The notes beneath the pieces were generated by a model, which searched no databases, was not told the DNA's origin, and saw only the letters and a program-made list of their open reading frames with translations. DNA of 64,000 nucleotides from Modestobacter sp. VKM Ac-2982. GTDB taxonomy: Bacteria > Actinomycetota > Actinomycetes > Mycobacteriales > Geodermatophilaceae. Shown piece after piece: positions 1-64,000 of the stretch. Made by a program: the position numbers and the translations under genes. The DNA lies in contig NZ_JAPVBL010000003.1 of assembly GCF_026967935.1 (NCBI RefSeq), positions 248,001 through 312,000 on the forward strand. Reading direction: 5' to 3'. Positions within the stretch are counted from its first letter, which is position 1. Every line of letters begins with the position of its first letter.

Positions 1-1149
1 GGCGGGCAGGTCGCCGGGGTGACCGTCGGCATCGTGCTCGCCGTCCTCGGGGCCGGCTACTGGGCGCTGGTGGCCCAGCAGCTCACCCAGGGGCTGGTCG
101 CGCAGGTGTTCCTGGTGGCCACCAACCGGTGGCTGCCGGGCTGGGTGGACCGGCGCGCGTCCGTCCGGCCCTTCCTCGGCTACGGCCTGCCACTGCTCGG
201 CTCGCACCTGCTCAACTACCTGGGCAGGAACATGGACACCCTGGTGCTGGGCGCCCGCTTCGGGGTGGCGTCCGTGGGCATCTACAACCGCGCCTTCCAG
301 CTGGTCATGATGCCGCTGCTGCAGGTCCAGGCACCGTCCACCCGGGTGGCCCTGCCGGTCCTCTCCCGGCTCCAGGACGACAAGAAGCGGTTCGCCGAGT
401 TCATCAGCTTCGGCCAGGTCGCGCTGCTGACCCTGATCGGCGGCCTGTTCGCCGCGCTGTTCGCACAGGCCCCGTCCGTGGTGCGCGTGATGCTCGGGTC
501 CCAGTGGACGGAGGCGGTGCCGATCTTCCGGGTGCTGCTCGTCGCCGGGTTCTTCCAGGCCGCCACCTACGCCACCTCGTGGGTGTTCCTCGCCAAGGGG
601 CTGACGCGGTCGCAGTTCGTCTACGCGCTGGTGACCCGGCCCGTGGTCGCCGTCCTCATCGTGGTCGGCTCCATCTGGGGGCTGCAGGGCGTGGCGGCGG
701 GCTACGCGGTCGGGGCGGCGCTGGTGTGGCCGGTGGCGCTGCTCTGGATCGCGCGCATCTCCGACGCCCCCGCCGGCCGGATGTTCCGCAACGGGCTCCG
801 CACCGGGCTGGTCTTCAGTGCGGCGTCGGCGCTCTCCTACCTGTCCACGGTCGCGCTGCCGGCCGACGCGCACGCGTTGCGCCTGGTCGTCGGGGTCGCC
901 GCCGTGCTCGCCGCAACCGGTCTCACCGCGTTGGTCTGGCCGACGTTCCGCCGCGACCTGCGCGACATCGCCGGGATGCGAAGGTACTTCCGACGCGGGC
1001 AGCGCCGCCCGGCCGACCGGACGGCGGGCGACGCCGAGGAGCCGGTGACCGCGCCGGCCGCCCAGACCGCCGACCCGGCCGCCCTCTCCGCCACCGGCGC
1101 GGCGGCCACCGACCCGATCACGACCCCGAAGGCGGGCATCGACCGATGA
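1..1149 (+). CDS. Wzx-type polysaccharide flippase, 5' end outside window
   Basis: The frame is open from base 1, so the N-terminus lies outside the window; 382 residues are visible. It is a chain of hydrophobic helices with the look of the MOP/polysaccharide-export family (PF01943/PF13440), which flips lipid-linked repeat units across the membrane. Recognisable stretches are GLPLLGSHLLNYLGRNMDTL near residue 58 and the helix pairs around residues 130-240. After the last helix comes a hydrophilic Ala/Thr/Pro-rich tail of about 60 residues ending GIDR, longer than the family norm. Its stop overlaps the start of the pyruvyl transferase (ATGA), so the two are co-translated. It is the first of three flippases in the window. 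The family call is firm; the cargo is unknown. Confidence 0.85.
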   Translation, partial: GGQVAGVTVGIVLAVLGAGYWALVAQQLTQGLVAQVFLVATNRWLPGWVDRRASVRPFLGYGLPLLGSHLLNYLGRNMDTLVLGARFGVASVGIYNRAFQLVMMPLLQVQAPSTRVALPVLSRLQDDKKRFAEFISFGQVALLTLIGGLFAALFAQAPSVVRVMLGSQWTEAVPIFRVLLVAGFFQAATYATSWVFLAKGLTRSQFVYALVTRPVVAVLIVVGSIWGLQGVAAGYAVGAALVWPVALLWIARISDAPAGRMFRNGLRTGLVFSAASALSYLSTVALPADAHALRLVVGVAAVLAATGLTALVWPTFRRDLRDIAGMRRYFRRGQRRPADRTAGDAEEPVTAPAAQTADPAALSATGAAATDPITTPKAGIDR

Positions 1150-2399
1150 GCAAGGCCATCCAGCGCGCGCAGCGGATCTGGCGACGAGCGGTGGTGGGGT
1201 CGGGGCTGCCCGGGCTCGTCGACCGCACGATCATCCGCTCCCGGGTGCGCGCCGAGCCGGGCGAGCGGACCACGCACCTGCTCCTGGCCGCCCCCGGCGG
1301 CGGCAACGTGGGGGACCAGGCGATGCTCGAGGCGGTGCTGGAGAACACCGCCGGGCCGGTGACCCTGGTCGTCCCCGACCGCGCCTCGGTGGAGCTGCCC
1401 GAGGAGTTCCGGCAGCGGGTGGAGGTCCTGGAGATACCGCACCTGGTCTACGGGACCGGAGCCGACCACCGGGCGTCGGTGGCGTCGTTCGGCCGCGCCC
1501 TCGCGGGGGCCGCGCACCTGTCCGTCCTCGGGGCGGACGTGATGGACGGCCGGTACTCGCTGCCGGCGTCGGTGCGCCGGTCCACCCTCGCCCGGGCCGC
1601 GGCTCGCGCCGGGGTCGAGACCCGGGTCATCGGGTTCAGCTGGAGCGACCGCGCCCGGGTCGCGGCGCGGCGGTCGCTGGCGGCCGCGGCTCGCGACGGG
1701 GTGCGTCTCCTGCTGCGCGACCCGATCTCCGCCGGGCGTGCCCGGCGGGACGGGATCGCCCCGGTCGAGGAGGTCGCGGACGTCGTCTTCGCCGCCCGGA
1801 GCGTCGACGGCTCAGCGGCCGACCAGCTGCTGCAGGACGTCACCAAGCCGGTCGCGCTGGTCAACGTCAGCGGGCTGCTGGCCGACCGGATGGACCAGAC
1901 CGAGGAGTACGTCCGCATCGTGGCGGCGCTGCGGGAGCGGGGCCTGCACGTGCTGGTCCTCCCGCACGTCGACCGGGCGCAGGCCGGCGACATGGCGGCC
2001 TGCGCCGCCCTGATGGCGCGGGTGGGGGAGCTGGCCGACGTGAGCGGTGTGCCGTCGATCCTGAGCCCCGCGCAGGTCCGTGGGCTCACCGCGCGGGCGA
2101 GCATCGCGGTGACCGGGCGCATGCACCTGGCGGTCATGTCGTTCCTGAACGGCGTCCCGGCGATCACGCTGGCGTCCCAGGGCAAGGTCGAGGGCCTCAT
2201 GCAGTTGTTCGGGACGCCCGAGCTGCGCATCGACGCAGCCCCCGGCTTCGCGGCGGAGGTGGTCGAGGTGGTCGACCGGGTCCTCCCGGCGGACTCGGCT
2301 GCCCGCGAGTCGATCCGGCAGGCGCTGCCGGGGGTCGTGGCGATGGCGCGGCGCAACACGGCCGACCTGTCGGCGCCCGTCACCACCGGGCAGGCGTAG
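1146..2399 (+). CDS. Polysaccharide pyruvyl transferase family protein
   Basis: A 417-residue protein of the CsaB/PssM family (PF04230), which transfers pyruvate from PEP to sugars as a ketal. Residues 51-60 carry the N-terminal GGGNVGDQAM motif, and the C-terminal half carries the TGRMHLAVMS motif near residues 322-331, both typical of the family's two Rossmann lobes. An ATG at 1146 overlaps the flippase stop by 4 nt; longer open reading frame upstream lies inside the flippase gene in another frame and is not coding. The next gene starts on the base after this stop. It probably adds a pyruvate (acidic) decoration to the repeat unit or to a cell-wall polymer. Some members of the family have other acceptors, so substrate is inferred only. 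Confidence 0.88.
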   Translation: MSKAIQRAQRIWRRAVVGSGLPGLVDRTIIRSRVRAEPGERTTHLLLAAPGGGNVGDQAMLEAVLENTAGPVTLVVPDRASVELPEEFRQRVEVLEIPHLVYGTGADHRASVASFGRALAGAAHLSVLGADVMDGRYSLPASVRRSTLARAAARAGVETRVIGFSWSDRARVAARRSLAAAARDGVRLLLRDPISAGRARRDGIAPVEEVADVVFAARSVDGSAADQLLQDVTKPVALVNVSGLLADRMDQTEEYVRIVAALRERGLHVLVLPHVDRAQAGDMAACAALMARVGELADVSGVPSILSPAQVRGLTARASIAVTGRMHLAVMSFLNGVPAITLASQGKVEGLMQLFGTPELRIDAAPGFAAEVVEVVDRVLPADSAARESIRQALPGVVAMARRNTADLSAPVTTGQA

Positions 2400-2951
2400 A
2401 TGGCCGGCAGGATGCGTGGCGCGCTGGCCAGCTCGGTGGCCGGCAGCCCGGTCTGGGCTCCCCGTACCCGGGCGCGACTGCTCAAGGCGCTGGGCGTCCG
2501 GGTGCACGGCAGCGCCCGCGTCTACCCGTGGATCCGTTTCGTCGGCGGCGTCGACCACCTGGAGATCGGTCGGGGGGCCTTCGTCAACGTCAACGCCACG
2601 ATCGGTGCCAACGCCCGGATCGTCATCGGCGACCGAGTGCACCTCGGCCCCGGGGTCAGCCTGCTGCCCACCTCCCACGAGGTGGGGCCGCGGGAGCAGC
2701 GCGCCGGAACACCCGGCAGTGCTCCGATCACGATCGGGGCCGGGGCCTGGCTCGGCGCCGGGGTCACCGTCCTGGGCGGGGTGACCATCGGTGAGGGCTG
2801 CGTCATCGCCGCCGGCAGCCTGGTCAGCGCTGACACCCAGCCGGACGGCGTCTACGGTGGAGTGCCGGCACGGCTGATCCGCCGCCTGGGTCCGTCGGGA
2901 TCCGAGCCGGCACCGTCCCGGGCGGAGCCGACGCCCTCCACGGCAGAGTGA
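2400..2951 (+). CDS. Left-handed beta-helix (hexapeptide) O-acyltransferase
   Basis: A 183-residue hexapeptide-repeat transferase of the maltose/galactoside acetyltransferase type (WcaF/LacA-like). Imperfect [LIV]-G-x4 repeats run from about residue 50 to 160 (IGANARIVIGDRVHLGPGVS, then ITIGAGAWLGAGVTVLGGVT), and the family's catalytic His is likely in TSHEVG near residue 98. The ATG follows the preceding stop codon directly with no gap. A Pro/Glu/Ala-rich tail of about 20 residues ends the protein. It likely O-acetylates a sugar of the repeat unit in the cytoplasm using acetyl-CoA. Acceptor and acyl group are not visible from sequence. Confidence 0.87.
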   Translation: MAGRMRGALASSVAGSPVWAPRTRARLLKALGVRVHGSARVYPWIRFVGGVDHLEIGRGAFVNVNATIGANARIVIGDRVHLGPGVSLLPTSHEVGPREQRAGTPGSAPITIGAGAWLGAGVTVLGGVTIGEGCVIAAGSLVSADTQPDGVYGGVPARLIRRLGPSGSEPAPSRAEPTPSTAE

Positions 2952-3105
2952 ACATCGTCCTTCCAGCCCGCCGGGTGATCACGATCCCCGTACCGTCGGA
3001 GTACCGGCTGTTAGGGTCCGCCCGGATGACCGGCGGGTTACCGCGGCATCACATGACCGGACGCGGTCGGGCGACGGACCAGGCCGTAGGGAGAACGGAA
3101 CCTCG

Positions 3106-4227
3106 ATGAGCGCCCACAGTGCGGCCCCGACGACGGGGCGGTTCGCGTGGCTCGAGCCCGTCAAGGGCCTGGCCATCTTCATGGTCATCGCCTACCACGT
3201 GACCCTGTACCTGAAGACGGCGGACGTGGACGCCGTGCTCGGCCGCGCCAAGGCCGTCTTCGAGCTCTTCCCGATGCCGGCGTTCTTCCTGATCGCCGGG
3301 ATCTTCGCCGGCCGGCACGGGGCCACGAAGTTCCGCGCGCTGTGGAAGCGGCGGCTGCTGCCACTGCTGTACCTCTACGTCGTGTGGTCGGTCATCCGGA
3401 CCGTCTTCTACTTCGTCGTCCCCGGGCTCAACGGCGAGCTGGGTGAGATTCCGGCGACCGACCCGCTGGCGCTGCCGCTCATCCTGTTCTGGCCGAGCAG
3501 CAGCTACTGGTTCCTCTACGCCCTCTTCCTCTTCACCCTCGGCCGCTGGCTGATCGCCCGGGCGCCGGTCTGGGTGCAGCTGGCCGGTTCCGGGCTGGTC
3601 TCCACCCTCTTCACCAGCGGCCTGGTCGACGCGCAGAACATCGGCTGGAACCGGGTCGGGGCGCTCTTCTTCTTCTTCGTGCTGGGCGCGGTGTTCTCCC
3701 GGGAGATCCGGGACCTCGTCGCCCAGGCGCGGCCGGTGCACCTCGGGATCGCGTTCGCCGCCCTCGTCGTGTCCACCGCGCTGATCGTCCTGGGCTTCCG
3801 CTGGGTCCCGCTCGTGGTGCTCGTCGGGCAGCTCTCCGCCGTCGCCGTGGGCATCCTGATCACCCGGTACCTGGTCCGGCTGCCGGGCTTCGGCATCTTC
3901 ACCTCGATGGGCCAGGCCAGCCTGAAGCTGTACCTGTTGCACCTCTACATCATCGTCGTGGCGACCGCTCTGATCGGGCTGCTGGACCCGGCCTGGCCCC
4001 GGTGGATCGACGTCGGCGTGCAGGTCGCCCTGGTGATCGTCACCGTCGTCGCGTCGTTCGGGCTGGCCCGGCTCACCAGCCGGGTGCGCTGGCTGTACGC
4101 CCCACCGGCCTTCCTCCGCGGTCCGCGTCGGCGCGGTGCACGGCAGGACCCCACTCCCAACGACCCCGAGGCGGCGATCAGCCCGCAGCGCGACCTGACG
4201 CCCCGGCCCACCGAGACGAGGGAATGA
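3106..4227 (+). CDS. Membrane acyltransferase, acyltransferase-3 family
   Basis: A 373-residue integral membrane protein with about ten predicted helices. The N-terminal WLEPVKGLAIFMVIAYHVTL segment (residues 14-33) carries the family H-x-T/x region of PF01757, with the catalytic-type His in AYHVT. Family members move acyl groups onto sugars at the membrane. A 154-nt gap separates it from the acetyltransferase upstream, so it may have its own promoter. A basic, Pro-rich cytoplasmic tail of about 35 residues follows the last helix. Its stop overlaps the possible ATG of the next gene. One of three acyltransferase-3 proteins in the window; the others are at 31277 and 32694. Confidence 0.85.
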   Translation: MSAHSAAPTTGRFAWLEPVKGLAIFMVIAYHVTLYLKTADVDAVLGRAKAVFELFPMPAFFLIAGIFAGRHGATKFRALWKRRLLPLLYLYVVWSVIRTVFYFVVPGLNGELGEIPATDPLALPLILFWPSSSYWFLYALFLFTLGRWLIARAPVWVQLAGSGLVSTLFTSGLVDAQNIGWNRVGALFFFFVLGAVFSREIRDLVAQARPVHLGIAFAALVVSTALIVLGFRWVPLVVLVGQLSAVAVGILITRYLVRLPGFGIFTSMGQASLKLYLLHLYIIVVATALIGLLDPAWPRWIDVGVQVALVIVTVVASFGLARLTSRVRWLYAPPAFLRGPRRRGARQDPTPNDPEAAISPQRDLTPRPTETRE

Positions 4228-4229
4228 CG

Positions 4230-5237
4230 ATGCCCCGGGAACTGCCCGAGCTCCGGCCGGGTGCCGAGCGGCGGCTCGTGCTGGCTGCGTCCACCGGCGG
4301 TCACCTCGCCCAGCTGGTCCGCCTGGCCCCGGGGCTCGGCGCGTCTGCCGACTCGCTCTGGATCACCTTCGACACCGCCCAGAGCCAGTCGCTGTTGGCG
4401 GGCCGGAACGTCCTGCACGTGCCCTACATCCGCCCGCGGGAGGGGCTGAAGATCGCCCGGGCGTTCCGGTCGATCCTGCCCCGGCTGCGGTCGGAGGAGT
4501 TCGACGCCGCGGTGAGCACGGGGTCGGCGCTGGCGCTGGCCGCGCTGCCCGCCGCGCACCTGGCCGGGATCCCGACGCTCTACATCGAGAGCGTCTCGCG
4601 GGTGAACGGCCCCTCCGTCAGCGGCCGGGTCCTGGCCGCGATGCGGTTCGCCCAGCTGCGCACGCAGCACCCGGCCTGGGCGGGCGGCCGCTGGGGCACG
4701 CACCCGAGCGTCTTCTCGGCGTACCGGACGGTGCCCCGGGCCGACCGGCCGGAGGGGCCGCCGCGGCTGTTCATCACCCTGGGCACGCTCCGCGGGTATC
4801 CCTTCCACTCGATCATCGACCGCGTCCTCGAGTTCGGGCTGGCCGACGAGAACACGGTCTGGCAGCTGGGCGAGACGGAGCCCGCGACCGAGCTGCCGGG
4901 CCAGGTCCACCGTGAGGTGTCCGGTGCGGACTTCGACAGGTACGCGCGGGAGGCCGACGTGGTGATCACCCACGCCGGTGTGGGCAGCGTCCTCGGGCTG
5001 CTGGAGATGGGGATCTCGCCGATCGCGGTGGTCCGCCGCCGCGCCCGCGGTGAGCACGTCGACGACCACCAGCAGCAGCTGGCGTCGCTGATGAAGAGCA
5101 GTGGGATCGGCGTCGCCGTCGAGGTCGACGAGCTCTGCCCGGAGGTCGTCGCGGCTGCGGCCCGCGTCCGGGTGGAGGTCGACCCCAGCGGGCCCGGGGA
5201 GACCGGGACGTCGCTGTCGGGCACCGACCTGCCGTGA
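4230..5237 (+). CDS. Fused Alg14/Alg13-like (EpsE/EpsF-type) glycosyltransferase
   Basis: A 335-residue GT-B glycosyltransferase. Residues 21-28 read STGGHLAQ, the Alg14-type membrane-anchoring half; the C-terminal half has VITHAGVGSVLGLLEMGISP near residues 244-263, the Alg13/MurG-like nucleotide-sugar binding loop. In many bacteria the two halves are separate proteins (for example CpsF/CpsG, PssD/PssE); here they are one chain. Start choice: ATG at 4224 overlaps the upstream stop, but GAGGG at 4218-4222 sits only 1 nt before it and 7 nt before the ATG at 4230, so 4230 is preferred. It probably adds the second sugar to the lipid-linked primer on the cytoplasmic face. Confidence 0.85.
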   Translation: MPRELPELRPGAERRLVLAASTGGHLAQLVRLAPGLGASADSLWITFDTAQSQSLLAGRNVLHVPYIRPREGLKIARAFRSILPRLRSEEFDAAVSTGSALALAALPAAHLAGIPTLYIESVSRVNGPSVSGRVLAAMRFAQLRTQHPAWAGGRWGTHPSVFSAYRTVPRADRPEGPPRLFITLGTLRGYPFHSIIDRVLEFGLADENTVWQLGETEPATELPGQVHREVSGADFDRYAREADVVITHAGVGSVLGLLEMGISPIAVVRRRARGEHVDDHQQQLASLMKSSGIGVAVEVDELCPEVVAAAARVRVEVDPSGPGETGTSLSGTDLP

Positions 5238-5298
5238 CGGCCGCCGCGCGGTGCGCGGCGACCGGAGAGCAGTGCGGGCCGGGCATCGCCGGGGGTGA

Positions 5299-5322
5299 CC
5301 GGCGGGCCCGCTGACCCGCCGG
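5299..5322. terminator. Bidirectional hairpin between convergent genes
   Basis: The arms CCGGCGGG (5299-5306) and CCCGCCGG (5315-5322) form a perfect 8-bp stem with an 8-nt loop, inside the 112-nt gap between the convergent glycosyltransferase and ABC exporter. There is no T-tract, as is usual for high-GC actinobacterial hairpins, so a terminator role is inferred from position. Confidence 0.5.
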
Positions 5323-5349
5323 CCGGGGACGTCGGGGGAGCCGGCGGGC

Positions 5350-7152
5350 TCAGGTGACGGTGTGCCCCGCCTGCGAGATCGCGGTGATCTCGCGGAAGAA
5401 CTCGTTGTCCTGCATCAGGGCCGAGGGCGCGTCGATGGCCTGCAGCCGCCCGGCCCCCATCACCATCACCCGGTCGCAGATCGACAGGGTGGACACCCGG
5501 TGCGCGACGAGCAGGAGCAGGACCTCGCCCTTCATCCGGGCCAGGGACTCCTGGACCGCCTGCTCGGACTTGACGTCCAGGGCGCTGGTGGGCTCGTCGA
5601 GGATCAGCACGTCGGGCCGGCCGGCCAGAGCGCGCGCGAGGCACAGCCGCTGCCGCTGCCCGCCGGAGATCGCCGAGGCCCGCTGCCCGATGACCGTCTG
5701 GTAGCCCTCGGGCCAGCTGATGATCTCCTCGTGCAGCGAGGCCTTGCGGGCGGCCTCCTCGACCTCGGCGTCGGTGATGCCGTCGCGGTAGAAGCGGATG
5801 TTGTCGGCGACCGTGCCCCACAGCAACTGCGGGCTCTGCGGGACGTAGGAGACGCGTTCCCGCCAGTCGCTGAGCCGGAAGTCGCGGGCGTCCTGGCCGT
5901 TGACCGTGACGGTGCCGCTGGTCGGCAACCGCAGGCGCAGCAGCAGCTGCACGATGGAGGACTTCCCGGCCCCGGACGGACCGACGATGCCGATCACCTC
6001 ACCGCGACTCGCCTCGAAGGAGACGTCGTGGAGGACGGGGGCCGTGGAGTCGTAGGCGAAGTCGACGTGGGACATGCCGAGCCGCTCGACCCGGGACAGT
6101 GGCTGGTCGCCGTCCTGCCGGGTGTGGCCGGCGTAGTGGTCGAGCGCGCGCCGCAGCCGGCCCATGTACGGGATCAGCTCGTTCATCCGGGTGGAGGAGG
6201 CCTGGATCCGCTGCCCGAAGGTCAGCGACCGGATGAGGATGAGGACGACGGCGCCGAGCTCACCGATCGCCGTCGCCCCGGACAGGTGGACGATCATGAG
6301 GGCGAGGAGCAGCAGGAAGAAGGCGACGCTCTGGTAGAGCGCCGGCACGGCCCGGTTGAGGAAGCGGGTCTGCAGGAGCGGACGGCGCACCTCCTGGATC
6401 ATCTTCTCCACGGCGTCGCGGTAGGCCCGGTTGGCCCCGAAGACCTGGGTCTCCTCGGCCAGCTGCACCATCTCCTGCACGCCCTTGGCGTACTCGACGT
6501 TCTCCGCGCTCAGCGCCCGGGCGTGGCCGCGCTGGCGGCGGGCCAGCGGCGCCAGCATCACGAACAGGACCGCCGAGGCCCCGATCAGGATGAGCGCCGT
6601 CGGGGCGCTGAGCAGGAAGGCGGAGGCGAGCAGCGTGAAGAACATCAGGACGGCGCTGATGCCCTCGGAGAGGGTGGTGACCGCCGCCGAGGCCTGGATC
6701 GCCTGGGTGGTCATCAGCGACTGGAAGTGCCCGTCGCGCTCGGCCGACTGGATCTTCCAGGACGCCGAGGTGAACCGCTCGAACAGGTCGCGCCGGAGGG
6801 CGGCCATCACCGATGCGCTCATCGACGCGGGGACGTAGGCGAGCCAGACCTGCAGCGCGCCGCGGAAGACGGCCAGCCCCAGCCCGATGGCGCAGAGGAC
6901 GAGCAGGGGGGCAGTGGCCTCGAAGGGGCCCGGGATGGCGTCGACCTGCGTCTGTCCCTGGGAGAGCGCGGTGGCGAGGGAGGCGACGAGCGCCAGCAGC
7001 GCGGCCTCGACCAGACCGGCGATCACCGAGCCGCCGGCCATCACCGCTATGCGCGACTTCGACGAGCCGAGGAAGGGGCCGAACTGCTGCCAGGCGGTCC
7101 TGTAGCGCCGGACGACCCTGGTCGGGGTCGGCCACTGCTTCGGCAGTGACAA
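5350..7152 (-). CDS. ABC exporter, fused permease and ATPase (half transporter)
   Basis: A 600-residue type I (MsbA/PglK-like) half transporter. Six membrane helices occupy roughly residues 25-310; the nucleotide-binding domain follows, with Walker A GPSGAGKSS near residues 390-398, signature ISGGQRQRL near 493, Walker B VLILDEPTSALD near 513 and the switch His in VAHRVS near 549. The start is set at a TTG (7152-7150) preceded by AGGAGG 4 nt upstream; an in-frame GTG lies six codons earlier, upstream of that Shine-Dalgarno. The open frame continues to 8037 but that part is antisense to the TupA-like gene. It would dimerise to export or flip a lipid-linked glycan or lipid. It is divergent from the ATP-grasp gene at 7303. 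Confidence 0.88.
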   Translation of the reverse strand: MSLPKQWPTPTRVVRRYRTAWQQFGPFLGSSKSRIAVMAGGSVIAGLVEAALLALVASLATALSQGQTQVDAIPGPFEATAPLLVLCAIGLGLAVFRGALQVWLAYVPASMSASVMAALRRDLFERFTSASWKIQSAERDGHFQSLMTTQAIQASAAVTTLSEGISAVLMFFTLLASAFLLSAPTALILIGASAVLFVMLAPLARRQRGHARALSAENVEYAKGVQEMVQLAEETQVFGANRAYRDAVEKMIQEVRRPLLQTRFLNRAVPALYQSVAFFLLLLALMIVHLSGATAIGELGAVVLILIRSLTFGQRIQASSTRMNELIPYMGRLRRALDHYAGHTRQDGDQPLSRVERLGMSHVDFAYDSTAPVLHDVSFEASRGEVIGIVGPSGAGKSSIVQLLLRLRLPTSGTVTVNGQDARDFRLSDWRERVSYVPQSPQLLWGTVADNIRFYRDGITDAEVEEAARKASLHEEIISWPEGYQTVIGQRASAISGGQRQRLCLARALAGRPDVLILDEPTSALDVKSEQAVQESLARMKGEVLLLLVAHRVSTLSICDRVMVMGAGRLQAIDAPSALMQDNEFFREITAISQAGHTVT

Positions 7153-7302
7153 CTGCCCTCCTGAGATCACGTGCGCGGCCCCGTCCGGGGCGTGGTCAGG
7201 CAGAACCTTACCGTCGACGGCTGGCCGTGCGGAGCGTCGTGGACCACACTGGCGCGAGGGCCGACCTTGCGGCGCGGCGTTCCGTCTGTTGGAGTGTGCG
7301 CC

Positions 7303-8178
7303 GTGCCGCCGGTGCCGTTCTCTCGTCTCGACCTGCAGCGGCTGGTTCCCGTACAGCTGCGGCGGGCGAGGAAGTTCTACCTCCGACACGGTCGGCTCCC
7401 TCCGCTGATCGGGTTCGAGACCTTCAACGACAAGGTGCAGTGGCGGGTCACCCGCGACCGCCGCGAGCTGCTCCGGACCACCTGCGACAAGCTGGCGATG
7501 AAGGAGCACGCGGCCCGGCTCACCCCGGATCTCACCCGGACGCCGGAGACCTACTGGTTCGGCACCGACGTCGCCGAGCTGCGCGACGTGGAGCTCCCCG
7601 CGAACTGGGTGCTGAAGCCCAACCACGCGAGCCAGCGGGTCATCATCAGCGGTGGCCCCGCCGACGTCGAGGAGCTGGCCGAGCAGGTCGCGGGCTGGGT
7701 GACCGAGCCGTACTGGCGGCGCAGCGGCGAGTGGGCCTACCGCACGGCGCGCCCCGGGCTGCTGGTCGAGGAGTTCATCGGCACGCCGGGTGAGGTGCCC
7801 GCCGACCTCAAGCTGTTCGTCTTCGACGGCCAGCCGCGGGTGGTCGCCGTGCACAGCAAGGACGGCGACGTGCACAAGGCCCGGTACTACAGCACCGACT
7901 GGGAGCCGCTGCCCTGGACCGGTGGCTACGCACCGGGGCCCGACACCCCCCGACCGGAGCGGCTGGCGGACATGCTGAAGGCAGCGTCCCTGCTCGCCGC
8001 GGACTTCGACATGATGCGGGTCGACTTCTACGAGCACGACGGGGTGCTGTGGTTCGGGGAGCTGACCCCCTACCCCGCGGCCGGGCTGGCCCGCTACGAG
8101 CCCGAGCTGGACCGGCTGCTGGGCAGCTGGTGGGAGCTGCCCGTCACGGGCCCGAGAGGGCTGCTCCGCCTCCGCTGA
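7303..8178 (+). CDS. TupA-like ATP-grasp protein
   Basis: A 291-residue protein resembling the ATP-grasp family named after TupA of teichuronopeptide synthesis (PF14305). Visible motifs are FNDKVQWR near residue 40, CDKLAMK near 65, NWVLKPNH at 101-108 (nucleotide-binding strand with its Lys), LLVEEFIG near 152, DLKLFVFDG near 167 and FGELTPYP near 252 (metal-binding Glu). ATP-grasp enzymes join a carboxylate to an amine or other nucleophile via acyl phosphate. GTG at 7303 is chosen because GGAG lies 8 nt upstream; GTG at 7294 is also possible. A close paralog lies at 48869. Likely job: attaching an amino acid or peptide to a uronic acid or related group. Substrate is not known. Confidence 0.8.
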   Translation: MPPVPFSRLDLQRLVPVQLRRARKFYLRHGRLPPLIGFETFNDKVQWRVTRDRRELLRTTCDKLAMKEHAARLTPDLTRTPETYWFGTDVAELRDVELPANWVLKPNHASQRVIISGGPADVEELAEQVAGWVTEPYWRRSGEWAYRTARPGLLVEEFIGTPGEVPADLKLFVFDGQPRVVAVHSKDGDVHKARYYSTDWEPLPWTGGYAPGPDTPRPERLADMLKAASLLAADFDMMRVDFYEHDGVLWFGELTPYPAAGLARYEPELDRLLGSWWELPVTGPRGLLRLR

Positions 8179-8194
8179 GCGGGGGCCGCCGTGC

Positions 8195-9187
8195 TCAGGC
8201 GTGCCGGCGGTCCAGCAGGCCGTGGTCGACGTAGAACCGCCGGACGCGCGGGTCGGCCAGGAAGGACCCGTGGAACTGGAACACGTTCAGGTTCGGGACG
8301 CCGGCGTTCCCCTCGAGGACCAGCGGGCCGCGATCGGTGACGCAGACGTCCCAGCCGACGTGCGTGACCTCCGGGAACGCCGTCATCAGCTCCCCGACCA
8401 GGTCGAGCACCTCGCCCCAGTGCGGCACGGTCTCCCCGGTGATCGGCGCCCCGGTGTCGGGGTGCCGGTCGTGGGAGGGCCGGCCCCGCTCCCGCGGACG
8501 GCCCACGGCCGGGCCGAGGCGTCCGGACCCGAGGTCGACGGCGCTGCACAGACCGCCGGAGCTGACGTTGTCGACGGCGCCGCTGGCCGCCGTGCCCCAT
8601 CGGTGGACGGCCGCGGCGACCACCGGGTCGCCGTCCGGCAGTCGGATGGCCAGCGCCCGCAGGGTGTTGAGCGAGCCCGGGTGGACCGCCCGGAGGTCCG
8701 GGTGCTGTTCCAGCCGCTCCTGCACCAGCAGGGCGGCTGCCGGCTCGCCGGCGACCAGGCTCGCGACCCGCTCGCCCTCGACGATGCGGACCCCACGCCC
8801 CCCGGCGCCGTCCAGGGGCTTGAGGACGACGCCGTCCGCGGCCCGCATCCGGTCCAGCGCCGCGGCGGACCGGCCGTGCAGCACGCCGCGGAGCCCGACG
8901 CCGTAGACCTCGGGGGCGGACGCCGCGAGGCCCCGGGCGACCACGGCGTCGGCGAAGACGTTCTTGTCCTCCAGCAGCCGGGCGCCGGCCGGGTGGTTCA
9001 GTCGGCGCAGCCGGGCCTCGACCGCGGCGTCGCTGATGAACGGGACGGCGGGGTCCTGGATGCCGGGGTAGGCGTACCAGCGGTTGGAGAGGAAGCCCCG
9101 CCGCCACATCGAGGGGTGCAGGCGGCCGACGTACTGGCGCCGCTCCAGCCGCGCCATCGTGCGCAGCAGCGTCGCCCGGCTGGTCAC
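8195..9187 (-). CDS. Sugar-transfer-associated ATP-grasp protein (1)
   Basis: A 330-residue protein resembling PF14397, an ATP-grasp family found almost only inside polysaccharide clusters. Residues about 118-136 read VVLKPLDGAGGRGVRIVEG, the ATP-binding Lys and Gly-rich loop; near residues 275-298 is VGWDVCVTDRGPLVLEGNAG, whose Asp and Glu would bind magnesium. GTG at 9187 overlaps the stop of the PP-loop gene (GTGA), so the pair is translationally coupled. The N-terminal 60 residues (YVGRLHPSMWRRGFLSNRWY) are basic and aromatic. It shares fold and motifs with the protein at 9986 but is a distinct sequence. No substrate has been worked out for most of the family; a role in ligating a substituent to a sugar is inferred. 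Confidence 0.8.
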   Translation of the reverse strand: MTSRATLLRTMARLERRQYVGRLHPSMWRRGFLSNRWYAYPGIQDPAVPFISDAAVEARLRRLNHPAGARLLEDKNVFADAVVARGLAASAPEVYGVGLRGVLHGRSAAALDRMRAADGVVLKPLDGAGGRGVRIVEGERVASLVAGEPAAALLVQERLEQHPDLRAVHPGSLNTLRALAIRLPDGDPVVAAAVHRWGTAASGAVDNVSSGGLCSAVDLGSGRLGPAVGRPRERGRPSHDRHPDTGAPITGETVPHWGEVLDLVGELMTAFPEVTHVGWDVCVTDRGPLVLEGNAGVPNLNVFQFHGSFLADPRVRRFYVDHGLLDRRHA

Positions 9188-9924
9188 CCGGCGCTCCGGA
9201 CCCGGCGCCGGGCGGCCCGGGCGAGCCGGCGCGGGGTCCGGGCCAGCTTGCGACCGAGGACCAGGGGCGGAGGAGCGAAGGTGATCCCCTCCCGGTTGGT
9301 CAGCTGGCAGGGCCGGCACTGGCCACAGGGGAGGTCGCCCAGCGGGTCGTGGCAGAACCAGCGCTGCGACAGCAGGTCCAGGAAGCCGTGCTCGCGGGCG
9401 ATCGCGGCCATCTCGCCCTTCGTCGTCCGGAGGACGGGGAAGGACCAGAACCGGAACATCTGCGCCTCGGGTGCGCTGCTGAGCGTGCCGCGGTCGTCGG
9501 TGAAGACGAGGCGGTGCAGCGCGGTGGGGCCGTCGTCGTGGGCCTGCATGCAGATCTCCACGTCGGACCAGCCCAGCGCCTCGGCGACGCCGGCGAGGTA
9601 GACGTACTGGCTGCCGATCCAGGTTCCGTTGCGCAGGATCGAGGCGTTGAGCGCCTGGAGTTCCGCCGACGGCGGGAAGTCCCAGCGCAGGTGCAGCTCG
9701 GTGGGGGCCAGCATCGCCGGGTCGTCGAGCCGGGGCAGCAGCTGCTCGCGCATCCGGGCCATGGTGCTGAGCTCCAGCAGCGTGCTGCGGCGCTCGGGGT
9801 TGACCACGTAGACCGGCTGCACCGGCCGGTGCTCGACGAGCAGCGCCTGCATCAGCCGGAAGGAGGAGTCCCAGCCTCCGGTCCACAGCAGTCGGATGGG
9901 GGTGCGGTCCTCAGCGGCGCTCAT
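9184..9924 (-). CDS. QueC-like PP-loop ATPase in a polysaccharide operon
   Basis: A 246-residue protein of the PP-loop (adenine-nucleotide alpha-hydrolase) superfamily. The pyrophosphate loop is WTGGWDSS at residues 14-21. Cysteines 191, 200, 203 and 206 form C-x8-C-x2-C-x2-C, the zinc-site spacing of QueC (7-cyano-7-deazaguanine synthase). QueC turns a carboxylate first into an amide and then a nitrile with ATP and ammonia. The ATG at 9924 has AGAGG 6 nt upstream; the frame extends 10 codons further but without a better site. It overlaps the ATP-grasp gene downstream by 4 nt and follows another ATP-grasp gene. No other queuosine gene is nearby, so a role in polysaccharide modification, such as amidation of a uronic acid, is more likely. 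That role is inference. Confidence 0.75.
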   Translation of the reverse strand: MSAAEDRTPIRLLWTGGWDSSFRLMQALLVEHRPVQPVYVVNPERRSTLLELSTMARMREQLLPRLDDPAMLAPTELHLRWDFPPSAELQALNASILRNGTWIGSQYVYLAGVAEALGWSDVEICMQAHDDGPTALHRLVFTDDRGTLSSAPEAQMFRFWSFPVLRTTKGEMAAIAREHGFLDLLSQRWFCHDPLGDLPCGQCRPCQLTNREGITFAPPPLVLGRKLARTPRRLARAARRRVRSAG

Positions 9925-9985
9925 CGCCGTCCTCTCGTTCGTTCCAGGGGTCACCGGCCGGGTGCCTCGCAGCCGGCGGCGGGGG

Positions 9986-11119
9986 TCATCGGGAGGTGAG
10001 GGCGCGCCCGGTGCGCCGGACCACCCGGCGGGCGCGGTCCTGGCCCCGGACGAGGACCCCGACGGCGACCTGCCGCGACAGGCGGCCGGTGGGCAGCGGC
10101 ACCCCGAGGCCCTCGAGCCGCTCCCGGGTGTCCGGGTCGGCGAGCCAGCCCTCGTCGGCCAGCATCTGGGAGCCGCGCAGGCTCCAGTGCACGTTGCCCT
10201 CCAGCAGCACGGGGCCGTCCGGGCCGATCACGACGTCCCAGCCGAGGAAGCGCAGCCCGGGGAAGAGGACGGCGGCGCGGCGGCACAGCTCCGTCGTCTC
10301 CTGCCACAGGGGCAGCTGCCGGCCGGCGAACCGCTCGCCGGTGTCCGGGTGGTCGGTCAGGTCGCCCGGCACGCCCTTGAGGATGCCCGGGCCCATCACG
10401 CCGGTGGTCACGTCGATCGGGATGCTGACCCCGCCGGAACCCCAGTTGTCGATCATGCCCCCGCGCCGGCCGAGGCGGATGCTCGCGGCGTGCACGTGCG
10501 CCGTCCCGTCCTCGGCGACGGTGGTCAGGACGCGGCAGGTGTTGGTCGTGGTGGGGGCGAGCGGCTCGAGCTCGGGGTGGTTGCGCACCGCGTGCTGCAG
10601 GACGTAGCCGCTGACCCCGCGCTCACCGCCCGGGTCGAGCGCTGCGAGGACCTGCTCGAGGCTGGTCTCCTCCCCGGTGCGGGTGGTGGCCGTGCCGGTC
10701 GCGTGGTCGATCCGGTCGAGGATGACGATCTGCGCGCCCTGCCCGCCGCCGGCCGGCTTCACCACCAGCCCGGACGGCCGCTCCCGGTCCAGCTCGGCGA
10801 GGACCTGTGGCACGGTGCGCATCGGGCGCAGCCCGTCCCAGCTGACGCCCTGGATGCTGTCGAAGAAGCCGATGGTCGGCGGCACGGACAGCCCGAAGCC
10901 GTGGGCGAAGCGGTAGAAGACCCACTTGTGCTCGGTCAGCACGTGGTTGCGGGGGTCGTTGACGACGTCCTGCACGAACCGGCGGTTCCAGTCGCTGCCC
11001 AGGTACCGGCCGGCGTCGGAGCTCGGGCGCCGGCCGTCGAACCCGTAGGCCGGGATGTCGGCGGGGCGGAAGCCCCACAGCCACACCAGCTTGCTGCGCT
11101 GCAGCCAGGTCAGGGTCAC
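9986..11119 (-). CDS. Sugar-transfer-associated ATP-grasp protein (2)
   Basis: A 377-residue PF14397-type ATP-grasp protein. Residues about 114-131 read GLVVKPAGGGQGAQIVIL (nucleotide Lys and Gly-rich loop), followed by VLQHAVRNHPELEPL, NTCRVLTTV and a C-terminal LGWDVVIGPDGPVLLEGNVH segment near 289-310 with the metal-binding Asp/Glu. GTG at 11119 follows AGGAGGAGC, a strong Shine-Dalgarno. It lies 61 nt upstream of the PP-loop gene in the same operon, and 73 nt downstream of the polymerase gene. The two ATP-grasp proteins differ in length and N-terminus, so they probably act on different substrates rather than being redundant. Confidence 0.82.
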   Translation of the reverse strand: MTLTWLQRSKLVWLWGFRPADIPAYGFDGRRPSSDAGRYLGSDWNRRFVQDVVNDPRNHVLTEHKWVFYRFAHGFGLSVPPTIGFFDSIQGVSWDGLRPMRTVPQVLAELDRERPSGLVVKPAGGGQGAQIVILDRIDHATGTATTRTGEETSLEQVLAALDPGGERGVSGYVLQHAVRNHPELEPLAPTTTNTCRVLTTVAEDGTAHVHAASIRLGRRGGMIDNWGSGGVSIPIDVTTGVMGPGILKGVPGDLTDHPDTGERFAGRQLPLWQETTELCRRAAVLFPGLRFLGWDVVIGPDGPVLLEGNVHWSLRGSQMLADEGWLADPDTRERLEGLGVPLPTGRLSRQVAVGVLVRGQDRARRVVRRTGRALTSR

Positions 11120-11192
11120 GCTGCTCCTCCTACCGATGGGCTCAGGACGTCGCCGGGGTTCCCACCGGCCACGGCATTGTGCCCGAGAACGA

Positions 11193-12689
11193 TCATGGGA
11201 GGGCGGGTTGCTGCCCCGCGACCGCTGGTCCGGACCGGCCGGCGCGGGCGGCGTCGTCCCGGGCGTCGACGCGGAGGGAGGCGATGACGCCGGCGGCCGC
11301 GAAGACGAAGGGGAACGACGGGGACGACACGAACACCGGGGCCACCGCGGACTCCACCAGCAGCAGGATCAGCCAGCCGACCCCGGTGATCCGGATCCAG
11401 CGGACCAGGACGTCCTCGCGGGCGGAGACCCGGCGGAGCAGGGCGATGAGCATGCAGGCGAGCCCGGCCGCGAAGAAGAAGGCGCCGAACCAGCCAGCCT
11501 CGCCGTAGATCGCCGGCCACTGGGAGTCGTTGAGGAACTGACCGGAGTCCGGCCCGGGGCCCAGGCCGTAGCGGCCGGGGAAGCCCAGGGCGTAGTAGAG
11601 GGGGCTGTAGTCCTCCGCGGCCGACGAGCTGGCGTACCGGCCGAACCCCGCGCCGAGGGGGAAGTACTGCGCCGCCACGGTGATCCCACCTGCGGTGAGC
11701 AGGGACCGGGCGGAGTCCTGGGTCAGGTAGATCTCGATGTCGCCACCGATGAGTGCGGCCAGGGGCGGCACCGTGACCAGCGCCACGAGCGGACCGATGG
11801 CGAGGAGTGCGGCGACCCCGACCGGCCGGAGGAAGCGGGCACCGACCGCTGCCAGCGTGGCCAGCAGCCCGACGATCGACTTGACCTGGAAGGTCAGGAA
11901 CGCCAGGCCGCCGGAGACGAGCACCAGGACCGTGTTGGCGACGGACCGGCGGACGACCAGGCCGTAGACGAGCGCGCCGACGGCGAGCACCCCGCAGAAC
12001 CGGCTGAACGCGGCCGGGTGCTGGAACGCGCCGTTGATCGCCGGGAACGGGCCGATGTAGCTGATCGGCGGGCGCCCGGTGGTGAACTCCGCCCAGGCCG
12101 CCGGGAACGCGAGGTTCAGCACGGCGCTGAAGCCCATCAGCACGATCGCGACGATCCCGAGGCGGATCAGCAGCGCCAGGTCGTCACGGGTCCAGTGCAG
12201 CTGCGCCAGCGCGAAGGCGAAGAGGATGCCCTTGACGGCGATGAAGGCCGCGGGGATGCCGAGCCCGGCGGGGACGTCGGCCAGTGCGGCGCTGAGCAGC
12301 CCGGCGATGAGGTAGCCGACGAACCAGCCGGTCCCCGGCAGCCAGACCAGGCGCCCCTCGGTGACCAGGCGCCGCGTGGTGAGGGTGACGACGGCGAGGG
12401 CGATGACGCCCTCGTCGGCGTAGGTGCCCAGTTGCCCGAGCACGTTCTGGATGGGCGCCGACAGGATGATGACGACCAGCGCCAGCAGCGCGAAGAGCTT
12501 CGGCCGGAAGGCGGCGATCGCCACCGCCGTGACGCCGCCGAGCAGGACGATCGGCAGGGCCAGCTCGACCCAGGCCAGGGCGACCAGCACGAAGGCCAGG
12601 ACGGCGGCAGTCACCACCCAGGCGGGCCCGGGAGGTGATCCCGGACCGGACCGGACGGGGGTCGCGCCGGTCGTCGGCGGCGCCGACAT
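11193..12689 (-). CDS. O-antigen ligase/polymerase-like membrane protein (Wzy-type)
   Basis: A 498-residue integral membrane protein with about 11-12 helices and a large periplasmic loop (roughly residues 320-400, containing AAQYFPLGAGFGRYASS and DSQWPAIYGEAGWFG), the layout of the WaaL/Wzy superfamily (PF04932 type). It would polymerise lipid-linked repeat units outside the membrane. The ATG overlaps the stop of the Wzz gene by 4 nt, a Wzz-Wzy translational pair. The two ends are cytoplasmic and basic. It is the first of three polymerase-like genes here (others 22600 and 36864). Ligase versus polymerase cannot be told from sequence. Confidence 0.82.
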   Translation of the reverse strand: MSAPPTTGATPVRSGPGSPPGPAWVVTAAVLAFVLVALAWVELALPIVLLGGVTAVAIAAFRPKLFALLALVVIILSAPIQNVLGQLGTYADEGVIALAVVTLTTRRLVTEGRLVWLPGTGWFVGYLIAGLLSAALADVPAGLGIPAAFIAVKGILFAFALAQLHWTRDDLALLIRLGIVAIVLMGFSAVLNLAFPAAWAEFTTGRPPISYIGPFPAINGAFQHPAAFSRFCGVLAVGALVYGLVVRRSVANTVLVLVSGGLAFLTFQVKSIVGLLATLAAVGARFLRPVGVAALLAIGPLVALVTVPPLAALIGGDIEIYLTQDSARSLLTAGGITVAAQYFPLGAGFGRYASSSAAEDYSPLYYALGFPGRYGLGPGPDSGQFLNDSQWPAIYGEAGWFGAFFFAAGLACMLIALLRRVSAREDVLVRWIRITGVGWLILLLVESAVAPVFVSSPSFPFVFAAAGVIASLRVDARDDAARAGRSGPAVAGQQPALP

Positions 12690-13405
12690 CAGCGTCCCCG
12701 GGTCCCCGTGGCGAGCGCCTGCCGGACCACGATCACCAGGAAGGCCACGAGCAGGCCGACCGCGAGACCGATGAGCAGGTTGAGCAGGAGCAGCGGCGAG
12801 GCGAGCTCGTCGGGGATCTCCGGCGCCTCCACCACGGTCCCGGTCACGTTGATCGGGTTGGCGACGGTGTCCTCGCCCTCGATCTGGGTGATCAGGCTGG
12901 CGGCGATCGCGTTGGCGAGCTCGGCCGCGTTCGTCGGCGTGCCGGCCTCGACGGTGATGTTGATGATCGACGTCCGGGGGATGACCTCGGCGGTGACGTT
13001 GTCCACGAGGTCGGTGGAGGCGACGTCCGCGTCGATGGCGTCGATGGCGGGGTCGAGCACGGCCGGGGTCTGGGCCAGGGCCGCGTAGGTGTCCACCCGG
13101 TCGGCGACGAGCGCCGATGCCTGGGACAGGCTCTCGGCGGCAGCGCCGGCAGCGCCCGCGACGGCGGCGCCGTTCGCGTCGACCGGGACGGAGACGACCG
13201 GGTCGACCAGGATCTTCGTCTCGGTCTCGTACCGCTCCGGGAGGAAGACGGTGACGAGCCAGCCGGCCAGGAGCCCGGCGACGACGGCGGCCACGATGAC
13301 CAACCAGCTCCGGCGGATCACGCGCAGCACGTCGCGCAGCTGCATGGAGTCCCGGGCCTCGTGCCGATAGCGGGGGAGCGGAGGCGCCGCGGTGTCGATG
13401 GTCAT
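12689..13405 (-). CDS. Wzz-type chain-length determinant
   Basis: A 238-residue protein with a helix at about residues 32-53 (SWLVIVAAVVAGLLAGWLVT), a 120-residue extracytoplasmic domain and a second helix near 205-228, the PF02706 Wzz/polysaccharide co-polymerase layout. No kinase domain is attached. The extracellular part contains TNAAELANAIAASLITQIEG, the coiled region typical before the second helix. ATG at 13405 has AGAGG 9 nt upstream; the frame extends 18 codons further without support. It is translationally coupled to the polymerase. Wzz proteins set the modal chain length. Confidence 0.83.
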   Translation of the reverse strand: MTIDTAAPPLPRYRHEARDSMQLRDVLRVIRRSWLVIVAAVVAGLLAGWLVTVFLPERYETETKILVDPVVSVPVDANGAAVAGAAGAAAESLSQASALVADRVDTYAALAQTPAVLDPAIDAIDADVASTDLVDNVTAEVIPRTSIINITVEAGTPTNAAELANAIAASLITQIEGEDTVANPINVTGTVVEAPEIPDELASPLLLLNLLIGLAVGLLVAFLVIVVRQALATGTRGR

Positions 13406-13455
13406 GTCAGTGGTCCTCTCGGGTGGTGCCGATGTGCGGGAGTCAGGCGCGCCGA

Positions 13456-14373
13456 TCACAGCTGCTCCTCGAGGAAGGTCAGGACCGCGCGCCGCACGTC
13501 GCTGTTGAGCAGCGTGATCCCGTGGTCGGGTTCGTCGACGATCAGCAGCTCCGCCGGGACGCCGGCGTCCGCCAGCGCTGCCGCCAGTGCCTCGGCCTGT
13601 TCTTCCGGCACCAGTTCGTCGGTGCCGTTCACCAGCAGCATCGGGGGGTCGGAAGGGTCCACCCCGGTGATGGGCGAGGCCGGCACCGACTGCGGGCAGT
13701 CGGTCACCGAGGTGCAGCCGAGGTAGTTCAGCACCAGGTCGGCGGCGTCCTCGCTGGGCTGACCCAGTTCGAGGCCCTCGGGGGACAGCACGGAGACGCC
13801 GCTCAGGGACGCCACCGCGCCCAGCCGTTCACCGGTGTCCAGCGGGCCCTCGCCACGCGTGGCCAGGCTCTGCGCGATGATCGCGCCGGCCGAGCTGCCG
13901 ATGGCGCCGATCCGCGCCGGGTCGATCCCGAACTGCTCCACCTGGGCGGGCTCGCGCAGCCACTGGACTGCGTTGGCGAGGTCGTCGACCTGGGCGGGGT
14001 AGGTGAACTCCGGGGCGAGCCGGTAGTCGATCGAGAAGGCGGCTGCGCCCTGCTCGGCGGTCAGTTCGCACAGGGTGCGCAGCCCGGTGTTGTCGCGTGC
14101 ACCTTCGGTGAAGCCGCCGCCGTGCACGATGAGCACGGCTGGGAGCGGCCCCTCGGCGTCGGTGGGGAGGCAGGCATCGAGCTTCAGCTCGGACTGCTCG
14201 TCGGACCAGTAGGTCAGCCCCTCCTCCACCGCGACGTTGGCCGGACCGGGATCGAGCCGGGTCGTCGGCTCGGAGTCGGAGGAGCAGGCGGTCAGCGTGA
14301 CGAGCAGTGCGGTCAGCCCCATGGCTGCACGGGGGACGCCGGACCGCGACGTGGCGGGACTGTTCACATGCAT
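13456..14373 (-). CDS. Alpha/beta-hydrolase esterase lipoprotein
   Basis: A 305-residue secreted esterase of the hormone-sensitive-lipase/BD-FAE type. A signal peptide ends in the lipobox LTAC with Cys30 as the lipidation site. The oxyanion motif HGGG is at residues 84-87, the nucleophile Ser161 is in GSSAG, and Asp and His are expected in NGTDELVPEE and EPDHGIT near the C-terminus, so the triad is complete. It sits 50 nt upstream of the Wzz gene and reads toward it. A likely job is removing O-acyl groups from the exported polysaccharide or a related glycan at the cell surface. Substrate is inferred from context. Confidence 0.8.
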   Translation of the reverse strand: MHVNSPATSRSGVPRAAMGLTALLVTLTACSSDSEPTTRLDPGPANVAVEEGLTYWSDEQSELKLDACLPTDAEGPLPAVLIVHGGGFTEGARDNTGLRTLCELTAEQGAAAFSIDYRLAPEFTYPAQVDDLANAVQWLREPAQVEQFGIDPARIGAIGSSAGAIIAQSLATRGEGPLDTGERLGAVASLSGVSVLSPEGLELGQPSEDAADLVLNYLGCTSVTDCPQSVPASPITGVDPSDPPMLLVNGTDELVPEEQAEALAAALADAGVPAELLIVDEPDHGITLLNSDVRRAVLTFLEEQL

Positions 14374-14905
14374 CGGGGTTCTCGAATCCGTTGGGCGGCG
14401 ACGGACGAGGGCCCCAGTGCTCGGGCACGGGCGGGGCCGGGTCTCGTCGAGGCCATCGGCTCATCAGTGCAGCGCGGCTGCGCTCCGTCATCGTGCCGTC
14501 GCCGGGGATCCGGCGGATGGCAACCCCGTGAACTTAGCGCCCGGGGCAGGGTGGTGACCGTGATCGCTGTCACGACCTCCCGCCGGCTGTGGGCGGGGGA
14601 GAGGGGAGCGCCGGGCTGATCCGGGGACCCGAGTGACGGGACTCACCAGGCGGCGGGAAGGGATCGCTCACAGCAACTGGTGCGCGTCCTCACTGGTCGA
14701 GTCACGGGTCATGGCGAGTCGTGAGTTTAGTCGGCGCACGCGCGCGATGCGGTACCGCTGTCACCGGTTCGGGTGTCGCCCGCCGGCGTCCTCGTCGTGG
14801 TGACGCAGGACCGCAGACGTGCTGGTCCGGGACGACTCTCAGCGGCGGGATGGATCGGAACCGGGAACTCGCTGCCGGCCGGTGCAGTTCGCCGGAGGAA
14901 CTGCC
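14374..14905. other. Gene-free stretch between divergent genes
   Basis: This 532-nt stretch separates the esterase lipoprotein (minus strand) from the first beta-helix gene. Short open frames exist on both strands, but none has a Shine-Dalgarno, plausible composition or recognisable protein. It probably carries the esterase promoter and upstream regulatory DNA for the beta-helix gene; no specific site could be assigned. Confidence 0.4.
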
Positions 14906-15056
14906 GATGAAGCGGTCGAGGCCGTCGATCCGCCAGGTGCGTCAGGTCGGTCCGGGCAGTGCTGTGCGTGGTCACCTAGCGTCACTCTCGTATCACCGGA
15001 CTCAGTGGTTTCACAAGGCTGTTGCGTGACGTAATCGCGCTGCTACGTTCCGCTGC
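14906..15056 (+). promoter_or_regulatory. Duplicated 151-nt promoter block of beta-helix gene 1
   Basis: This block aligns with 16516-16666, upstream of the paralog, with the same 151-nt length. Shared elements include GGTCACCT, TATCACCGGA, TCACAAG, GTGACGTAATC and CTGCTAC. A TACGTT hexamer at 15044-15049 fits an actinobacterial -10 (TAnnnT) and lies 7 nt before the GTG start. No Shine-Dalgarno is present, so the message may be leaderless. The -35 region is not clearly conserved. Confidence 0.6.
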
Positions 15057-16367
15057 GTGCCTCGCTCCCGTTTCGTCTCCCCACGAAAGTCCGTCTCGGC
15101 CACGTGCCGCGCGATCATGGGTGGCGGCCGCAGCCGCTGGCTCGCGCTCGCCATCGCCGCCGGCTGCCTCGTGCCGGTGACCACCACCGTCACCGGTGCC
15201 GCCGAACCAGTGCCCGCCGCTGACACCGCCGCGCCGGCCCCGGCCCCTGCGCCGGCCCAGCCCGCCGACGCCCCCGCCGCGGCTGAGGCCACCACCGACC
15301 GCACGGCCACGCAGCCGGCCGGCAGCGCACGGGCCAGCGCCTCGGCAGCCGCCCGGGCCGACCGCCTGGCGGCCGAGGCATCCACCCCTGCTCCTGCCCC
15401 TGCCCCTGCCCCCGCCCCGGCACCTGCTCCGGCCCCCAAGCCCGCTCCGGTCGCCGCGCCTGCTCCGGCGCCCGCGCAGGTCGAGCAGGTCGCCGCACCG
15501 GCTCCCGCGCCGGCGACCAGCGGCGCCGCGCTCAGCTGGGCGCCGCCCGCCGGCTACGCCAACTACCCCGTCACCAACGTGACGGCGACCGACTCGCTGA
15601 CGACGGTGAGCGGTCGCGGCGGTGACGTGCTGATCAAGCTGCCGACCGACCGGGCGGTCGGCCCGATCACCATCACCGACTGCCGCAACGCCGTCCTCAT
15701 CGGCGGCAGCATCAAGGCGCTGCCCTCCTCCAAGGTCGACGGCCACGACCAGCGCGCCATCTACGTGCGCAACTGCACCGGCACCGTGCACATCGAGGGC
15801 GTGCACATCAACGGCGCCGTCAACGGCGCGCAGACCGACGGCATCGCCGCCAACGCGCCCAAGGCGATCCTGCAGATCCAGAACGTGCGGGTCGACGGCC
15901 TGCGCGGCATGAGCACCGGGAACCACGCCGACGTCTTCCAGCCGTGGGGTGGGCTGCGGGAGTACCGCATCGACCGGCTGACCGGCTCGTCGAACTTCCA
16001 GGGCCTGCACATCTTCGAGAACACCGGGCCGATCGGCGCCGGCACGATCCGGAACACCAACATCTTCGGGCACAACGACGCCCCGGTGGACAAGGGTGGC
16101 TACTACATCTGGACCGACTGCAACGACGACTACCCGGTGGCCCTGGACGGCGTCTACGTCGCACCGCGGCCCGGTCGTCCCTTCGGTCAGAGCGTCTGGC
16201 CCTCGGTGACCCACAAGCAGTGCGCGGCGACCGTCGCCAACGGTGTCGCCACCTGGCCGAAGGACAGCTCGATCACCGGCAGCGTGCGGGAGGGTCGCCC
16301 GTCGTCGGGTGACTTCGTCCCGGCCGGCTCGGTCGGCCAGAACTACACCTCGCCCGGCTACCGCTGA
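15057..16367 (+). CDS. Secreted right-handed beta-helix protein with Pro/Ala linker (1)
   Basis: A 436-residue secreted protein. A basic N-terminus and helix (residues 27-48, SRWLALAIAAGCLVPVTTTV) form a signal peptide. Residues 47-158 are a low-complexity Ala/Pro linker with a run of AP repeats at 111-128. Residues 159-436 are a beta-helix (pectin-lyase fold) core with short repeating rungs such as VRNCTGTVHIEGVHINGAVN and IQNVRVDGLR. Asp and His residues (TDGI, NHADVFQPWG) lie on one face. The core is nearly identical to the neighbour at 16667, which lacks the long linker. The linker could span the wall. It may be a polysaccharide lyase or an adhesin; no catalytic motif is certain. Confidence 0.75.
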   Translation: MPRSRFVSPRKSVSATCRAIMGGGRSRWLALAIAAGCLVPVTTTVTGAAEPVPAADTAAPAPAPAPAQPADAPAAAEATTDRTATQPAGSARASASAAARADRLAAEASTPAPAPAPAPAPAPAPAPKPAPVAAPAPAPAQVEQVAAPAPAPATSGAALSWAPPAGYANYPVTNVTATDSLTTVSGRGGDVLIKLPTDRAVGPITITDCRNAVLIGGSIKALPSSKVDGHDQRAIYVRNCTGTVHIEGVHINGAVNGAQTDGIAANAPKAILQIQNVRVDGLRGMSTGNHADVFQPWGGLREYRIDRLTGSSNFQGLHIFENTGPIGAGTIRNTNIFGHNDAPVDKGGYYIWTDCNDDYPVALDGVYVAPRPGRPFGQSVWPSVTHKQCAATVANGVATWPKDSSITGSVREGRPSSGDFVPAGSVGQNYTSPGYR

Positions 16368-16428
16368 CCTCTGGTCAGAGTCCGCCCGTCGCGCTCAGCG
16401 ACCGATCTCCTGCCGCCTACAGGCGGCA

Positions 16429-16470
16429 CCGAGTGCCTCGTCCCCGGGACCCCGGGGGTGAGGCACTCGG
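16429..16470 (+). terminator. Hairpin after beta-helix gene 1
   Basis: Perfect 11-bp arms CCGAGTGCCTC (16429-16439) and GAGGCACTCGG (16460-16470) enclose a 20-nt GC-rich loop, 62 nt after the stop codon. A smaller hairpin, GCCGCCTACAGGCGGC, lies just upstream at 16412-16427. There is no T-run. It likely ends the first transcript before the second promoter. Confidence 0.65.
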
Positions 16471-16515
16471 CCTTGGTGGCACGGCCCGCCGGTCGTGCGC
16501 CCCAGATGAACTCCT

Positions 16516-16666
16516 GGTGAACGCTGTCGAGGCAGTCGACCCAACGCGTGCGGTAGGTCGATTCGTTCGGTGGGTGCATGGTCACCTCGAGTGGCGTCAT
16601 ATCACCGGACCGCTCGGTTCCACAAGTAGTGCGGTGTGACGTAATCACACTGCTACCTTCCCCCGC
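16516..16666 (+). promoter_or_regulatory. Duplicated 151-nt promoter block of beta-helix gene 2
   Basis: Counterpart of 14906-15056, preserved in length with two small compensating indels. TACCTT at 16654-16659 replaces TACGTT as a -10-like hexamer, again 7 nt before a GTG start with no Shine-Dalgarno. The conservation of non-coding sequence over the whole block suggests that both genes answer to the same regulator. Confidence 0.58.
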
Positions 16667-17728
16667 GTGCCTCGCTCCCGTTTCGTCTCCTCACAAAACT
16701 CCGCCTCGGCCACGCGCCGTGCGATCACGGGTGGTGGCCGCAGCCGCTGGGTGGCGCTCGCCATCGCCGTCGGTTGCCTCGTGCCGGTGACGACGACCGT
16801 CACCGATGCCGCCGCGCCCCAGGCGTCCGCGCCTGGTGTGGCCCTCGCATCGCCGCAGCTCGAGCTGGCCGCCGCGACCAGCCGCCCCAAGCTCAGCTGG
16901 GCGCCGCCCGCCGGGTACGCCAACTACCCCGTCAAGAAGGTGACGGCGACGACGTCGATGACGACGGTGAGCGGTCGCGGCGGTGACGTGCTGATCAAGC
17001 TGCCCACCGACCGGGCGGTCGGCCCGATCATGATCGCGGACTGTCGCAACGCCGTCATCATCGGCGGCAGCATCCGGGCGCTGCCCTCGGCGAAGGTGAA
17101 CGGCCACGACCAGCGGGCCATCTACGTGCGCAACTGCACCGGCACCGTGCACATCGAAGGCGTCAACATCGACGGCGCCGTGAGCGGCGCGCAGACCGAC
17201 GGTATCGCCGCCAATGCGCCGAAGGCGATCCTGCAGATCCAGAACGTGCGGGTCAACGGCCTGCGCGGCGGCAGCACCGGCAACCACTCCGACGTCTTCC
17301 AGCCCTGGGGTGGGCTGCGCGAGTACCGCATCGACCGGCTGACTGGATCGTCGAACTTCCAGGGTCTGCACGTCTTCGAGAACACCGGCCCGATCGGCCG
17401 CGGCACGATCCGCAACACCAACATCGTCGGCACGAACGACGGCACGGTCAGCAAGGGTGGCTACTACCTCTGGACCGACTGCAACGACGACTACCCGCTG
17501 GCCCTGGACGGCGTCTACGTCTCTCCCCGGCCCGGCCGCCCCTTCGGTCAGAGCGTCTGGCCCTCGGTGACCCACAAGCAGTGCGCGGCGACCGTCGCCA
17601 ACGGCGTCGCCACCTGGCCGAAGGACAGCTCGATCACCGGCAGCGTGCGGCAGGGCCGCCCGTCGTCGGGTGACTTCGTCCCGGCCGGCTCGGTGGGTCA
17701 GAGCTACACCTCGCCCGGCTACCGCTGA
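16667..17728 (+). CDS. Secreted right-handed beta-helix protein, short-linker paralog (2)
   Basis: A 353-residue tandem paralog of the preceding protein. The N-terminal 48 residues match almost exactly (MPRSRFVS, GGGRSRW, LVPVTTTVT), the linker is only about 25 residues (residues 49-74), and the beta-helix core is about 90 percent identical by eye. The C-terminal motif SGDFVPAGSVGQSYTSPGYR is the same. GTG at 16667 is in the same position relative to the promoter block as in copy 1. The differing linker means that this copy would sit closer to its anchor or be more freely secreted. Function unknown beyond a secreted beta-helix fold. Confidence 0.75.
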   Translation: MPRSRFVSSQNSASATRRAITGGGRSRWVALAIAVGCLVPVTTTVTDAAAPQASAPGVALASPQLELAAATSRPKLSWAPPAGYANYPVKKVTATTSMTTVSGRGGDVLIKLPTDRAVGPIMIADCRNAVIIGGSIRALPSAKVNGHDQRAIYVRNCTGTVHIEGVNIDGAVSGAQTDGIAANAPKAILQIQNVRVNGLRGGSTGNHSDVFQPWGGLREYRIDRLTGSSNFQGLHVFENTGPIGRGTIRNTNIVGTNDGTVSKGGYYLWTDCNDDYPLALDGVYVSPRPGRPFGQSVWPSVTHKQCAATVANGVATWPKDSSITGSVRQGRPSSGDFVPAGSVGQSYTSPGYR

Positions 17729-17754
17729 GGCACAACAGCAACAAGAAGTAGCAG

Positions 17755-17793
17755 TCACGCCGGAGTCGGGTGCTTCACCCGGTTCCGGCGTGA
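17755..17793. terminator. Hairpin after beta-helix gene 2
   Basis: Arms TCACGCCGGA (17755-17764) and TCCGGCGTGA (17784-17793) form a perfect 10-bp stem, with an inner CGGGTG/CACCCG pair tightening the loop; the sequence TTGCGTT follows. It lies 27 nt after the stop and is a good terminator candidate. Confidence 0.7.
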
Positions 17794-17807
17794 TTGCGTT
17801 CTGATCT

Positions 17808-17963
17808 CTAGTCGTGGAGCTCGGTAGAACTCGGCGTGGACCAGACGACGTGACCCTGGGGCAGCGGGGATGCGCTGCCATCGCGCACCTTGACCGACCA
17901 CTCACCGTTGGCGTGTGCATGCCGAACGCGAGGACAAACCCTCTTTCTGGTGATCTGTAGCAC
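17808..17963 (-). other. Possible short ORF or gene remnant
   Basis: On the minus strand, GTG at 17963 opens a 51-codon frame ending TAG at 17808. Its C-terminal part (HANGEWSVKVRDG, then VVWSTPSSTELHD) has the look of real protein sequence, but there is no Shine-Dalgarno and no recognised family. The rest of the 470-nt stretch 17729-18198 holds the terminator above and presumably the promoter of the next gene; nothing else is visible. Confidence 0.25.
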
Positions 17964-18198
17964 CTTAATGTCTCAACTAGTGGACGGCCTCTGGCTTCTG
18001 GACGGCACTGCCGCTTGAGTGGGGCTCGCAGCGGTGAGGACGGATCAGTTTCGCTCTGGGCCGACCGCCGCATGGCCGGCTCATGTGAGTCGACCGCGAC
18101 ACCACGGGGGCACCACAGTTGAGTGATTCCTGCGCCATGCACGGGCCAAGACGGCGCCGACCTCTAGGCGACTGCGCCATCAGGGGCGGTGGTCGGAC

Positions 18199-19329
18199 GT
18201 GAAGGTCGCGATCGCTCACGACTACCTGACACAACGGGGTGGGGCCGAGCGAGTGGTCCTGTCGATGGTGAAGGCGTTCCCCGACGCAGAAGTGCACACG
18301 CTTCTGTACGACCCGGCGACCACCTTCAGCGAGTTCGCTGACGTGCGTGTGCGTACTTCCCGACTCAATGACGTCGGCTTCCTGCGCCGGGACCACCGCA
18401 GGGCGCTGCCACTCCTTCCGTTTGCGGCGAGTCGGCTGAAGATCGATGCAGATGTCGTGCTGGCCAGCACCAGCGGGTGGGCTCACGGCTTTGATACCGG
18501 GAACGCCACACTCGTGGCCTACTGCTACTCGCCGGCGCGCTGGCTCTACCAGCATGACCGGTATCTGGGGGAGAACCCGCCACGCTTGCGCAGCATCGGT
18601 CTCCAGGCCTTGCGTCGTCCGCTCATTGCCTGGGACAAGCGCGCTGCTCAGCGGGTGGATCACTACCTGGCCATCTCAACGGTCGTACAGCAGCGCATTT
18701 ACGATGTGTATGGCAAGACGTCCACGCTTGTCCCCGCGCCACTGAGCGGCTTCGCCAGCGGCGCACGTGCGCGGCCTGCTGAACTGTCCGATCACCTGGT
18801 GAGGGGCGGATTCCACCTCTGTGTCAGTCGCTTGTTGCCGTACAAGAACGTACGCCAGGTGCTGGAAGCTGCGCGGATTGCGGGCGTCAACCTCGTCATC
18901 GTGGGGAAGGGGTCTGAGGCGGAGTCGCTGAGAATGGCAGCGGGGCAGCGCGGTCAGGTGCTGTCTGATCTGAGCGACGCCGAAGTGGCGTGGTTGTACG
19001 CGCGCTGCGACGCATTGATTGCTGCCAGCTATGAAGACTTCGGTCTGACGCCGCTGGAGGCTGCCGTGCACGGGAAGCCGAGCATCGCACTCCGCTTTGG
19101 AGGCTTCTTGGACACCATGATCGAGGGGGTGACCGGAGTCTTCTTCGACGAGCCGACGCCCGAGCTAATCGCTGTTGCCATCGGGCGGGCCCGGGATGTC
19201 GTGTGGTCGGGTGAGGCGATCAAGGCACGGGCCGCCGAGTTTTCCGAAGATCGTTACATCGATCGGCTCCATTCCGCAGTCCACGCGGCGGCGACAGCTC
19301 GAAATGCTGTTCAGGGTCTGCCTGGCTGA
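18199..19329 (+). CDS. Glycosyltransferase family 4
   Basis: A 376-residue GT-B retaining glycosyltransferase. The N-terminal Rossmann half opens with VAIAHDYLTQRGGAERVVLS (residues 3-22), where the Gly-Gly motif contacts the donor phosphate. The C-terminal half has FHLCVSRLLPYKNVRQVLEA near 210-229, VIVGKGSE near 234 and the E-x7-E motif in YEDFGLTPLEAA near 276. It starts at GTG 18199. Base composition is clearly AT-richer than in the 0-18 kb region and codon use less GC-biased. It begins a block of three glycosyltransferases with a flippase, polymerase and Wzz. Donor and acceptor are not predictable. Confidence 0.87.
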   Translation: MKVAIAHDYLTQRGGAERVVLSMVKAFPDAEVHTLLYDPATTFSEFADVRVRTSRLNDVGFLRRDHRRALPLLPFAASRLKIDADVVLASTSGWAHGFDTGNATLVAYCYSPARWLYQHDRYLGENPPRLRSIGLQALRRPLIAWDKRAAQRVDHYLAISTVVQQRIYDVYGKTSTLVPAPLSGFASGARARPAELSDHLVRGGFHLCVSRLLPYKNVRQVLEAARIAGVNLVIVGKGSEAESLRMAAGQRGQVLSDLSDAEVAWLYARCDALIAASYEDFGLTPLEAAVHGKPSIALRFGGFLDTMIEGVTGVFFDEPTPELIAVAIGRARDVVWSGEAIKARAAEFSEDRYIDRLHSAVHAAATARNAVQGLPG

Positions 19330-19458
19330 GGGCACACATCGCCTCTCTCGTCAGACGAATGTTCAGACGGGGCGGGTCGAATGGTCTCGTTCATTGTTCC
19401 TCACGCCCACTCCAGTCGCTGACCCGAGTCGGCATCAACAGAAGGTGGCTCCGACCGC

Positions 19459-20274
19459 GTGCGCATCACTTTCGTCACGATCGCCCAGAATGAAGAGAAG
19501 AAGATCGCAAGGTGCATCCACTCCACACGTGGGCTGGGGCAGCACCTCGTCATCGACGGCGGCTCTCGAGATGGCACCGTTGCCACTGCCGAGGAGTTGG
19601 GCTGTCGGGTGCTCAAGCGGACCTACAGGTACTCGGCGGACCAGTACAATTACGGGCTGTCGCAGGTTGAGACCCCTTGGGTGTTCATCCTGGACGCCGA
19701 TGAGACCCTCAGTGATCGCTTGCGTCAATCACTGGCCGAATTGGCTGACGCGGGCGAAACGGTTGCTGCCTATGAGGTGTCGCGGCTGAACCTGGTCTGG
19801 GGTCGCCCGCTGCGGCATGGTGGTTGGTACCCGGACTTCAATGCACGCCTTCTCCGAGTCGGAAAGGTGCGGTATCAGGACCGGGAGGTGCATGCGCGGC
19901 TGACCATTGACGGGGAGCTCGGTAGACTGGTTGGGGACATCGTCCATGAGACGTACGATTCAGTCGACCACTATCTCACGAAGCTGAACAAGTTCACGAC
20001 CCGGGAACTGCTGGCGAGAAACCGTGCCAATGCCTCGACCGAAGCAGTGGCAGCCAAACGTGAGTTGTGGCTGCGTACGCCGTTCAAGCCGCTGACGAAG
20101 TTCCTGTACCAGTACGTGGCCAAGCAGGGCTTTCGTGACGGACGACTGGGCCTGGACATGGCGATCCTGTCCGCCTTCTACGAGTACATCGTCGGCGTGA
20201 AGAAGCGATCCGGTCTGGCTGCTGGCGCTCCCGGGTCGTTGCAGTCCCCAGCCCGCGATGTTGTCCAGCCGTGA
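19459..20274 (+). CDS. Glycosyltransferase family 2 (WaaE/KdtX-like)
   Basis: A 271-residue GT-A transferase. Residues 31-40 read VIDGGSRDGT and residues 78-82 LDADE, the nucleotide and metal-binding motifs of inverting GT2 enzymes. The arrangement after it, NLVWGRPLRHGGWYPDFNAR and then GDIVHETY, matches the WaaE/lipopolysaccharide core beta-1,4-glucosyltransferase subgroup. GTG at 19459 lies 129 nt after the previous stop. The C-terminal amphipathic helices (KFLYQYVAKQGFRDGRLG) suggest membrane association. Its stop overlaps the GTG of the next glycosyltransferase by 4 nt. Confidence 0.87.
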   Translation: MRITFVTIAQNEEKKIARCIHSTRGLGQHLVIDGGSRDGTVATAEELGCRVLKRTYRYSADQYNYGLSQVETPWVFILDADETLSDRLRQSLAELADAGETVAAYEVSRLNLVWGRPLRHGGWYPDFNARLLRVGKVRYQDREVHARLTIDGELGRLVGDIVHETYDSVDHYLTKLNKFTTRELLARNRANASTEAVAAKRELWLRTPFKPLTKFLYQYVAKQGFRDGRLGLDMAILSAFYEYIVGVKKRSGLAAGAPGSLQSPARDVVQP

Positions 20275-21242
20275 AGCACCTCCTGGTCGAATCGCGCTGG
20301 AGAGGTGACTTCGGCATCGCTCGCTACGCGCGCGAGATGGTCCCGCGGCTCGGCATGAGCACTGTCCAGGTGGCAGCCCACTTGGGTCCAGGCGCTCCGC
20401 TGGACCCGGTCTACCTCTCCTCCCTCCTCGCCAGGGACCGGAGTGCACACTTCTACAACCCCGGGTTCAACGCCGGGGTCGGCTTCACAGCCCGGCAGTC
20501 CTTGACCATTCATGACCTCATCCACCTCGATGTCGAGGCGGAGTCCTCGCGGGCGAAGGCTCTGTACTACCAAAAGGTGGTCCGCCCGGTGGTCCGTCGC
20601 AGCCCTGTGACGTTCACGGATTCCGAGTTCAGTGCACGGCGGATCACGGAGTGGTCCGGGATCGACGAGGATCGGTTGGTGATCGCTCGTCCCGGGATCA
20701 GCCAGGTGTTCTTGGACGTCCCGCTGAGGCCTGCGCCTGATCCGTACGTCCTCGTCGTGGGCAACGCGAAGCCGCACAAGCGCGTTGCCCTCGCCCTCGA
20801 GGCGGCGCGCCACCTGCCGGATGGGCTGGGGCTGGTCTGTGTGGGGCTGAACGTCGACGAGGCCCGTCGTCTCGTGGACGACCCGGCAGAGACTGTCACC
20901 TACCGCCAGAACTGCAGCGACCAGGAGTTGGCGGGGCTGTACGCAGGAGCGGCGGCGGTCGCGTTCCCGTCCGCCTACGAGGGCTTCGGGTTGCCGGCCC
21001 TGGAGGCCATGGCAACAGGTACCCCTGTGGTCTATTCCGCCGTTGCCGTCCACGAGTTCGCCGTGGGATACGGCACCCTCTTGCATCACGGAGCAGACGC
21101 GCGGGAATGGGCGGATGCACTGGTGACCGCCACAGAGCATCGTGCCGAGATGCAGGCCGCTCGACGAGCCCGAGCAGCAACGCACACATGGGATCAGGCT
21201 GCTGCCACGGTAGGTGTGCGCCTACAGGCCCTCCTCGGCTGA
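20271..21242 (+). CDS. Glycosyltransferase family 4
   Basis: A 323-residue GT-B transferase, shorter than typical, with a reduced N-terminal domain (WRGDFGIARYAREMVPRLG near residues 10-28). The C-terminal half has YVLVVGNAKPHKRVALALEA near 158-177 and the E-x7-E motif in YEGFGLPALEAMATGTPVV near 237. GTG at 20271 overlaps the previous stop, so the two are translationally coupled. The last 21 nt overlap the 3' end of the convergent flippase gene. It resembles WbaZ/mannosyltransferase-type proteins in length and motif. Confidence 0.85.
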   Translation: MKHLLVESRWRGDFGIARYAREMVPRLGMSTVQVAAHLGPGAPLDPVYLSSLLARDRSAHFYNPGFNAGVGFTARQSLTIHDLIHLDVEAESSRAKALYYQKVVRPVVRRSPVTFTDSEFSARRITEWSGIDEDRLVIARPGISQVFLDVPLRPAPDPYVLVVGNAKPHKRVALALEAARHLPDGLGLVCVGLNVDEARRLVDDPAETVTYRQNCSDQELAGLYAGAAAVAFPSAYEGFGLPALEAMATGTPVVYSAVAVHEFAVGYGTLLHHGADAREWADALVTATEHRAEMQAARRARAATHTWDQAAATVGVRLQALLG

Positions 21243-22505
21243 AGCCGCGCTCACGGCTGATGAGGTCACGTCGCCTTCCTCAGCGAACGCATGTGGGGCG
21301 CGTTCGAGGGCACGAGAGGTGACTCGCGCCCACACGAACGCGGCCACCGTCTCATAGACCACGGCGCCTGCGGCGGCTCCGACGCCGCCGGCGAGGAGGA
21401 GCCCGGCGACCAGGCAACCAATGGCCACTGGGACAAGCGCCAGTCGCGTGGCGAAGGAGCTCTTGAAGCTCCGGATGCTCTTGAGGATCAAGACCCGCGA
21501 CTGGGTGAAGGACGCTGGCGCTGACGAGATCAGCAGGATCAGGGCAATCTGCTTGGCGTCTGCCCACACCTGTCCGAAGGCTGCCTCGCCCACGGAATCC
21601 GGCACCAGGAGCAGGCTGGCGGCGCAGGCGACGGCCACGGCCACGCTCAGGGCGGTGTATCGGAGGGCCTGTGCGCGCAGGACGTCGGGGCGTGCGCGAG
21701 AGAGTTCCGGCAAGAGCGCCACGGTGAGCGAAGACGTCAGCAGGCGCACCGGAGCCAGCAGGACCTGCCCGGTGCGGTAGACGCCTGCAGTGGCCAGCGA
21801 GCCGATCCCGGCGATGATCCACAGGGAAGTCTGGCCGATCGCCTGAAGGCTGAGAAACTCCAGGGACAAGAAGCCACCGCTAGGAGCGTGCTCCCGGTAC
21901 CAGGACACCCTTCCCACTTGTCGGGCGCCCCGGAGCAGGAGGCCAGGGCCGAAAGCCAAGGTCGAGATGGCTCCGGCGCCAGCCCAACACCAAGTCGCGA
22001 CCCAGAGCGAGTCGATGAAAGGCGCGGAGGCCAGCAGTAGGACAAGCCACAGTGCATCCGAGGCGACTGCACCGCCGGCTCTCGACCTCGCGAACCTGTC
22101 ATAGCGACCCAGGTCTTGGAGGAGCAAGAGGGGGAGCAACGCTCCGGTCGGGATCAGGGCTGGTGCAAACCGGGGGATGAGAAGTCCAGCGATAACGAAA
22201 AGTGCCCCAAAGGCGAGTCCTAGAGTCAAAGCCGCCCCAGCAGCCCGCTCGTGATATTCGCTGTGGTGGCCGGTGGACTTCTGTTGTGGTGCTGAGGAGA
22301 ACAAGAGCAGGGGTTCCTGCACGTAGGCGCGGGTCAGCCCCAGGCAAAGCCAGTACGCGAGGAAGACGATCGAGAAGATGCCCAGACTGTCAGCGTCCGT
22401 GCTTCGAGCGACCAGTGCCGTCGCGACAGCATTGGAAATGCTGGCCAGGCCGTGATCAAGCGTGACGAGCAGTTTGTGTGACCTGAGAGCACTCAATTTC
22501 GACAC
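21222..22505 (-). CDS. Flippase-like membrane protein (Wzx/MATE type)
   Basis: A 427-residue protein with about 12-14 helices, resembling polysaccharide flippases of the MOP superfamily though diverged. It starts at GTG 22505 with GCGAGG 8 nt upstream; the longer open frame to 22640 would add a hydrophilic leader without membrane character and with no Shine-Dalgarno. Helices include ALFVIAGLLIPRFAPALI, LWLVLLLASAPFIDSLWVAT and VACAASLLLVPDSVGEAAFG. A hydrophilic Ala/Ser/Glu-rich C-terminus follows the last helix. It lies with a polymerase and Wzz gene, forming the second such set. The gene is convergent with the glycosyltransferase, overlapping by 21 nt. Confidence 0.72.
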   Translation of the reverse strand: MSKLSALRSHKLLVTLDHGLASISNAVATALVARSTDADSLGIFSIVFLAYWLCLGLTRAYVQEPLLLFSSAPQQKSTGHHSEYHERAAGAALTLGLAFGALFVIAGLLIPRFAPALIPTGALLPLLLLQDLGRYDRFARSRAGGAVASDALWLVLLLASAPFIDSLWVATWCWAGAGAISTLAFGPGLLLRGARQVGRVSWYREHAPSGGFLSLEFLSLQAIGQTSLWIIAGIGSLATAGVYRTGQVLLAPVRLLTSSLTVALLPELSRARPDVLRAQALRYTALSVAVAVACAASLLLVPDSVGEAAFGQVWADAKQIALILLISSAPASFTQSRVLILKSIRSFKSSFATRLALVPVAIGCLVAGLLLAGGVGAAAGAVVYETVAAFVWARVTSRALERAPHAFAEEGDVTSSAVSAASAEEGL

Positions 22506-22599
22506 GACGGCTGCCTCGCCTTGCTCATGCACATACCCCGGTCCACGGTGACGGGCGCACCGAGGGCGAGGTGGCTCGCCGTCCGCCTCCGCCGCTTCG

Positions 22600-24078
22600 T
22601 CATACGCGCTGTAGGCCATCCTCTTCGACGTGTGAACCACGGGCGGTGAAGCGCGGAGATGCGTGTGCTCCTGGATGACCGGTTGGGTGGCCTTGGGAGC
22701 CGGCGAATGTTACACAAATGGCCACGAGGGAGAACAACAAGTCGGCAGACCCGCGCATGGTGAGGTGGGGATCAAGGATCATCAAAACCGCCAGCTGGAT
22801 CACGCCGGCAGCTGTCCCCATGCCCAGCGCTGCAACTGGGCCGAGATGAGAGGTAGCGATGTGACCTGCTGCGCGGTAGGCCAGGAGCAGGTACGCGGCG
22901 CAGGCCGTCAGAAGGAAGACGCCTCCAGCCCACAGTGCCCATGTGTATCCGCTCTCGATCCAGATCCATTCTCGCCATGGATATGGCGACGGAAGGCGGG
23001 CGGACGTGCGCACGCCGGTCAACCAGTTTAACTGAGTGAAGATTGATGGCCAGACGTGTTCCGTCAGGTTCGTCCATCGGCCGGCGTCGCCGGTCCACTG
23101 AACGGGGAGCCCGGTTCGCGGGTCGAGATCACCCAGCCGCTCCGCAACGACAGGGCCCAGCAGGGGAGTCGCTGCCAAGCCCGTTACCAGTAGTCCGCCC
23201 AGCAGCTGCCGCCATTTCCCGAGCATTGCTCCCAGTACGAGGAGTATCACCACGAGACCGATGACGGCAGAGAACTGTCCTGACGCGATGGTGGATACAG
23301 CAAAGAGAGCTGCGCCGGCCGAGTAGAGAGAGCGTTGTCGAGGCTGTGAGAAGGCAAGCGCTACGGTCAGGGCCGCGCAGATGCTCATGACGTCAGCAAA
23401 GGCGATGGGTGACCCGATGGTCGAAGAGGCATGCAGGATGTCGAGCTTGTGGGCGTCGCCCTCTGCTGCGTAGTACTGGAGGAGGAGTCGGGTCGCCGGA
23501 ACGCCTGCCGCCTGAAGGAGGCCAATAACTCCTACAACCGCGCAAGAGCCCAAGGTCAACCGCAACACGATGCTGACCTGTCGGGCGTTTCTGACTGTAA
23601 TGCGAAAAAGGGCGTATATGGCTGCGAACTTGAAGAGGGTCAAGGCGAATACGAAGTCGTCTCCGCTGATGCTCCGCCCGCGCGCGTACATCCATGCCAA
23701 AGGGACTGCTGAACTGAAGAGCACGAGAGCAGCAACGGCATAGTCGACGGACTCAAATCTTGGGATGCTCCCTCGGTCCCGCAGCCAGTCGGTCGTCAAC
23801 CGAATGATGAGGGCAACCCACAGTGCGGCAAGCAGAGCCTCGTTGAGGCGTATACCAGGTAGAAGAGCTCCCCGGTCGAGGCCGACGATCAAGGGCGTCA
23901 GCACCGCATACACATATGCCGCTGTCTGGACTTGCCGGGTGACGAGCCACATGAGGCACACGAACGCCACGGCGGCAGGCGCGAATGGAGGAGACAGAGC
24001 GCCGCAGACACCAATCGCGGTCGCGGACGTGAGGGCAAGTAGCCCACTTGCCGGGCTGATGACCTTACGCTCCAGCAT
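22600..24078 (-). CDS. O-antigen ligase/polymerase-like membrane protein (Wzy-type)
   Basis: A 492-residue protein with about 12 helices. Between helices near the C-terminus is a large extracytoplasmic loop with WTGDAGRWTNLTEHVWPSIF and SPYPWREWIWIESGYTWALW, the PF04932-type segment. The ATG at 24078 lies 14 nt inside the Wzz gene, an overlap consistent with coupling; the Shine-Dalgarno there is weak. The C-terminus is a hydrophilic His/Gly-rich tail. Composition is AT-richer than in the first polymerase gene, and the proteins are not close in sequence. It would polymerise the glycan made by the adjacent glycosyltransferases. Confidence 0.75.
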   Translation of the reverse strand: MLERKVISPASGLLALTSATAIGVCGALSPPFAPAAVAFVCLMWLVTRQVQTAAYVYAVLTPLIVGLDRGALLPGIRLNEALLAALWVALIIRLTTDWLRDRGSIPRFESVDYAVAALVLFSSAVPLAWMYARGRSISGDDFVFALTLFKFAAIYALFRITVRNARQVSIVLRLTLGSCAVVGVIGLLQAAGVPATRLLLQYYAAEGDAHKLDILHASSTIGSPIAFADVMSICAALTVALAFSQPRQRSLYSAGAALFAVSTIASGQFSAVIGLVVILLVLGAMLGKWRQLLGGLLVTGLAATPLLGPVVAERLGDLDPRTGLPVQWTGDAGRWTNLTEHVWPSIFTQLNWLTGVRTSARLPSPYPWREWIWIESGYTWALWAGGVFLLTACAAYLLLAYRAAGHIATSHLGPVAALGMGTAAGVIQLAVLMILDPHLTMRGSADLLFSLVAICVTFAGSQGHPTGHPGAHASPRFTARGSHVEEDGLQRV

Positions 24079-25108
24079 CTTCGCGGGTTCGTCGTACAAA
24101 GAAGGCGGTCGCCAGGGCCGCCAGTAGGGCACCTCCGACGAAGCCTCCCACCGCGGCACGCGCGGGTTGCGGGCTGACGGGCTCGGGGAGCGCGTAGGGC
24201 TCCGTGATGACCTCTGCGGGCGCAGAACTCTGCAACTCCCCGATCTCTGCGGTGGTCAACTGCATCTGCAGGTCGCCAATCTGGGAGATCAGGATCTCAC
24301 GCTGGGATGTGAGTCCGACGGTTCCTCCCGCTGCAATCCGCGCGTCTAAGTCCGCGAGCGTGGCGTTCAGCTCTTGGAGTCTCGAGCGAAGGAAGTCGAT
24401 GTCCTCGGGAGACTCAGCCGTGGTGTCGGCAACCGCCAAGTAGCTGGTCACAATCGCTGTCGTAACGTCAACTGCGCGATCCGCGTCCTCGGCTGTCACC
24501 GACAGCCCAAGGACCTGACTGTCATTGACTCGTTCCACCGAGACCGAGTCGGTCAGGGACGAGGTGTCCATGTCCAGGGCGCGGGCGACTGGACCGAGCA
24601 CTGAACTGCTGGTCAGCAGTGTCACCTGGGTTGCCAGGGTCTGTTCAGTGACGGTCCCGCCTGCCTGGCTGGTCACCAGGACCTCAGCGCGAGCTTCATG
24701 AACGTCGGGCAGCGCGGTCGCGGTCGCATAGGCGACTGCTGTGGGGATCACGACGAGAGCAGCGATGCTCGCGGCGAACTGCATCTTGGTCTTCGTGGGC
24801 AGATCGCCGGCTCTGTGCCTCGACCGGCTCGCGCCGTCACGGTCCTTCACGCGGCGTGTGCCGCTGATGGGGACCAAGGACTCTGCGGCTCCATCGTCGG
24901 GCGCATTGTCGTCACGGTCGACTTCACGGGTGGGGCCCGGGCTGGCTGGCCCTGAGGTGCGGACCTCGCCCGTTTCACTCACCGGGTCGGTGACCGATGG
25001 CGGAGAGGGGTCTGTGTCATGCGATGTCACAACACTCGCCTCGCCGTCAGTGGGGGACTCGGGCTGGCGTCTGGTGGCTTGAGTCGTTGAGGCGTCGACT
25101 CCCGCCAT
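24065..25108 (-). CDS. Wzz-type chain-length determinant with long cytoplasmic N-terminus
   Basis: About 347 residues from the ATG at 25108. A hydrophilic, Asp/Ser/Pro/Thr-rich N-terminal region of about 110 residues is followed by a helix (FAASIAALVVIPTAVAYATA), an extracytoplasmic domain with long coiled segments (FLRSRLQELNATLADLDARI and ILISQIGDLQMQLTTAEIGE), a Pro-rich PEPVSPQPARAAV motif and a second helix, VGGFVGGALLAALATAFFVR. The Pro-rich motif before the second helix is typical of Wzz. The start is uncertain: the frame stays open to 25393 and a GTG at 25162 is also possible, none with a convincing Shine-Dalgarno. There is no kinase domain. Confidence 0.72.
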   Translation of the reverse strand: MAGVDASTTQATRRQPESPTDGEASVVTSHDTDPSPPSVTDPVSETGEVRTSGPASPGPTREVDRDDNAPDDGAAESLVPISGTRRVKDRDGASRSRHRAGDLPTKTKMQFAASIAALVVIPTAVAYATATALPDVHEARAEVLVTSQAGGTVTEQTLATQVTLLTSSSVLGPVARALDMDTSSLTDSVSVERVNDSQVLGLSVTAEDADRAVDVTTAIVTSYLAVADTTAESPEDIDFLRSRLQELNATLADLDARIAAGGTVGLTSQREILISQIGDLQMQLTTAEIGELQSSAPAEVITEPYALPEPVSPQPARAAVGGFVGGALLAALATAFFVRRTREDAGA

Positions 25109-25432
25109 GTCGAGCTTTGTGCTCCTGCCGACCGCGCGGGTGTTCGTCGGTTCGTCGACCACTTTCAGCCCATTCCCATCGCTGACGTTCTCATGATCGC
25201 TCGTCCCCCAACTTGTGGGGTGTGAGCCGGTCGGACCAATCCGTCGCGTCGGCCCGGGGGCTACCGATAGGTGGTGGCGACCAGGATGATGCAACTCATG
25301 CGGAGCGCGCGTACATCCTCCTTCATATGACGGCCGAAGTGGAGCGACTGAGTGCACCGTCACGCCAGGTTTCTGCGTTCCCATCGCCGGCATTGGCTCT
25401 GTCTCCCCTGTCTAGCCTCTGGGGCTGTATGT
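25109..25432. other. Short gene-free stretch, Wzz 5' region
   Basis: This stretch lies between the chosen Wzz start and the stop of the LCP gene, both on the minus strand. If Wzz starts further upstream, part of it is coding. A small hairpin, CCCCA-ACTTG-TGGGG, lies at 25206-25220. No recognisable gene is seen; it probably holds the promoter for the Wzz/polymerase/flippase operon. Confidence 0.35.
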
Positions 25433-26518
25433 CTACCGGGGGACGTCAGGTAGGGCCTCGTCGCTGAACTCGTCTGCGTTCTGCCCCAGTGAGTCGGTGT
25501 GCAGGTAGCCCCACATGCGTTCACCGGCAGTCTGGTCCAGATATACGACGCTGGCCGCGCCCTCGGTGCCGAGACCCAGCACCGGAGCGGTGAAGAACTC
25601 GACGTCAGCCGGGGTGAGGCCGCGCAGCGAGTAGGCCAGCGACAGCAGGTCACCGTTGCCGAGAGCGTCGTCGACGGCCACCGCGTTCGTGACCGAGCGC
25701 AGCGTCGAGTCGAGCTTCCCGGGGGAGGTGAAGACCTCCTGGCTGAACAGCTTGGTGAACATCGCCCGCAGGTAGTTCTGCTGCCGCTTCACCCGGTCGA
25801 AGTCGCCGCCGGGGAGGTCGTAGCGCTGGCCGACGTACCAGCGGGCCTGATCGCCGTCGAGGTGGTTGAGCCCCTCGGTGAAGGTGTACGGCCCGTTGCT
25901 CGTCGTCTCCGACACCACGACGTCGACGCCGCCGAGGTCGTCGGTCACCTGGATCAGTCCGGCGAAGTCGATCGCCGCGTAGTGGTCGATCCGGACGCCG
26001 GTCAGCTGTTCGATCGTCTGGATGAGCAGCGTTGGGCCGCCAAGCGCGTAGGCGGCGTTGATCTTGCTCTTGCCGTACCCGGGGATGTCGACCCAGGAGT
26101 CGCGGGGGATGGAGATGACCTGGGCGTGCTCCCGGTCGCCGGCGAATCGCGCCAGCATGATCGCGTCGGAGCGGGCGTCGGGCAGCTCGCCCGGCCCGAC
26201 CTCGGCGCGGGTGTCCGAGCCCACCAGCAGGAACGTGAACGGGTCGGCGGTCGCCGCGGGCTGGTCGACCGGCGAGGCGGGGGCGGGGCGGGAGTCCTCC
26301 TCGAGCTCGGCGAAGACGTTGCCGACCCGCTCGATGTTGCCGCCATACCGGTTGCCGACGAACCACAGGCCAACGCCGACGACCAGGGCCAGCACCAGGG
26401 CCAGCGCGCCGAGACTGATCAGCATGCGCCGCACCCATCGAGGCCGGGAGTTGGTCTCGCCCGCCTCTGCGGCACCGCCGCCTGCAGCGGGACCGTCGTC
26501 CTGTGTTCGGTCGCTCAT
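25433..26518 (-). CDS. LytR-CpsA-Psr (LCP) family glycopolymer ligase
   Basis: A 361-residue membrane-anchored protein. A cytoplasmic N-terminus of about 30 residues is followed by one helix (MLISLGALALVLALVVGVGL, about 32-51) and the extracellular LCP domain (PF03816): LLVGSDTRAEVG near residue 97, RSDAIMLARF near 115, VISIPRDSWVDIPGYG near 133 and KINAAYALGG near 150. The Asp and Arg residues in these motifs bind the pyrophosphate of lipid-linked glycans. ATG at 26518 has GGAGG 8 nt upstream. LCP enzymes transfer polysaccharide from undecaprenyl pyrophosphate to peptidoglycan (in actinobacteria also arabinogalactan). It stands between the second Wzz set and the UDP-glucose dehydrogenase. 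Confidence 0.9.
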   Translation of the reverse strand: MSDRTQDDGPAAGGGAAEAGETNSRPRWVRRMLISLGALALVLALVVGVGLWFVGNRYGGNIERVGNVFAELEEDSRPAPASPVDQPAATADPFTFLLVGSDTRAEVGPGELPDARSDAIMLARFAGDREHAQVISIPRDSWVDIPGYGKSKINAAYALGGPTLLIQTIEQLTGVRIDHYAAIDFAGLIQVTDDLGGVDVVVSETTSNGPYTFTEGLNHLDGDQARWYVGQRYDLPGGDFDRVKRQQNYLRAMFTKLFSQEVFTSPGKLDSTLRSVTNAVAVDDALGNGDLLSLAYSLRGLTPADVEFFTAPVLGLGTEGAASVVYLDQTAGERMWGYLHTDSLGQNADEFSDEALPDVPR

Positions 26519-26765
26519 GCCCACCGCCTCCCTGTCACTCCGTCGGACCCTAGCTGCGGGCGGCCGCGGAGAAGCGGCCACGGACGGCGACGTCATCCGA
26601 GGGAGGGACGACCTCAAATGACGCGTGTTGGCGGTGACGTTCGTCCCATCGGGCGACGGGGCCGCCGCTCTGGGTGACGACGGCTGGCGCCCGGCCGCGT
26701 CCGTTGTCTACGGTTCGCGGGAGCTGGGCGCGTCGGGTGTCCGCCGGTAGGGGAGTGGCACGCGC

Positions 26766-28085
26766 ATGAAGATCTCGGTCATCGGTTGCGGCTACCTGGG
26801 CGCGGTGCACGCGGCCTCGATGGCCGAGCTGGGGCACGACGTCGTCGGCATCGACGTCGACCAGCCGAAGATCGACGCACTGCAGCGGGCCAAGGCGCCG
26901 TTCTACGAGCCCGGCTTTGAGGAGCTGCTCGGCACCTCCCTGGCCTCCGGGCGGCTGCGGTTCAGCACCGACATGGCTGACGCCGCCGACGCCGTCATCC
27001 ACTTCGTCTGCGTGGGCACCCCGCAGAAGCGCGGCGAGTACGCCGCCGACCTGCGCTTCGTCGAGTCGGCCGTCGAGGGTCTGTTGACGGCGCTCAAGCC
27101 GGGTGACCTCGTGGCCGGGAAGTCGACGGTGCCGGTGGGCACGGCGGCTCGGCTGGCGGAGCTGGTGGCCGACAAGGTGCCGGGGGCAATGCTGGCGTGG
27201 AACCCGGAGTTCCTGCGGGAGGGCTTCGCGGTGCAGGACACGCTGCACCCGGACCGCCTGGTCTACGGCCTGCCGGCCGGCGCCGACGGTGAGACGGCGC
27301 GGGCGATGCTGGATGAGGTGTATGCCTCGATCGTGGCGGCGGGGACCCCGCAGGTGGTCACCGACTACGCGACGGCGGAGATGGTGAAGACGGCGGCGAA
27401 CTCGTTCCTGGCCACGAAGATCTCCTTCATCAACGCGATGGCCGAGCTGTGCGAGGCCACCGGCGCGGACGTGAAGCAGCTGGCCGATGCGATCGGGCAC
27501 GACGACCGGATCGGCCGCAAGTTCCTCAACGCCGGCCTGGGCTTCGGTGGTGGGTGTCTGCCCAAGGACATCCGGGCGTTCATGGCCCGCGCCGGGGAAC
27601 TCGGCGCGGATCAGGCGCTGACGTTCCTGCGCGAGGTGGACAACATCAACATGCGCCGGCGGATCCGGATGGTGGAGCTGGCCCGCGAGGTCTGCGACGG
27701 GTCGCTGGTCGGCAAGCGGGTCGCCGTGCTCGGAGCGGCGTTCAAGCCCAACAGCGACGACATCCGCGATTCCCCGGCGCTCAACGTCGCCGCCCAGCTG
27801 CAGCTGCAGGGTGCGGCGGTACGGGTGACCGACCCGGCGGCCGGGGACAACATCCGCCGCAGCTGGCCCCAGCTGGACGCCGTGGACACCCCCGAAGAGG
27901 CCGCCGACCGCGCCGACGCGGTCCTGGTGCTCACCGAGTGGCAGCAGTACCGTGACCTGGACCCCGTCTCCTTCGGCAAGATCGTCGGGCAGAAGCGGAT
28001 GCTCGACGGCCGCAACGCCCTGGACCGCGACCGCTGGGTCGCCGCCGGCTGGACCTACCGCGCCCTCGGCCGCCGCGCCGGCTGA
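26766..28085 (+). CDS. ugd: UDP-glucose 6-dehydrogenase
   Basis: A 439-residue NAD-dependent enzyme that oxidises UDP-glucose to UDP-glucuronate in two steps. The N-terminal Rossmann loop is GCGYLG at residues 8-13, KSTVPVGTA lies near residue 119, the catalytic Cys264 is in GFGGGCLPKD (259-268) and the C-terminal domain has AFKPNSDDIRDSPALN near 323. Length and motif order are those of the Ugd/TuaD/RkpK family. ATG at 26766 follows GGGGAG about 10 nt upstream. It supplies uronic acid for the repeat units, and so possible substrate for the ATP-grasp/PP-loop modifiers. GC content is back to the cluster norm here. Confidence 0.93.
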   Translation: MKISVIGCGYLGAVHAASMAELGHDVVGIDVDQPKIDALQRAKAPFYEPGFEELLGTSLASGRLRFSTDMADAADAVIHFVCVGTPQKRGEYAADLRFVESAVEGLLTALKPGDLVAGKSTVPVGTAARLAELVADKVPGAMLAWNPEFLREGFAVQDTLHPDRLVYGLPAGADGETARAMLDEVYASIVAAGTPQVVTDYATAEMVKTAANSFLATKISFINAMAELCEATGADVKQLADAIGHDDRIGRKFLNAGLGFGGGCLPKDIRAFMARAGELGADQALTFLREVDNINMRRRIRMVELAREVCDGSLVGKRVAVLGAAFKPNSDDIRDSPALNVAAQLQLQGAAVRVTDPAAGDNIRRSWPQLDAVDTPEEAADRADAVLVLTEWQQYRDLDPVSFGKIVGQKRMLDGRNALDRDRWVAAGWTYRALGRRAG

Positions 28086-28277
28086 CCGTTCACGTCACGC
28101 GCCAGATGATCCGGCGACGAGAACTCGTATGAGCGCAAGTGGCCGATTCGAAGTCCGGTGGCGGTTCGCTTTGCAGGGCATGTCGTTTCAGCATCTTCCT
28201 CCCGTCCTGCAACTTGCTTCGCGGCCAACCATGCGGCTTTGCTGGTCTAGCGAGGGAAACCTCGGGGATCTTCCATC

Positions 28278-29726
28278 TCATGAAGCTGGCCGCGACGGAT
28301 GTGCCTCGATCACGGTCGCCTGTGCATTTGGAGTGAATGATCCGTCGGTTGGGTCGTAACTGTAGGGCTGCAATCGATACGCGGGGTTCCAACGCGTTCC
28401 GGTGGCCCAGTACGTCGCTCCGATCCCCGCATCATCCAGCATGCTGTACAGCGCGTCGCCAAGCACGTTCCACCTGTCGGCATCTGTTGCGTCGTGGGGC
28501 CAACCAATCTCTCCGATGAAACCTCGGACGTTGTGTGCAGAAGCCCAGTCTGTGAAGTCGGACAACTCGTCGGTCACTCGGTCGTGAAGGTCTGTCCATC
28601 CGCGCGCCATTGCCTCCGACTCTACTGTTGAGAAGTCGTTGGGGTAGGCGCCTGCATTGTTCTCGGACAGGTAATAGTGTGCCTCGTAGACGATGCTGCC
28701 AGCGGGGTCCGTGATCCAAGGGGCGCCGTTCTTGTGTTGCCAGCTCTGTGCACCGCCCCACTGGTCCCCGCTGACGTAGATGTCCCTCGTGTCACCAGCG
28801 GCGCGGATGGCGTCGACGGCCTTCTGCGAGAACACTTGCCATGTCCCGCCGGGGCCCAACTCCTTCAGGTCATGGGGCTCGTTCATCAGACCCCAGCCAA
28901 CAATGCCAGGTTGGTTTTCAAATGCGTGAACCAGTCGTCTCCATGCGTCGGCGAAGGCAGCGATGCTGATGCCTGACCCCAGCGTGACCTCAACGTCATC
29001 TTCCGTGCGAACAAAGGTGCCATAGTTGTGCATGTCCAAGATAACGGACAGTCCTTCGCTGGTGGCGGCCTCGACAGTCTCTTGAAGTTCCATCAAACCG
29101 ATGGGATCCAGCGGCTGCCCAAATGAGTGCTGAATCCGCTCCCAGCGGAAGGGGATGCGAACGATCTCGTGGTTATGTGCGCTCAAGTAGCTGTACATCC
29201 GCCGCTGGTTGTATGCGTAATGGGTGTTCTGGCGCCCAGGCAGGGCGCTCGGGGAGTCGTTGAATTCGCCTCCCGCCGCATTTACGCCGCGGCGGAATGC
29301 GTAGTCCATCGCCAGGTCGGCATCGGACTCGAGCGCCTCTGGCTCACTGATCGTTGGCGGTTGTGCAGTCGGCGCAGTTGCCGCAGTGCCGTTTGCCTGA
29401 CCGGAGGCCGAGTTGCCGTTCTGGTCTTTCTCGGGTCTTACGGCGGTGGGCCTGTCCTTTGCGGAGTACGCATCTAGCTGCCCCTGTGGACCCGACACGC
29501 CCGGCACGCCTGAGGTGCGTGGTGCTTCCGGTTTGCGTGGTGCGCCTGAGGAGGGTGGCGCCAGAAGGGGTAGGGGGGAATCGCCGTATTCGTCAGGATT
29601 CGTGCCGGTTGCAGGTGTTCGAGTAGCAGTGGGAGTTTCGTCCCGCTCTACTGCTCTCTGGTCGATGTTCCCGCTGCAAGATGTCAGGGCGAGGAGGCAG
29701 GCTAGGGCGAGTACAGCGCGACGCAC
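28278..29726 (-). CDS. GH5-like cellulase-family lipoprotein with long linker (1)
   Basis: A 482-residue glycoside hydrolase. The signal peptide ends in lipobox LTSC with Cys17. Residues 20-135 are a low-complexity Pro/Ser/Thr/Gly linker. The catalytic domain (PF00150) covers about 140-480: GVNAAGGEFN, RIPFRWERIQHSFG, DMHNYG, acid/base Glu283 in GLMNEP and nucleophile Glu406 in FIGEIGWP. All typical residues are present. GTG at 29726 has GGAG 5 nt upstream. Its paralog lies 197 nt upstream at 29923. DNA here is AT-richer than in that paralog. It likely hydrolyses or trims a beta-glucan or related polymer at the surface. Confidence 0.88.
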   Translation of the reverse strand: MRRAVLALACLLALTSCSGNIDQRAVERDETPTATRTPATGTNPDEYGDSPLPLLAPPSSGAPRKPEAPRTSGVPGVSGPQGQLDAYSAKDRPTAVRPEKDQNGNSASGQANGTAATAPTAQPPTISEPEALESDADLAMDYAFRRGVNAAGGEFNDSPSALPGRQNTHYAYNQRRMYSYLSAHNHEIVRIPFRWERIQHSFGQPLDPIGLMELQETVEAATSEGLSVILDMHNYGTFVRTEDDVEVTLGSGISIAAFADAWRRLVHAFENQPGIVGWGLMNEPHDLKELGPGGTWQVFSQKAVDAIRAAGDTRDIYVSGDQWGGAQSWQHKNGAPWITDPAGSIVYEAHYYLSENNAGAYPNDFSTVESEAMARGWTDLHDRVTDELSDFTDWASAHNVRGFIGEIGWPHDATDADRWNVLGDALYSMLDDAGIGATYWATGTRWNPAYRLQPYSYDPTDGSFTPNAQATVIEAHPSRPAS

Positions 29727-29922
29727 GAGTTCTCCGACCGTTGATAGAGCGTCAATCCTCTGTCACGCATGGAGGATCGTGCGTTATCGACACGGTGGGC
29801 GATGGCTTAAACTTGATACTCGCTGAGTCCGCAGGGCTGTCGTCAGCGTTCGTCGCCAGTCGGATGCGGCCTCATAGCTACGCAACGTCCGGATGCTGAG
29901 CAGGGACCCCGGCGCACGGCTC

Positions 29923-31026
29923 CTAGTCGGCTAGCAGCTGGCTGGGGTGGCTCTCGATCACGACAGTCTGCGGGTTCGGTGAGAACTGGGTCTTGCTGTC
30001 GTCATAGGAGTAGGCCTGGAGCCGGTAGTCGGGATTCCAGCGAGTGCCGGCGGCCCAGTAGGTGGCGCCGATCTCGGCGGCGTCGAGGATGTCGTAGATG
30101 ACGTCCCCAAGCCTGTTCCACTCCTCGGCGTCGGCTTCGTCGTAGGGCCAGCCCATCTCGCCGATGAAGCACTCGACGTCGTGCTCGCCACACCAGTCGG
30201 TGAAGTCGGTGATCTCGTCGGTGACCCGGTGGCGCAGCCCGTCCCAGCCCCGATCGACGGCGTCGGCGTCGACGTCGGCTAAGGCGTCCGGGTAGGCGCC
30301 AGCGTTGTTGGCCGCAAGGTAGTAGTGAGCCTCGTAGACGATGCTGTCGGCAGGATCGGTGATCCAGGGGTCGCCGTTCTTCGAAGGCCATTCCTGGGCC
30401 CCGCCCCAGGCGTTGCCACTCACGTAGATGTCTCGGGTATTCCCAGCATCACGGATCGCATCGACAGCCGCCTGCGAGAACACCTTCCAGGTGGGCACAG
30501 GTCCGTCCGGAAGGTGGATCGGCTCGTTCATCAAGCCCCAGCCGATGACGGCGGGCTGGTCCTTAAAGGCGTGGACGATGCGCGTCCAAGCGTCGGCGAA
30601 GTCGGAGGTCGTGACGCCATCGCCCAGCTTCACCTCCTCGTCGTCGACCTCTCGCACGAACTTGCCGTAGTTGTGCATGTCGAGTAGCACGAAGAGCCCA
30701 GCGTCGGCAGCGGCGTCCACCGTCGCCTCGAGTTCGGCCAAGCCGGTCGGGTCGAGGTCTTCGCCGAACGAGTGCTGGAGCCGCTCCCACCGGAAAGGTA
30801 TGCGGACCACGCGGTGTCCGCGGTCGTACAGGTACTCGTAGAGCTCGGCTTGGTTGTAGGCGTAGTGCTGATTCGATGCCCCGGGCAGGGCGTCGGGAGC
30901 GTCGTTGAATTCGCCGCCGGCTGCATTGACGCCGCGCAGGTAGCGGTAGTCCTCTGGTGCAGGCGGCCCCGCGGTGCAGGCCGGCAAGGTCAGGAGCAGG
31001 AAAAGGACGAAGAGGTTCCGGCGCAT
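29923..31026 (-). CDS. GH5-like cellulase-family lipoprotein, short-linker paralog (2)
   Basis: A 367-residue glycoside hydrolase paralog of the neighbour, sharing most of the catalytic domain: GVNAAGGEFNDAPDALPG, IPFRWERLQHSFGE, DMHNYGKFVRE, Glu168 in GLMNEP and Glu290 in FIGEMGWP. The lipobox LPAC places Cys17, and the linker is only about 10 residues. The ATG at 31026 (MRRNLFVLF) starts the signal peptide; the 20-residue longer frame upstream is ignored because it precedes the signal sequence. Compared with copy 1, GC content is higher, suggesting that the two were acquired or ameliorated differently. A third, broken copy lies at 32440-32620. Confidence 0.88.
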   Translation of the reverse strand: MRRNLFVLFLLLTLPACTAGPPAPEDYRYLRGVNAAGGEFNDAPDALPGASNQHYAYNQAELYEYLYDRGHRVVRIPFRWERLQHSFGEDLDPTGLAELEATVDAAADAGLFVLLDMHNYGKFVREVDDEEVKLGDGVTTSDFADAWTRIVHAFKDQPAVIGWGLMNEPIHLPDGPVPTWKVFSQAAVDAIRDAGNTRDIYVSGNAWGGAQEWPSKNGDPWITDPADSIVYEAHYYLAANNAGAYPDALADVDADAVDRGWDGLRHRVTDEITDFTDWCGEHDVECFIGEMGWPYDEADAEEWNRLGDVIYDILDAAEIGATYWAAGTRWNPDYRLQAYSYDDSKTQFSPNPQTVVIESHPSQLLAD

Positions 31027-31276
31027 CGCTGCCTGACGGTTGCACGGGGCAGCTGCAACTGTCCACTGGACGTTTCTCTGACTCACTAACGGCGCCCTTC
31101 TCGGCGAGCTAGCTGACCACCAGGAAGTCGTCCCAGCGGGTCTGACTCTTGTTCAGCGTGGCGCGGGCCACCCCTCTGCGCCGGAGCACGGGGCGCCGAC
31201 AAAGGCCAAGGGAGCGTAGTCGCTTGGGGGCATGGTGAGCCGACTTCTGTACCGCTCCGGTCCGTAAGTAGATACG

Positions 31277-32371
31277 GTGCGCGGCGTGACACGGGGCCTG
31301 AGCAGCGAGTTCGAAGACGTAGCGGGGAGCAGGCAACCGGAGGTCCTCGGCGATCCGCCGCGGCCAGTCTCGCCGCTGCCCTATCTGCCGGGGTTGGACG
31401 GCCTAAGGGGCATCGCGGTCGGGCTCGTGCTGGTGCACCACTTCGTCCGGCCGTATGACTTTGGCGGCAACATCGGCGTCGACGTCTTCTTCGTCCTGTC
31501 CGGGTTCCTGATCACGACGATCCTGCTCGGCGAGTGGTCGAAGCGGTCGACGATCCGGCTGCGGCGCTTCTACATCCGGCGGGCGATCCGACTCTGGCCG
31601 CCGCTGCTGCTCGCACTCGCGGCTCTGGCGGTCCCCGGGCTCCTGCTCGCTCCGTCCGTGAGCGCCTTCGTCCGGGAGAGCGTGGCGGCCGGGCTCTACC
31701 TGACCCCGGTCGCGCAGCTGCTGGACGGCGACAACGAGGGCGCTTGGTATCACACCTGGACTCTGGGTCTGGAGGAGTACTTCTACCTCCTGTGGCCGGC
31801 TGTGCTGCTGCTCACCCTCGGCCGCCGGTGGGGATGGCGGACGCTGGCCGGCCTCTGCGCCGCGGGCGGGATGCTCCTGCTGCTGGCGAAGATCGGGCTC
31901 TCCGGGGTCGGCGTTGACTCGGGGGCCTACCTGCGCGCAGGGGCGCTAGCAGTCGGTGCCGCCCTGGCTGTGGTGATGCGAAACCGCCCGGAGTGGGTGC
32001 CGCCCCGTTGGTGGGGCACGGGCGGACTGGCGTTGATCGGGGTTGCGGTGCTCTGCAGCACCGTCCAGACCCTGGGCGTCATCGCCTCCCTCTCCTACCT
32101 GCTCACCGCCATCGGATCAGTTGCCGTGGTCGCCACCGTCTCTCGACGGGGTGGGGGTGCACTGCTCACGTGGAAACCGCTGGTGGCCACCGGGGTGGTC
32201 TCCTACGAGCTCTACCTCTGGCACTACCCGGTGCTGCAGCTGGCGGCGTGGGCGACGGACCGGCCCATCATCGAGGTGGCCTGGTGGGCCGGTCCGTTGG
32301 GTATCGCCCTGGCTGTGCTGGCCTACCGATTGCTGCACCAGCGGACTGAGCGGTGGAAAGTGCGGTATTAG
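31277..32371 (+). CDS. OafA-like membrane acyltransferase (acyltransferase-3)
   Basis: A 364-residue protein with about ten helices. The first helix region reads LPGLDGLRGIAVGLVLVHHF, followed by GNIGVDVFFVLSGFLITTIL, signatures of the PF01757 family (OafA/NodX/YrhL), with the catalytic-type His in VHHF. YIRRAIRLWPPLLLALAAL and TLGLEEYFYLLWP are also family-typical. It starts at GTG 31277 (or GTG 31286). It stops just before the GH5 remnant. It would O-acetylate exported glycans, using acetyl groups moved across the membrane; OafA proteins often carry a C-terminal SGNH domain, which is absent here. Confidence 0.86.
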   Translation: MRGVTRGLSSEFEDVAGSRQPEVLGDPPRPVSPLPYLPGLDGLRGIAVGLVLVHHFVRPYDFGGNIGVDVFFVLSGFLITTILLGEWSKRSTIRLRRFYIRRAIRLWPPLLLALAALAVPGLLLAPSVSAFVRESVAAGLYLTPVAQLLDGDNEGAWYHTWTLGLEEYFYLLWPAVLLLTLGRRWGWRTLAGLCAAGGMLLLLAKIGLSGVGVDSGAYLRAGALAVGAALAVVMRNRPEWVPPRWWGTGGLALIGVAVLCSTVQTLGVIASLSYLLTAIGSVAVVATVSRRGGGALLTWKPLVATGVVSYELYLWHYPVLQLAAWATDRPIIEVAWWAGPLGIALAVLAYRLLHQRTERWKVRY

Positions 32372-32439
32372 GCCCTCGTTGTAGTGCGCGGTGATGGGGT
32401 CCGCCGGGATGCCGTGTCGTCCATGGCGAAGTTCTTAGC

Positions 32440-32620
32440 CGAGCAACTCTTCGGCGGCGTTCATTTGGGCGCCAAGCCGCTGGCCAGTTGCTTGTAGGCG
32501 TAATCGGTGACCCCGACCCCGGCAGCGCGGCGGCGGTGTCGTGAACTCGCCGCCAGCTGCCTTGATGCCGCGCAGGTAGGGGGCTCGGCGCGTAGGAGAG
32601 GGTGGTGCCCGCCCGACCTC
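32440..32620 (-). pseudogene. Frameshifted remnant of a third GH5 gene
   Basis: In the 322-nt gap between two acyltransferase genes, the minus strand encodes PYLRGIKAAGGEF and, in the next frame after a net 2-nt loss, VTDYAYKQLASG. The GH5 paralogs at 28278 and 29923 read YLRGVNAAGGEFN followed by QHYAYNQAEL at the same spacing. So this is the N-terminal piece of a GH5 catalytic domain with a frameshift and no downstream domain. It is a relic of a third tandem copy. The open frame 32435-32683 covering it is not a functional gene. Confidence 0.7.
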
Positions 32621-32693
32621 GATGGCGCCGTCCGCGATCGCGTCCTGTAGCGCTGCGACAGGCAGAGGCCGCCCCTGTGCCACGGCCCAGTAA

Positions 32694-33851
32694 TCAGGGC
32701 TCGGTGGTGCCCGTCGCGGGGATGGGACGAGCGGGCACCCGGTGGCGCGCCGGCGATTGAGCGACGCGGCTGGGCGCCGCGGTCCTTGGTAGCGGTGCTG
32801 CCTGCGCCCACGTGCTCAGGGGCGGCGGCAGGTCGAACAGCCAGTTCGCCCACGGGCGGTCGGCCGTGAACGTCGCGACGGCGAACGGGATGCCGACGCC
32901 GGCGAGGACCGCCAGCGTGGCGATGACGTACGGCTGGTCGACCCCGAGTCGCACGAGCACGACCCGCACCCCGGCGACGACCAGCACGTGGGCCAGGTAG
33001 ATCGGCAGGGTGCGGCGGCCGATCGCGGCCAGCAGGTCGCGCAGCGGAGGCACCCGGGTCAGCAGCACCGAGACGGCGAGCAGCGCGATCGTGCCGGCGA
33101 CCGCGGCGCCCAGGCTCAGCGCCCGCTCGGCCAGGCCGACCTCGGCCGGCAGCGTCGACGGGACGACGTCGGCCTGCAGCAGCACCCCGAGCGAGGCGGC
33201 GCCGAGCAGCCCGGCCGCCGTCCAGGCCCAGAGCGGGCCCTGCATCCAGGTGCCCAGCCGGGCCAGCCCGACGACGGACCCGGCCGCCGCGAACACCAGC
33301 AGCGAGAGCCCGGTCAGCCCGAACAGGGTCGGGTTCCAGCCCCAGGTGAGCAGGCACACCAGCGCCAGCGCACCCCCGCCCAGCAGCCGGCGGGCCGGGT
33401 CCTGCCACGGCCGCAGCACCGCCAGCACCACCGCCGTCAGGATCAGGAACGGCAGGAACCACAGGTGCGCGAACGGCTCCCACACCCGCCAGACCGCCCC
33501 GGGCTCCCGCGGCACGTTCTTGACGTCGTTGGTCGCCAGCTCGGCGACGCTCTGCACCAGGTACCAGAGCAGGTAGAGCCAGAGCATCAGCGTGGCCCGC
33601 TCGCGGACGTAGCCGGCCGCCCCGCGCCTGGCCACCGCCCGGGGCACGAACAGCCCGAGCAGAAACGCCAGGGCCGGCATCCGGAACAGGTAGAGCGCGG
33701 AGTTGGCCACCTCGAGCGGGTGGTCGGTGGGGATCAGGCCGGCGTTGAGCAGGCCGTCGATCGAGTGGTTGGCCGCCACCCCGATGATCGCCACGGCCCG
33801 CGCGACGTCGATCGCCGCCACCCGCTGCGGGCGGGCGGGGGCCTCGGTCAC
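32694..33851 (-). CDS. Membrane acyltransferase, acyltransferase-3 family
   Basis: A 385-residue membrane protein with about ten helices, starting at GTG 33851 (VTEAPARPQRVAAIDVARAV); there is no clear Shine-Dalgarno. Family marks are AIDVARAVAIIGVAANHSI near residues 13-31, with the His in ANHS, and FRMPALAFLLGLFVPRAVAR near 52. The open frame runs upstream to 34133 but that part overlaps the divergent Wzz gene and is not supported. The C-terminal tail of 30 residues is Pro/Arg-rich. It is divergent from the Wzz-kinase gene, so a shared promoter region lies at 33852-34048. It is the third acyltransferase-3 gene in the window. Confidence 0.82.
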   Translation of the reverse strand: MTEAPARPQRVAAIDVARAVAIIGVAANHSIDGLLNAGLIPTDHPLEVANSALYLFRMPALAFLLGLFVPRAVARRGAAGYVRERATLMLWLYLLWYLVQSVAELATNDVKNVPREPGAVWRVWEPFAHLWFLPFLILTAVVLAVLRPWQDPARRLLGGGALALVCLLTWGWNPTLFGLTGLSLLVFAAAGSVVGLARLGTWMQGPLWAWTAAGLLGAASLGVLLQADVVPSTLPAEVGLAERALSLGAAVAGTIALLAVSVLLTRVPPLRDLLAAIGRRTLPIYLAHVLVVAGVRVVLVRLGVDQPYVIATLAVLAGVGIPFAVATFTADRPWANWLFDLPPPLSTWAQAAPLPRTAAPSRVAQSPARHRVPARPIPATGTTEP

Positions 33852-34048
33852 GCGGCAGAGCCTAGGTGTGGATCTTCCTCTGTCCACCCGTGTGTGCAGA
33901 CGTATCCGCAGCTCAGCGGCCCGTTCCCTGCTGTCCACCCGGTGTTCACCCGGAGGGATGACGCGTTCCGGCGTGATCAGCCGGGCCCTATCATCTGGAC
34001 GCTGTTGCGGGCGGACTCCGCCGATGGCACGAGGGAGGACGCACGCGC

Positions 34049-35527
34049 ATGAGCAGCTCGACAGGCCGGTCGGCCGGCACTGACCCAGGCGACGCAGACA
34101 CCCGGGCCGACACCTGGCCCGGGCCGGCGGCACCGCTGGCCTGGCTGGCCCGGCTGGCCGTCATCGGCGCCCTCCTCGGTGGGCTGCTCGGCCTCCTTGT
34201 CGGGGTCGCCGCTGAGGAGGAGGTCACCGCCTCGGCCACCTTCGAGGTCGTCCCCGACGCCCAGGTGCTCAGCGGCCCGCTGCCGACCACGACGCAGACC
34301 GGCGCCGACGACTCCCTGGTCGCCGGCCAGCTCGAGGCGCTGGACGCGCTCCGGCTCAGCCAGGAACCGCAGCCGGACGACGCGGTCACCGTCTCGGTCG
34401 CCCAGGTCGGTACCTCCGACGTCCTGCGGATCAGCGCCACCGCCCCCACCGCCGAGGAGGCCCGGCGGGCCGTGACGGCGCTGCTCGACGGCTACGTCGC
34501 CGCCCGCCAGGAGGCCGCCGAGACGGCGGTCACCGCTGCGCTGGCCGCGGTGCAGCAGCGGCTGGACGCTCTCGGCGAGCCGGGCGCGGTGAACAGCCCC
34601 GTCGCCCAGGAGGTCGAGCGGCTGCTCGCCCAGCAGAGCCAGCTGAGCGGCGCCGCCACCCGGGTCCCCGACCTGGTGCCGGTGCTGCGCGCCCCGACCC
34701 TGGAGCAGGAGACCGGCGCACCGGCCGCGCTGCTGTCCACCGTGCTGGGCGCCGTGCTCGGTGCCGTGCTGCTGCTGGCCGCCGGTGCCGTGTGGCGGGC
34801 CACCTCCCACCGGCTGTTCGACGCCCGGCTGCTGGTGGCGGCCGGGGTGCCCGTGCTGCTGCCGCGGCTGCCCGCCGGGCGGGTGCGCAACCGCAGCCCG
34901 CAGGTCCCGGCACAGCTGCCCCGGGCCGGCGCGCTCGCGGCGGCCCGGCTGCTCGCCCCGCAGGTGATCGACGCCGGCGGACGCAGCCTCGTCGTGGTCG
35001 GCGCCGACGAGCGCGCCGGGGCCGCCGAGGTCGCGTGGGAGCTGGCCTGGGCGATCTCTTCCACCGGCGCTCCCGTGGTGCTGGTGACCACCGCGGCGCA
35101 CGCGCACAGCAGCCGCCCGACCGCGTCGCCGGAGTTCCCCGGCGAGCAGGTGCTCACCCCGCTGCTGACCGTCGTCGCCCTCCCGCCGCACGACGGCGAC
35201 GCGGTGCTCGCCGCGACCGTCGCCCGGCACACCGCCGCCGGCCGGCAGGTGCTGCTGCACGCCCCGGCGCTCACCTCCGTCGCCCGGTTCGACGAGACCG
35301 CCCGGCACGCCGAGCGGGCCGTCGTCGTCGTGGGGGAGGGGGTCTCCTCGCTGGAGGACGCGCTGGCCGCGGTCCGGGACGTGGCGTCGTCCGGCCCGGC
35401 GCTGCAGGGCGTCGTCGTCACCACCACCGGGCGGCACCTGGGGCGCGAGCGCCCCCAGCCGTCCTCCCCGCGGGCTGCGGAGGAGACGACGTCCCCTCGG
35501 CAGGAGCCCGTCGCCAGCGAGGCCTGA
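34049..35527 (+). CDS. Wzz domain fused to a degenerate tyrosine-kinase-like domain
   Basis: A 492-residue protein. Residues 32-60 and about 225-250 are the two membrane helices of a Wzz domain. From about residue 310 the sequence follows the bacterial tyrosine kinase (BY-kinase) pattern, but the key motifs are gone: where Walker A should read PGEGKS there is ERAGAAE near residue 320, the Walker A' LLVDADLR position reads VLVTTAAHAH, and the Walker B IDTPP position reads LHAPAL. The final strand GVVVTTTGRH matches the family. A Glu/Pro/Ser-rich tail lacks the usual Tyr cluster. It therefore probably keeps a structural rather than a catalytic role. ATG at 34049. It heads the operon to 39767. 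Confidence 0.72.
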   Translation: MSSSTGRSAGTDPGDADTRADTWPGPAAPLAWLARLAVIGALLGGLLGLLVGVAAEEEVTASATFEVVPDAQVLSGPLPTTTQTGADDSLVAGQLEALDALRLSQEPQPDDAVTVSVAQVGTSDVLRISATAPTAEEARRAVTALLDGYVAARQEAAETAVTAALAAVQQRLDALGEPGAVNSPVAQEVERLLAQQSQLSGAATRVPDLVPVLRAPTLEQETGAPAALLSTVLGAVLGAVLLLAAGAVWRATSHRLFDARLLVAAGVPVLLPRLPAGRVRNRSPQVPAQLPRAGALAAARLLAPQVIDAGGRSLVVVGADERAGAAEVAWELAWAISSTGAPVVLVTTAAHAHSSRPTASPEFPGEQVLTPLLTVVALPPHDGDAVLAATVARHTAAGRQVLLHAPALTSVARFDETARHAERAVVVVGEGVSSLEDALAAVRDVASSGPALQGVVVTTTGRHLGRERPQPSSPRAAEETTSPRQEPVASEA

Positions 35528-35529
35528 CC

Positions 35530-36867
35530 GTGGCGGTCCAGGCGGGGGAGCAGACCCAGGAGGTCCGCCGGAGCTTCGGCCTGCGCATGGTCGTGGCCGT
35601 GCTCGGGCTCCTCGCCACCTTCCTGACGTCGGTGCTCGCGGTCCGCACCCTCGACGCCCGGGCGGCCACCGGCTTCCTGGCCGTGCTGGGCGCACTGATG
35701 CTCGGGCCGATGGTCGGCCGGCTGGGCCTGGGGCAGCACGCCATCCGGGCGATCGCCGCGGCCGCCTCCCCGGCCGAGGTGGCCGCCCAGGTGCTCGCCC
35801 ACCTGCGGGCGGTCGCGCTGCTCAGCGTGGTCACCGCGCCGGCCGTCGCCTGGGTCGCCACCGCCGTCGTCCGGGACGACCGGGCGCTCGTCGTCGCGCT
35901 GGTCGCCGCGCTGATCGTGCTGGAGACGCTGCGGCTCACCATCAGCGACGTGTACGCCGCGGTCGGCCGGATCCGCTGGTCGGTCGCGGCCACCCACCAC
36001 AGCCGCTCGGTGCTCGCCCTGCTCGCCATGGTCGTCGTCGTCCTGGTCCAGGGCGGCCGGACGACGCTGGTGGCGCTGCTGACCGTCTACGCCGCGACCT
36101 CCCTGGTGCTGCTGGCGGTGATGCTGCTCCGGCTGCCGCTGCGGGCCCGGGTGCGCGGCGCCCGCTGGTGGTCGCCGATGGCCGCCGCCGTCGCGGGCGG
36201 GGCCTGGCTGTTCACCGTCGAGCTCGGCGCCTTCCTGGTCGGCCGCGGCGACGTCTGGCTGGCCGGCTGGGCCTTCCCCGGCGAGCAGGCGCTGCTGTAC
36301 TCGACCGCCAGCGTGCTCGCCATGCAGGTGACCGTGCTCGAGGGGCTGGCCAACATCGCGATCACCCCGGTCGCCGCCCGGCTGGAGGCCCAGGGGCGGC
36401 GGGACCGGGTGCTGGCCCTGCTGTCGGCGGCGGCCACCGTGTCGAGCGCGGTCACCGTGGTGCTGGTCGCCGCGGCCTGGCTGCTCGCCCCGCAGGTGCT
36501 CACGCTCTACGGCCCGGGCCTGGACGACGCCGCCCCGTACCTCTCCGTGCTCGCCACCGGCGGCCTGGGCATGGCCGTCTTCGGCTCCTGCGCCGTCCTG
36601 CTCGTGGTCACCGGCCACGGCCGTGCCGCCGCCCGCGCCGTCGGGGTGGCGCTGCTGGTGGTCCTGCCCGCGGCCGTGCTCGCCGCGCAGCTGGGCGGCC
36701 CGCTGGCGCTGGCGCTGGTCAGTGCGGCGGCGACCGTCGTGCTGTTCGGCTCCTACGCGGTCGTCTGCCGCCGGGCCTTCGGGACGGCGCCGCTGCCCGG
36801 GCTGCAGCTGCGGCACAGCCTGCGGGTGCTGGCCGGCCGCGAGCCGGACGGCGTGGGGGCCCGATGA
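35530..36867 (+). CDS. Wzx-type polysaccharide flippase
   Basis: A 445-residue protein with about 12-14 helices in the MOP/PF13440 style. GTG at 35530 is 2 nt after the previous stop with GCGAGG 7 nt upstream. Features include FGLRMVVAVLGLLATFLTSV at the first helix, VGRLGLGQHAIRAIAAAASP, DVWLAGWAFPGEQALLYSTA and LNVAAR-like GLANIAITPVAARLEAQGRR. It overlaps the next gene's ATG by 4 nt. This is the third flippase of the window; together with the neighbouring Wzz fusion and polymerase it forms a complete Wzx/Wzy/Wzz set. Cargo unknown. Confidence 0.82.
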   Translation: MAVQAGEQTQEVRRSFGLRMVVAVLGLLATFLTSVLAVRTLDARAATGFLAVLGALMLGPMVGRLGLGQHAIRAIAAAASPAEVAAQVLAHLRAVALLSVVTAPAVAWVATAVVRDDRALVVALVAALIVLETLRLTISDVYAAVGRIRWSVAATHHSRSVLALLAMVVVVLVQGGRTTLVALLTVYAATSLVLLAVMLLRLPLRARVRGARWWSPMAAAVAGGAWLFTVELGAFLVGRGDVWLAGWAFPGEQALLYSTASVLAMQVTVLEGLANIAITPVAARLEAQGRRDRVLALLSAAATVSSAVTVVLVAAAWLLAPQVLTLYGPGLDDAAPYLSVLATGGLGMAVFGSCAVLLVVTGHGRAAARAVGVALLVVLPAAVLAAQLGGPLALALVSAAATVVLFGSYAVVCRRAFGTAPLPGLQLRHSLRVLAGREPDGVGAR

Positions 36868-38186
36868 GCACCCGGATCACCGCCGTCCGGCCGCGGACGG
36901 CGGACCTCGGCGGCCGGCCCGGGGGCGTGTGGTGGCTCTCCCCGATCGCGCTCATCGGCCTGGTCGCGCTGCCCGCCACCTGGCTGAGCCTGGCCATCGC
37001 CGACGAGCGGTACCGGGCGCTGTGGGGCACCCCGAAGGCCGTCAACCTGGAGTGGACGCTGTGGTTCACCGCCGGCCTGCTGCTGTTCCTGGGCGGCGCG
37101 CTGCTGCCGGGGCTGCGCGGCGTCCGCCGGGTGCCGAGCTGGCCGGCGCTGTCGGCCGGTGACCTGCGCGTCCTCGAGCGCGCGGCCACGGTGCTGTTCT
37201 GGCTGACCATGCTCGGCTACGTCGCCTACGGCATCAACGCCGTCCGGGTCGGGCTGGAGCCGGTCGTGCTGGTCACCGCGCTGATCGACCAGGAGCTCTA
37301 CGGCCTGGGCATCCGCGAGCAACTGGGCACCGTGCCCGGGCTGACCACGATGACCCAGTTCGGCGTCGCCTTCGTCGTGCTGACCGGGGTGCTGATGCTC
37401 GCCGAGGGGCGCCGGCCGCAGCACCTGCGCCGGCTGGCGGTGGTCGCCTTCCTGGCGCTGCTGCGCGCCTTCTTCGTCACCGAGCGCCTCGCCCTGCTCG
37501 AGCTGCTCGTGCCGCTGCTGGTGCTGGTGGTCGCCGGGATGTCGCGGACCAGCCGGGGCACCCGGCGGGCCGCGTTCCTGCCGGCAGTGCTGGCGCCGGT
37601 GGTGGTCGCGGTCTTCGCCGCCTTCGAGTACTCCCGCAGCTGGGTGTTCTACGCCGCGCAGGGCGGCCAGTCCTTCCCCGTCTTCGTGGTCGAGCGCTTC
37701 GCCGGCTACTACGTCACCGCCTACAACAACGGCGTGATCCGGCTGCTGCACCAGGAGCCGGCCGGGCTGCCCTACGACCTGTGGTCGGCGTTCTGGACGG
37801 CGCCGGGCATCGGCAGCCTGAACCTGTTCCGGTCGCTCACCGGCGTCGACCCCGAGCCCGCCTACACCCTCGCCCTCACCCAGTTCGGCAACCCCGAGTT
37901 CAACAACTACGGCGCCGTGGCCAGCCCCTTCGTCGACCTGGGCATCGCCGGGGGGCTGCTGTTCTTCCTCGGCGCCGGGCTGCTCACCGGCACCCTGCAC
38001 CGCGCCCTGCGCGAGGGCCGGATCTGGGGCCTGCTGCTCTATCCGCTCTTCGTGCTGACCATGCTCGAGCTGCCGCGCTACTTCTACCTCGGCCAGGGCC
38101 GGGCCACCCCCGGGCTGGTCGCCCTGGTGGTGGTGGCGCTGCTGGTCAACCGCGGCCGACGCCGCCGCGCCGGAGCCGTGCGCTGA
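36864..38186 (+). CDS. Oligosaccharide repeat-unit polymerase (Wzy-type)
   Basis: A 440-residue membrane protein with about 11-12 helices. Between helices 9 and 10 a large loop reads VVERFAGYYVTAYNNGVIRL and TQFGNPEFNNYGAVASPFVD, which is the region seen in oligosaccharide repeat-unit polymerases (PF14296/WzyE-like). The ATG at 36864 overlaps the flippase stop (ATGA) and the next gene's ATG overlaps this stop, so three genes are translationally linked. It is not close to the two other polymerases of this window. The function as Wzy is inferred from topology and context. Confidence 0.75.
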   Translation: MSTRITAVRPRTADLGGRPGGVWWLSPIALIGLVALPATWLSLAIADERYRALWGTPKAVNLEWTLWFTAGLLLFLGGALLPGLRGVRRVPSWPALSAGDLRVLERAATVLFWLTMLGYVAYGINAVRVGLEPVVLVTALIDQELYGLGIREQLGTVPGLTTMTQFGVAFVVLTGVLMLAEGRRPQHLRRLAVVAFLALLRAFFVTERLALLELLVPLLVLVVAGMSRTSRGTRRAAFLPAVLAPVVVAVFAAFEYSRSWVFYAAQGGQSFPVFVVERFAGYYVTAYNNGVIRLLHQEPAGLPYDLWSAFWTAPGIGSLNLFRSLTGVDPEPAYTLALTQFGNPEFNNYGAVASPFVDLGIAGGLLFFLGAGLLTGTLHRALREGRIWGLLLYPLFVLTMLELPRYFYLGQGRATPGLVALVVVALLVNRGRRRRAGAVR

Positions 38187-39271
38187 TGGCCCGGCCGCTG
38201 CGCTACCTGCTGATCGGCACGCACGTCCCGCCGTCGGGCGAGGGCGGGGGGATGGTCCGGTACGTCGTGCAGCTGGCCCGCGGGCTGGCCGCCCGGGACG
38301 ACGTGGAGCTGCACGTGCTCGCCGGCGCGGGTGCGCAGGGGGCGTTCACGCACCTGGTCGACCGCGACCGGGTGCACACCCTGCCCGGCCGCGGACCGCT
38401 GGTCTCCGCCGTGGAGCGGCTGGCCGGTGCGCGGGTCGGCGGCCGGATGGACGTCGTGCACGGCACCAAGCACCTGCTGCCCCGCGGGGTGCCCGGCGTC
38501 GGGGTGCTCACCGTGCACGACATGCTGGCCCTGGACCGCCCGCACGACTTCGGCCGGGCCAAGCGCTGGCTGGTCCGCCCGCCGTACCTGGCCTCGCTGC
38601 GGGCCGCCGACGCGCTCGTCTGCGTCAGCGCCGCCACCCGGGAGCGGCTGGTCAGCTACCTGCCGTCCACCGCCCCGCGGACGTCGGTGGTGCACCACCC
38701 CGACGGCTCCTCGCTCACCGACGTCGCCGCCGAGGCCGTGCCCGAGCTGGCCGGCCGGCCGTTCGCGCTGGTCGTCGGCGACCCCTCACCGCGGAAGAAC
38801 GTCGGCCTGGTCGTCGACGCCTGGGCACAGGTGCGCGCCGCCGTCCCCGACGCCGTGCTCGTGGTGGTCGGCCCGGACAGCTGGGGGCCCACCGACCGCG
38901 GCCGGGCCTTCGCCGAGCTGGCCGCCGACGGCGCGGTCGTCGCGCTGGGCCACGTCCCCGACGCCCGGCTGCGGTGGCTCTACGAGCGCGCCCGGGTGGT
39001 GCTGTGCCCCAGCCTCGCCGAGGGCTTCGGGCTGCCCGCCGCGGAGGCGCTGGGGCTGGGGGCGCCGGTGCTGACGTCGGAGGACCCGGCGCTCGCCGAG
39101 GCCTCCCCGGCCGGTGCCCAGCGGCTGCCCGCGCGCCGTCCCGAGGTGTGGGCCGCCGCGATGGTGGAGCACCTGGGCCGGCCCCGGCCGCCGGTGCTGC
39201 TCCGGCCGGCCCGCCGGAGCTGGGACGACGTCGTCGAGGAGACCCTGGAGGCGGTGCGCCGTGTCCGCTGA
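38186..39271 (+). CDS. Glycosyltransferase family 4
   Basis: A 361-residue GT-B enzyme. The N-terminal GTHVPPSGEGGGMVRYVVQL loop (residues 10-29) is the donor-phosphate region; VLTVHDMLAL near 109, FALVVGDPSPRKNVGLVVDA near 193 and the E-x7-E motif in LAEGFGLPAAEALGLGAPVL near 273 complete the family pattern. The ATG at 38186 shares a base with the previous stop. The C-terminal 11 nt overlap the small gene that follows. It probably extends the repeat unit of the third polysaccharide set. Confidence 0.88.
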   Translation: MARPLRYLLIGTHVPPSGEGGGMVRYVVQLARGLAARDDVELHVLAGAGAQGAFTHLVDRDRVHTLPGRGPLVSAVERLAGARVGGRMDVVHGTKHLLPRGVPGVGVLTVHDMLALDRPHDFGRAKRWLVRPPYLASLRAADALVCVSAATRERLVSYLPSTAPRTSVVHHPDGSSLTDVAAEAVPELAGRPFALVVGDPSPRKNVGLVVDAWAQVRAAVPDAVLVVVGPDSWGPTDRGRAFAELAADGAVVALGHVPDARLRWLYERARVVLCPSLAEGFGLPAAEALGLGAPVLTSEDPALAEASPAGAQRLPARRPEVWAAAMVEHLGRPRPPVLLRPARRSWDDVVEETLEAVRRVR

Positions 39272-39767
39272 CGTGCGCGCCATCCTCTCCACCCCGGTGT
39301 ACGGCGAGGTGCTGGGCGTGCTGCACGTCGCCGGCCCCGCCGAGCTGGCGACGGCCCGGGCGGTCGCGGCCGCGCAGACCGCGGCCGGCTGGCGCACCGG
39401 CGTGCTGGCGCCCGACGCACTGCCGGAGGCGCCGCTGGACGACGTCGACGTGGTGGTGCTCTGGGGCCGTCGCGCCGCCGCCGGGCGGGACGTCGTCGCC
39501 GGCCGCCGGGCGACCGTCGTCGTCCTCGACGCCGGGGACGTGCGGGCGGTGCTGACCTCGCCGCTGCACTGGGCCCGGGAGCTGCGCCGGACGGCGCACA
39601 CCAACCTGCTGCTGGTGCCCGCCGGCCTGGCCGAGCGCTACACCCGCTGGGGGCCGCCGGTGCCGCTGGCGCACCGCCCCGAGGGGCTGCCGGAGCCAGC
39701 CGCCGTCACCGTGCTGTCGGCGTGGACGGCGCGGGCGCACGCGTTCGGGGCGCGGCCCGCCGGCTGA
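39261..39767 (+). CDS. Small GT4-like N-terminal-domain protein
   Basis: A 168-residue protein starting at GTG 39261, with GGAGG 9 nt upstream inside the preceding gene. It has a Rossmann-like start, ILSTPVYGEVLGVLHVAGPA then ARAVAAAQTAAGWRTGVLAP, resembling the first half of GT4 enzymes, but has no second (nucleotide-sugar) half. It could be a remnant, a partner subunit for the upstream glycosyltransferase, or an unrelated small protein. The reading frame is intact and its codon use is cluster-like, so it looks expressed. Family is not recognised. Confidence 0.55.
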   Translation: MSADVRAILSTPVYGEVLGVLHVAGPAELATARAVAAAQTAAGWRTGVLAPDALPEAPLDDVDVVVLWGRRAAAGRDVVAGRRATVVVLDAGDVRAVLTSPLHWARELRRTAHTNLLLVPAGLAERYTRWGPPVPLAHRPEGLPEPAAVTVLSAWTARAHAFGARPAG

Positions 39768-39776
39768 GCCGGCGGG
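39756..39776. terminator. Hairpin whose loop is the stop codon, between convergent genes
   Basis: Arms CCCGCCGGC (39756-39764) and GCCGGCGGG (39768-39776) form a perfect 9-bp stem with the loop TGA, the stop codon of the small gene. The convergent gene's stop lies directly after the second arm. With only 9 nt between the two genes, this hairpin probably terminates both transcripts. Confidence 0.6.
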
Positions 39777-41216
39777 TCACCAGCCGCGGTGCTCGGGGAC
39801 GGGGGAGCCGTCGACGGTGACGTCGAACAGCCGCACCGCGGGGGACGCGTTGGTGTGGAACGGCCGCGCCGGGCCGCCGGTGAGCGAGATCCCGGAGAAG
39901 GTGACCCGCTGGACGCCCGCGCCCGGGTCGGCGAGCACCCCGAGCTCCCAGCTGGCACCGGCCCGGGTGCCGCTGACCGCCAGGTCGCGGATCGTCACGT
40001 CCGCGGTCGTGGTGTCGCTGTTGCCGGCGTAGACGAGCACCGCACCGTGGTCCTTGGCCGGGTTGGTGTTGGCGCCGGTCACGGTGCCGCGGGTGATCCG
40101 CACCCGGCGCGAGGGGAACGTGTAGTAGGGGTCGCCCTCGCTGCCGACGTAGACCCCAGCGGCGTCGGTGTCCCGGACAGCCACGTCGGTGTAGGTGATG
40201 TCGTCCCCGCCGACCACGGAGATGCCCCGGCCCCACGTCGTCCCGTTCACCTGCGGGGAGGTGATCTCCACCCGCGCGCACGGCACCCCGTCGGCCCGGT
40301 AGGAGACCACGGCGACCCCGTCGTCCCCGGTGTTGGTGGTGACGGGGGAGACGACCCGGCCGTCGTGTGCGCCGCCGGTCACGTGCACGCCGTCGGCGCG
40401 GCTGCCGACGACCGTCACCCGGTCCAGCAGGAAGTGCCCGGAGCCGTTGCCGACGTAGAAGCCGGCGGCCGCCGCACCCCGGACGTGCACGTCGCGCAGC
40501 ACCACCCCGTCGGCGGAGACGCGGACCTTCATCTGCTCGTAGGCGTGGAAGCGCTCGGTCGAGGTGGCGAGGGCGAACGTCACCCCTTCGACGACCACGC
40601 GGTCGGCGTCGACGTGGAACGCCGACCGGGTCTCCTGGGTGGCGGTGACGGTCGCGCCCCGGCCGAGGACGGTGAGACCCGGGGTGCGCACCCGGAGGAC
40701 GTCGGAGTGCAGGTAGGTCGCGCCCGCGCGGAGCCGCAGGACGCTCCCGGTGGGCACGGTGTCCAGCGCCTGCTGCAGCGCGGCGGTGTCGTCGGTGACG
40801 CCGTCGCCGACCGCGCCGAACCGCTCGACCGGGATGTCGCCGCGGGCGCCGGCGACCACCACGGCGTCCCTGGCACCGGCCGCCGCGGTGCCGGCCGCTG
40901 CGGTACCGGACGCGCTCGAGCCGGAGGACGGGGCGACGGTGGCCGGACCGGCCGCGGCAGGCGGCGGCGGAGGTGTGGAACCGGCGGCCGGTGGGGCGGC
41001 CGCTCCGGGCGCCGGCAGGGCCGCGCTCGGGTCCGTGGCGGTGGACGGGCCGGCCGGGGGGACGGCGGCGGGCGCGGCCCCGGCCGGGTCGCCGGTGAGG
41101 GCGCTGGTCCGCGGCTCGGCCACCCCCGTGGACCCGACCAGGCACAGCGCCAGGAGCGCGCTCGCCACCAGCGCCCGGGACACCGTCCGCGGCCGGCGCG
41201 CCCGCGAGGGGCTCAT
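39777..41216 (-). CDS. Secreted parallel beta-helix protein (pectate-lyase-superfamily)
   Basis: A 479-residue secreted protein. Residues 1-33 form a signal peptide (SRALVASALLALCLVGSTGV). Residues 35-125 are a Pro/Ala/Gly/Ser-rich linker with a PPPPP run. The rest is a right-handed beta-helix starting at VERFGAVGDGVTDDTAALQQ near residue 130, the PF12708 pectate-lyase-3 entry motif, followed by rungs such as VVVEGVTFAL, GVVLRDVHVRGAAAAGFYVG, LLDRVTVVGSRADGVHVTGG and DVTIRDLAVSGTRAGA. It overlaps the upstream glycosyltransferase (ATGA). It is not closely related to the tandem beta-helix pair at 15-17.7 kb. It probably binds or cleaves the exported polymer. Confidence 0.8.
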   Translation of the reverse strand: MSPSRARRPRTVSRALVASALLALCLVGSTGVAEPRTSALTGDPAGAAPAAVPPAGPSTATDPSAALPAPGAAAPPAAGSTPPPPPAAAGPATVAPSSGSSASGTAAAGTAAAGARDAVVVAGARGDIPVERFGAVGDGVTDDTAALQQALDTVPTGSVLRLRAGATYLHSDVLRVRTPGLTVLGRGATVTATQETRSAFHVDADRVVVEGVTFALATSTERFHAYEQMKVRVSADGVVLRDVHVRGAAAAGFYVGNGSGHFLLDRVTVVGSRADGVHVTGGAHDGRVVSPVTTNTGDDGVAVVSYRADGVPCARVEITSPQVNGTTWGRGISVVGGDDITYTDVAVRDTDAAGVYVGSEGDPYYTFPSRRVRITRGTVTGANTNPAKDHGAVLVYAGNSDTTTADVTIRDLAVSGTRAGASWELGVLADPGAGVQRVTFSGISLTGGPARPFHTNASPAVRLFDVTVDGSPVPEHRGW

Positions 41217-42322
41217 CGGGACCCGGCCAGGTGCAGCAGGTGCTCGGCGACGGCGGCCTGGGAGGTGGCCGCGGCGTACCGGGTGGTCGCCACCGATCGG
41301 CCGGTCTCGGCCTCGCGGGCTGCGGCGGCCGGGTCGAGCAGCCGGGCGGTCAGCGCGGCGGTGAACGCCTCGATCTCGAACGCCGGGACGGCGGCACCCG
41401 CGCCGCCGAGCGAGGCGCCGATGCCGGCGACGTCGAAGGCGACCACGCTGCGCTGACCTGCCATCGCCTCCATCGCCACCAGCGGCAGCCCGGCCTCCCA
41501 GCGGGAGGGGACGGCGACGACGTCGGCGGCGGCGTACCACTCGGCCAGCCGCTCCCCGGGGGCGAAGCGCATCGAGCCGTCGGCCTGGGCGCGCAGCGCC
41601 GCCTCGTCCGGGCCGGCGCCGACGAGCACCAGCTGGGCGTCCGGCACGGCCCGTCGCACCCCGGGCCAGGCGGCGAGCAGCATGTCCTGGCCCTTCTGCC
41701 GGGCCAGCCGGCCGACGCAGACGACGGTGGGCGCCGCGGGGAGCCCGAGCGCGGCGCGGGCGGCCGCCCGGTCCTGCGGAGCCCACAGCTCGGGCTCGAC
41801 GCCGTTGGGCACCACCACCGACCGCCCGGTCAGGCCGGCGGCCCGCCCGGTCGCCAGCTCGGCCTCGCTCACGCAGAGGGTCAGGTCGGTCCAGCGCTGC
41901 GCGAACCGCTCCCAGCCGCGGGAGGCCGTCTGCACCGGCCCGGTGACCGCCTCGAACGACCAGGCGTGCGGCTGGAAGACCGTCGGACGCCGGCCCCGCA
42001 CCGCCAGCCGCCCGGCCAGCCCGGCCTTGGCGCTGTGCAGGTGCACCACCTGGGGGTCCGTGGCCGCCACGACCCGGCGCAGCGCCGCGGCCTCGCCGGG
42101 CACCGACGGGCCGGGGGAGCGGCTGGCCCGCCACGGCACCAGCTCGGCCCCGGCGGCCTGGACGGTGTCGGCCAGCCAGCCCTCGCCCGGGCAGGCCACC
42201 AGCACCTCCCAGCCGCGGCGACGTTGGTCGGCGACCAGCCCGGCGACCACGCGCGCCACCCCCGCCTCGACCGGCTGGCTGACGTGCAGGACGCGCAGCG
42301 TCGGGTTCTCGGATCCGCCCAC
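41213..42322 (-). CDS. Glycosyltransferase family 4
   Basis: A 369-residue GT-B enzyme, starting at GTG 42322. Motifs: RVLHVSQPVEAGVARVVAGL near residues 9-28, VVHLHSAKAGLAGRLAVRG near 90, PTVVCVGRLARQKGQDMLLA near 195, VGAGPDE near 226, and E-x7-E in RWEAGLPLVAMEAMAGQRSV near 270. The frame extends far upstream to 42655 but that part has no membrane or transferase character and overlaps the promoter of the divergent gene. It belongs to the EpsD/WbnH-type subgroup. Linkage is unknown. It is co-translated with the beta-helix gene. Confidence 0.86.
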   Translation of the reverse strand: MGGSENPTLRVLHVSQPVEAGVARVVAGLVADQRRRGWEVLVACPGEGWLADTVQAAGAELVPWRASRSPGPSVPGEAAALRRVVAATDPQVVHLHSAKAGLAGRLAVRGRRPTVFQPHAWSFEAVTGPVQTASRGWERFAQRWTDLTLCVSEAELATGRAAGLTGRSVVVPNGVEPELWAPQDRAAARAALGLPAAPTVVCVGRLARQKGQDMLLAAWPGVRRAVPDAQLVLVGAGPDEAALRAQADGSMRFAPGERLAEWYAAADVVAVPSRWEAGLPLVAMEAMAGQRSVVAFDVAGIGASLGGAGAAVPAFEIEAFTAALTARLLDPAAAAREAETGRSVATTRYAAATSQAAVAEHLLHLAGSR

Positions 42323-42675
42323 GGGTCGAGCATGGGGCCCCCGGGCGACGGGCTGGCCGGAGGACACCACGGACGTCCAGAAGGTGACCGAACTCACGAG
42401 GCTGACGGCAGGTGTACGGCAGGAAACGGCGGTATGGAGCCCCCTGCGCGCCGTCACTCTGCGCGAGTGATCACCGGGTGATCGGTTCGATCGGGTGTGG
42501 CGCGCGCCACGGCCACCGATCCCCGGGTGTCCCGGGCTCTCGTCCGGGGCTGGTCGACCCGAGCGGCCGGACCGTACGTTCCCCCGGGTCGGTCGGCGGG
42601 GGTCTCCTCCCGACGGACCGGCGGCGACCGGTCGCCGCGCTGACCAGGGAACCAACGACCTAGGGGAGCCGGACC
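42323..42675. other. Divergent promoter region with palindrome
   Basis: This 353-nt stretch separates the GT4 gene (minus) from the sugar transferase (plus) and holds no gene. It carries two inverted repeats: TCACTC-TGCGC-GAGTGA at 42454-42470 and GATCACC-G-GGTGATC at 42469-42483, one base overlapping. They may be operators for the start of the initiating transferase. No -10 or -35 could be assigned with confidence. Confidence 0.4.
42469..42483. promoter_or_regulatory. Candidate operator palindrome GATCACC-G-GGTGATC
   Basis: A perfect 7-bp inverted repeat with 1-nt centre, about 193 nt upstream of the initiating transferase start. It is a typical size for a dimeric repressor site. No known regulator motif matches it well, and no copy was noticed elsewhere in the window. 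Confidence 0.35.
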
Positions 42676-44178
42676 TTGTTGCTGCTGGAAGCGCCCGACG
42701 AGCTCGTCGAGCCCCGGACGGGGGTCGTCGCCCGCCGGCGCTTCTGGTCCGTGGCGCGCCTCCGGGGCGAGGGCACCGCGGCCCGCCGGGCCTGGCGGAA
42801 GACCTACGTGCGCCGGATCCTGCTGGGCGACACCCTGGTCGCCGTGCTGGCCGCCCTGGTCGGTCGGTTGCTGCCCGAACAGGGGCCGCTCGCCGCGCAC
42901 GGCGCCCCGTGGCCGGTCGTCGTCCTGCCGCTGGTCTGGGTGGCCGCGATGGCGGTCGGGCGCAGCTACGAGGAGCGCTTCCTCTGGGTCGGCCCCGAGG
43001 AGTTCCGCAGGGTCTTCTTCTCCGCCGTCCTGCTGCTGGCGTCGGTGGGCACGGTCTCCTGGGCGTTCAAGCTCGAGGTCGCCCGCAGCTTCGTCGTGGT
43101 CGCGCTGCCCCTGGCCACCGTGCTCGGCCTGCTGCAGCGCTACGCCCAGCGGTCCTGGCTGCACCACCAGCGCACGCACGGCCGGTTCCAGCAGACCGCG
43201 ATCCTGGTCGGCCACCGCAACGGCACGGCCGAGCTGCACGCCCAGCTCGTCCGCCAGGCCCAGCACGGCCTCCGGGTGATCGGCGTCTGCCTGCCGTCGG
43301 CCCCGCCCGCCGGGACCGTCTTCGACGGGCTGCCGGTGCTGGGCGGCTTCGCCGACATCGCCGACGTCGTCCGCCGGTACGAGGTGGACACCGTCGCCGT
43401 GCTGCCCTCACCGGAGCTGGACGGCGCTGCCCTGCGCCGCCTCGGGTGGGACCTGGAGACCACCGAGGCCGAGCTGCTGCTCGCCCCGGCGGTGACCGAG
43501 TTCGCCGGCCCGCGGGTGGGCATCCGGCCGGTCAACGGGCTGCCGCTGATGCACCTGGAGCGGCCGGAGTTCCGCGGGCTGCGCCGCGTCACCAAGGACG
43601 TCTTCGACCGGTCGGTCGCCCTCGCCGCCGTCGTGGTGCTGCTGCCGGTGCTGCTGATGCTGGCCGTGGCGGTCAAGACCACCAGCCGCGGCCCGGTGTT
43701 CTTCCGGCACGAGCGGATCGGCCGCGCCGGCCAGCCCTTCCACGTGCTGAAGTTCCGCAGCATGGTGCCCGACGCCGACCAGCGGATGGCGGCGTTGATG
43801 GCACAGAACGAGGGCAACGCCGTCCAGTTCAAGATGAAGCGCGACCCGCGGGTGACCCGGGTCGGCGCCGTCATGCGGCGCTGGTCGCTCGACGAGCTGC
43901 CGCAGCTGCTCAACGTCGTCGGCGGCACGATGTCGCTGGTCGGCCCGCGGCCGCACGTGACCCGCGAGGTCGAGCAGTACGGCTTCGACATGCGGCGCCG
44001 CCTGCTCGTCAAGCCCGGGATCACCGGCCTGTGGCAGGTCAGCGGCCGGTCGGACCTGTCCTGGGACGACTCGGTGCGGATCGACGTCCGGTACGTGGAG
44101 AACTGGTCCCTCGCCCTGGACCTGATGATCCTGGGCAAGACCCTCGGTGCGGTGGTCCGCGGCTCCGGGGCCTACTGA
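42676..44178 (+). CDS. Polyprenyl-phosphate sugar-1-phosphate transferase (initiating)
   Basis: A 500-residue polyisoprenyl-phosphate hexose-1-phosphate transferase (WbaP/WcaJ type). Four N-terminal helices (about 40-160) and a Rossmann-like middle domain (about 170-290) precede the catalytic domain (PF02397): KDVFDRSVALAAVVVL helix near 310, HVLKFRSMVPDAD near 357, WSLDELPQLLNVVGGTMSLV near 399, GPRPH near 419 and KPGITGLWQVSGRSD near 447. The TTG at 42676 follows GGGGAG with 7 nt spacing. It charges undecaprenyl phosphate with the first sugar phosphate and so starts repeat-unit synthesis. It is the only such enzyme in the window and may serve all three sets. Confidence 0.9.
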   Translation: MLLLEAPDELVEPRTGVVARRRFWSVARLRGEGTAARRAWRKTYVRRILLGDTLVAVLAALVGRLLPEQGPLAAHGAPWPVVVLPLVWVAAMAVGRSYEERFLWVGPEEFRRVFFSAVLLLASVGTVSWAFKLEVARSFVVVALPLATVLGLLQRYAQRSWLHHQRTHGRFQQTAILVGHRNGTAELHAQLVRQAQHGLRVIGVCLPSAPPAGTVFDGLPVLGGFADIADVVRRYEVDTVAVLPSPELDGAALRRLGWDLETTEAELLLAPAVTEFAGPRVGIRPVNGLPLMHLERPEFRGLRRVTKDVFDRSVALAAVVVLLPVLLMLAVAVKTTSRGPVFFRHERIGRAGQPFHVLKFRSMVPDADQRMAALMAQNEGNAVQFKMKRDPRVTRVGAVMRRWSLDELPQLLNVVGGTMSLVGPRPHVTREVEQYGFDMRRRLLVKPGITGLWQVSGRSDLSWDDSVRIDVRYVENWSLALDLMILGKTLGAVVRGSGAY

Positions 44179-44253
44179 CGCCGACCCGCCGCGGCGGCGC
44201 CGGGGTGCGGGGCCGGAGGATTGCCCCCACCCCCGCCCGGACGGAGACCGACG

Positions 44254-45003
44254 TTGACCGGCACCGATCACGACCTCGCCCGCACGCTGGCCACCCAGGC
44301 CGGCGAACTGCTGCTCACCGTGCGCGGCCGGGACTTCGCCGACGCCGCGGCGCGCAAGGCCGCCGGCGACGGGGAGTCCCACCGCTGGCTGGCCGAGCAG
44401 CTCGGCGCGCTGCGCCCCGGGGACGCCGTCCTGTCCGAGGAGGGCGCCGACGACGCCCGCCGGCTCACCGCCGACCGGGTCTGGATCGTCGACCCCCTCG
44501 ACGGCACCCGGGAGTTCTCCGAGCTGGAGCGCACCGACTGGGCGGTGCACGTCGCGCTCTGGGAGCGGGGCGACCTGGTCGCCGGGGCCGTCGCCCTGCC
44601 GGCCGAGGGCACCACCCTGGGCACCGCCGCCGTCGCTCCGCCGCCGGCCCGCCCGGACGGCCCGCTGCGCCTGGCGGTTAGCCGCAGCCGCCCGCCGGCC
44701 CTGGTCGCCGACCTCGTCGCAAAGCTCGGCGCCGAGCCGGTGGCCATGGGGTCGGCCGGGGTCAAGGCGATGTCCGTCGTCCGCGGGGCCACCGACGCCT
44801 ACGTGCACGGCGGCGGCCAGTACGAGTGGGACTCCGCCGCACCGGTCGCGGTCGCCCGGGCCGCCGGGCTGCACACCAGCCGGCTCGACGGCTCCCCGCT
44901 GCGCTACAACCGGCCCGACCCCTACCTGCCCGACCTGCTCATCTGCCGGCCCGAGTTCGCCGACCAGCTGCTCGCCGCCCTGGCGGGGGACGCCCGGAGC
45001 TGA
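44254..45003 (+). CDS. cysQ: 3'(2'),5'-bisphosphate nucleotidase (CysQ family)
   Basis: A 249-residue inositol-monophosphatase-superfamily enzyme. The metal-binding motif WIVDPLDGTREF is at residues 77-88, with LSEEGADD near 60-67 giving the upstream Glu and a C-terminal GQYEWDSAAP near 188 that matches the WDSAAP signature. It hydrolyses PAP to AMP and so clears the by-product of sulfotransfer and sulfate reduction. The TTG at 44254 has GGAG 7 nt upstream. It directly follows the initiating transferase and lies about 2 kb from CysC. Some family members act on inositol phosphates or fructose-bisphosphate, which cannot be excluded. Confidence 0.85.
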   Translation: MTGTDHDLARTLATQAGELLLTVRGRDFADAAARKAAGDGESHRWLAEQLGALRPGDAVLSEEGADDARRLTADRVWIVDPLDGTREFSELERTDWAVHVALWERGDLVAGAVALPAEGTTLGTAAVAPPPARPDGPLRLAVSRSRPPALVADLVAKLGAEPVAMGSAGVKAMSVVRGATDAYVHGGGQYEWDSAAPVAVARAAGLHTSRLDGSPLRYNRPDPYLPDLLICRPEFADQLLAALAGDARS

Positions 45004-45067
45004 ACCCCTTGAGATCGGCAGCCCCGACCCGGTCAAGCACCGGTGCGGACCTGCCGATCACGAGGAC

Positions 45068-45958
45068 ATGCCGTGGTGGGGGTGGGTGCTCGTCGGGTGG
45101 ACGACGCTCGCGGTCGTCGTCGCCGTGCCCCTGGGCATGGCCCTGCGGATCGCCGAGCTGCGTTCGCGGGGGGAGACCGGCCCGCTGCCGACCGGCCTCC
45201 GCTCCGCCGTCCGGACCCGTTCGCGCCGACGCCGGCTGCCCGTGCCGCCGCTGTCCGCCGCGCTCATCGGTGTCGGGCTCAGCCTGGAGGCCGTCGGCCT
45301 CGGGCTGCGGATCGCCGGCACCGACCGCGGCGCCGCCCGCTACCTGTCCATGGACGCCCCGCTGTCGGTCCCGCGGATGTGGGTCACCGCCCTGCTTGCC
45401 ACCGCCGCCGTGGCCGCCTTCGTCGGCGCCGCCCGCGCCACCGAGCGCCGGCCGTGGTGGCTGGGCGTCGGTGTCGTCGCGGCCCTGGTCGCCCAGGTCA
45501 AGGGCGGCGGGACCGTGCACGTCGAGGCGCTGCGGACCGCCGGTCTGGCCGGCCGGCCGGTGCTGGCCACCGCCGTCAGCGCCGGCATTGCCGCCGTGAC
45601 CCTCGCCGTGCTCTGGTGGCTCAGCCGCACCGAGCGGCGTGACCGCCGGCGGGTGATGACGGCCTTCGGCATCTACGCCGCCGCCGCCGTCGTCCTGTCC
45701 GGCGTCTCCTCCGTCGTCGGGTCGGCGTCCGGTGCGTTCCCGTGGGCCGCCGTCGCGACGTTCGTCGAGGAGAGCGGTGAGGTCGTCGGCGCGGTGGCCG
45801 TGCTCACCGCCGTCCTCGTCGGGGTCGCACCCCGGCTCGTGCTCCCGGCCGACTGGGCGCTGCGCCGCCGCGCCGACGCCGAGACGGTCGACGCCCCCGG
45901 TCAGCTGCCGGCCTGGCGCACCGGCCCCGAGCGACTGCCCGGCTGGCCCGGCTCCTGA
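45068..45958 (+). CDS. Multi-pass membrane protein, unknown function
   Basis: A 296-residue membrane protein with about seven helices. ATG at 45068; the upstream gap of 64 nt has no clear Shine-Dalgarno. Distinct spots are YLSMDAPLSVPRMWVTALLA near residue 95 and ATFVEESGEVVGAVAVLTAV near 230, where Glu-Glu and Glu lie just before a helix. The same layout (FFALDAPGALPRLFTAAAFL, CLEEGGEAVAALLLLAA) occurs in the protein at 51791, so the two are distant paralogs. No enzyme family is recognised. Its stop is 3 nt from the stop of the convergent CysC gene. Confidence 0.6.
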   Translation: MPWWGWVLVGWTTLAVVVAVPLGMALRIAELRSRGETGPLPTGLRSAVRTRSRRRRLPVPPLSAALIGVGLSLEAVGLGLRIAGTDRGAARYLSMDAPLSVPRMWVTALLATAAVAAFVGAARATERRPWWLGVGVVAALVAQVKGGGTVHVEALRTAGLAGRPVLATAVSAGIAAVTLAVLWWLSRTERRDRRRVMTAFGIYAAAAVVLSGVSSVVGSASGAFPWAAVATFVEESGEVVGAVAVLTAVLVGVAPRLVLPADWALRRRADAETVDAPGQLPAWRTGPERLPGWPGS

Positions 45959-45961
45959 CCG

Positions 45962-46990
<1,029 letters not shown>

Positions 46991-47045
46991 GCACGGAGTC
47001 TGGCAAGCGCCGGGTCACCGGCCCGGACCCGGTCGGGTGCGGACG

Positions 47046-47225
47046 TCACATGCCGGGGCGGACGACCCCGCAACGGCAGGCGTACAGGGAGGCGCCGCTG
47101 AACGGGTCGTCCCCGGCGCGGCGGTAGTGGTGCAGGTGCACCGGCGACGGCCGGCGGCGGGCCGGGCGGACCACCGAACGCAGCACGGCGACAGGCGCGG
47201 GCGGCGGCGATGCGAGGAAGCGCAC
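47046..47225 (-). CDS. Small hypothetical protein, Cys-containing C-terminus
   Basis: GTG at 47225 opens a 59-residue frame. It is Pro/Arg-rich at the N-terminus and ends SLYACRCGVVRPGM, a plausible conserved C-terminal motif with a C-x-C pair. There is no good Shine-Dalgarno. It lies upstream of the CysC start on the same strand (56-nt gap). Function unknown. Confidence 0.4.
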   Translation of the reverse strand: MRFLASPPPAPVAVLRSVVRPARRRPSPVHLHHYRRAGDDPFSGASLYACRCGVVRPGM

Positions 47226-47412
47226 GGGGCGAGTGTGGAGCCCCTCGGGCCGCCGCGGAAGAGCCTGAGCACCAACAGCAGATGAACTGCGTCACCCGGA
47301 GGGGGTGGCCCGGACGGGTGGTCGACGGGCGAGCGGTCACCGAGCGTGGTCGGCGTCCGGGCCCGGACGCCGCCGCTGCGCCCGGTCGGCCGGGATACAG
47401 CGGCGGTCGAGG

Positions 47413-47556
47413 TCAGCGGGGCGCAGGCCCGACGGGGTCGCGCGGGGTGCGCTCGTCGGCGGCCCGCTGGGCGGCGAAGTCCGACTGCAGGGCGTCGGCG
47501 AGCGCGAGGGCGGAGTCGGCGGGACCGGCGACCGGAGCCTGTTGGGTACGCGTCAT
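47413..47556 (-). CDS. Small hypothetical protein
   Basis: ATG at 47556 starts a 47-residue hydrophilic frame (TRTQQAPVAG, then ALALADALQSDFAAQRAADE), predicted mostly helical. The Shine-Dalgarno is distant and weak. Composition and codon use are cluster-like. No family is recognised. It lies just after the GT4 gene's stop region on the same strand. Confidence 0.35.
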   Translation of the reverse strand: MTRTQQAPVAGPADSALALADALQSDFAAQRAADERTPRDPVGPAPR

Positions 47557-47621
47557 GGCGGAAAGCTAGGGCTCCGCCCTGGCGCGGGGACGGCGACACA
47601 CGGTCGGCGTCTGTTGCGAGT

Positions 47622-48785
47622 TCATGACGGGTGCACACCCGTCACATCGGGCAGCCGGTCGCCGAGCGCGGCGTCCAGCCAGGCGTCCGTCCGTCGGTCC
47701 CAGGTGCGTTCGGCGGCCCACTGGACCCGATCGGCGGCCCAGCTCACCGGCTCGTCGGCGGCCGCCACCATCGCCGCGGCCATCTCCGCCGCGCCGTCGG
47801 CGACGTAGCTGTGCGGCGGTGCGTCGCTGGAGTGCTCCAGGTGGCCGGCGCTCGCCACCACCGGGACGCCCCGGGCGCAGTAGTCGTAGGTCTTCATCGA
47901 CGACTGGCCCAGCGCCCGGTCGGCCACGTCCGGGAGCAGGGCGACGGCCGCGGCGTCGAGCACCGCGGGCAGCTCCGCGCGGGCGATCGGCCCGGCGTAC
48001 CGGAACCGGCCACCGGTCTCCTGCTCCAGCGCCAGGAAGCGCTCGGCCGCGGCGCTCGCGCGCAGCGGGAAGACCAGCTGCCCGTGGACGGTCAGCGTCC
48101 ACTCCGGCAGCAGGGTGAGCACCGCACGGACCAGGTCGACGTCGAACCGCTCGGCGACGCTCCCGACGTAGACCGCGTGCCGCGCCCGCCGCTCGACCGA
48201 CCGGGGCGCCTCCAGCAGCGCCGCGTCGGTGCCGTTGGGCACGACGACCGGGGTGCGGCCCGGGAACAGGTCGGCGAGCACCTGGTTCACCACGATCACC
48301 TCGTCGGCCTCGTCGGCGATCCGGCGGAGCTGCTCGGGGAGGCCGCGGGCCTGGGGGAGCAGCCGGGCCCAGTCGTCGGTGCAGTCGAACACCACCCGGC
48401 CGCCGACCGAGCGGGCCGCCCGCCACTCCCAGGGCAGCATGAACACCGTCAGCGCCGGACTCCAGGAGGAGCGGCGCAGGAAGCCGCCGAGCAGGGCAGC
48501 GTCGACCCGTTCGGCCACCGGCCCGCGCAACCCGGGCAGCACCGTCGAACGCTCGGAGACGGTGATCCCCGGAGCCACCTCGGCGAACCGGCCGGCCGGC
48601 AGGTGCCGCCACCAGTTGCCGGGGTCGCTGCGCACCCGTCGCCAGTCGGCCGGCGCCTGGACGAACCGGATCGGTGCACCGCGACGGGCCAGCTCGGTGG
48701 CGATCATGTGCTCCCGCCGGATGGCCGGGTGCCAGGGGTCCTTGGCGACGAAACCGACGCCGGTGGTCAGATCGGGGAAGGGCAT
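47622..48785 (-). CDS. Glycosyltransferase, family 4-like
   Basis: A 387-residue GT-B-type enzyme. The start GVGFVAKDPWHPAIRREHMI (residues 9-28) and FDCTDDWARL near 133, then VVNQVLADLFPGR near 165 and VPNGTD near 183, match the TuaH-like and YpjH-type subgroup of GT1/GT4. The C-terminal half has AVYVGSVAERFDVDLVRAVL near 204 and SSMKTYDYCARGVPVVAS near 308. It is 1.3 kb from the CysC start and divergent from the TupA-like gene at 48869. Substrate unknown. Start is ATG at 48785 with no strong Shine-Dalgarno visible. Confidence 0.78.
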   Translation of the reverse strand: MPFPDLTTGVGFVAKDPWHPAIRREHMIATELARRGAPIRFVQAPADWRRVRSDPGNWWRHLPAGRFAEVAPGITVSERSTVLPGLRGPVAERVDAALLGGFLRRSSWSPALTVFMLPWEWRAARSVGGRVVFDCTDDWARLLPQARGLPEQLRRIADEADEVIVVNQVLADLFPGRTPVVVPNGTDAALLEAPRSVERRARHAVYVGSVAERFDVDLVRAVLTLLPEWTLTVHGQLVFPLRASAAAERFLALEQETGGRFRYAGPIARAELPAVLDAAAVALLPDVADRALGQSSMKTYDYCARGVPVVASAGHLEHSSDAPPHSYVADGAAEMAAAMVAAADEPVSWAADRVQWAAERTWDRRTDAWLDAALGDRLPDVTGVHPS

Positions 48786-48868
48786 CGAGCTCAGCGTGGG
48801 GCCCCAGACGTGGTCACCGCTCGACCCTAGGAGTCCCGCCCAGCGGCCGCTGCACCAGACTCCCGGTC

Positions 48869-49753
48869 GTGACAGCCGGGTGGGGAGTGCAGCGGGTGTC
48901 CCCGGCCGTCGTCCGCCGGTTGCCGCTGCCGGCCAAGCGCGCCGTCCTGTACCGGCAGGCGCACGGACGCCGCCCGGCCCGCCCGCCGCAGACGTTCACC
49001 GAGAAGGTGAACTGGCGGGTGGTGCACGACCGGCGGCCGCTCATCGGGCAGCTGGGCGACAAGCTGGCGATGAGGCAGTTCGCCGCCGCGGCGCTCCCGG
49101 GCCTGAGCGTGCCCGGGGTGCTGTGGGCGGGCGTGGACGTCGCCGCCCTCGCCGAGCTGGACCTGCCCGACCGCTGGGTGCTCAAGCCCAACCACGGCAC
49201 CATGCGGGTGCACCTGGGCACCGGGCGCCCGGACGTCGACCAGCTGCGCCGGGTCACCGCGGGGTGGCTGGACGAGCCGCTGTACCGGGACCGCGGCGAG
49301 TGGGTCTACCGCCGGGCGCGGCGGCTGCTGCTGGTCGAGGAGTTCCTCGGCTCGGCCGGTGAGGCGCCGGCCGACCACAAGCTGTTCGCCTTCGACGGCC
49401 GGGTGCGCCTGGTCCAGGTGGACACGGGCCGGTTCGGCGAGCACCGGCGGCGGCTCTACACCCCGGACTGGACGCCGGTCGACGTCGACGAGGCGGTCGC
49501 CCCCGGGCCGGTGACCCCACCGCCGGCCTCGCTGGCGCGGCTGACCGAGGTGGCCGAGGCGCTGGGCGCACCGTTCGACTTCGTCCGGGTCGACCTCTAC
49601 GACGTCGGCGGCCGGGTCTGGTTCGGCGAGCTCACGCCCTACCCCGGCGGCGGGCTCGACCGCTTCGACCCGGCGCTGGACGTGCTGCTGGGCTCGATGT
49701 GGCGGCTGCCGCCGCGCTCAGCCGTGCGTGCGGGCCAGCAGCTCCTCCGCTGA
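48869..49753 (+). CDS. TupA-like ATP-grasp protein (paralog of 7303)
   Basis: A 294-residue protein with the same motif series as the gene at 7303: FTEKVNWRVVHDRRPL, GDKLAMRQF, RWVLKPNHGT near residue 105, LLLVEEFLGSAGEAPADHKL near 155, FVRVDLYDVGG near 238 and VWFGELTPYPGG near 250. Similarity is spread over the whole length, so these are true paralogs separated by 41 kb. GTG at 48869 is the chosen start; no strong Shine-Dalgarno. Its 3' end overlaps the convergent PHP gene by 36 nt. It is predicted to ligate a carboxylate to an amine-bearing substrate in a surface-glycan context. Confidence 0.8.
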   Translation: MTAGWGVQRVSPAVVRRLPLPAKRAVLYRQAHGRRPARPPQTFTEKVNWRVVHDRRPLIGQLGDKLAMRQFAAAALPGLSVPGVLWAGVDVAALAELDLPDRWVLKPNHGTMRVHLGTGRPDVDQLRRVTAGWLDEPLYRDRGEWVYRRARRLLLVEEFLGSAGEAPADHKLFAFDGRVRLVQVDTGRFGEHRRRLYTPDWTPVDVDEAVAPGPVTPPPASLARLTEVAEALGAPFDFVRVDLYDVGGRVWFGELTPYPGGGLDRFDPALDVLLGSMWRLPPRSAVRAGQQLLR

Positions 49754-50767
49754 GCCGGTGTTGATCACCCGGTCGGCCGGTACGCCGCACTCCACCGCCC
49801 GGGCACAACCGGCGTCCTGCCAGTCCAGCTGGCCGGGGGCGTGCGCGTCGGTGTCGATGGCGAAGTCGCAGCCCAGCTCCACGGCCCGGCTGAGCAGCCG
49901 CCGGGGCGGGTCGAGGCGCTCGGGCCGGGAGTTGATCTCCACCGCCGTCCCGTGCTCGACGCAGGCGCGGAAGACGGCGTCGGCGTCGAACTCGCTCTCC
50001 GGCCGGGGACGCTGGGTGCCGTTGCGTTGCTTGCGGCCGATGACCAGCCGCCCGGTGACGTGCCCGAGGACGTCGGTGTGCGGGTTTGCGACCGCGGCCA
50101 GCATCCGCTCGGTCATCTGGGCGCGGGGTGCGCGCAGCTCGGAGTGCACGCTCGCGACGACGACGTCCAGCCGGCCCAGCAGTTCGTCGGTCTGGTCCAG
50201 GGAGCCGTCGACGAGGATGTCGCACTCGATGCCGGTGAGGATGCGGAAGGGCGCCAGCTCCTCGTTGAGCGCGGCGACCACGTCCAGCTGTTGCTCCAGC
50301 CGCTCGGGGGTGAGCCCGTTGGCGACGGTGAGCCGCGGGGAGTGGTCGGTGAGGGCGAGGTACTCGTGGCCGATGCCGATCGCCGCCTCGGCCATGTCCC
50401 GGATGGGGCTGCCGCCGTCGGACCAGTCGGAGTGGGCGTGCAGGTCGCCCTTGAGGGCGGCCCGCAGCGCGGCGGCGTCGTCGGCCAGCGGGGTCAGCTC
50501 GGCGTGGGCCGCCTCGAGCTTGGCCAGGTAGGCCGGCAGCTCGCCCCGGTGCGCCTCGACGACGACCGCCGCGGTCTTGTCGCCGATGCCCTTGAGGTCG
50601 GTGAGCGTCTTCGTCGCGACCCGGCGGTCGAGCTCCGCGTCGTCCAGGGCGGCGACGACGGTGGCCGCCGTCCGGAAGGCCTGCACCCGGTACGACGGCT
50701 CGCGGGCGCGTTCCAGGAGGAAGGCGATCCTCCGGAGCGCGCCCGCGGGTGTCAGTGCCGTGCTCAT
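49718..50767 (-). CDS. PolX-like PHP phosphoesterase lacking the polymerase domain
   Basis: A 349-residue protein. Residues 1-80 contain helix-hairpin-helix segments (TDLKGIGDKTAAVVVEAH near 57-74) as in family X polymerases. The PHP domain begins at GDLHAHSDWSDGG (residues 108-120, HxH metal motif) and has EYLALTDHSPRL near 135, GIECDI near 179, VVASVHSELR near 203 and DFAIDTDAHAPGQLDW near 305. The nucleotidyltransferase palm expected in a full PolX is missing. The ATG at 50767 is well placed. It could be a 3'-phosphatase or exonuclease in DNA repair. It overlaps the convergent TupA-like gene by 36 nt. Confidence 0.82.
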   Translation of the reverse strand: MSTALTPAGALRRIAFLLERAREPSYRVQAFRTAATVVAALDDAELDRRVATKTLTDLKGIGDKTAAVVVEAHRGELPAYLAKLEAAHAELTPLADDAAALRAALKGDLHAHSDWSDGGSPIRDMAEAAIGIGHEYLALTDHSPRLTVANGLTPERLEQQLDVVAALNEELAPFRILTGIECDILVDGSLDQTDELLGRLDVVVASVHSELRAPRAQMTERMLAAVANPHTDVLGHVTGRLVIGRKQRNGTQRPRPESEFDADAVFRACVEHGTAVEINSRPERLDPPRRLLSRAVELGCDFAIDTDAHAPGQLDWQDAGCARAVECGVPADRVINTGSAEELLARTHG

Positions 50768-50776
50768 GCGGTCAGC

Positions 50777-51325
50777 TCAGTGGGTGAGCTTCTTCGCCTG
50801 CTTGGTCGCGCGCTTCTGTGCCTTGGCGGCCCGCTTCGAGGCCTTCGTGTAGCTGGCCTCGGCCGCAGCGGCGGCGACACCGGCGGAGCGCTTCGCGCGC
50901 CAGCCCACCGACGGCTTGCCCTCGGTGTCGACGGCGGCGATGAGCAGGCCGCCCAGGATGCCGACGTTCTTGACGAAGTTGCTGGTCTGCCCGAAGCGCT
51001 CCTTCGGGTCCTCGTGCTCCCAGAAGCGGTGGCCGGCCAGCGTGGTGGGCACCAGCGAGGTGGCCAGCGCCAGGGCGGAGAAGCGCGGGAACCGGCCGAG
51101 GGCCAGCAGCGTGCCGGCGCCCACGTGCACGCCGGCGTTGATCTTGACCCACTGCTCGACGTCGCGAGGGACCTCGACGGGGAGCTGCTTGTCAGCGATC
51201 TCGGTGATCTGTTCGACGATCGGTGCTGCACCGGGCACGCGCGACTGCGGGTTCCGGAGGGTGTTGATCCCCCCGTAGATGAACGTGGCGGCGAGCATCG
51301 GCCGGGCGATCCGGCGGACCAACAT
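50777..51325 (-). CDS. DoxX family membrane protein
   Basis: A 182-residue protein with four predicted helices. The start MLVRRIARPMLAATFIYGGI and the stretch INAGVHVGAGTLLALGRFPR near residue 64, then NFVKNVGILGGLLIAA near 110, match PF07681 (DoxX). The C-terminus is a Lys/Ala-rich basic tail (SKRAAKAQKRATKQAKK). ATG at 51325 has AGAGG 6 nt upstream; the frame's upstream 23 codons lack support. It is 9 nt upstream of the PHP gene's start on the same strand, an operon candidate. DoxX proteins are membrane redox-associated; exact role is not known. Confidence 0.85.
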   Translation of the reverse strand: MLVRRIARPMLAATFIYGGINTLRNPQSRVPGAAPIVEQITEIADKQLPVEVPRDVEQWVKINAGVHVGAGTLLALGRFPRFSALALATSLVPTTLAGHRFWEHEDPKERFGQTSNFVKNVGILGGLLIAAVDTEGKPSVGWRAKRSAGVAAAAAEASYTKASKRAAKAQKRATKQAKKLTH

Positions 51326-51459
51326 CTGTGACCTCTTCCCATCGGTGACGTCAGCGGTGCGGTGCCCTGGCCGAGGCCTGGGCAACCGCTGCATCGGAAC
51401 CGTAGTGAGAAGTGGCGATCACCGCCGGACGAGCAGGCCCCTCGTCGAGGGGACCGGGG

Positions 51460-51642
51460 TCAGTGGCTGGGCAGCGGGCTGCGCGGGCCCAGGACGTCGG
51501 CGACCGTCAGGTCGGCGGGCAGGCCCACCAGGTGGTCGGTGAACGGGGCACGGTCATCGGCCATGCGGACGCACCCGCCGATGACGAGTGCGACGACTCC
51601 GGACAGGGCGGCCCACGACAGGGCGACGACAGCGACGATCAC
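51460..51642 (-). CDS. Small single-helix membrane protein
   Basis: GTG at 51642 starts a 60-residue frame with one strongly hydrophobic helix (IVAVVALSWAALSGVVALVI) and then an acidic/Pro-rich tail ending PRSPLPSH. The open frame extends upstream to 52173 but that part is antisense to the membrane gene. No Shine-Dalgarno stands out. Function unknown. Confidence 0.4.
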   Translation of the reverse strand: MIVAVVALSWAALSGVVALVIGGCVRMADDRAPFTDHLVGLPADLTVADVLGPRSPLPSH

Positions 51643-51790
51643 AGGTACTTCGTACTGGGCGCAGGCCGTGGTCAGGGCGGTGTTCGCACGGCAGAACCTG
51701 ACCAAGCTGGGTGATCGTCGTTGGGGGATCGCGCACGGGCGACGCCTGTCGGTCGCCCGGGTGAGACGGGTGGGTCGGGAGGATGGCGCT

Positions 51791-52450
51791 GTGACGGGAG
51801 AGGTGTCGGGAGCGGGTCCGTCACCGCTGCACGCACCCCCTCGCCCGGCCCGCTGGGTGCTGGCGCCGGCGGCGGTCGGGGTGCTGCTGTTCGCCGTCGG
51901 GCTGCTGGTCGAGGTGCGCTGTGCGGTCGACCGGTGCCCGGCCGCCGGGTGGTCCCGGTTCTTCGCGCTGGACGCTCCGGGGGCGCTGCCCCGGCTGTTC
52001 ACGGCCGCGGCGTTCCTCGCGGTCGGTTTGACGGCCGCGCTCGCCGTTGCCGGGTCGACGGGGCGGGCGCGGTGGTGGTGGGCGGCAGTGCTGGGCGTCG
52101 GCGTCGTTCTCGGGACGGCGAAGGCGGCCAGCGCCTCCTCGGCGGCGGAGCAGAGCGGCGGCAGGTACACCACGTTGGTCGTGGGCGTGCTGCTGTCGGC
52201 GGTCGGCCTGCCGCTGCTGTGGCGGGCCGGACGGCGCTGGGCGGTGCGCGGCGCGACCCCGGTGACCCTGGCGTTGACGGGTTGCGCGGTCGCGGTGTTG
52301 GGGCTGGACCAGGTGACCGCGCTGGTCAGGTGGGCGTCGGGCTCTCCGGTGGCCCTGGCGGTGGCGACCTGTCTGGAGGAGGGCGGGGAGGCGGTGGCCG
52401 CGCTGCTGCTCCTGGCTGCGACCTCGGCCTGGCGACCCCGGCGGACCTGA
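51791..52450 (+). CDS. Multi-pass membrane protein, paralog of 45068
   Basis: A 219-residue protein with about six helices, starting at GTG 51791 with GGGAGG 8 nt upstream. Near residue 60 it reads FFALDAPGALPRLFTAAAFL and near the C-terminus CLEEGGEAVAALLLLAA, the same motif pair as in the protein at 45068, with similar spacing. Cys residues at VEVRCAVDRCPAAG may form an extracytoplasmic disulfide. Function is unknown. It is convergent with the secreted protein at 52471, with a 20-nt gap. Confidence 0.6.
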   Translation: MTGEVSGAGPSPLHAPPRPARWVLAPAAVGVLLFAVGLLVEVRCAVDRCPAAGWSRFFALDAPGALPRLFTAAAFLAVGLTAALAVAGSTGRARWWWAAVLGVGVVLGTAKAASASSAAEQSGGRYTTLVVGVLLSAVGLPLLWRAGRRWAVRGATPVTLALTGCAVAVLGLDQVTALVRWASGSPVALAVATCLEEGGEAVAALLLLAATSAWRPRRT

Positions 52451-52470
52451 CGGTTGCGCCGGGGCGGTCG

Positions 52471-53382
52471 TCAGTCGTACGGGCTGGTGAGCACCGAGCG
52501 GGCCTGCCGGACGGTGAAGGTGGTCGGTGCGCCGTCGGTGGTCGTGGTCCCGGGGACGTCGGCGCTGACCCCACCGTCGACCGAGTAGGTCGCGCCCCAG
52601 GTGGTGGTGAGGGAGGCGGTGTAGGTGCCCGAGGAGTACTCGTGGGTGATCGTCTGGTCGGGGTACGCGGCGCCGGGGTCGGTGGTGGTCAGGGTCGTCC
52701 CGTCGTCGGTGCGCCAGGTGTAGCTGACCGCGTTGGCGGTGATCAGCACGTCGAACCCGCGGATGTCGACCGTGAACGTCTGGGTCGTCGGGCTGTCGGT
52801 GAAGAAGATGACCGGCAGGCCGACCAGCGCCTCACCCGGTGGCTGCTGGCGGGTGGTCAGCTGGGGGAGCGGGAGGGTCTCGAAGTAGCGGAAGACCTCC
52901 GCCGGCGACGGCGGCGGATTCAGATCCGTGACATCAACGCAACCAGCGAACTCGGTGTCCCAGGCTCCGTAGGGGGTGCCGACCTCTTGCCCCGGTGGTG
53001 GAGTAGCCCCATCTACTGGTTCACCGTTTGCCTGCGCGAGTCGCTGACGTTGGACGATGTAGTAACTGACCAATCGGCCAGGCGGCGAATCGCAGCTAGT
53101 GGCGCCAGGATCGCACCCACCAACTTGACCGTCCGTCATCTGGCATGTGGTGCGCAATCGCCACCGATATACAGGCGGAGCGGGGGTGGTGCTCGAGGCG
53201 TACCCGATTTCTGTTTGCACCTCGAAATATGCAGCATTGATGACGCCGTCACCAAACTCGGCTTCGGGATCGGGGGCGCAGGAGAACCTGCATTCTTGCG
53301 TGGCAGCTTCGGCCGGCGCCGCGCTCGTCACGATCAAGCTGGTGAAGACAAAGCCCAGTAGCCATGCCGCTCGGCGAATCAT
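52471..53382 (-). CDS. Secreted PKD-like beta-sandwich protein
   Basis: A 303-residue secreted protein with a signal peptide (AWLLGFVFTSLIVTSAAPAE). The mature N-terminus has six Cys (CRFSC, then TTCQ, GGC, TSC, AGC), probably disulfide-linked. The C-terminal half is a beta-rich region with SYTWRTDDGTTLTTTDPGAA and ITHEYSSGTYTASLTTTWGA, the signature look of PKD domains. It overlaps the upstream lipoprotein gene by 4 nt (ATGA). Base composition in the N-terminal part is less GC-rich than the surroundings. Similar pairs occur in actinobacteria, but no function is known to me. Confidence 0.7.
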   Translation of the reverse strand: MIRRAAWLLGFVFTSLIVTSAAPAEAATQECRFSCAPDPEAEFGDGVINAAYFEVQTEIGYASSTTPAPPVYRWRLRTTCQMTDGQVGGCDPGATSCDSPPGRLVSYYIVQRQRLAQANGEPVDGATPPPGQEVGTPYGAWDTEFAGCVDVTDLNPPPSPAEVFRYFETLPLPQLTTRQQPPGEALVGLPVIFFTDSPTTQTFTVDIRGFDVLITANAVSYTWRTDDGTTLTTTDPGAAYPDQTITHEYSSGTYTASLTTTWGATYSVDGGVSADVPGTTTTDGAPTTFTVRQARSVLTSPYD

Positions 53383-53942
53383 CCGAACGACAGATTGGTT
53401 ACGACCCAGTGGTCACCCGTCCACACACCAATCATTCCCGCTGGTAGGCCGGTCATCTGCGCAGCCGACAGACCTTCGACTGGGCGGCCTGACGCGTCGA
53501 TCACAGAATAGGCGGCCTGATCGATAGTGAAGGCAATCTCTGCCTGTTCGTCAGTTAGAGCGACTGGCGCGATGGCTGCGATTGTAAGCTCACCACCGTC
53601 GTACCGGTATCCCGCAAGACTATCCGAGTCTGCGTCGGCAGCCAGTCGGTCACAAGTATCGCAATTCCGGCTGAATTGGCGAAGGTGTGTCGAGTCGAGG
53701 TCGTTCTGCAGCCGATTGATGAGGCTGATGTAGTACTCGGCGAAGGCGCTGAACCCTTCTGCGGTTCGCTCTTGAGCGACGGCGGGAAGTGGAAGGTCGG
53801 CGGGCCCTAGTTCTATGGGATGCGCCGCGGTTACAGATGACGAAGCATCGGGCAGGGTCTCGTTCGCCGCTTCCCCTCGTGAGCAGGCGCCGAGCACGGC
53901 GATCGCCACGGCCGCTGCCACAGCTGCCCGAACCGGCCGCAT
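53379..53942 (-). CDS. DUF6318-like lipoprotein
   Basis: A 187-residue lipoprotein. The signal peptide ends in the lipobox LGAC (Cys19). The middle carries FAEYYISLINRLQNDLD and the C-x2-C pair in RNCDTCDRL, which I associate with the DUF6318 family of actinobacterial lipoproteins. The ATG at 53942 has GGAGG 7 nt upstream; the frame opens 7 codons earlier without support. It is co-translated with the PKD-like secreted protein. Function unknown; the pair may act together on the cell surface. Confidence 0.7.
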   Translation of the reverse strand: MRPVRAAVAAAVAIAVLGACSRGEAANETLPDASSSVTAAHPIELGPADLPLPAVAQERTAEGFSAFAEYYISLINRLQNDLDSTHLRQFSRNCDTCDRLAADADSDSLAGYRYDGGELTIAAIAPVALTDEQAEIAFTIDQAAYSVIDASGRPVEGLSAAQMTGLPAGMIGVWTGDHWVVTNLSFG

Positions 53943-54148
53943 GCGCCGTCCTCCCTGCTCCACCCGACTGAGGTCGTGAGGAGAGTACGCAGGTCAGCGG
54001 CTCGCCGCGTCGCCCAAACGGTCGAACTGTGGACGCTTGTGCTGTGGTGCACCAGTGCAGCCAGAGCACAAGCACCAGCAGGTGCAGCATGTGGTCGGCC
54101 GGCTGTGCTGCCCGGTGGAGGCGGCCCGGCCACGACCGTGGGCGCCGG

Positions 54149-54694
54149 CTACGTGCTGACCGGCTGTTCCCGGCGCGTGCGCCCCCAGCGCTGACTGGCC
54201 AGCGCGACCCCCCAGCCGAATGCCATCCCGGCGACCACGTCCCCCGGGTAGTGCACGCCCACGTGCACCCGGGACCACCCCACTCCGAGCGCCAAAGGCG
54301 CGATCAACGCCCCGGTCACCGGGCTCTCCAGCGCGACCCCCGTGGTGAAGGCCGCCGCGGATGCCGAGTGCCCGCTGGGGAAGGACGACGTGTGCGGTGC
54401 CCGCCGCAGGGTCCGTTCGACCTGCACGGTCGCCAGCTCCGGCCGGACCCGGCGGAACACCCGCTTGACGACGGCGTTCACCAGCACGCTGGACACCGCC
54501 ATCGACCCCAGCCCGCGCAGCGCGGCCCGGCGCAGCTTGCCCGGTTGCAGCGCGAGGACGGCGCCGATCAGCGCCCAGAGCTTGCCGTGGTCTGCCGTGA
54601 CCGACAGTCGGCGCAGCCACCGGTCGGCCGGCGTCGTCGGCAGCCGGCCGATGTGCTCGAACAGCGTCGCGTCCCAGTGGCGGGGATGGAGCAC
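54149..54694 (-). CDS. PAP2-family membrane phosphatase
   Basis: A 181-residue membrane protein of the phosphatidic acid phosphatase type 2 family. The three motifs are all present: KRVFRRVRP (K-x6-RP), SSFPSGHSASAA (PSGH) and SRVHVGVHYPGDVVAG (SR-x5-H-x3-D). GTG at 54694 is preferred, because the open frame continuing to 54817 lies within the CGNR gene in another frame; GAGGG lies about 10 nt upstream. It starts 14 nt after the CGNR stop. Such enzymes dephosphorylate lipid phosphates such as undecaprenyl pyrophosphate, recycling the polysaccharide carrier. Confidence 0.82.
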   Translation of the reverse strand: MLHPRHWDATLFEHIGRLPTTPADRWLRRLSVTADHGKLWALIGAVLALQPGKLRRAALRGLGSMAVSSVLVNAVVKRVFRRVRPELATVQVERTLRRAPHTSSFPSGHSASAAAFTTGVALESPVTGALIAPLALGVGWSRVHVGVHYPGDVVAGMAFGWGVALASQRWGRTRREQPVST

Positions 54695-54707
54695 CCGGCG
54701 TCGGCCC

Positions 54708-55238
54708 TCAGCTGCGCTGGCGGGCGCGGTACGCGGCGACCGTGGAGCGGCTCGCGCAGGTGTTCGAGCAGTACCGCCGGCTGGCGTTGCGCGAGGTGTC
54801 GACGTAGACGTGACCACAGCCCTCGGCCGAGCAGGCGCCCAGGCGCTGCCAGCCGTGCTGCACCACGACCTGGGACAGGCCCATCGCCACGGTCGTGGTC
54901 AGCTGCTCGACCACGCCGGCGTCGGGGCGGGCGTAGTGCAGGTGCAGCTCGCCGTCGTGGTCGGTGGCGTAGGGCTTGGGCGAGGCCAGCGCCAGCAGGG
55001 CGTTCAGCCGCGCCATCACCTCCGGTTCGCTGTCGGCCTCGGCGACGTCGCGCACCAGTGACGACGTCTGCACGACCGCGGTGGCCTCGGTGGGCCCCAG
55101 CTCCAGCGCCGTCCCGGTGGTGAACCACTCGTGGTGGGCGTCGAGGAACACCTGCACCCAGTCCGGGTCGTCACGGTCGGCGTTGGCCAGGTCGATGGCC
55201 AGCTCGACGGCGTTCGACCCGTAGGTGTCGTAGTCCAT
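54708..55238 (-). CDS. CGNR zinc-finger transcriptional regulator (ABATE domain)
   Basis: A 176-residue protein. The N-terminal ABATE-like domain (residues 1-120, with YDTYGSNAVELAIDLANADR) is followed by a C-terminal treble-clef zinc finger: ACSAEGCGHVYVDTSRNASR and YCSNTCASRSTVAAYR (about 133-170), the family where CGNR is here CASR. ATG at 55238 has GGGAG 4-5 nt upstream. It is divergent from the MFS gene with a 34-nt inverted repeat in the 93-nt gap, so it probably represses or activates that transporter in response to a small molecule. It may be autoregulated. Confidence 0.85.
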   Translation of the reverse strand: MDYDTYGSNAVELAIDLANADRDDPDWVQVFLDAHHEWFTTGTALELGPTEATAVVQTSSLVRDVAEADSEPEVMARLNALLALASPKPYATDHDGELHLHYARPDAGVVEQLTTTVAMGLSQVVVQHGWQRLGACSAEGCGHVYVDTSRNASRRYCSNTCASRSTVAAYRARQRS

Positions 55239-55274
55239 TTGACTCCCTACTCGTTGGTCCGTAACCTTCGGCAC

Positions 55275-55308
55275 CTGTAGGGGGTCAACAGCATCTGACC
55301 ACCTACAG
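55275..55308. promoter_or_regulatory. Operator-like inverted repeat between regulator and MFS gene
   Basis: CTGTAGGGGGTCA (55275-55287) and TGACCACCTACAG (55296-55308) are 13-bp arms with one mismatch and an 8-nt spacer. The palindrome sits near the middle of the 93-nt divergent region, the classical position for a site bound by the adjacent regulator. Confidence 0.7.
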
Positions 55309-55331
55309 ATTCCCTTCTCGTACGTCTCGAA

Positions 55332-56552
55332 GTGAGCTCAGTCATGCGTTCGTACCTCGCCGTGTGGCGGCTGCCGTCTGCCCCGGTGCTCCTGCTCGCC
55401 GGGTTCGCCGGACGACTGCCCTCCTCCATGGTGCCGCTCGCGCTGCTGCTCATGGTGCAGGAGCAGACCGGCTCCTATGCGATCGCCGGAGGGGTCTCCG
55501 CCACCTACGGCGTCGCCACCGCGGTGATGGCCCCGGTACTGGGCAGGCTGGCCGACCGGCGCAGCCCCCGCCACGTGCTGTTCGCCCAGTCGGCGGCCTA
55601 CCCGCTGCTGCTGGCGCTCATGGCCGCCGCCGTCCTGGGTGGCGCATCGCTGCCCTGGGTGTTCGCGGCCGCGGCCGCCGTCGGTGCCAGCACCCCGCTC
55701 GTCTCGGGCACGGTCCGGGCGCTCTGGTCGCGGGTCGACGCCCGGGTCCGCCCCACGGCCTACGCGCTGGACGCGACCGCCACCGAGCTGGTGTTCGTCG
55801 CCGGCCCCACGCTGGTCGCGGCGCTGACGTTCCTGACCCGGCCGGCGGTGGCCCTCGGCGTGGCCGGTGTGCTGGGCGTCCTCGGCGCGCTGGGGGTCGC
55901 GACGAGTGCGCCGATGCGCGCCTGGCGGCCGGTGGTCGCGGAGCGTCGCCGACTGCTGTCGACAGTGACCGCGCCGGGCATGCCACGCATCCTGCTGAGC
56001 GGCACCGCACTGATGTTCGGCGTCGGTGGGCTCGAGGTGGCGGTGCCGGCGTTCGCCGACGACGCCGGCTCGCCCGGCATGTCCGGCCTGCTGCTCGCCG
56101 TCTGGGCGCTGGGCTCGGCCGGGGGTGGCCTCTGGTTCGGCGCCCGCGTGGTCAGCGCCTCGCTGCCCCGCCAGTACCGCTGGTGCCTGCTGGGCGTGAC
56201 GATCGGCCTCGCGCCGCTGGCGGCCATCTCCGACCCGTGGGTGCTGGGCGCCCTGCTCTTCCTGGGTGGGACGGCGATCGCGCCGACCCTCACCGTGCAG
56301 AGCTCGCTCGTCGGGTCGATCGCGCCCGCGTCGGCGGTCACCGAGGCGTTCACCTGGCTGTCGACCGTGACGTTCGGGGCGTCGGCGATCGGAGCGGCGG
56401 TCGGGGGTGCGCTGATCGAGAGCTCGGCCGGCGTGGCCGGTTCGCTGCTGATGGCCACCGGTGCCGCGGCGCTGGCCGTGGCGGTGACGCTCGTGCCCGG
56501 GCGTCGTCCTGGCCTGCCGGTCGTCCCCCAGCGGGACGTCGTCCCGGCCTGA
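55332..56552 (+). CDS. MFS transporter
   Basis: A 406-residue protein with 12 predicted helices. Residues 20-100 show the MFS pattern, with GRLADRRSPR (motif A) near residue 76 and a second cytoplasmic loop WRPVVAERRRLLS near 195 dividing two bundles. The start is GTG 55332 or ATG 55344; neither has a clear Shine-Dalgarno. It is divergent from the CGNR regulator and likely exports a drug or small metabolite. A hairpin follows its stop. Confidence 0.86.
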   Translation: MSSVMRSYLAVWRLPSAPVLLLAGFAGRLPSSMVPLALLLMVQEQTGSYAIAGGVSATYGVATAVMAPVLGRLADRRSPRHVLFAQSAAYPLLLALMAAAVLGGASLPWVFAAAAAVGASTPLVSGTVRALWSRVDARVRPTAYALDATATELVFVAGPTLVAALTFLTRPAVALGVAGVLGVLGALGVATSAPMRAWRPVVAERRRLLSTVTAPGMPRILLSGTALMFGVGGLEVAVPAFADDAGSPGMSGLLLAVWALGSAGGGLWFGARVVSASLPRQYRWCLLGVTIGLAPLAAISDPWVLGALLFLGGTAIAPTLTVQSSLVGSIAPASAVTEAFTWLSTVTFGASAIGAAVGGALIESSAGVAGSLLMATGAAALAVAVTLVPGRRPGLPVVPQRDVVPA

Positions 56553-56557
56553 TCGAC

Positions 56558-56587
56558 GGCGGCTCCCGACCCCGGTTGGGAGCCGCC
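56558..56587. terminator. Hairpin after MFS gene
   Basis: GGCGGCTCCC (56558-56567) and GGGAGCCGCC (56578-56587) form a perfect 10-bp stem with a 10-nt loop, 5 nt after the MFS stop. It probably ends the MFS transcript before the tRNAs. Confidence 0.7.
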
Positions 56588-56640
56588 CACACGCGCTGGT
56601 AACCTTTCCCCTCGGTGGTTCCGGGGCAACCCGGTCCCCG

Positions 56641-56729
56641 GGAGGCTTCGCCTAGTCCGGTCTATGGCGCCGCACTGCTAATGCGGTTTGGGTTAATCCC
56701 CATCCCGGGTTCAAATCCCGGAGCCTCCG
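56641..56729 (+). tRNA. tRNA-Ser (GCT)
   Basis: An 89-nt tRNA with a long variable arm, typical of class II tRNA-Ser. The acceptor stem is GGAGGCT with AGCCTCC, discriminator G; the anticodon loop CTGCTAA gives GCT (reads AGC/AGU); the T arm reads CCGGGTTCAAATCCCGG. The CCA end is not encoded. Confidence 0.95.
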
Positions 56730-56752
56730 CGCGACAACTGAACACGCACCAC

Positions 56753-56825
56753 GCGCCCGTAGCTCAACGGATAGAGCATCTGACTACGGATCAGAAGGTT
56801 AGGGGTTCGAGTCCCTTCGGGCGCA
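56753..56825 (+). tRNA. tRNA-Arg (ACG)
   Basis: A 73-nt class I tRNA. Acceptor stem GCGCCCG/CGGGCGC with discriminator A; anticodon loop CTACGGA gives ACG (A34 is expected to be inosine, reading CGN); T arm GGGGTTCGAGTCCC. The CCA end is not encoded. It lies 23 nt after tRNA-Ser and may be co-transcribed with it. Confidence 0.95.
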
Positions 56826-56846
56826 CGTCTGGTTGAGACAGCACCA

Positions 56847-56876
56847 CGGCCCCGCACTCCTCGGAGTGCGGGGCCG
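56847..56876. terminator. Strong hairpin after tRNA-Arg
   Basis: CGGCCCCGCACTCC (56847-56860) pairs with GGAGTGCGGGGCCG (56863-56876), a 12-14 bp stem with a very small loop. It lies 21 nt from the tRNA end and just before the convergent heme oxygenase stop, so it may end both transcripts. Confidence 0.75.
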
Positions 56877-56896
56877 CAGTGTGTTCTGGGGGTGGT

Positions 56897-57565
56897 TCAG
56901 GCCGGGGTGGCCCCGCCGTGCCGCACGCCGAGGTCGGCGAAGACGTCGGCGTTGAGCCGGAAGGCCAGCGACACCTCGGCGATCACCCGGTCCTGCTCCG
57001 CCGCACTCCACGGTGCGGCGTCGAGCGCGGCCCGGTAGGCGTCCTTGAACGGCTTGGGCTTGGGGATCTGGTCGAACACGTAGAACCGCAGCCCGTCCCG
57101 CTCCAGGCCGAAGGTGCGGCCGACCAGTCGGCGGATGATCTGCCCGCCGGACAGGTCGCCGAGGTAGCGCAGGTAGTGGTGGGCCACCAGCCCCGCCGGC
57201 CAGTCGAAGGCCACCTCCCGCAACCGGGCCACGTACCGCTCGGTGGCCGGCAGGATCGTCAGCTCGCGCCGCCACTGCGGCCCCAGCAGGAAGGTCAGGT
57301 CCGCCTCCAGCGCGGGCAGCCGGACCAGCCCCGGGTGCAGGAACGGGCGCACCTCGGGGGAGTCGGCCTGGGCCTCGGCCGCCTCCTCCAGCACGGCGTA
57401 GACGGCGTGGGTCTGGCCGAGGAGATCGGCGTAGGCGGTGCGGGGAAGCTCACCGGCGAGGAGCGCGGTGACGAAGCCCGAGCCCTCCGCCGCGGTGTGG
57501 TCGGCCTGGGTCGCCTCCTTGAGCCGGGCGGCGAACCCAGGGGTGGCGGCGAGCGTGCGGGTCAT
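56897..57565 (-). CDS. Heme oxygenase (biliverdin-producing)
   Basis: A 222-residue heme oxygenase. The proximal His is His23 in [14 protein letters not shown]; the distal helix Gly-rich motif is [13 protein letters not shown] near residues 131-143, and [16 protein letters not shown] before it is also family-typical. ATG at 57565 has GGAGAG 8 nt upstream. It cleaves heme to biliverdin, CO and iron, helping iron acquisition. No heme uptake or phytochrome gene is in view. Length agrees with HmuO-type enzymes. Confidence 0.93.
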
Positions 57566-57726
57566 CGGCGGGTCTCTCCGGTCGTCGTCACGGGCGTGGA
57601 GCCGGCGGTGGCAGGGGCGGGGCCTGGTCGGTGCGCGTCCGTCGGCGTCGACGTGGCGTCCACCATGCCGCGAGGACCGCCCGGAACACCAGCATGGACG
57701 TCGTCCGGCTGCCGGTGCGGCCGGGC

Positions 57727-58146
57727 TCAGCGGGGGCGCAGCACCGTCTTGGTCACCTGGCCGGCAGCGACCAGCACCCCGTCGACGCTCGCCTCGGCAC
57801 GGAGGAACGCCACCGACCGGCCCAGCCGCAGCAGCGTGCCGGTCAGTCGCACCTCTGCGCCCGGCTGCACCGCGCGCAGCAGCGAACTCGTCGCGTCGTG
57901 GGTCACCGCGTTCTCGCCGGGGCCGAGGTGGGGGAGCAGGTGGACGTAGGCGGCGACGTCCAGCAGGGCCGCCACCAGCCCGCCGTGCAGCACCCCGCCG
58001 TTGTTCAGGGCCGGGGGCCCGACCGGGAGCACCAGGCCGGCCGCGGGGTCGGCCGGGTCGGCCAGCCGCAGGCCGAGCCAGGCGTGCAGCGGGACGTCGA
58101 GCACGCCCTGGACCCGTTCGGTCAGCAGCTCCTGCGCAGCGGTCAC
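57727..58146 (-). CDS. PaaI-type hotdog thioesterase
   Basis: A 139-residue hotdog-fold thioesterase. The motif [20 protein letters not shown] near residues 48-67 is the PaaI/YbgC-like HGG signature, with [20 protein letters not shown] near 100-119. GTG at 58146 gives the usual family length; an ATG at 58209 would add 21 residues of low-complexity sequence. Probable substrates are phenylacetyl- or other acyl-CoA esters. Confidence 0.8.
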
Positions 58147-58323
58147 CCGAGCGACCGTACGGCCCGGTTCGGGCGCCCCGCCCCGTCCGGGCGGCTGCGT
58201 GGCGAACATGACGATCGCGTTGAGAAGTGCCCGGGACGTGCATGGACCGGTGATCCCGGAGCACGGTGGAGAACAACCCACCGTGGCCGATGGGCAGGAG
58301 TCGGCTGCGCACGTCAGGAAGAG

Positions 58324-61104
58324 GTGCAGGTCATCGCCGGAGGAGGAGGTCGGCCCCCGGGTGGCCAGCCCTGGCTGTTGCCCGCTGCCGAGCCGGTCGC
58401 CCCCCGGCCGCGCGGTCGCAGTGTCCTCCTGCTCCGCCTGGTGATCGCCCTAGTGCTAGCCGGCGGGCTGGTCGCCGGGGTCGTCGCACCCTGGATCGGC
58501 GGGGCCAGCGCGCTGGCCCAGCGGGGAGCCGACCTCGTCCGCCCCCTCGAGACCGCCGCCGTCGACACCCGGCTGCCCGGCAACACGCGCGTCCTCGCCG
58601 CGGACGGCTCGCTGATCACCGAGTTCTACACGCACAACCGGCACCCCCTCACCGGCGAGCAGATCGCCCCGGTGATGAAGGACGCGCTGATCGCCATCGA
58701 GGACGCCCGCTTCCGCGACCACCCGGGCGTGGACTCCCGCGGGCTGCTGCGTGCCCTGGCGCGCAACATCGCCGCCGGCGAGGTCGCCGAGGGCGGCTCG
58801 ACGATCACCCAGCAGCTGGTCAAGCAGTTGCGGCTGCAGACCGCCGAGGACGCCGACGGGCGGGCCGCGGCCACGGCCGACACGGTCGGGCGCAAGCTGC
58901 GGGAGGCCCAGATCGCCCTGGCGGTGGAGGAGCAGTACTCCAAGGAGGAGATCCTCACCCGCTACCTGAACACGGTCTACTTCGGAAACGGTGCCTACGG
59001 GGTCGCCGCCGCCGCGCAGCGCTACTTCGCCACCACCGCCGACCAGCTGACCCCCGCCCAGGCCGCGATGCTGGCCGGGCTGGTCCGCAGCCCGGCCTAC
59101 TACGACCCGGTGACCGCTCCCGAGCCGACGAAGCAGCGCCGGGACCTCGTCCTGCGCCGGATGGCCGAGGTCGGCCTGCTCGACCACGCTGCCGCGGACG
59201 CCGCCCGGGCCGAGCCGCTCGGCGTCGTCGACGGGGGCAGCGCCCGCAACGGGTGCACCGAGGCGACCATCGGTGGCTTCTTCTGCGGGCACCTGCTGAA
59301 GGTGCTCGCCGAGCAGTACGGCGTGACCACCGAGCAGTTGCAGGCCGGTGGGCTGACCGTGCGCACCACGTTGGACCCGGCGCTGCAGCGAGCCGGGGAC
59401 GCCGCCGTGGTGCAGACCCTGGCGCTGGAGGACCCGCGCGCCGCCGTCTACGTGAACGTCGAGCCCGGTACCGGCCGGGTGCTGGCCATGTCGGTCAACC
59501 GCAGGTACGGGCTCGACCCGGCCGACCCCGCGCAGACCACGTTCGACCTCCCGGCCGCCGCCGGTCAGGGCGCCGGCTCGACCTACAAGGTGTTCACCGC
59601 CGCGGCGGCGCTGGAGCAGGGCTTCGGGCTGGACTTCGAGCTGTCGACGCCGGACCCCTACGTCTCCAGCGTCTACCGCGACGGTGACGGCCCCTACGAC
59701 GTCGAGAACGCCGGCAACTACCCGCGCCGGCTGGACATGGAGCAGGCCCTCTACCGCTCCTCCAACACCTACTTCCTCGCCCTCGAGGACGCCCTGGGCA
59801 GCGTCGAGGGGCCGGTCCGGGTGGCCCAGCGGCTGGGGTTGTCCAGCCTCGACCCGATCGCCGACCAGGTCGTCGCGGAGAACCGGGGGTCATTCACCTT
59901 CGGCGCCGAGCCGACCAGCCCGCTGGCCCTCGCCAACGCCTACGCCACCCTCGCCGCCCGGGGCACGCACTGCGAGCCGCGGCTGGTCGAGGCCGTCCTC
60001 GACCGGTCCGGCGAGCCGCTGACCGGGCCGGACGGCCAGCCGCTGGTCGGTGCGCCGCAGTGCACCCCGGAGGTCATCGCGCCGGGGATCGCCGACACGC
60101 TCAACCACGCGCTGCGCAAGGACGTCGAGCCGGGCCACCCGGGGCAGACCGGTCGCCGGGCCCACGTCCCCGGCCACCAGATCGCCGGCAAGACGGGCAC
60201 CAGCCAGGGCAACTACTCGGTCACCTTCGTCGGCTACACCCCGCAGTTCGCGGCGAGCGTGATGGTCTACGACCCGGTCCGCAACCAGGACGTCGGCGGG
60301 TTCGGTGGCGGCAAGGCGGCCACCATCTGGCACGACGCGCTCGCGCCGGTGCTCACCGGCCGGCCGGTCGCGGCCTTCCCGCCGCCGGACCCGCAGTACG
60401 TGCGCAGCGAGCGCGCCACCGTGCCGGGCGGGTGCGTGGGCGCCTGGGCGGACGGGTGCACCGGGCTGTTGGCCGAGCGCGGCTTCCAGGTCGTCCGGGT
60501 GGTCGTGGACGGCGCCCGGCCCGCCGGCCGGGTGGTCGGGCTGACCCCGTCGGGCGGTCGGTCCCTCCCGCCGGGTGGCCAGGTCAGGATGTTCGTCAGC
60601 AACGGGGCCGACTACGCGCCGCCCCCGCCACCGCCGCCGGTGCGCACCCCTGCGCCCCGTCCCGAGCCGACGCCGGAGCCGGCTCCCGCACCGGTGCCCA
60701 GCCCGGCACCGGAGCCGAGCCCTGAGCCCGCCCCGGAGCCGGCTCCCGTGCCGGAGCCGACGCCGGTGCCGGAGCCGACGCCCGTGCCGGAGCCCACTCC
60801 CGTGCCAGAGCCGACGCCGGTGCCGGAGCCCACTCCTGGACCGGAACAGACCCCTGCTCCCGAGCCGACCCCGGACCCGACTCCCGTGCCTGAGCCGGAG
60901 CCCGCTCCGGAGCCGGAGCCTGAGCAGGAGCCCGCTCCGGAGCCGGCGCCTCAGCCGGAACCTGCTCCGGAGGCTGCGCCCCAGCCGGAGCGGGCACCTC
61001 AGCCGGAGCCCGCCCCGGAGCCTGCGCCCCAGCCGGAGGCTGCCCCGCAGCCGGAGCCCGCTCCGGACGCTGCGCCGCAGTCAGAGCCTGCGCCTCAGCG
61101 GTAG
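58324..61104 (+). CDS. Class A penicillin-binding protein with PASTA and repetitive tail
   Basis: A 926-residue bifunctional cell-wall synthase. One helix near residues 34-60 anchors it. Transglycosylase: [17 protein letters not shown] near residue 122 (catalytic Glu), [17 protein letters not shown] near 157 and [14 protein letters not shown] near 214. Transpeptidase: nucleophile Ser in GSTYKVF near 419, SSNTYF near 478 and KTGTSQG near 622. A single PASTA-like unit follows ([19 protein letters not shown], about 719-760), then a Pro/Glu-rich repeat tail from 766 to the stop. Start is GTG 58324; its Shine-Dalgarno is poorly spaced. The repeats run past the stop codon (see findings). Confidence 0.9.
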
Positions 61105-61370
61105 CCCTGCGTCTCCGCCAGAGCCCGCGGCCCAGTCGAAGCCTGCGGCTCAGCCGTGGCCTGCACCTCAGGCCGGAGCCCGCGCCCCAGGCGGCGCCCG
61201 CTCCGGAACCGGAGTCCGTGCCTCAGCCAGAGCCCGCGCCCCAGCCGGAGCCCGCGCCCCAGTCGGCGTCCGCTCCGGAACCGGAGTCCGTGCCTCAGTC
61301 AGAGCCCGTGCCTCAGTCAGAGCCCGTGCCTCAGCCAGAGCCTGCGCCTCAGCCGGAGCCGGCCAGCTGA
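60630..61370 (+). repeat. Tandem Pro-Glu-Pro coding repeats, running past the PBP stop
   Basis: Degenerate units of 12-18 nt encode [15 protein letters not shown] early and [16 protein letters not shown] later. After the TAG at 61102-61104 the same repeat continues in other frames up to TGA 61368-61370. Comparison with the consensus unit CCTCAGCCGGAGCCTGCG shows an extra C just after the TAG and an extra G in CCTCAGGCCGGAGCC near 61165; two such +1 changes account for the frame drift. Confidence 0.8.
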
Positions 61371-61506
61371 CGGCGGAGCGACGTGTGGTGGGCGGAGGGC
61401 CGGTCCTGACGGTCTGGCCGCGTTGGTCGGTCTCTCCAGCAGTGGAGAGCCACTCGTAGCCGGCTCCCCCGCCCGCAACAACTGTGACCCACGGCACAAT
61501 CGAACG

Positions 61507-62418
61507 TCAAGGGGCGGACGGCGAGCCCTCGTCGCCACGCGGCACCACCAGCACCGGCACGGTGGCGGCGCGCAGGATCTTCGTCGCCGTCGAGCCGAGG
61601 AACACCCGTCCCGCCGGCCCGAGGCGCGAGGACCCGATGACCAGCACGTCGCCGGGCACCCAGGTCACGGCGGCCACCGCTCCCGCCCAGCCGGCGCCGC
61701 GGCCCTGCACGGTCTCCGGGACGGGCCCGGGCCCGGGCCAGTCCGCCACGACGTCGTCCAGCGAGCCCTGCACCTGACCGGCCCACTCCTCGCTGACCAC
61801 CTGCTCCAGCGGGAGACCGGTCTCGGAGGGCAGCAGGGCGGCGCGTTCGGGCACGAAGGTCGCCAGCCGGACCGGCACGCCCCAGCGGCCGGCGAGGACG
61901 CGGGTCGCCGACAGCGCCTCGGTGGAGCGGGCTGCGTCGGCCCAGGTGCAGGTGAGCCGGGTGGGCTCCGCCGGCGCCGACCACGCCCGCGGGGCCAGCG
62001 CCAGGGGCACCGGCGAGCTGTGCAGCAGCGGCTCGGCGACCGAGCCCGCCGCGAACCGGCCCTCCGGCGCCTCGGTCGCGGCGCCGAGCACGAGCACCCG
62101 CGCCCGGTACCGGTGGGCCGCCTCCACCAGCCCGGCGGGCACCGAGGACGCCGGGACGACGGCGGTGCGGACGTCCTCGACGCCCGCCGCACGCAGCGCG
62201 GTGAGCGCCTCCGCGTGCCGGGTGGCGGTCAGGGCGGCTCGCCACTGCCGGTACTCGTGGTCGAGCCGGGAGACGGTCGCGTCCGGCGGGTCGAGCGGCA
62301 CGACCGTCGTCACGACGACCGGGGAGCCCTCCGCACCGGCCAGCCCAGCGGCCAACCGCAGCGCGGCGTCGTCCCCGCCGCTGTGCTCGGCGGCCTCCAA
62401 GCCCAGCAGGACGGTCAT
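61507..62418 (-). CDS. Universal stress protein, two-domain
   Basis: A 303-residue protein with two UspA domains. The first begins at MTVLLGLEAAEHSGGDDAAL; the second ends with VLVIGSSRLGPAGRVFLGST and ILRAATVPVLVVP, the G-x-S/R ... G-S-T nucleotide-binding pattern of ATP-binding Usp. The first domain has an analogous VLVLGAATEAPEGRFAAGSV. ATG at 62418 is chosen; the frame extends 22 codons further without support. Such proteins are often induced in dormancy or by hypoxia. Confidence 0.85.
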   Translation of the reverse strand: MTVLLGLEAAEHSGGDDAALRLAAGLAGAEGSPVVVTTVVPLDPPDATVSRLDHEYRQWRAALTATRHAEALTALRAAGVEDVRTAVVPASSVPAGLVEAAHRYRARVLVLGAATEAPEGRFAAGSVAEPLLHSSPVPLALAPRAWSAPAEPTRLTCTWADAARSTEALSATRVLAGRWGVPVRLATFVPERAALLPSETGLPLEQVVSEEWAGQVQGSLDDVVADWPGPGPVPETVQGRGAGWAGAVAAVTWVPGDVLVIGSSRLGPAGRVFLGSTATKILRAATVPVLVVPRGDEGSPSAP

Positions 62419-62514
62419 CGGGCACCGGGCTGCGGGGAGGCGATCACGATCCGCACTGTGCCCCGCGAGCGCCGCCCTGACCACCCCGGGCGGTCATCTC
62501 GTCCCCGGCGGCGG

Positions 62515-63840
62515 TCAGGGGCGGCGGTGCAGGACCTCCCGGGAGAGCTGGTCGACGGCGGTGTGTCCGGTGAGCCCCAGGGTCAGGTCGAACTCGCCGA
62601 GCACGTCCTCGACCACCTGCCGGACGCCGTCCTCGCCGGCCACCCCCAGGCCCCAGGCGTAGGGCCGCCCCAGCAGCACCGCCCGGGCGCCCAGGGCGAC
62701 GGCCACCAGCACGTCGGCGCCGCTGCGCACCCCGCTGTCGAACAGCACCGGCACCCGGTCGGCGACGGCGTCCACCACGTCGGGCAGGGCGTCCAGCGCG
62801 GCGATCGAGCGGTCGACCTGCCGCCCGCCGTGGGTGCTCACCACCACCCCGTCGACGCCCTCCTCGACCGCACGACGGGCGTCGTCGGGGTGCAGCACGC
62901 CCTTGAGCACGATCGGCAGCCGGGTTCGCTCGCGCAGCCAGGCCAGGTCGGCCCAGGTGATCGACGGGCGGGAGTAGATGCCGAGGAACACCTCCACGGC
63001 CGCCCGGGGGAGGGGCGAACGCAGCGCCTCGCGCATCGGCATGCCGGTGGCGCGCGACCAGGCGCGCGACATGCCCACCAGCGCTCGGACGGCGGCGGCG
63101 TTCGGCCGTGGCTGGGGGTGCCGCTGGGGTGGTGCGGGCGGGGGGCCGCTCTGCGCGCCGGCCGCAGCCGCCCGTTCCTCGACCAGCCGGCGGAACACCG
63201 GGTCGGAGGTGTACTGCGCGATGCCCTTGCCCAGCGCGAACGGCAGGTGGCCGAGGTCCAGGTCGCGCGGGCGCCAGCCGAGCATCGTGGTGTCCAGTGT
63301 GACGACGACGGCGTCGCAGCCGGTGGCCTCGGCGCGACCCAGCAGGCTCTCCACCAGCTCGTCGGAGGTTGACCAGTACAGCTGCATCCACCGCGGGCTG
63401 TCGCCCATCGCCGCTGCGGTGGTCTCCATCGGCACCGAGGCCTGGTTGGAGAAGACCATCGGCACCCCGACCGCCGCCGCGGCGCGGGCGACGGCGAGGT
63501 CGCCGTCGGGGTGCACCAGCTCGAGCGCACCGACCGGGCCGAGCAGCACGGGGGCGGGGAGCCAGCGTCCGAACAGCTCGACCGAGGTGTCGCGGCGGCT
63601 GACGTCGCGCAGCACCCGGGGCACCACCGACCAGTGGTCGAACGCCGCCCGGTCGGCGCGCTGGGTGGCCTCGTCGCCGGCGCCGCCGGCGACGTAGCCG
63701 TAGGCCCGGGCGTCCAGCCGGCGCTTCGCCTCCCGGGCCAGCGCCCGGTAGACGGTGGGCACCCGGGGGTGCCTGCCGTAGACGCCCGCCCGGTAGACCA
63801 CGTCCTGCCGCCGCCGCCCGGTCCCTGCCGCTGAGGTCAT
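62515..63840 (-). CDS. FMN-dependent alpha-hydroxy-acid oxidase (lactate 2-monooxygenase-like)
   Basis: A 441-residue FMN enzyme of the lactate oxidase/monooxygenase family. Motifs: PVLLGPVGALELVHPDGDLA near residue 98, SNQASVPMETTAAAMGDSPR near 132, QLYWSTSDELVESLL near 153, VTLDTTMLGWRPRDLDLGHL near 182, catalytic His and Arg in STHGGRQVDRSI near 335, and FDSGVRSGADVL near 366. A long loop 4 (RLVEERAAAAGAQSGPPPAP region) matches lactate 2-monooxygenase. ATG at 63840. The reaction would be lactate plus oxygen to acetate, CO2 and water, or a 2-oxoacid plus peroxide for the oxidases; which one cannot be told. Confidence 0.87.
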   Translation of the reverse strand: MTSAAGTGRRRQDVVYRAGVYGRHPRVPTVYRALAREAKRRLDARAYGYVAGGAGDEATQRADRAAFDHWSVVPRVLRDVSRRDTSVELFGRWLPAPVLLGPVGALELVHPDGDLAVARAAAAVGVPMVFSNQASVPMETTAAAMGDSPRWMQLYWSTSDELVESLLGRAEATGCDAVVVTLDTTMLGWRPRDLDLGHLPFALGKGIAQYTSDPVFRRLVEERAAAAGAQSGPPPAPPQRHPQPRPNAAAVRALVGMSRAWSRATGMPMREALRSPLPRAAVEVFLGIYSRPSITWADLAWLRERTRLPIVLKGVLHPDDARRAVEEGVDGVVVSTHGGRQVDRSIAALDALPDVVDAVADRVPVLFDSGVRSGADVLVAVALGARAVLLGRPYAWGLGVAGEDGVRQVVEDVLGEFDLTLGLTGHTAVDQLSREVLHRRP

Positions 63841-64000
63841 CGGTCCACCGTAGTGACCGAGGTCTCCCCACTGGTCCCGAGACCGCCACCGGCGAGAGCC
63901 GGGGCCATGGACGGTCGGCGCACCGGTCGACACGCCCGTGACGACACGCCAGTGGGACGGAAGTGGTGGGTGTGGCGTACTCGCGGCTGGTCAGCGCCAC

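Follow-up and report, generated by a model that had tools for sequence, protein, structure and literature searches.

A QueC-like PP-loop protein family associated with ATP-grasp ligases in an exchangeable cassette of a Modestobacter polysaccharide locus

QueC-fold enzymes, long viewed as tRNA-modification enzymes, have been reused in phage defence and other chemistry, according to PMC13329287. QueC itself (7-cyano-7-deazaguanine synthase, PF06508) has an SGGxDS PP-loop and a zinc site of the Cx8CxxCxxC type, and mutating residues within its YxQxHxxE, VPxRN and YPDC motifs abolished queuosine formation (same source). The paper further describes Cap9 (of type IV CBASS) and QatC as QueC-fold ATP-dependent carboxylate-amine ligases, and places WbpG-type N-sugar amidotransferases, PP-loop enzymes with an O-antigen example, in the same Pfam family (PMC13329287). 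In the Campylobacter capsule, the TupA-like amidoligase Cj1438C amidates glucuronic acid (PMC11800379). The locus described here likewise has a TupA-like ATP-grasp in a polysaccharide setting and, in addition, a QueC-like enzyme and sugar-transfer-associated (ST) ATP-grasps, neither of which is mentioned for Campylobacter in the available part of PMC11800379. The window, that is, the whole stretch of 64,000 nucleotides analysed, comes from a soil bacterium and contains the following features.

5350..7149, minus strand: fused ABC exporter next to the cassette, start provisional (PF00664 and PF00005)
7303..8178, plus strand: TupA-like ATP-grasp, convergent to the cassette genes (PF14305, 83 bits)
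8183..11183, no strand: exchangeable block of ST, PP-loop and ST genes (blastn breakpoints 8182 and 11184)
8195..9187, minus strand: ST ATP-grasp, about 330 aa (PF14397, 135 bits; conserved residues)
9184..9924, minus strand: PP-loop/zinc protein assigned to a QueC sister family, 246 aa, the cassette core (motifs, 85-sequence alignment, AF2 model)
9986..11119, minus strand: second ST ATP-grasp, 377 aa (PF14397, 161 bits; AF2 core)
11193..12689, minus strand: Wzy-like polytopic protein, about 11 predicted transmembrane segments (hydropathy)
12689..13459, minus strand: Wzz-type chain-length protein (PF02706, 33.7 bits)
13456..14373, minus strand: alpha/beta hydrolase, upstream of Wzz (PF20434/PF07859)
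18199..21242, plus strand: three glycosyltransferases, GT4, GT2 and GT4 (PF00534, PF00535, PF00534)
26766..28085, plus strand: UDP-glucose/GDP-mannose dehydrogenase of the Ugd type (PF03721, PF00984, PF03720)

The PP-loop gene, both ST genes and the TupA-like gene lie where an earlier note on this DNA had placed them. On the minus strand the genes run in the order alpha/beta hydrolase, Wzz, Wzy-like, ST, PP-loop, ST. The spacings are −4, −1, 73 and 61 nt, the last between the second ST gene (9986–11119) and the PP-loop gene downstream of it, followed by a GTGA at 9184–9187 in which the PP-loop stop overlaps the start of the ST gene 8195–9187. This overlap makes the translational coupling proposed in the earlier note plausible, and the three genes apparently belong to one operon with the Wzz and Wzy-like genes. 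Past the TupA-like gene lies the ABC exporter. Pfam searches placed three glycosyltransferases, a LytR-CpsA-Psr protein and the Ugd-type gene within 20 kb of the cassette, the last at 15.6 kb (15 kb in the note); Wzz, the Wzy-like protein, the glycosyltransferases and Ugd bear out the polysaccharide setting that had been suggested. The Wzy-like protein 11193–12689 has no Pfam match and was so called from hydropathy alone. Of the other components expected in a Wzx/Wzy polysaccharide locus, a putative initiating transferase of the Bac_transf type is encoded about 30 kb from the cassette, and no flippase was identified. The window also contains a second TupA-like gene (48674–49753, plus strand).

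The PP-loop protein carries WTGGWDSS and the zinc site CHDPLGDLPCGQCRPC (C-x8-C-x2-C-x2-C), both as first read. It scores 15.4 bits against QueC PF06508 (Pfam cut-off 22) and 14.9 bits against TIGR00364 (NCBIfam cut-off 150.3), and given the sub-cut-off PF06508 score "QueC-like" is the right label and "QueC" the wrong one. Its closest named relative is a 99% identical protein of Modestobacter sp. VKM Ac-2984. A scan of a genome collection yielded 97 confirmed stretches, the best 80 of which were retained (79 loci, the closer relatives); together with the loci of a further genome search, these gave an 85-row family alignment. Residues Y39, E51, Q106, P163, C191, C200, C203 and C206 are invariant in it and the PP-loop residues nearly so, with TGGxDS in 79 rows, TSGWDS in three, strict SGGxDS in two and the region missing in one. 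In a larger set of 104 sequences the loop D and S are each present in 101 and the cysteines in 102 or 103. Loss of the PP-loop or the cysteines in homologs, which would have counted against the initial proposal, is therefore not what we see: both are conserved. The TGGWDS of the window protein also falls within the [ST]GGxDS pattern of canonical QueC. The first zinc-motif spacing is eight residues in 46 of the 85 members and eight or nine in 82, and the strict 8–9 pattern matches just 7 of 16 full-length QueC controls, in which the spacing varies.

These controls, taken from genomes that also encode the PP-loop family, contain YxQxHxxE in 12, VPxRN in 14 and YPDC in 15 of 16 cases, whereas each motif is found in 0/85 family members. 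The family HMM gives the 16 controls just 7.8–19.3 bits; profile–profile alignment by hhalign relates the two nearly end to end (95.4% probability, E 1.8e-8, 190 columns, 17% identity). When compared with solved structures, the family profile retrieves QueC first (3bl5, E 8.4e-5; 2pg3, E 5.2e-4), and the AlphaFold (AF2) model, with a pLDDT of 94.1, has a QueC-like fold. Conserved motifs, a confident model and the profile matches to solved QueC together argue that the protein is not a chance product. Judged by sequence, it is a member of a sister family distinct from QueC, because the profile scores are low and all three QueC motifs are missing from all 85 aligned relatives. The distribution of this family is patchy.

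That the protein is nevertheless an ordinary QueC serving queuosine or 7-deazaguanine synthesis is barely conceivable: the PP-loop and zinc motif would fit, and the score and missing motifs speak against it, as does the genomic context. The earlier note reported no queuosine partners; the whole genome was searched for TGT and QueD and has neither. To that extent the note's other refuting condition, a QueD/QueE/FolE set elsewhere with this protein as the sole QueC, did not come true. A PF06508 search of the same genome found eight places, all outside the PP-loop gene; the best scores 21.5 bits (22 with neighbours in frame) and spans 57 of 210 positions within a 708-aa frame, and the genome therefore has no full-length QueC. 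We also searched 30 other host genomes, chosen from the 79 loci for spread, some of them with known ATP-grasp neighbours. PF06508 matched at E 1e-5 in 19 of them; a full-length QueC coexists with the PP-loop family in 16 and a split QueC in one more. Ordinary QueC identity is thus contradicted by score, motifs, the missing QueD and TGT, and coexisting QueCs.

We regard it as an evenly balanced proposition that the PP-loop protein instead adenylates a carboxylate and forms an amide, decorating an acidic surface glycan together with RimK/TupA-type ligases. Several other chemistries have to be weighed against it. The nearest solved folds to the model are Cap9, which is the best match, YcfA and QueC. 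Like Cap9 and QatC, the protein might ligate a small acid to a protein N-terminus, for example that of an adjoining ATP-grasp, and the modification would serve regulation or defence. Despite the structural match this is very unlikely, since the Cap9 motif YxDC occurs in 0/85 members, the genome yielded no QueD or TGT, and none of the 34 proteins of the window covered by Pfam scans is a CD-NTase or another CBASS or Qat partner; the QatC signature CGxCxxRR is likewise found in 0/85 members. WbpG forms amidines with HisH/HisF-type glutaminase partners, and an enzyme of this kind would activate an N-acyl amide on an amino sugar. Shared Pfam membership favours such a role, as does the fact that the second step of QueC also activates an amide. 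However, the WbpG pattern CxxC(x)6CxC is missing from all 85 members and no HisH/HisF or other glutaminase was found among the same 34 proteins, so that we consider it improbable. Finally, a nitrile could be made from an acid or amide in the manner of QueC, ToyM and ArtA. This is very unlikely indeed: the motifs that contain residues required by QueC to form preQ0 are missing, and the neighbouring amide ligases suggest amides. The earlier proposal of glycan amidation survives in part. As regards the TupA partner, amidation of a uronic acid is already on record for Cj1438C (PMC11800379). The acid–amide–nitrile sequence is not simply transferable to a family that lacks, in 85 of 85 relatives, the motifs with residues reported essential in QueC.

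The ST ATP-grasps 8195–9187 and 9986–11119 score 135 and 161 bits against PF14397 (cut-off 31.4) and the TupA-like protein 83 bits against PF14305 (cut-off 25), which agrees with their first description. Residues K121, D295, E307 and N309 of the ST ATP-grasp are invariant in 21 rows, and the AF2 core of the protein 9986–11119 resembles RimK, D-Ala-D-Ala ligases and the LysX/ArgX amino-acid ligases, with RimK, LysX and ArgX among its best structural matches. The window's own genome has two PF14397 genes above the cut-off, one on either side of the PP-loop gene; one more place, at 25 bits, falls below the cut-off.

Comparison between close relatives showed that this module varies as a whole. Window positions 2001–8182 and 11184–14881 are 94.3% and 91.3% identical at the DNA level (blastn) to the corresponding locus of the sister strain Modestobacter sp. 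VKM Ac-2985 (L029), where the window's 3.0 kb ST–PP-loop–ST block gives way to roughly 0.86 kb that encodes one PP-loop protein and has no ST gene. The breakpoints fall just beyond the end of tupA and just beyond the 3′ end of the Wzy-like gene, and the two PP-loop proteins are 47% identical. From this one clear pair, we read the difference as one specificity module swapped for another within a polysaccharide locus. Loci L022 and L023 retain the window arrangement, at 96% and 88% identity. Against these two, respectively, Ka/Ks is 0.06 and 0.21 for the PP-loop gene and 0.10 and 0.16 for the TupA gene, and it ranges from 0.18 to 0.30 for the two ST genes, indicating purifying selection on all four. 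In a Geodermatophilus locus (L027) one ST gene is followed by three PP-loop genes, and 12 of the 79 loci retained from the best 80 of 97 stretches have multiple PP-loop domains, at most four. The exchange also suggests that the constant part of the cassette is the PP-loop gene and not the ST genes. TupA lies within 4 kb in seven of the eight named loci of the window's bacterial family (L022–L029, the exception being L024).

The earlier note had advised a search for co-occurrence with PF14397, which we performed in 112 genomes of the window's bacterial family (Geodermatophilaceae by its members). The PP-loop gene is present in 10 of them. Full-length PF14397 genes (>100 bits; 19 weak matches of 29.6–33.5 bits, one per genome, were left out) occur in 7/10 genomes with the PP-loop gene versus 1/102 without it (Fisher p 2.6e-8, uncorrected for relatedness; the window's genome, G000, and G102 are near-identical here). 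The single genome without it is G062, with one PF14397 gene. TupA is encoded in 44 of the 112 genomes, including all 10 PP-loop carriers (p 4.4e-5, likewise uncorrected). Of the 15 full-length PF14397 genes, ten have a PP-loop gene no more than 2 kb away; in G101 the PF14397 gene is distant from it, and G029 has three additional ones on another contig. The 30 other host genomes have 31 PF14397 places, and 5 of these (at L031, L038, L056, L058 and L082) are no more than 4 kb from the PP-loop gene, against 0.06 expected, assuming one PP-loop locus per genome. The suggested tie to ATP-grasp ligases is thus upheld by co-occurrence and adjacency, yet it is not universal across PP-loop relatives: of the 79 loci (best 80 of 97 stretches), 19 have ST or TupA genes no more than 4 kb away and the other 60 have none.

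On a quick 101-row tree, with labels incomplete where loci are short, the no-ATP-grasp label changes 12 times, at least five of these changes being forced by starred branches; the partnership has therefore been gained or lost repeatedly. With midpoint rooting, 28 rows in all have an ATP-grasp nearby; 22 of them fall in the first half (46 rows) and 6 in the other (55 rows: Xanthomonadaceae, Bacteroidota and others). Among 104 (of 161 listed) neighbours from the first half outside the window's bacterial family, glycosyltransferases are the commonest Pfam families; there are also four Mur ligases, three CapA, three TupA, three EamA and two ST proteins, as well as FAD-binding and ribosomal-protein genes. 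The Marinobacter loci L067 and L073 have a different ligase, a Mur ligase with an attached peptidyl-tRNA-hydrolase-like domain, and CapA adjoins L073. Another possibility is that the main role of the family is small-molecule metabolism unrelated to glycans, the polysaccharide clade being a side branch recruited to supply a building block with an amide or nitrile group, such as an amine that TupA then attaches. One Lysobacter locus of the other half adjoins a haem-oxygenase-like enzyme, a glyoxalase and a class III aminotransferase, the first two of which recur in 14 Xanthomonadaceae loci by ORF clustering; PEP-mutase-like genes occur in one locus each of Lysobacter and Steroidobacter, and a nitronate monooxygenase in one Flavobacteriaceae locus. 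Such neighbours vary by lineage and may be incidental, and the ATP-grasp association appears on separate branches. We therefore regard this scenario as unlikely.

Returning to glycan amidation, we propose that the block would be a variable decoration cassette within a surface-polysaccharide locus. The core QueC-fold enzyme, which retains the ATP pyrophosphatase loop together with the zinc knot and differs in its pocket motifs, would adenylate a carboxylate (ATP to AMP and PPi) borne by either a uronic acid or an amino-acid substituent in a lipid-linked glycan; ammonia or a small amine would then turn the activated carboxylate into an amide. The protein may act at the membrane, as its conserved basic C-terminal tail suggests. 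The RimK-like ST ATP-grasps and the TupA-like ATP-grasp would then add further amide bonds to the same glycan via acyl phosphates, and with accompanying ligases varying by strain, chemically different surfaces would result. The full scenario, in which an undescribed QueC-superfamily branch of adenylating amide (or nitrile) synthases acts on lipid-linked polysaccharide carboxylates in relay with RimK-like and TupA-like ligases as a strain-exchanged, surface-diversifying cassette, has in our estimate slightly less than an even chance of being correct.

The superfamily is known; we rate the family and its setting as new. The earlier note knew of no described system with this gene set, and we found none in the open literature, which leaves out most subscription papers; the available part of a 2026 QueC survey describes no cluster of this kind. 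The cassette points to an unrecognised chemical means of decorating surface sugars. If this is true, a QueC branch tied to amino-acid ligases would extend the reuse of QueC to cell-surface chemistry, provide a genomic handle for amidated or aminoacylated polysaccharides and help to correct QueC annotations. The two Modestobacter strains, with the same flanks and different decoration genes, would then offer a ready natural comparison.

Two further groups of genes in the window are these:

15057-16367 and 16667-17728, + strand, adjacent ORF pair
28278-31086, - strand, two GH5 (cellulase-family) genes adjoining the polysaccharide locus

The N-termini of the two ORFs are signal-like and closely alike (VPRSRFVS...), and neither ORF was matched in a Pfam scan; they are perhaps a tandem pair encoding secreted proteins. 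The GH5 pair perhaps has a role in glycan trimming. The second TupA-like gene of the window is placed in a glycan region apart from the PP-loop cassette, together with an inositol-phosphatase-like gene, a GT4-like gene and those listed here:

42676-44178, bacterial sugar transferase
45962-46990, APS kinase
48674-49753, + strand, second TupA-like ATP-grasp (84 bits)

Four database loci with a member of the PP-loop family contain the following:

L036 (Nitrospinaceae bacterium), 2971-6527, four PP-loop paralogs in tandem
L067 (Marinobacter), 8776-10788, fusion of a Mur ligase with a peptidyl-tRNA-hydrolase-like domain
L073 (Marinobacter), 6088-8001, the same fusion
L078 (Xanthomonadaceae), 5079-7751, PP-loop gene with haem-oxygenase-like, glyoxalase and class III aminotransferase genes

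The four paralogs of L036 are preceded by an EamA exporter, and in both Marinobacter loci the fusion, an unusual pair of domains, adjoins the PP-loop gene. Two Thioalkalivibrio genomes (L156 and L157) encode, besides full-length QueC and the PP-loop family member, an extra divergent PF06508 protein (104-110 bits).

The PP-loop gene of L078 belongs to the other half of the midpoint-rooted tree. Its three neighbours were identified by scanning L078. According to ORF clustering, the haem-oxygenase-like and glyoxalase families are common to 14 Xanthomonadaceae loci, and neighbourhoods of this type possibly represent a separate small-molecule pathway.
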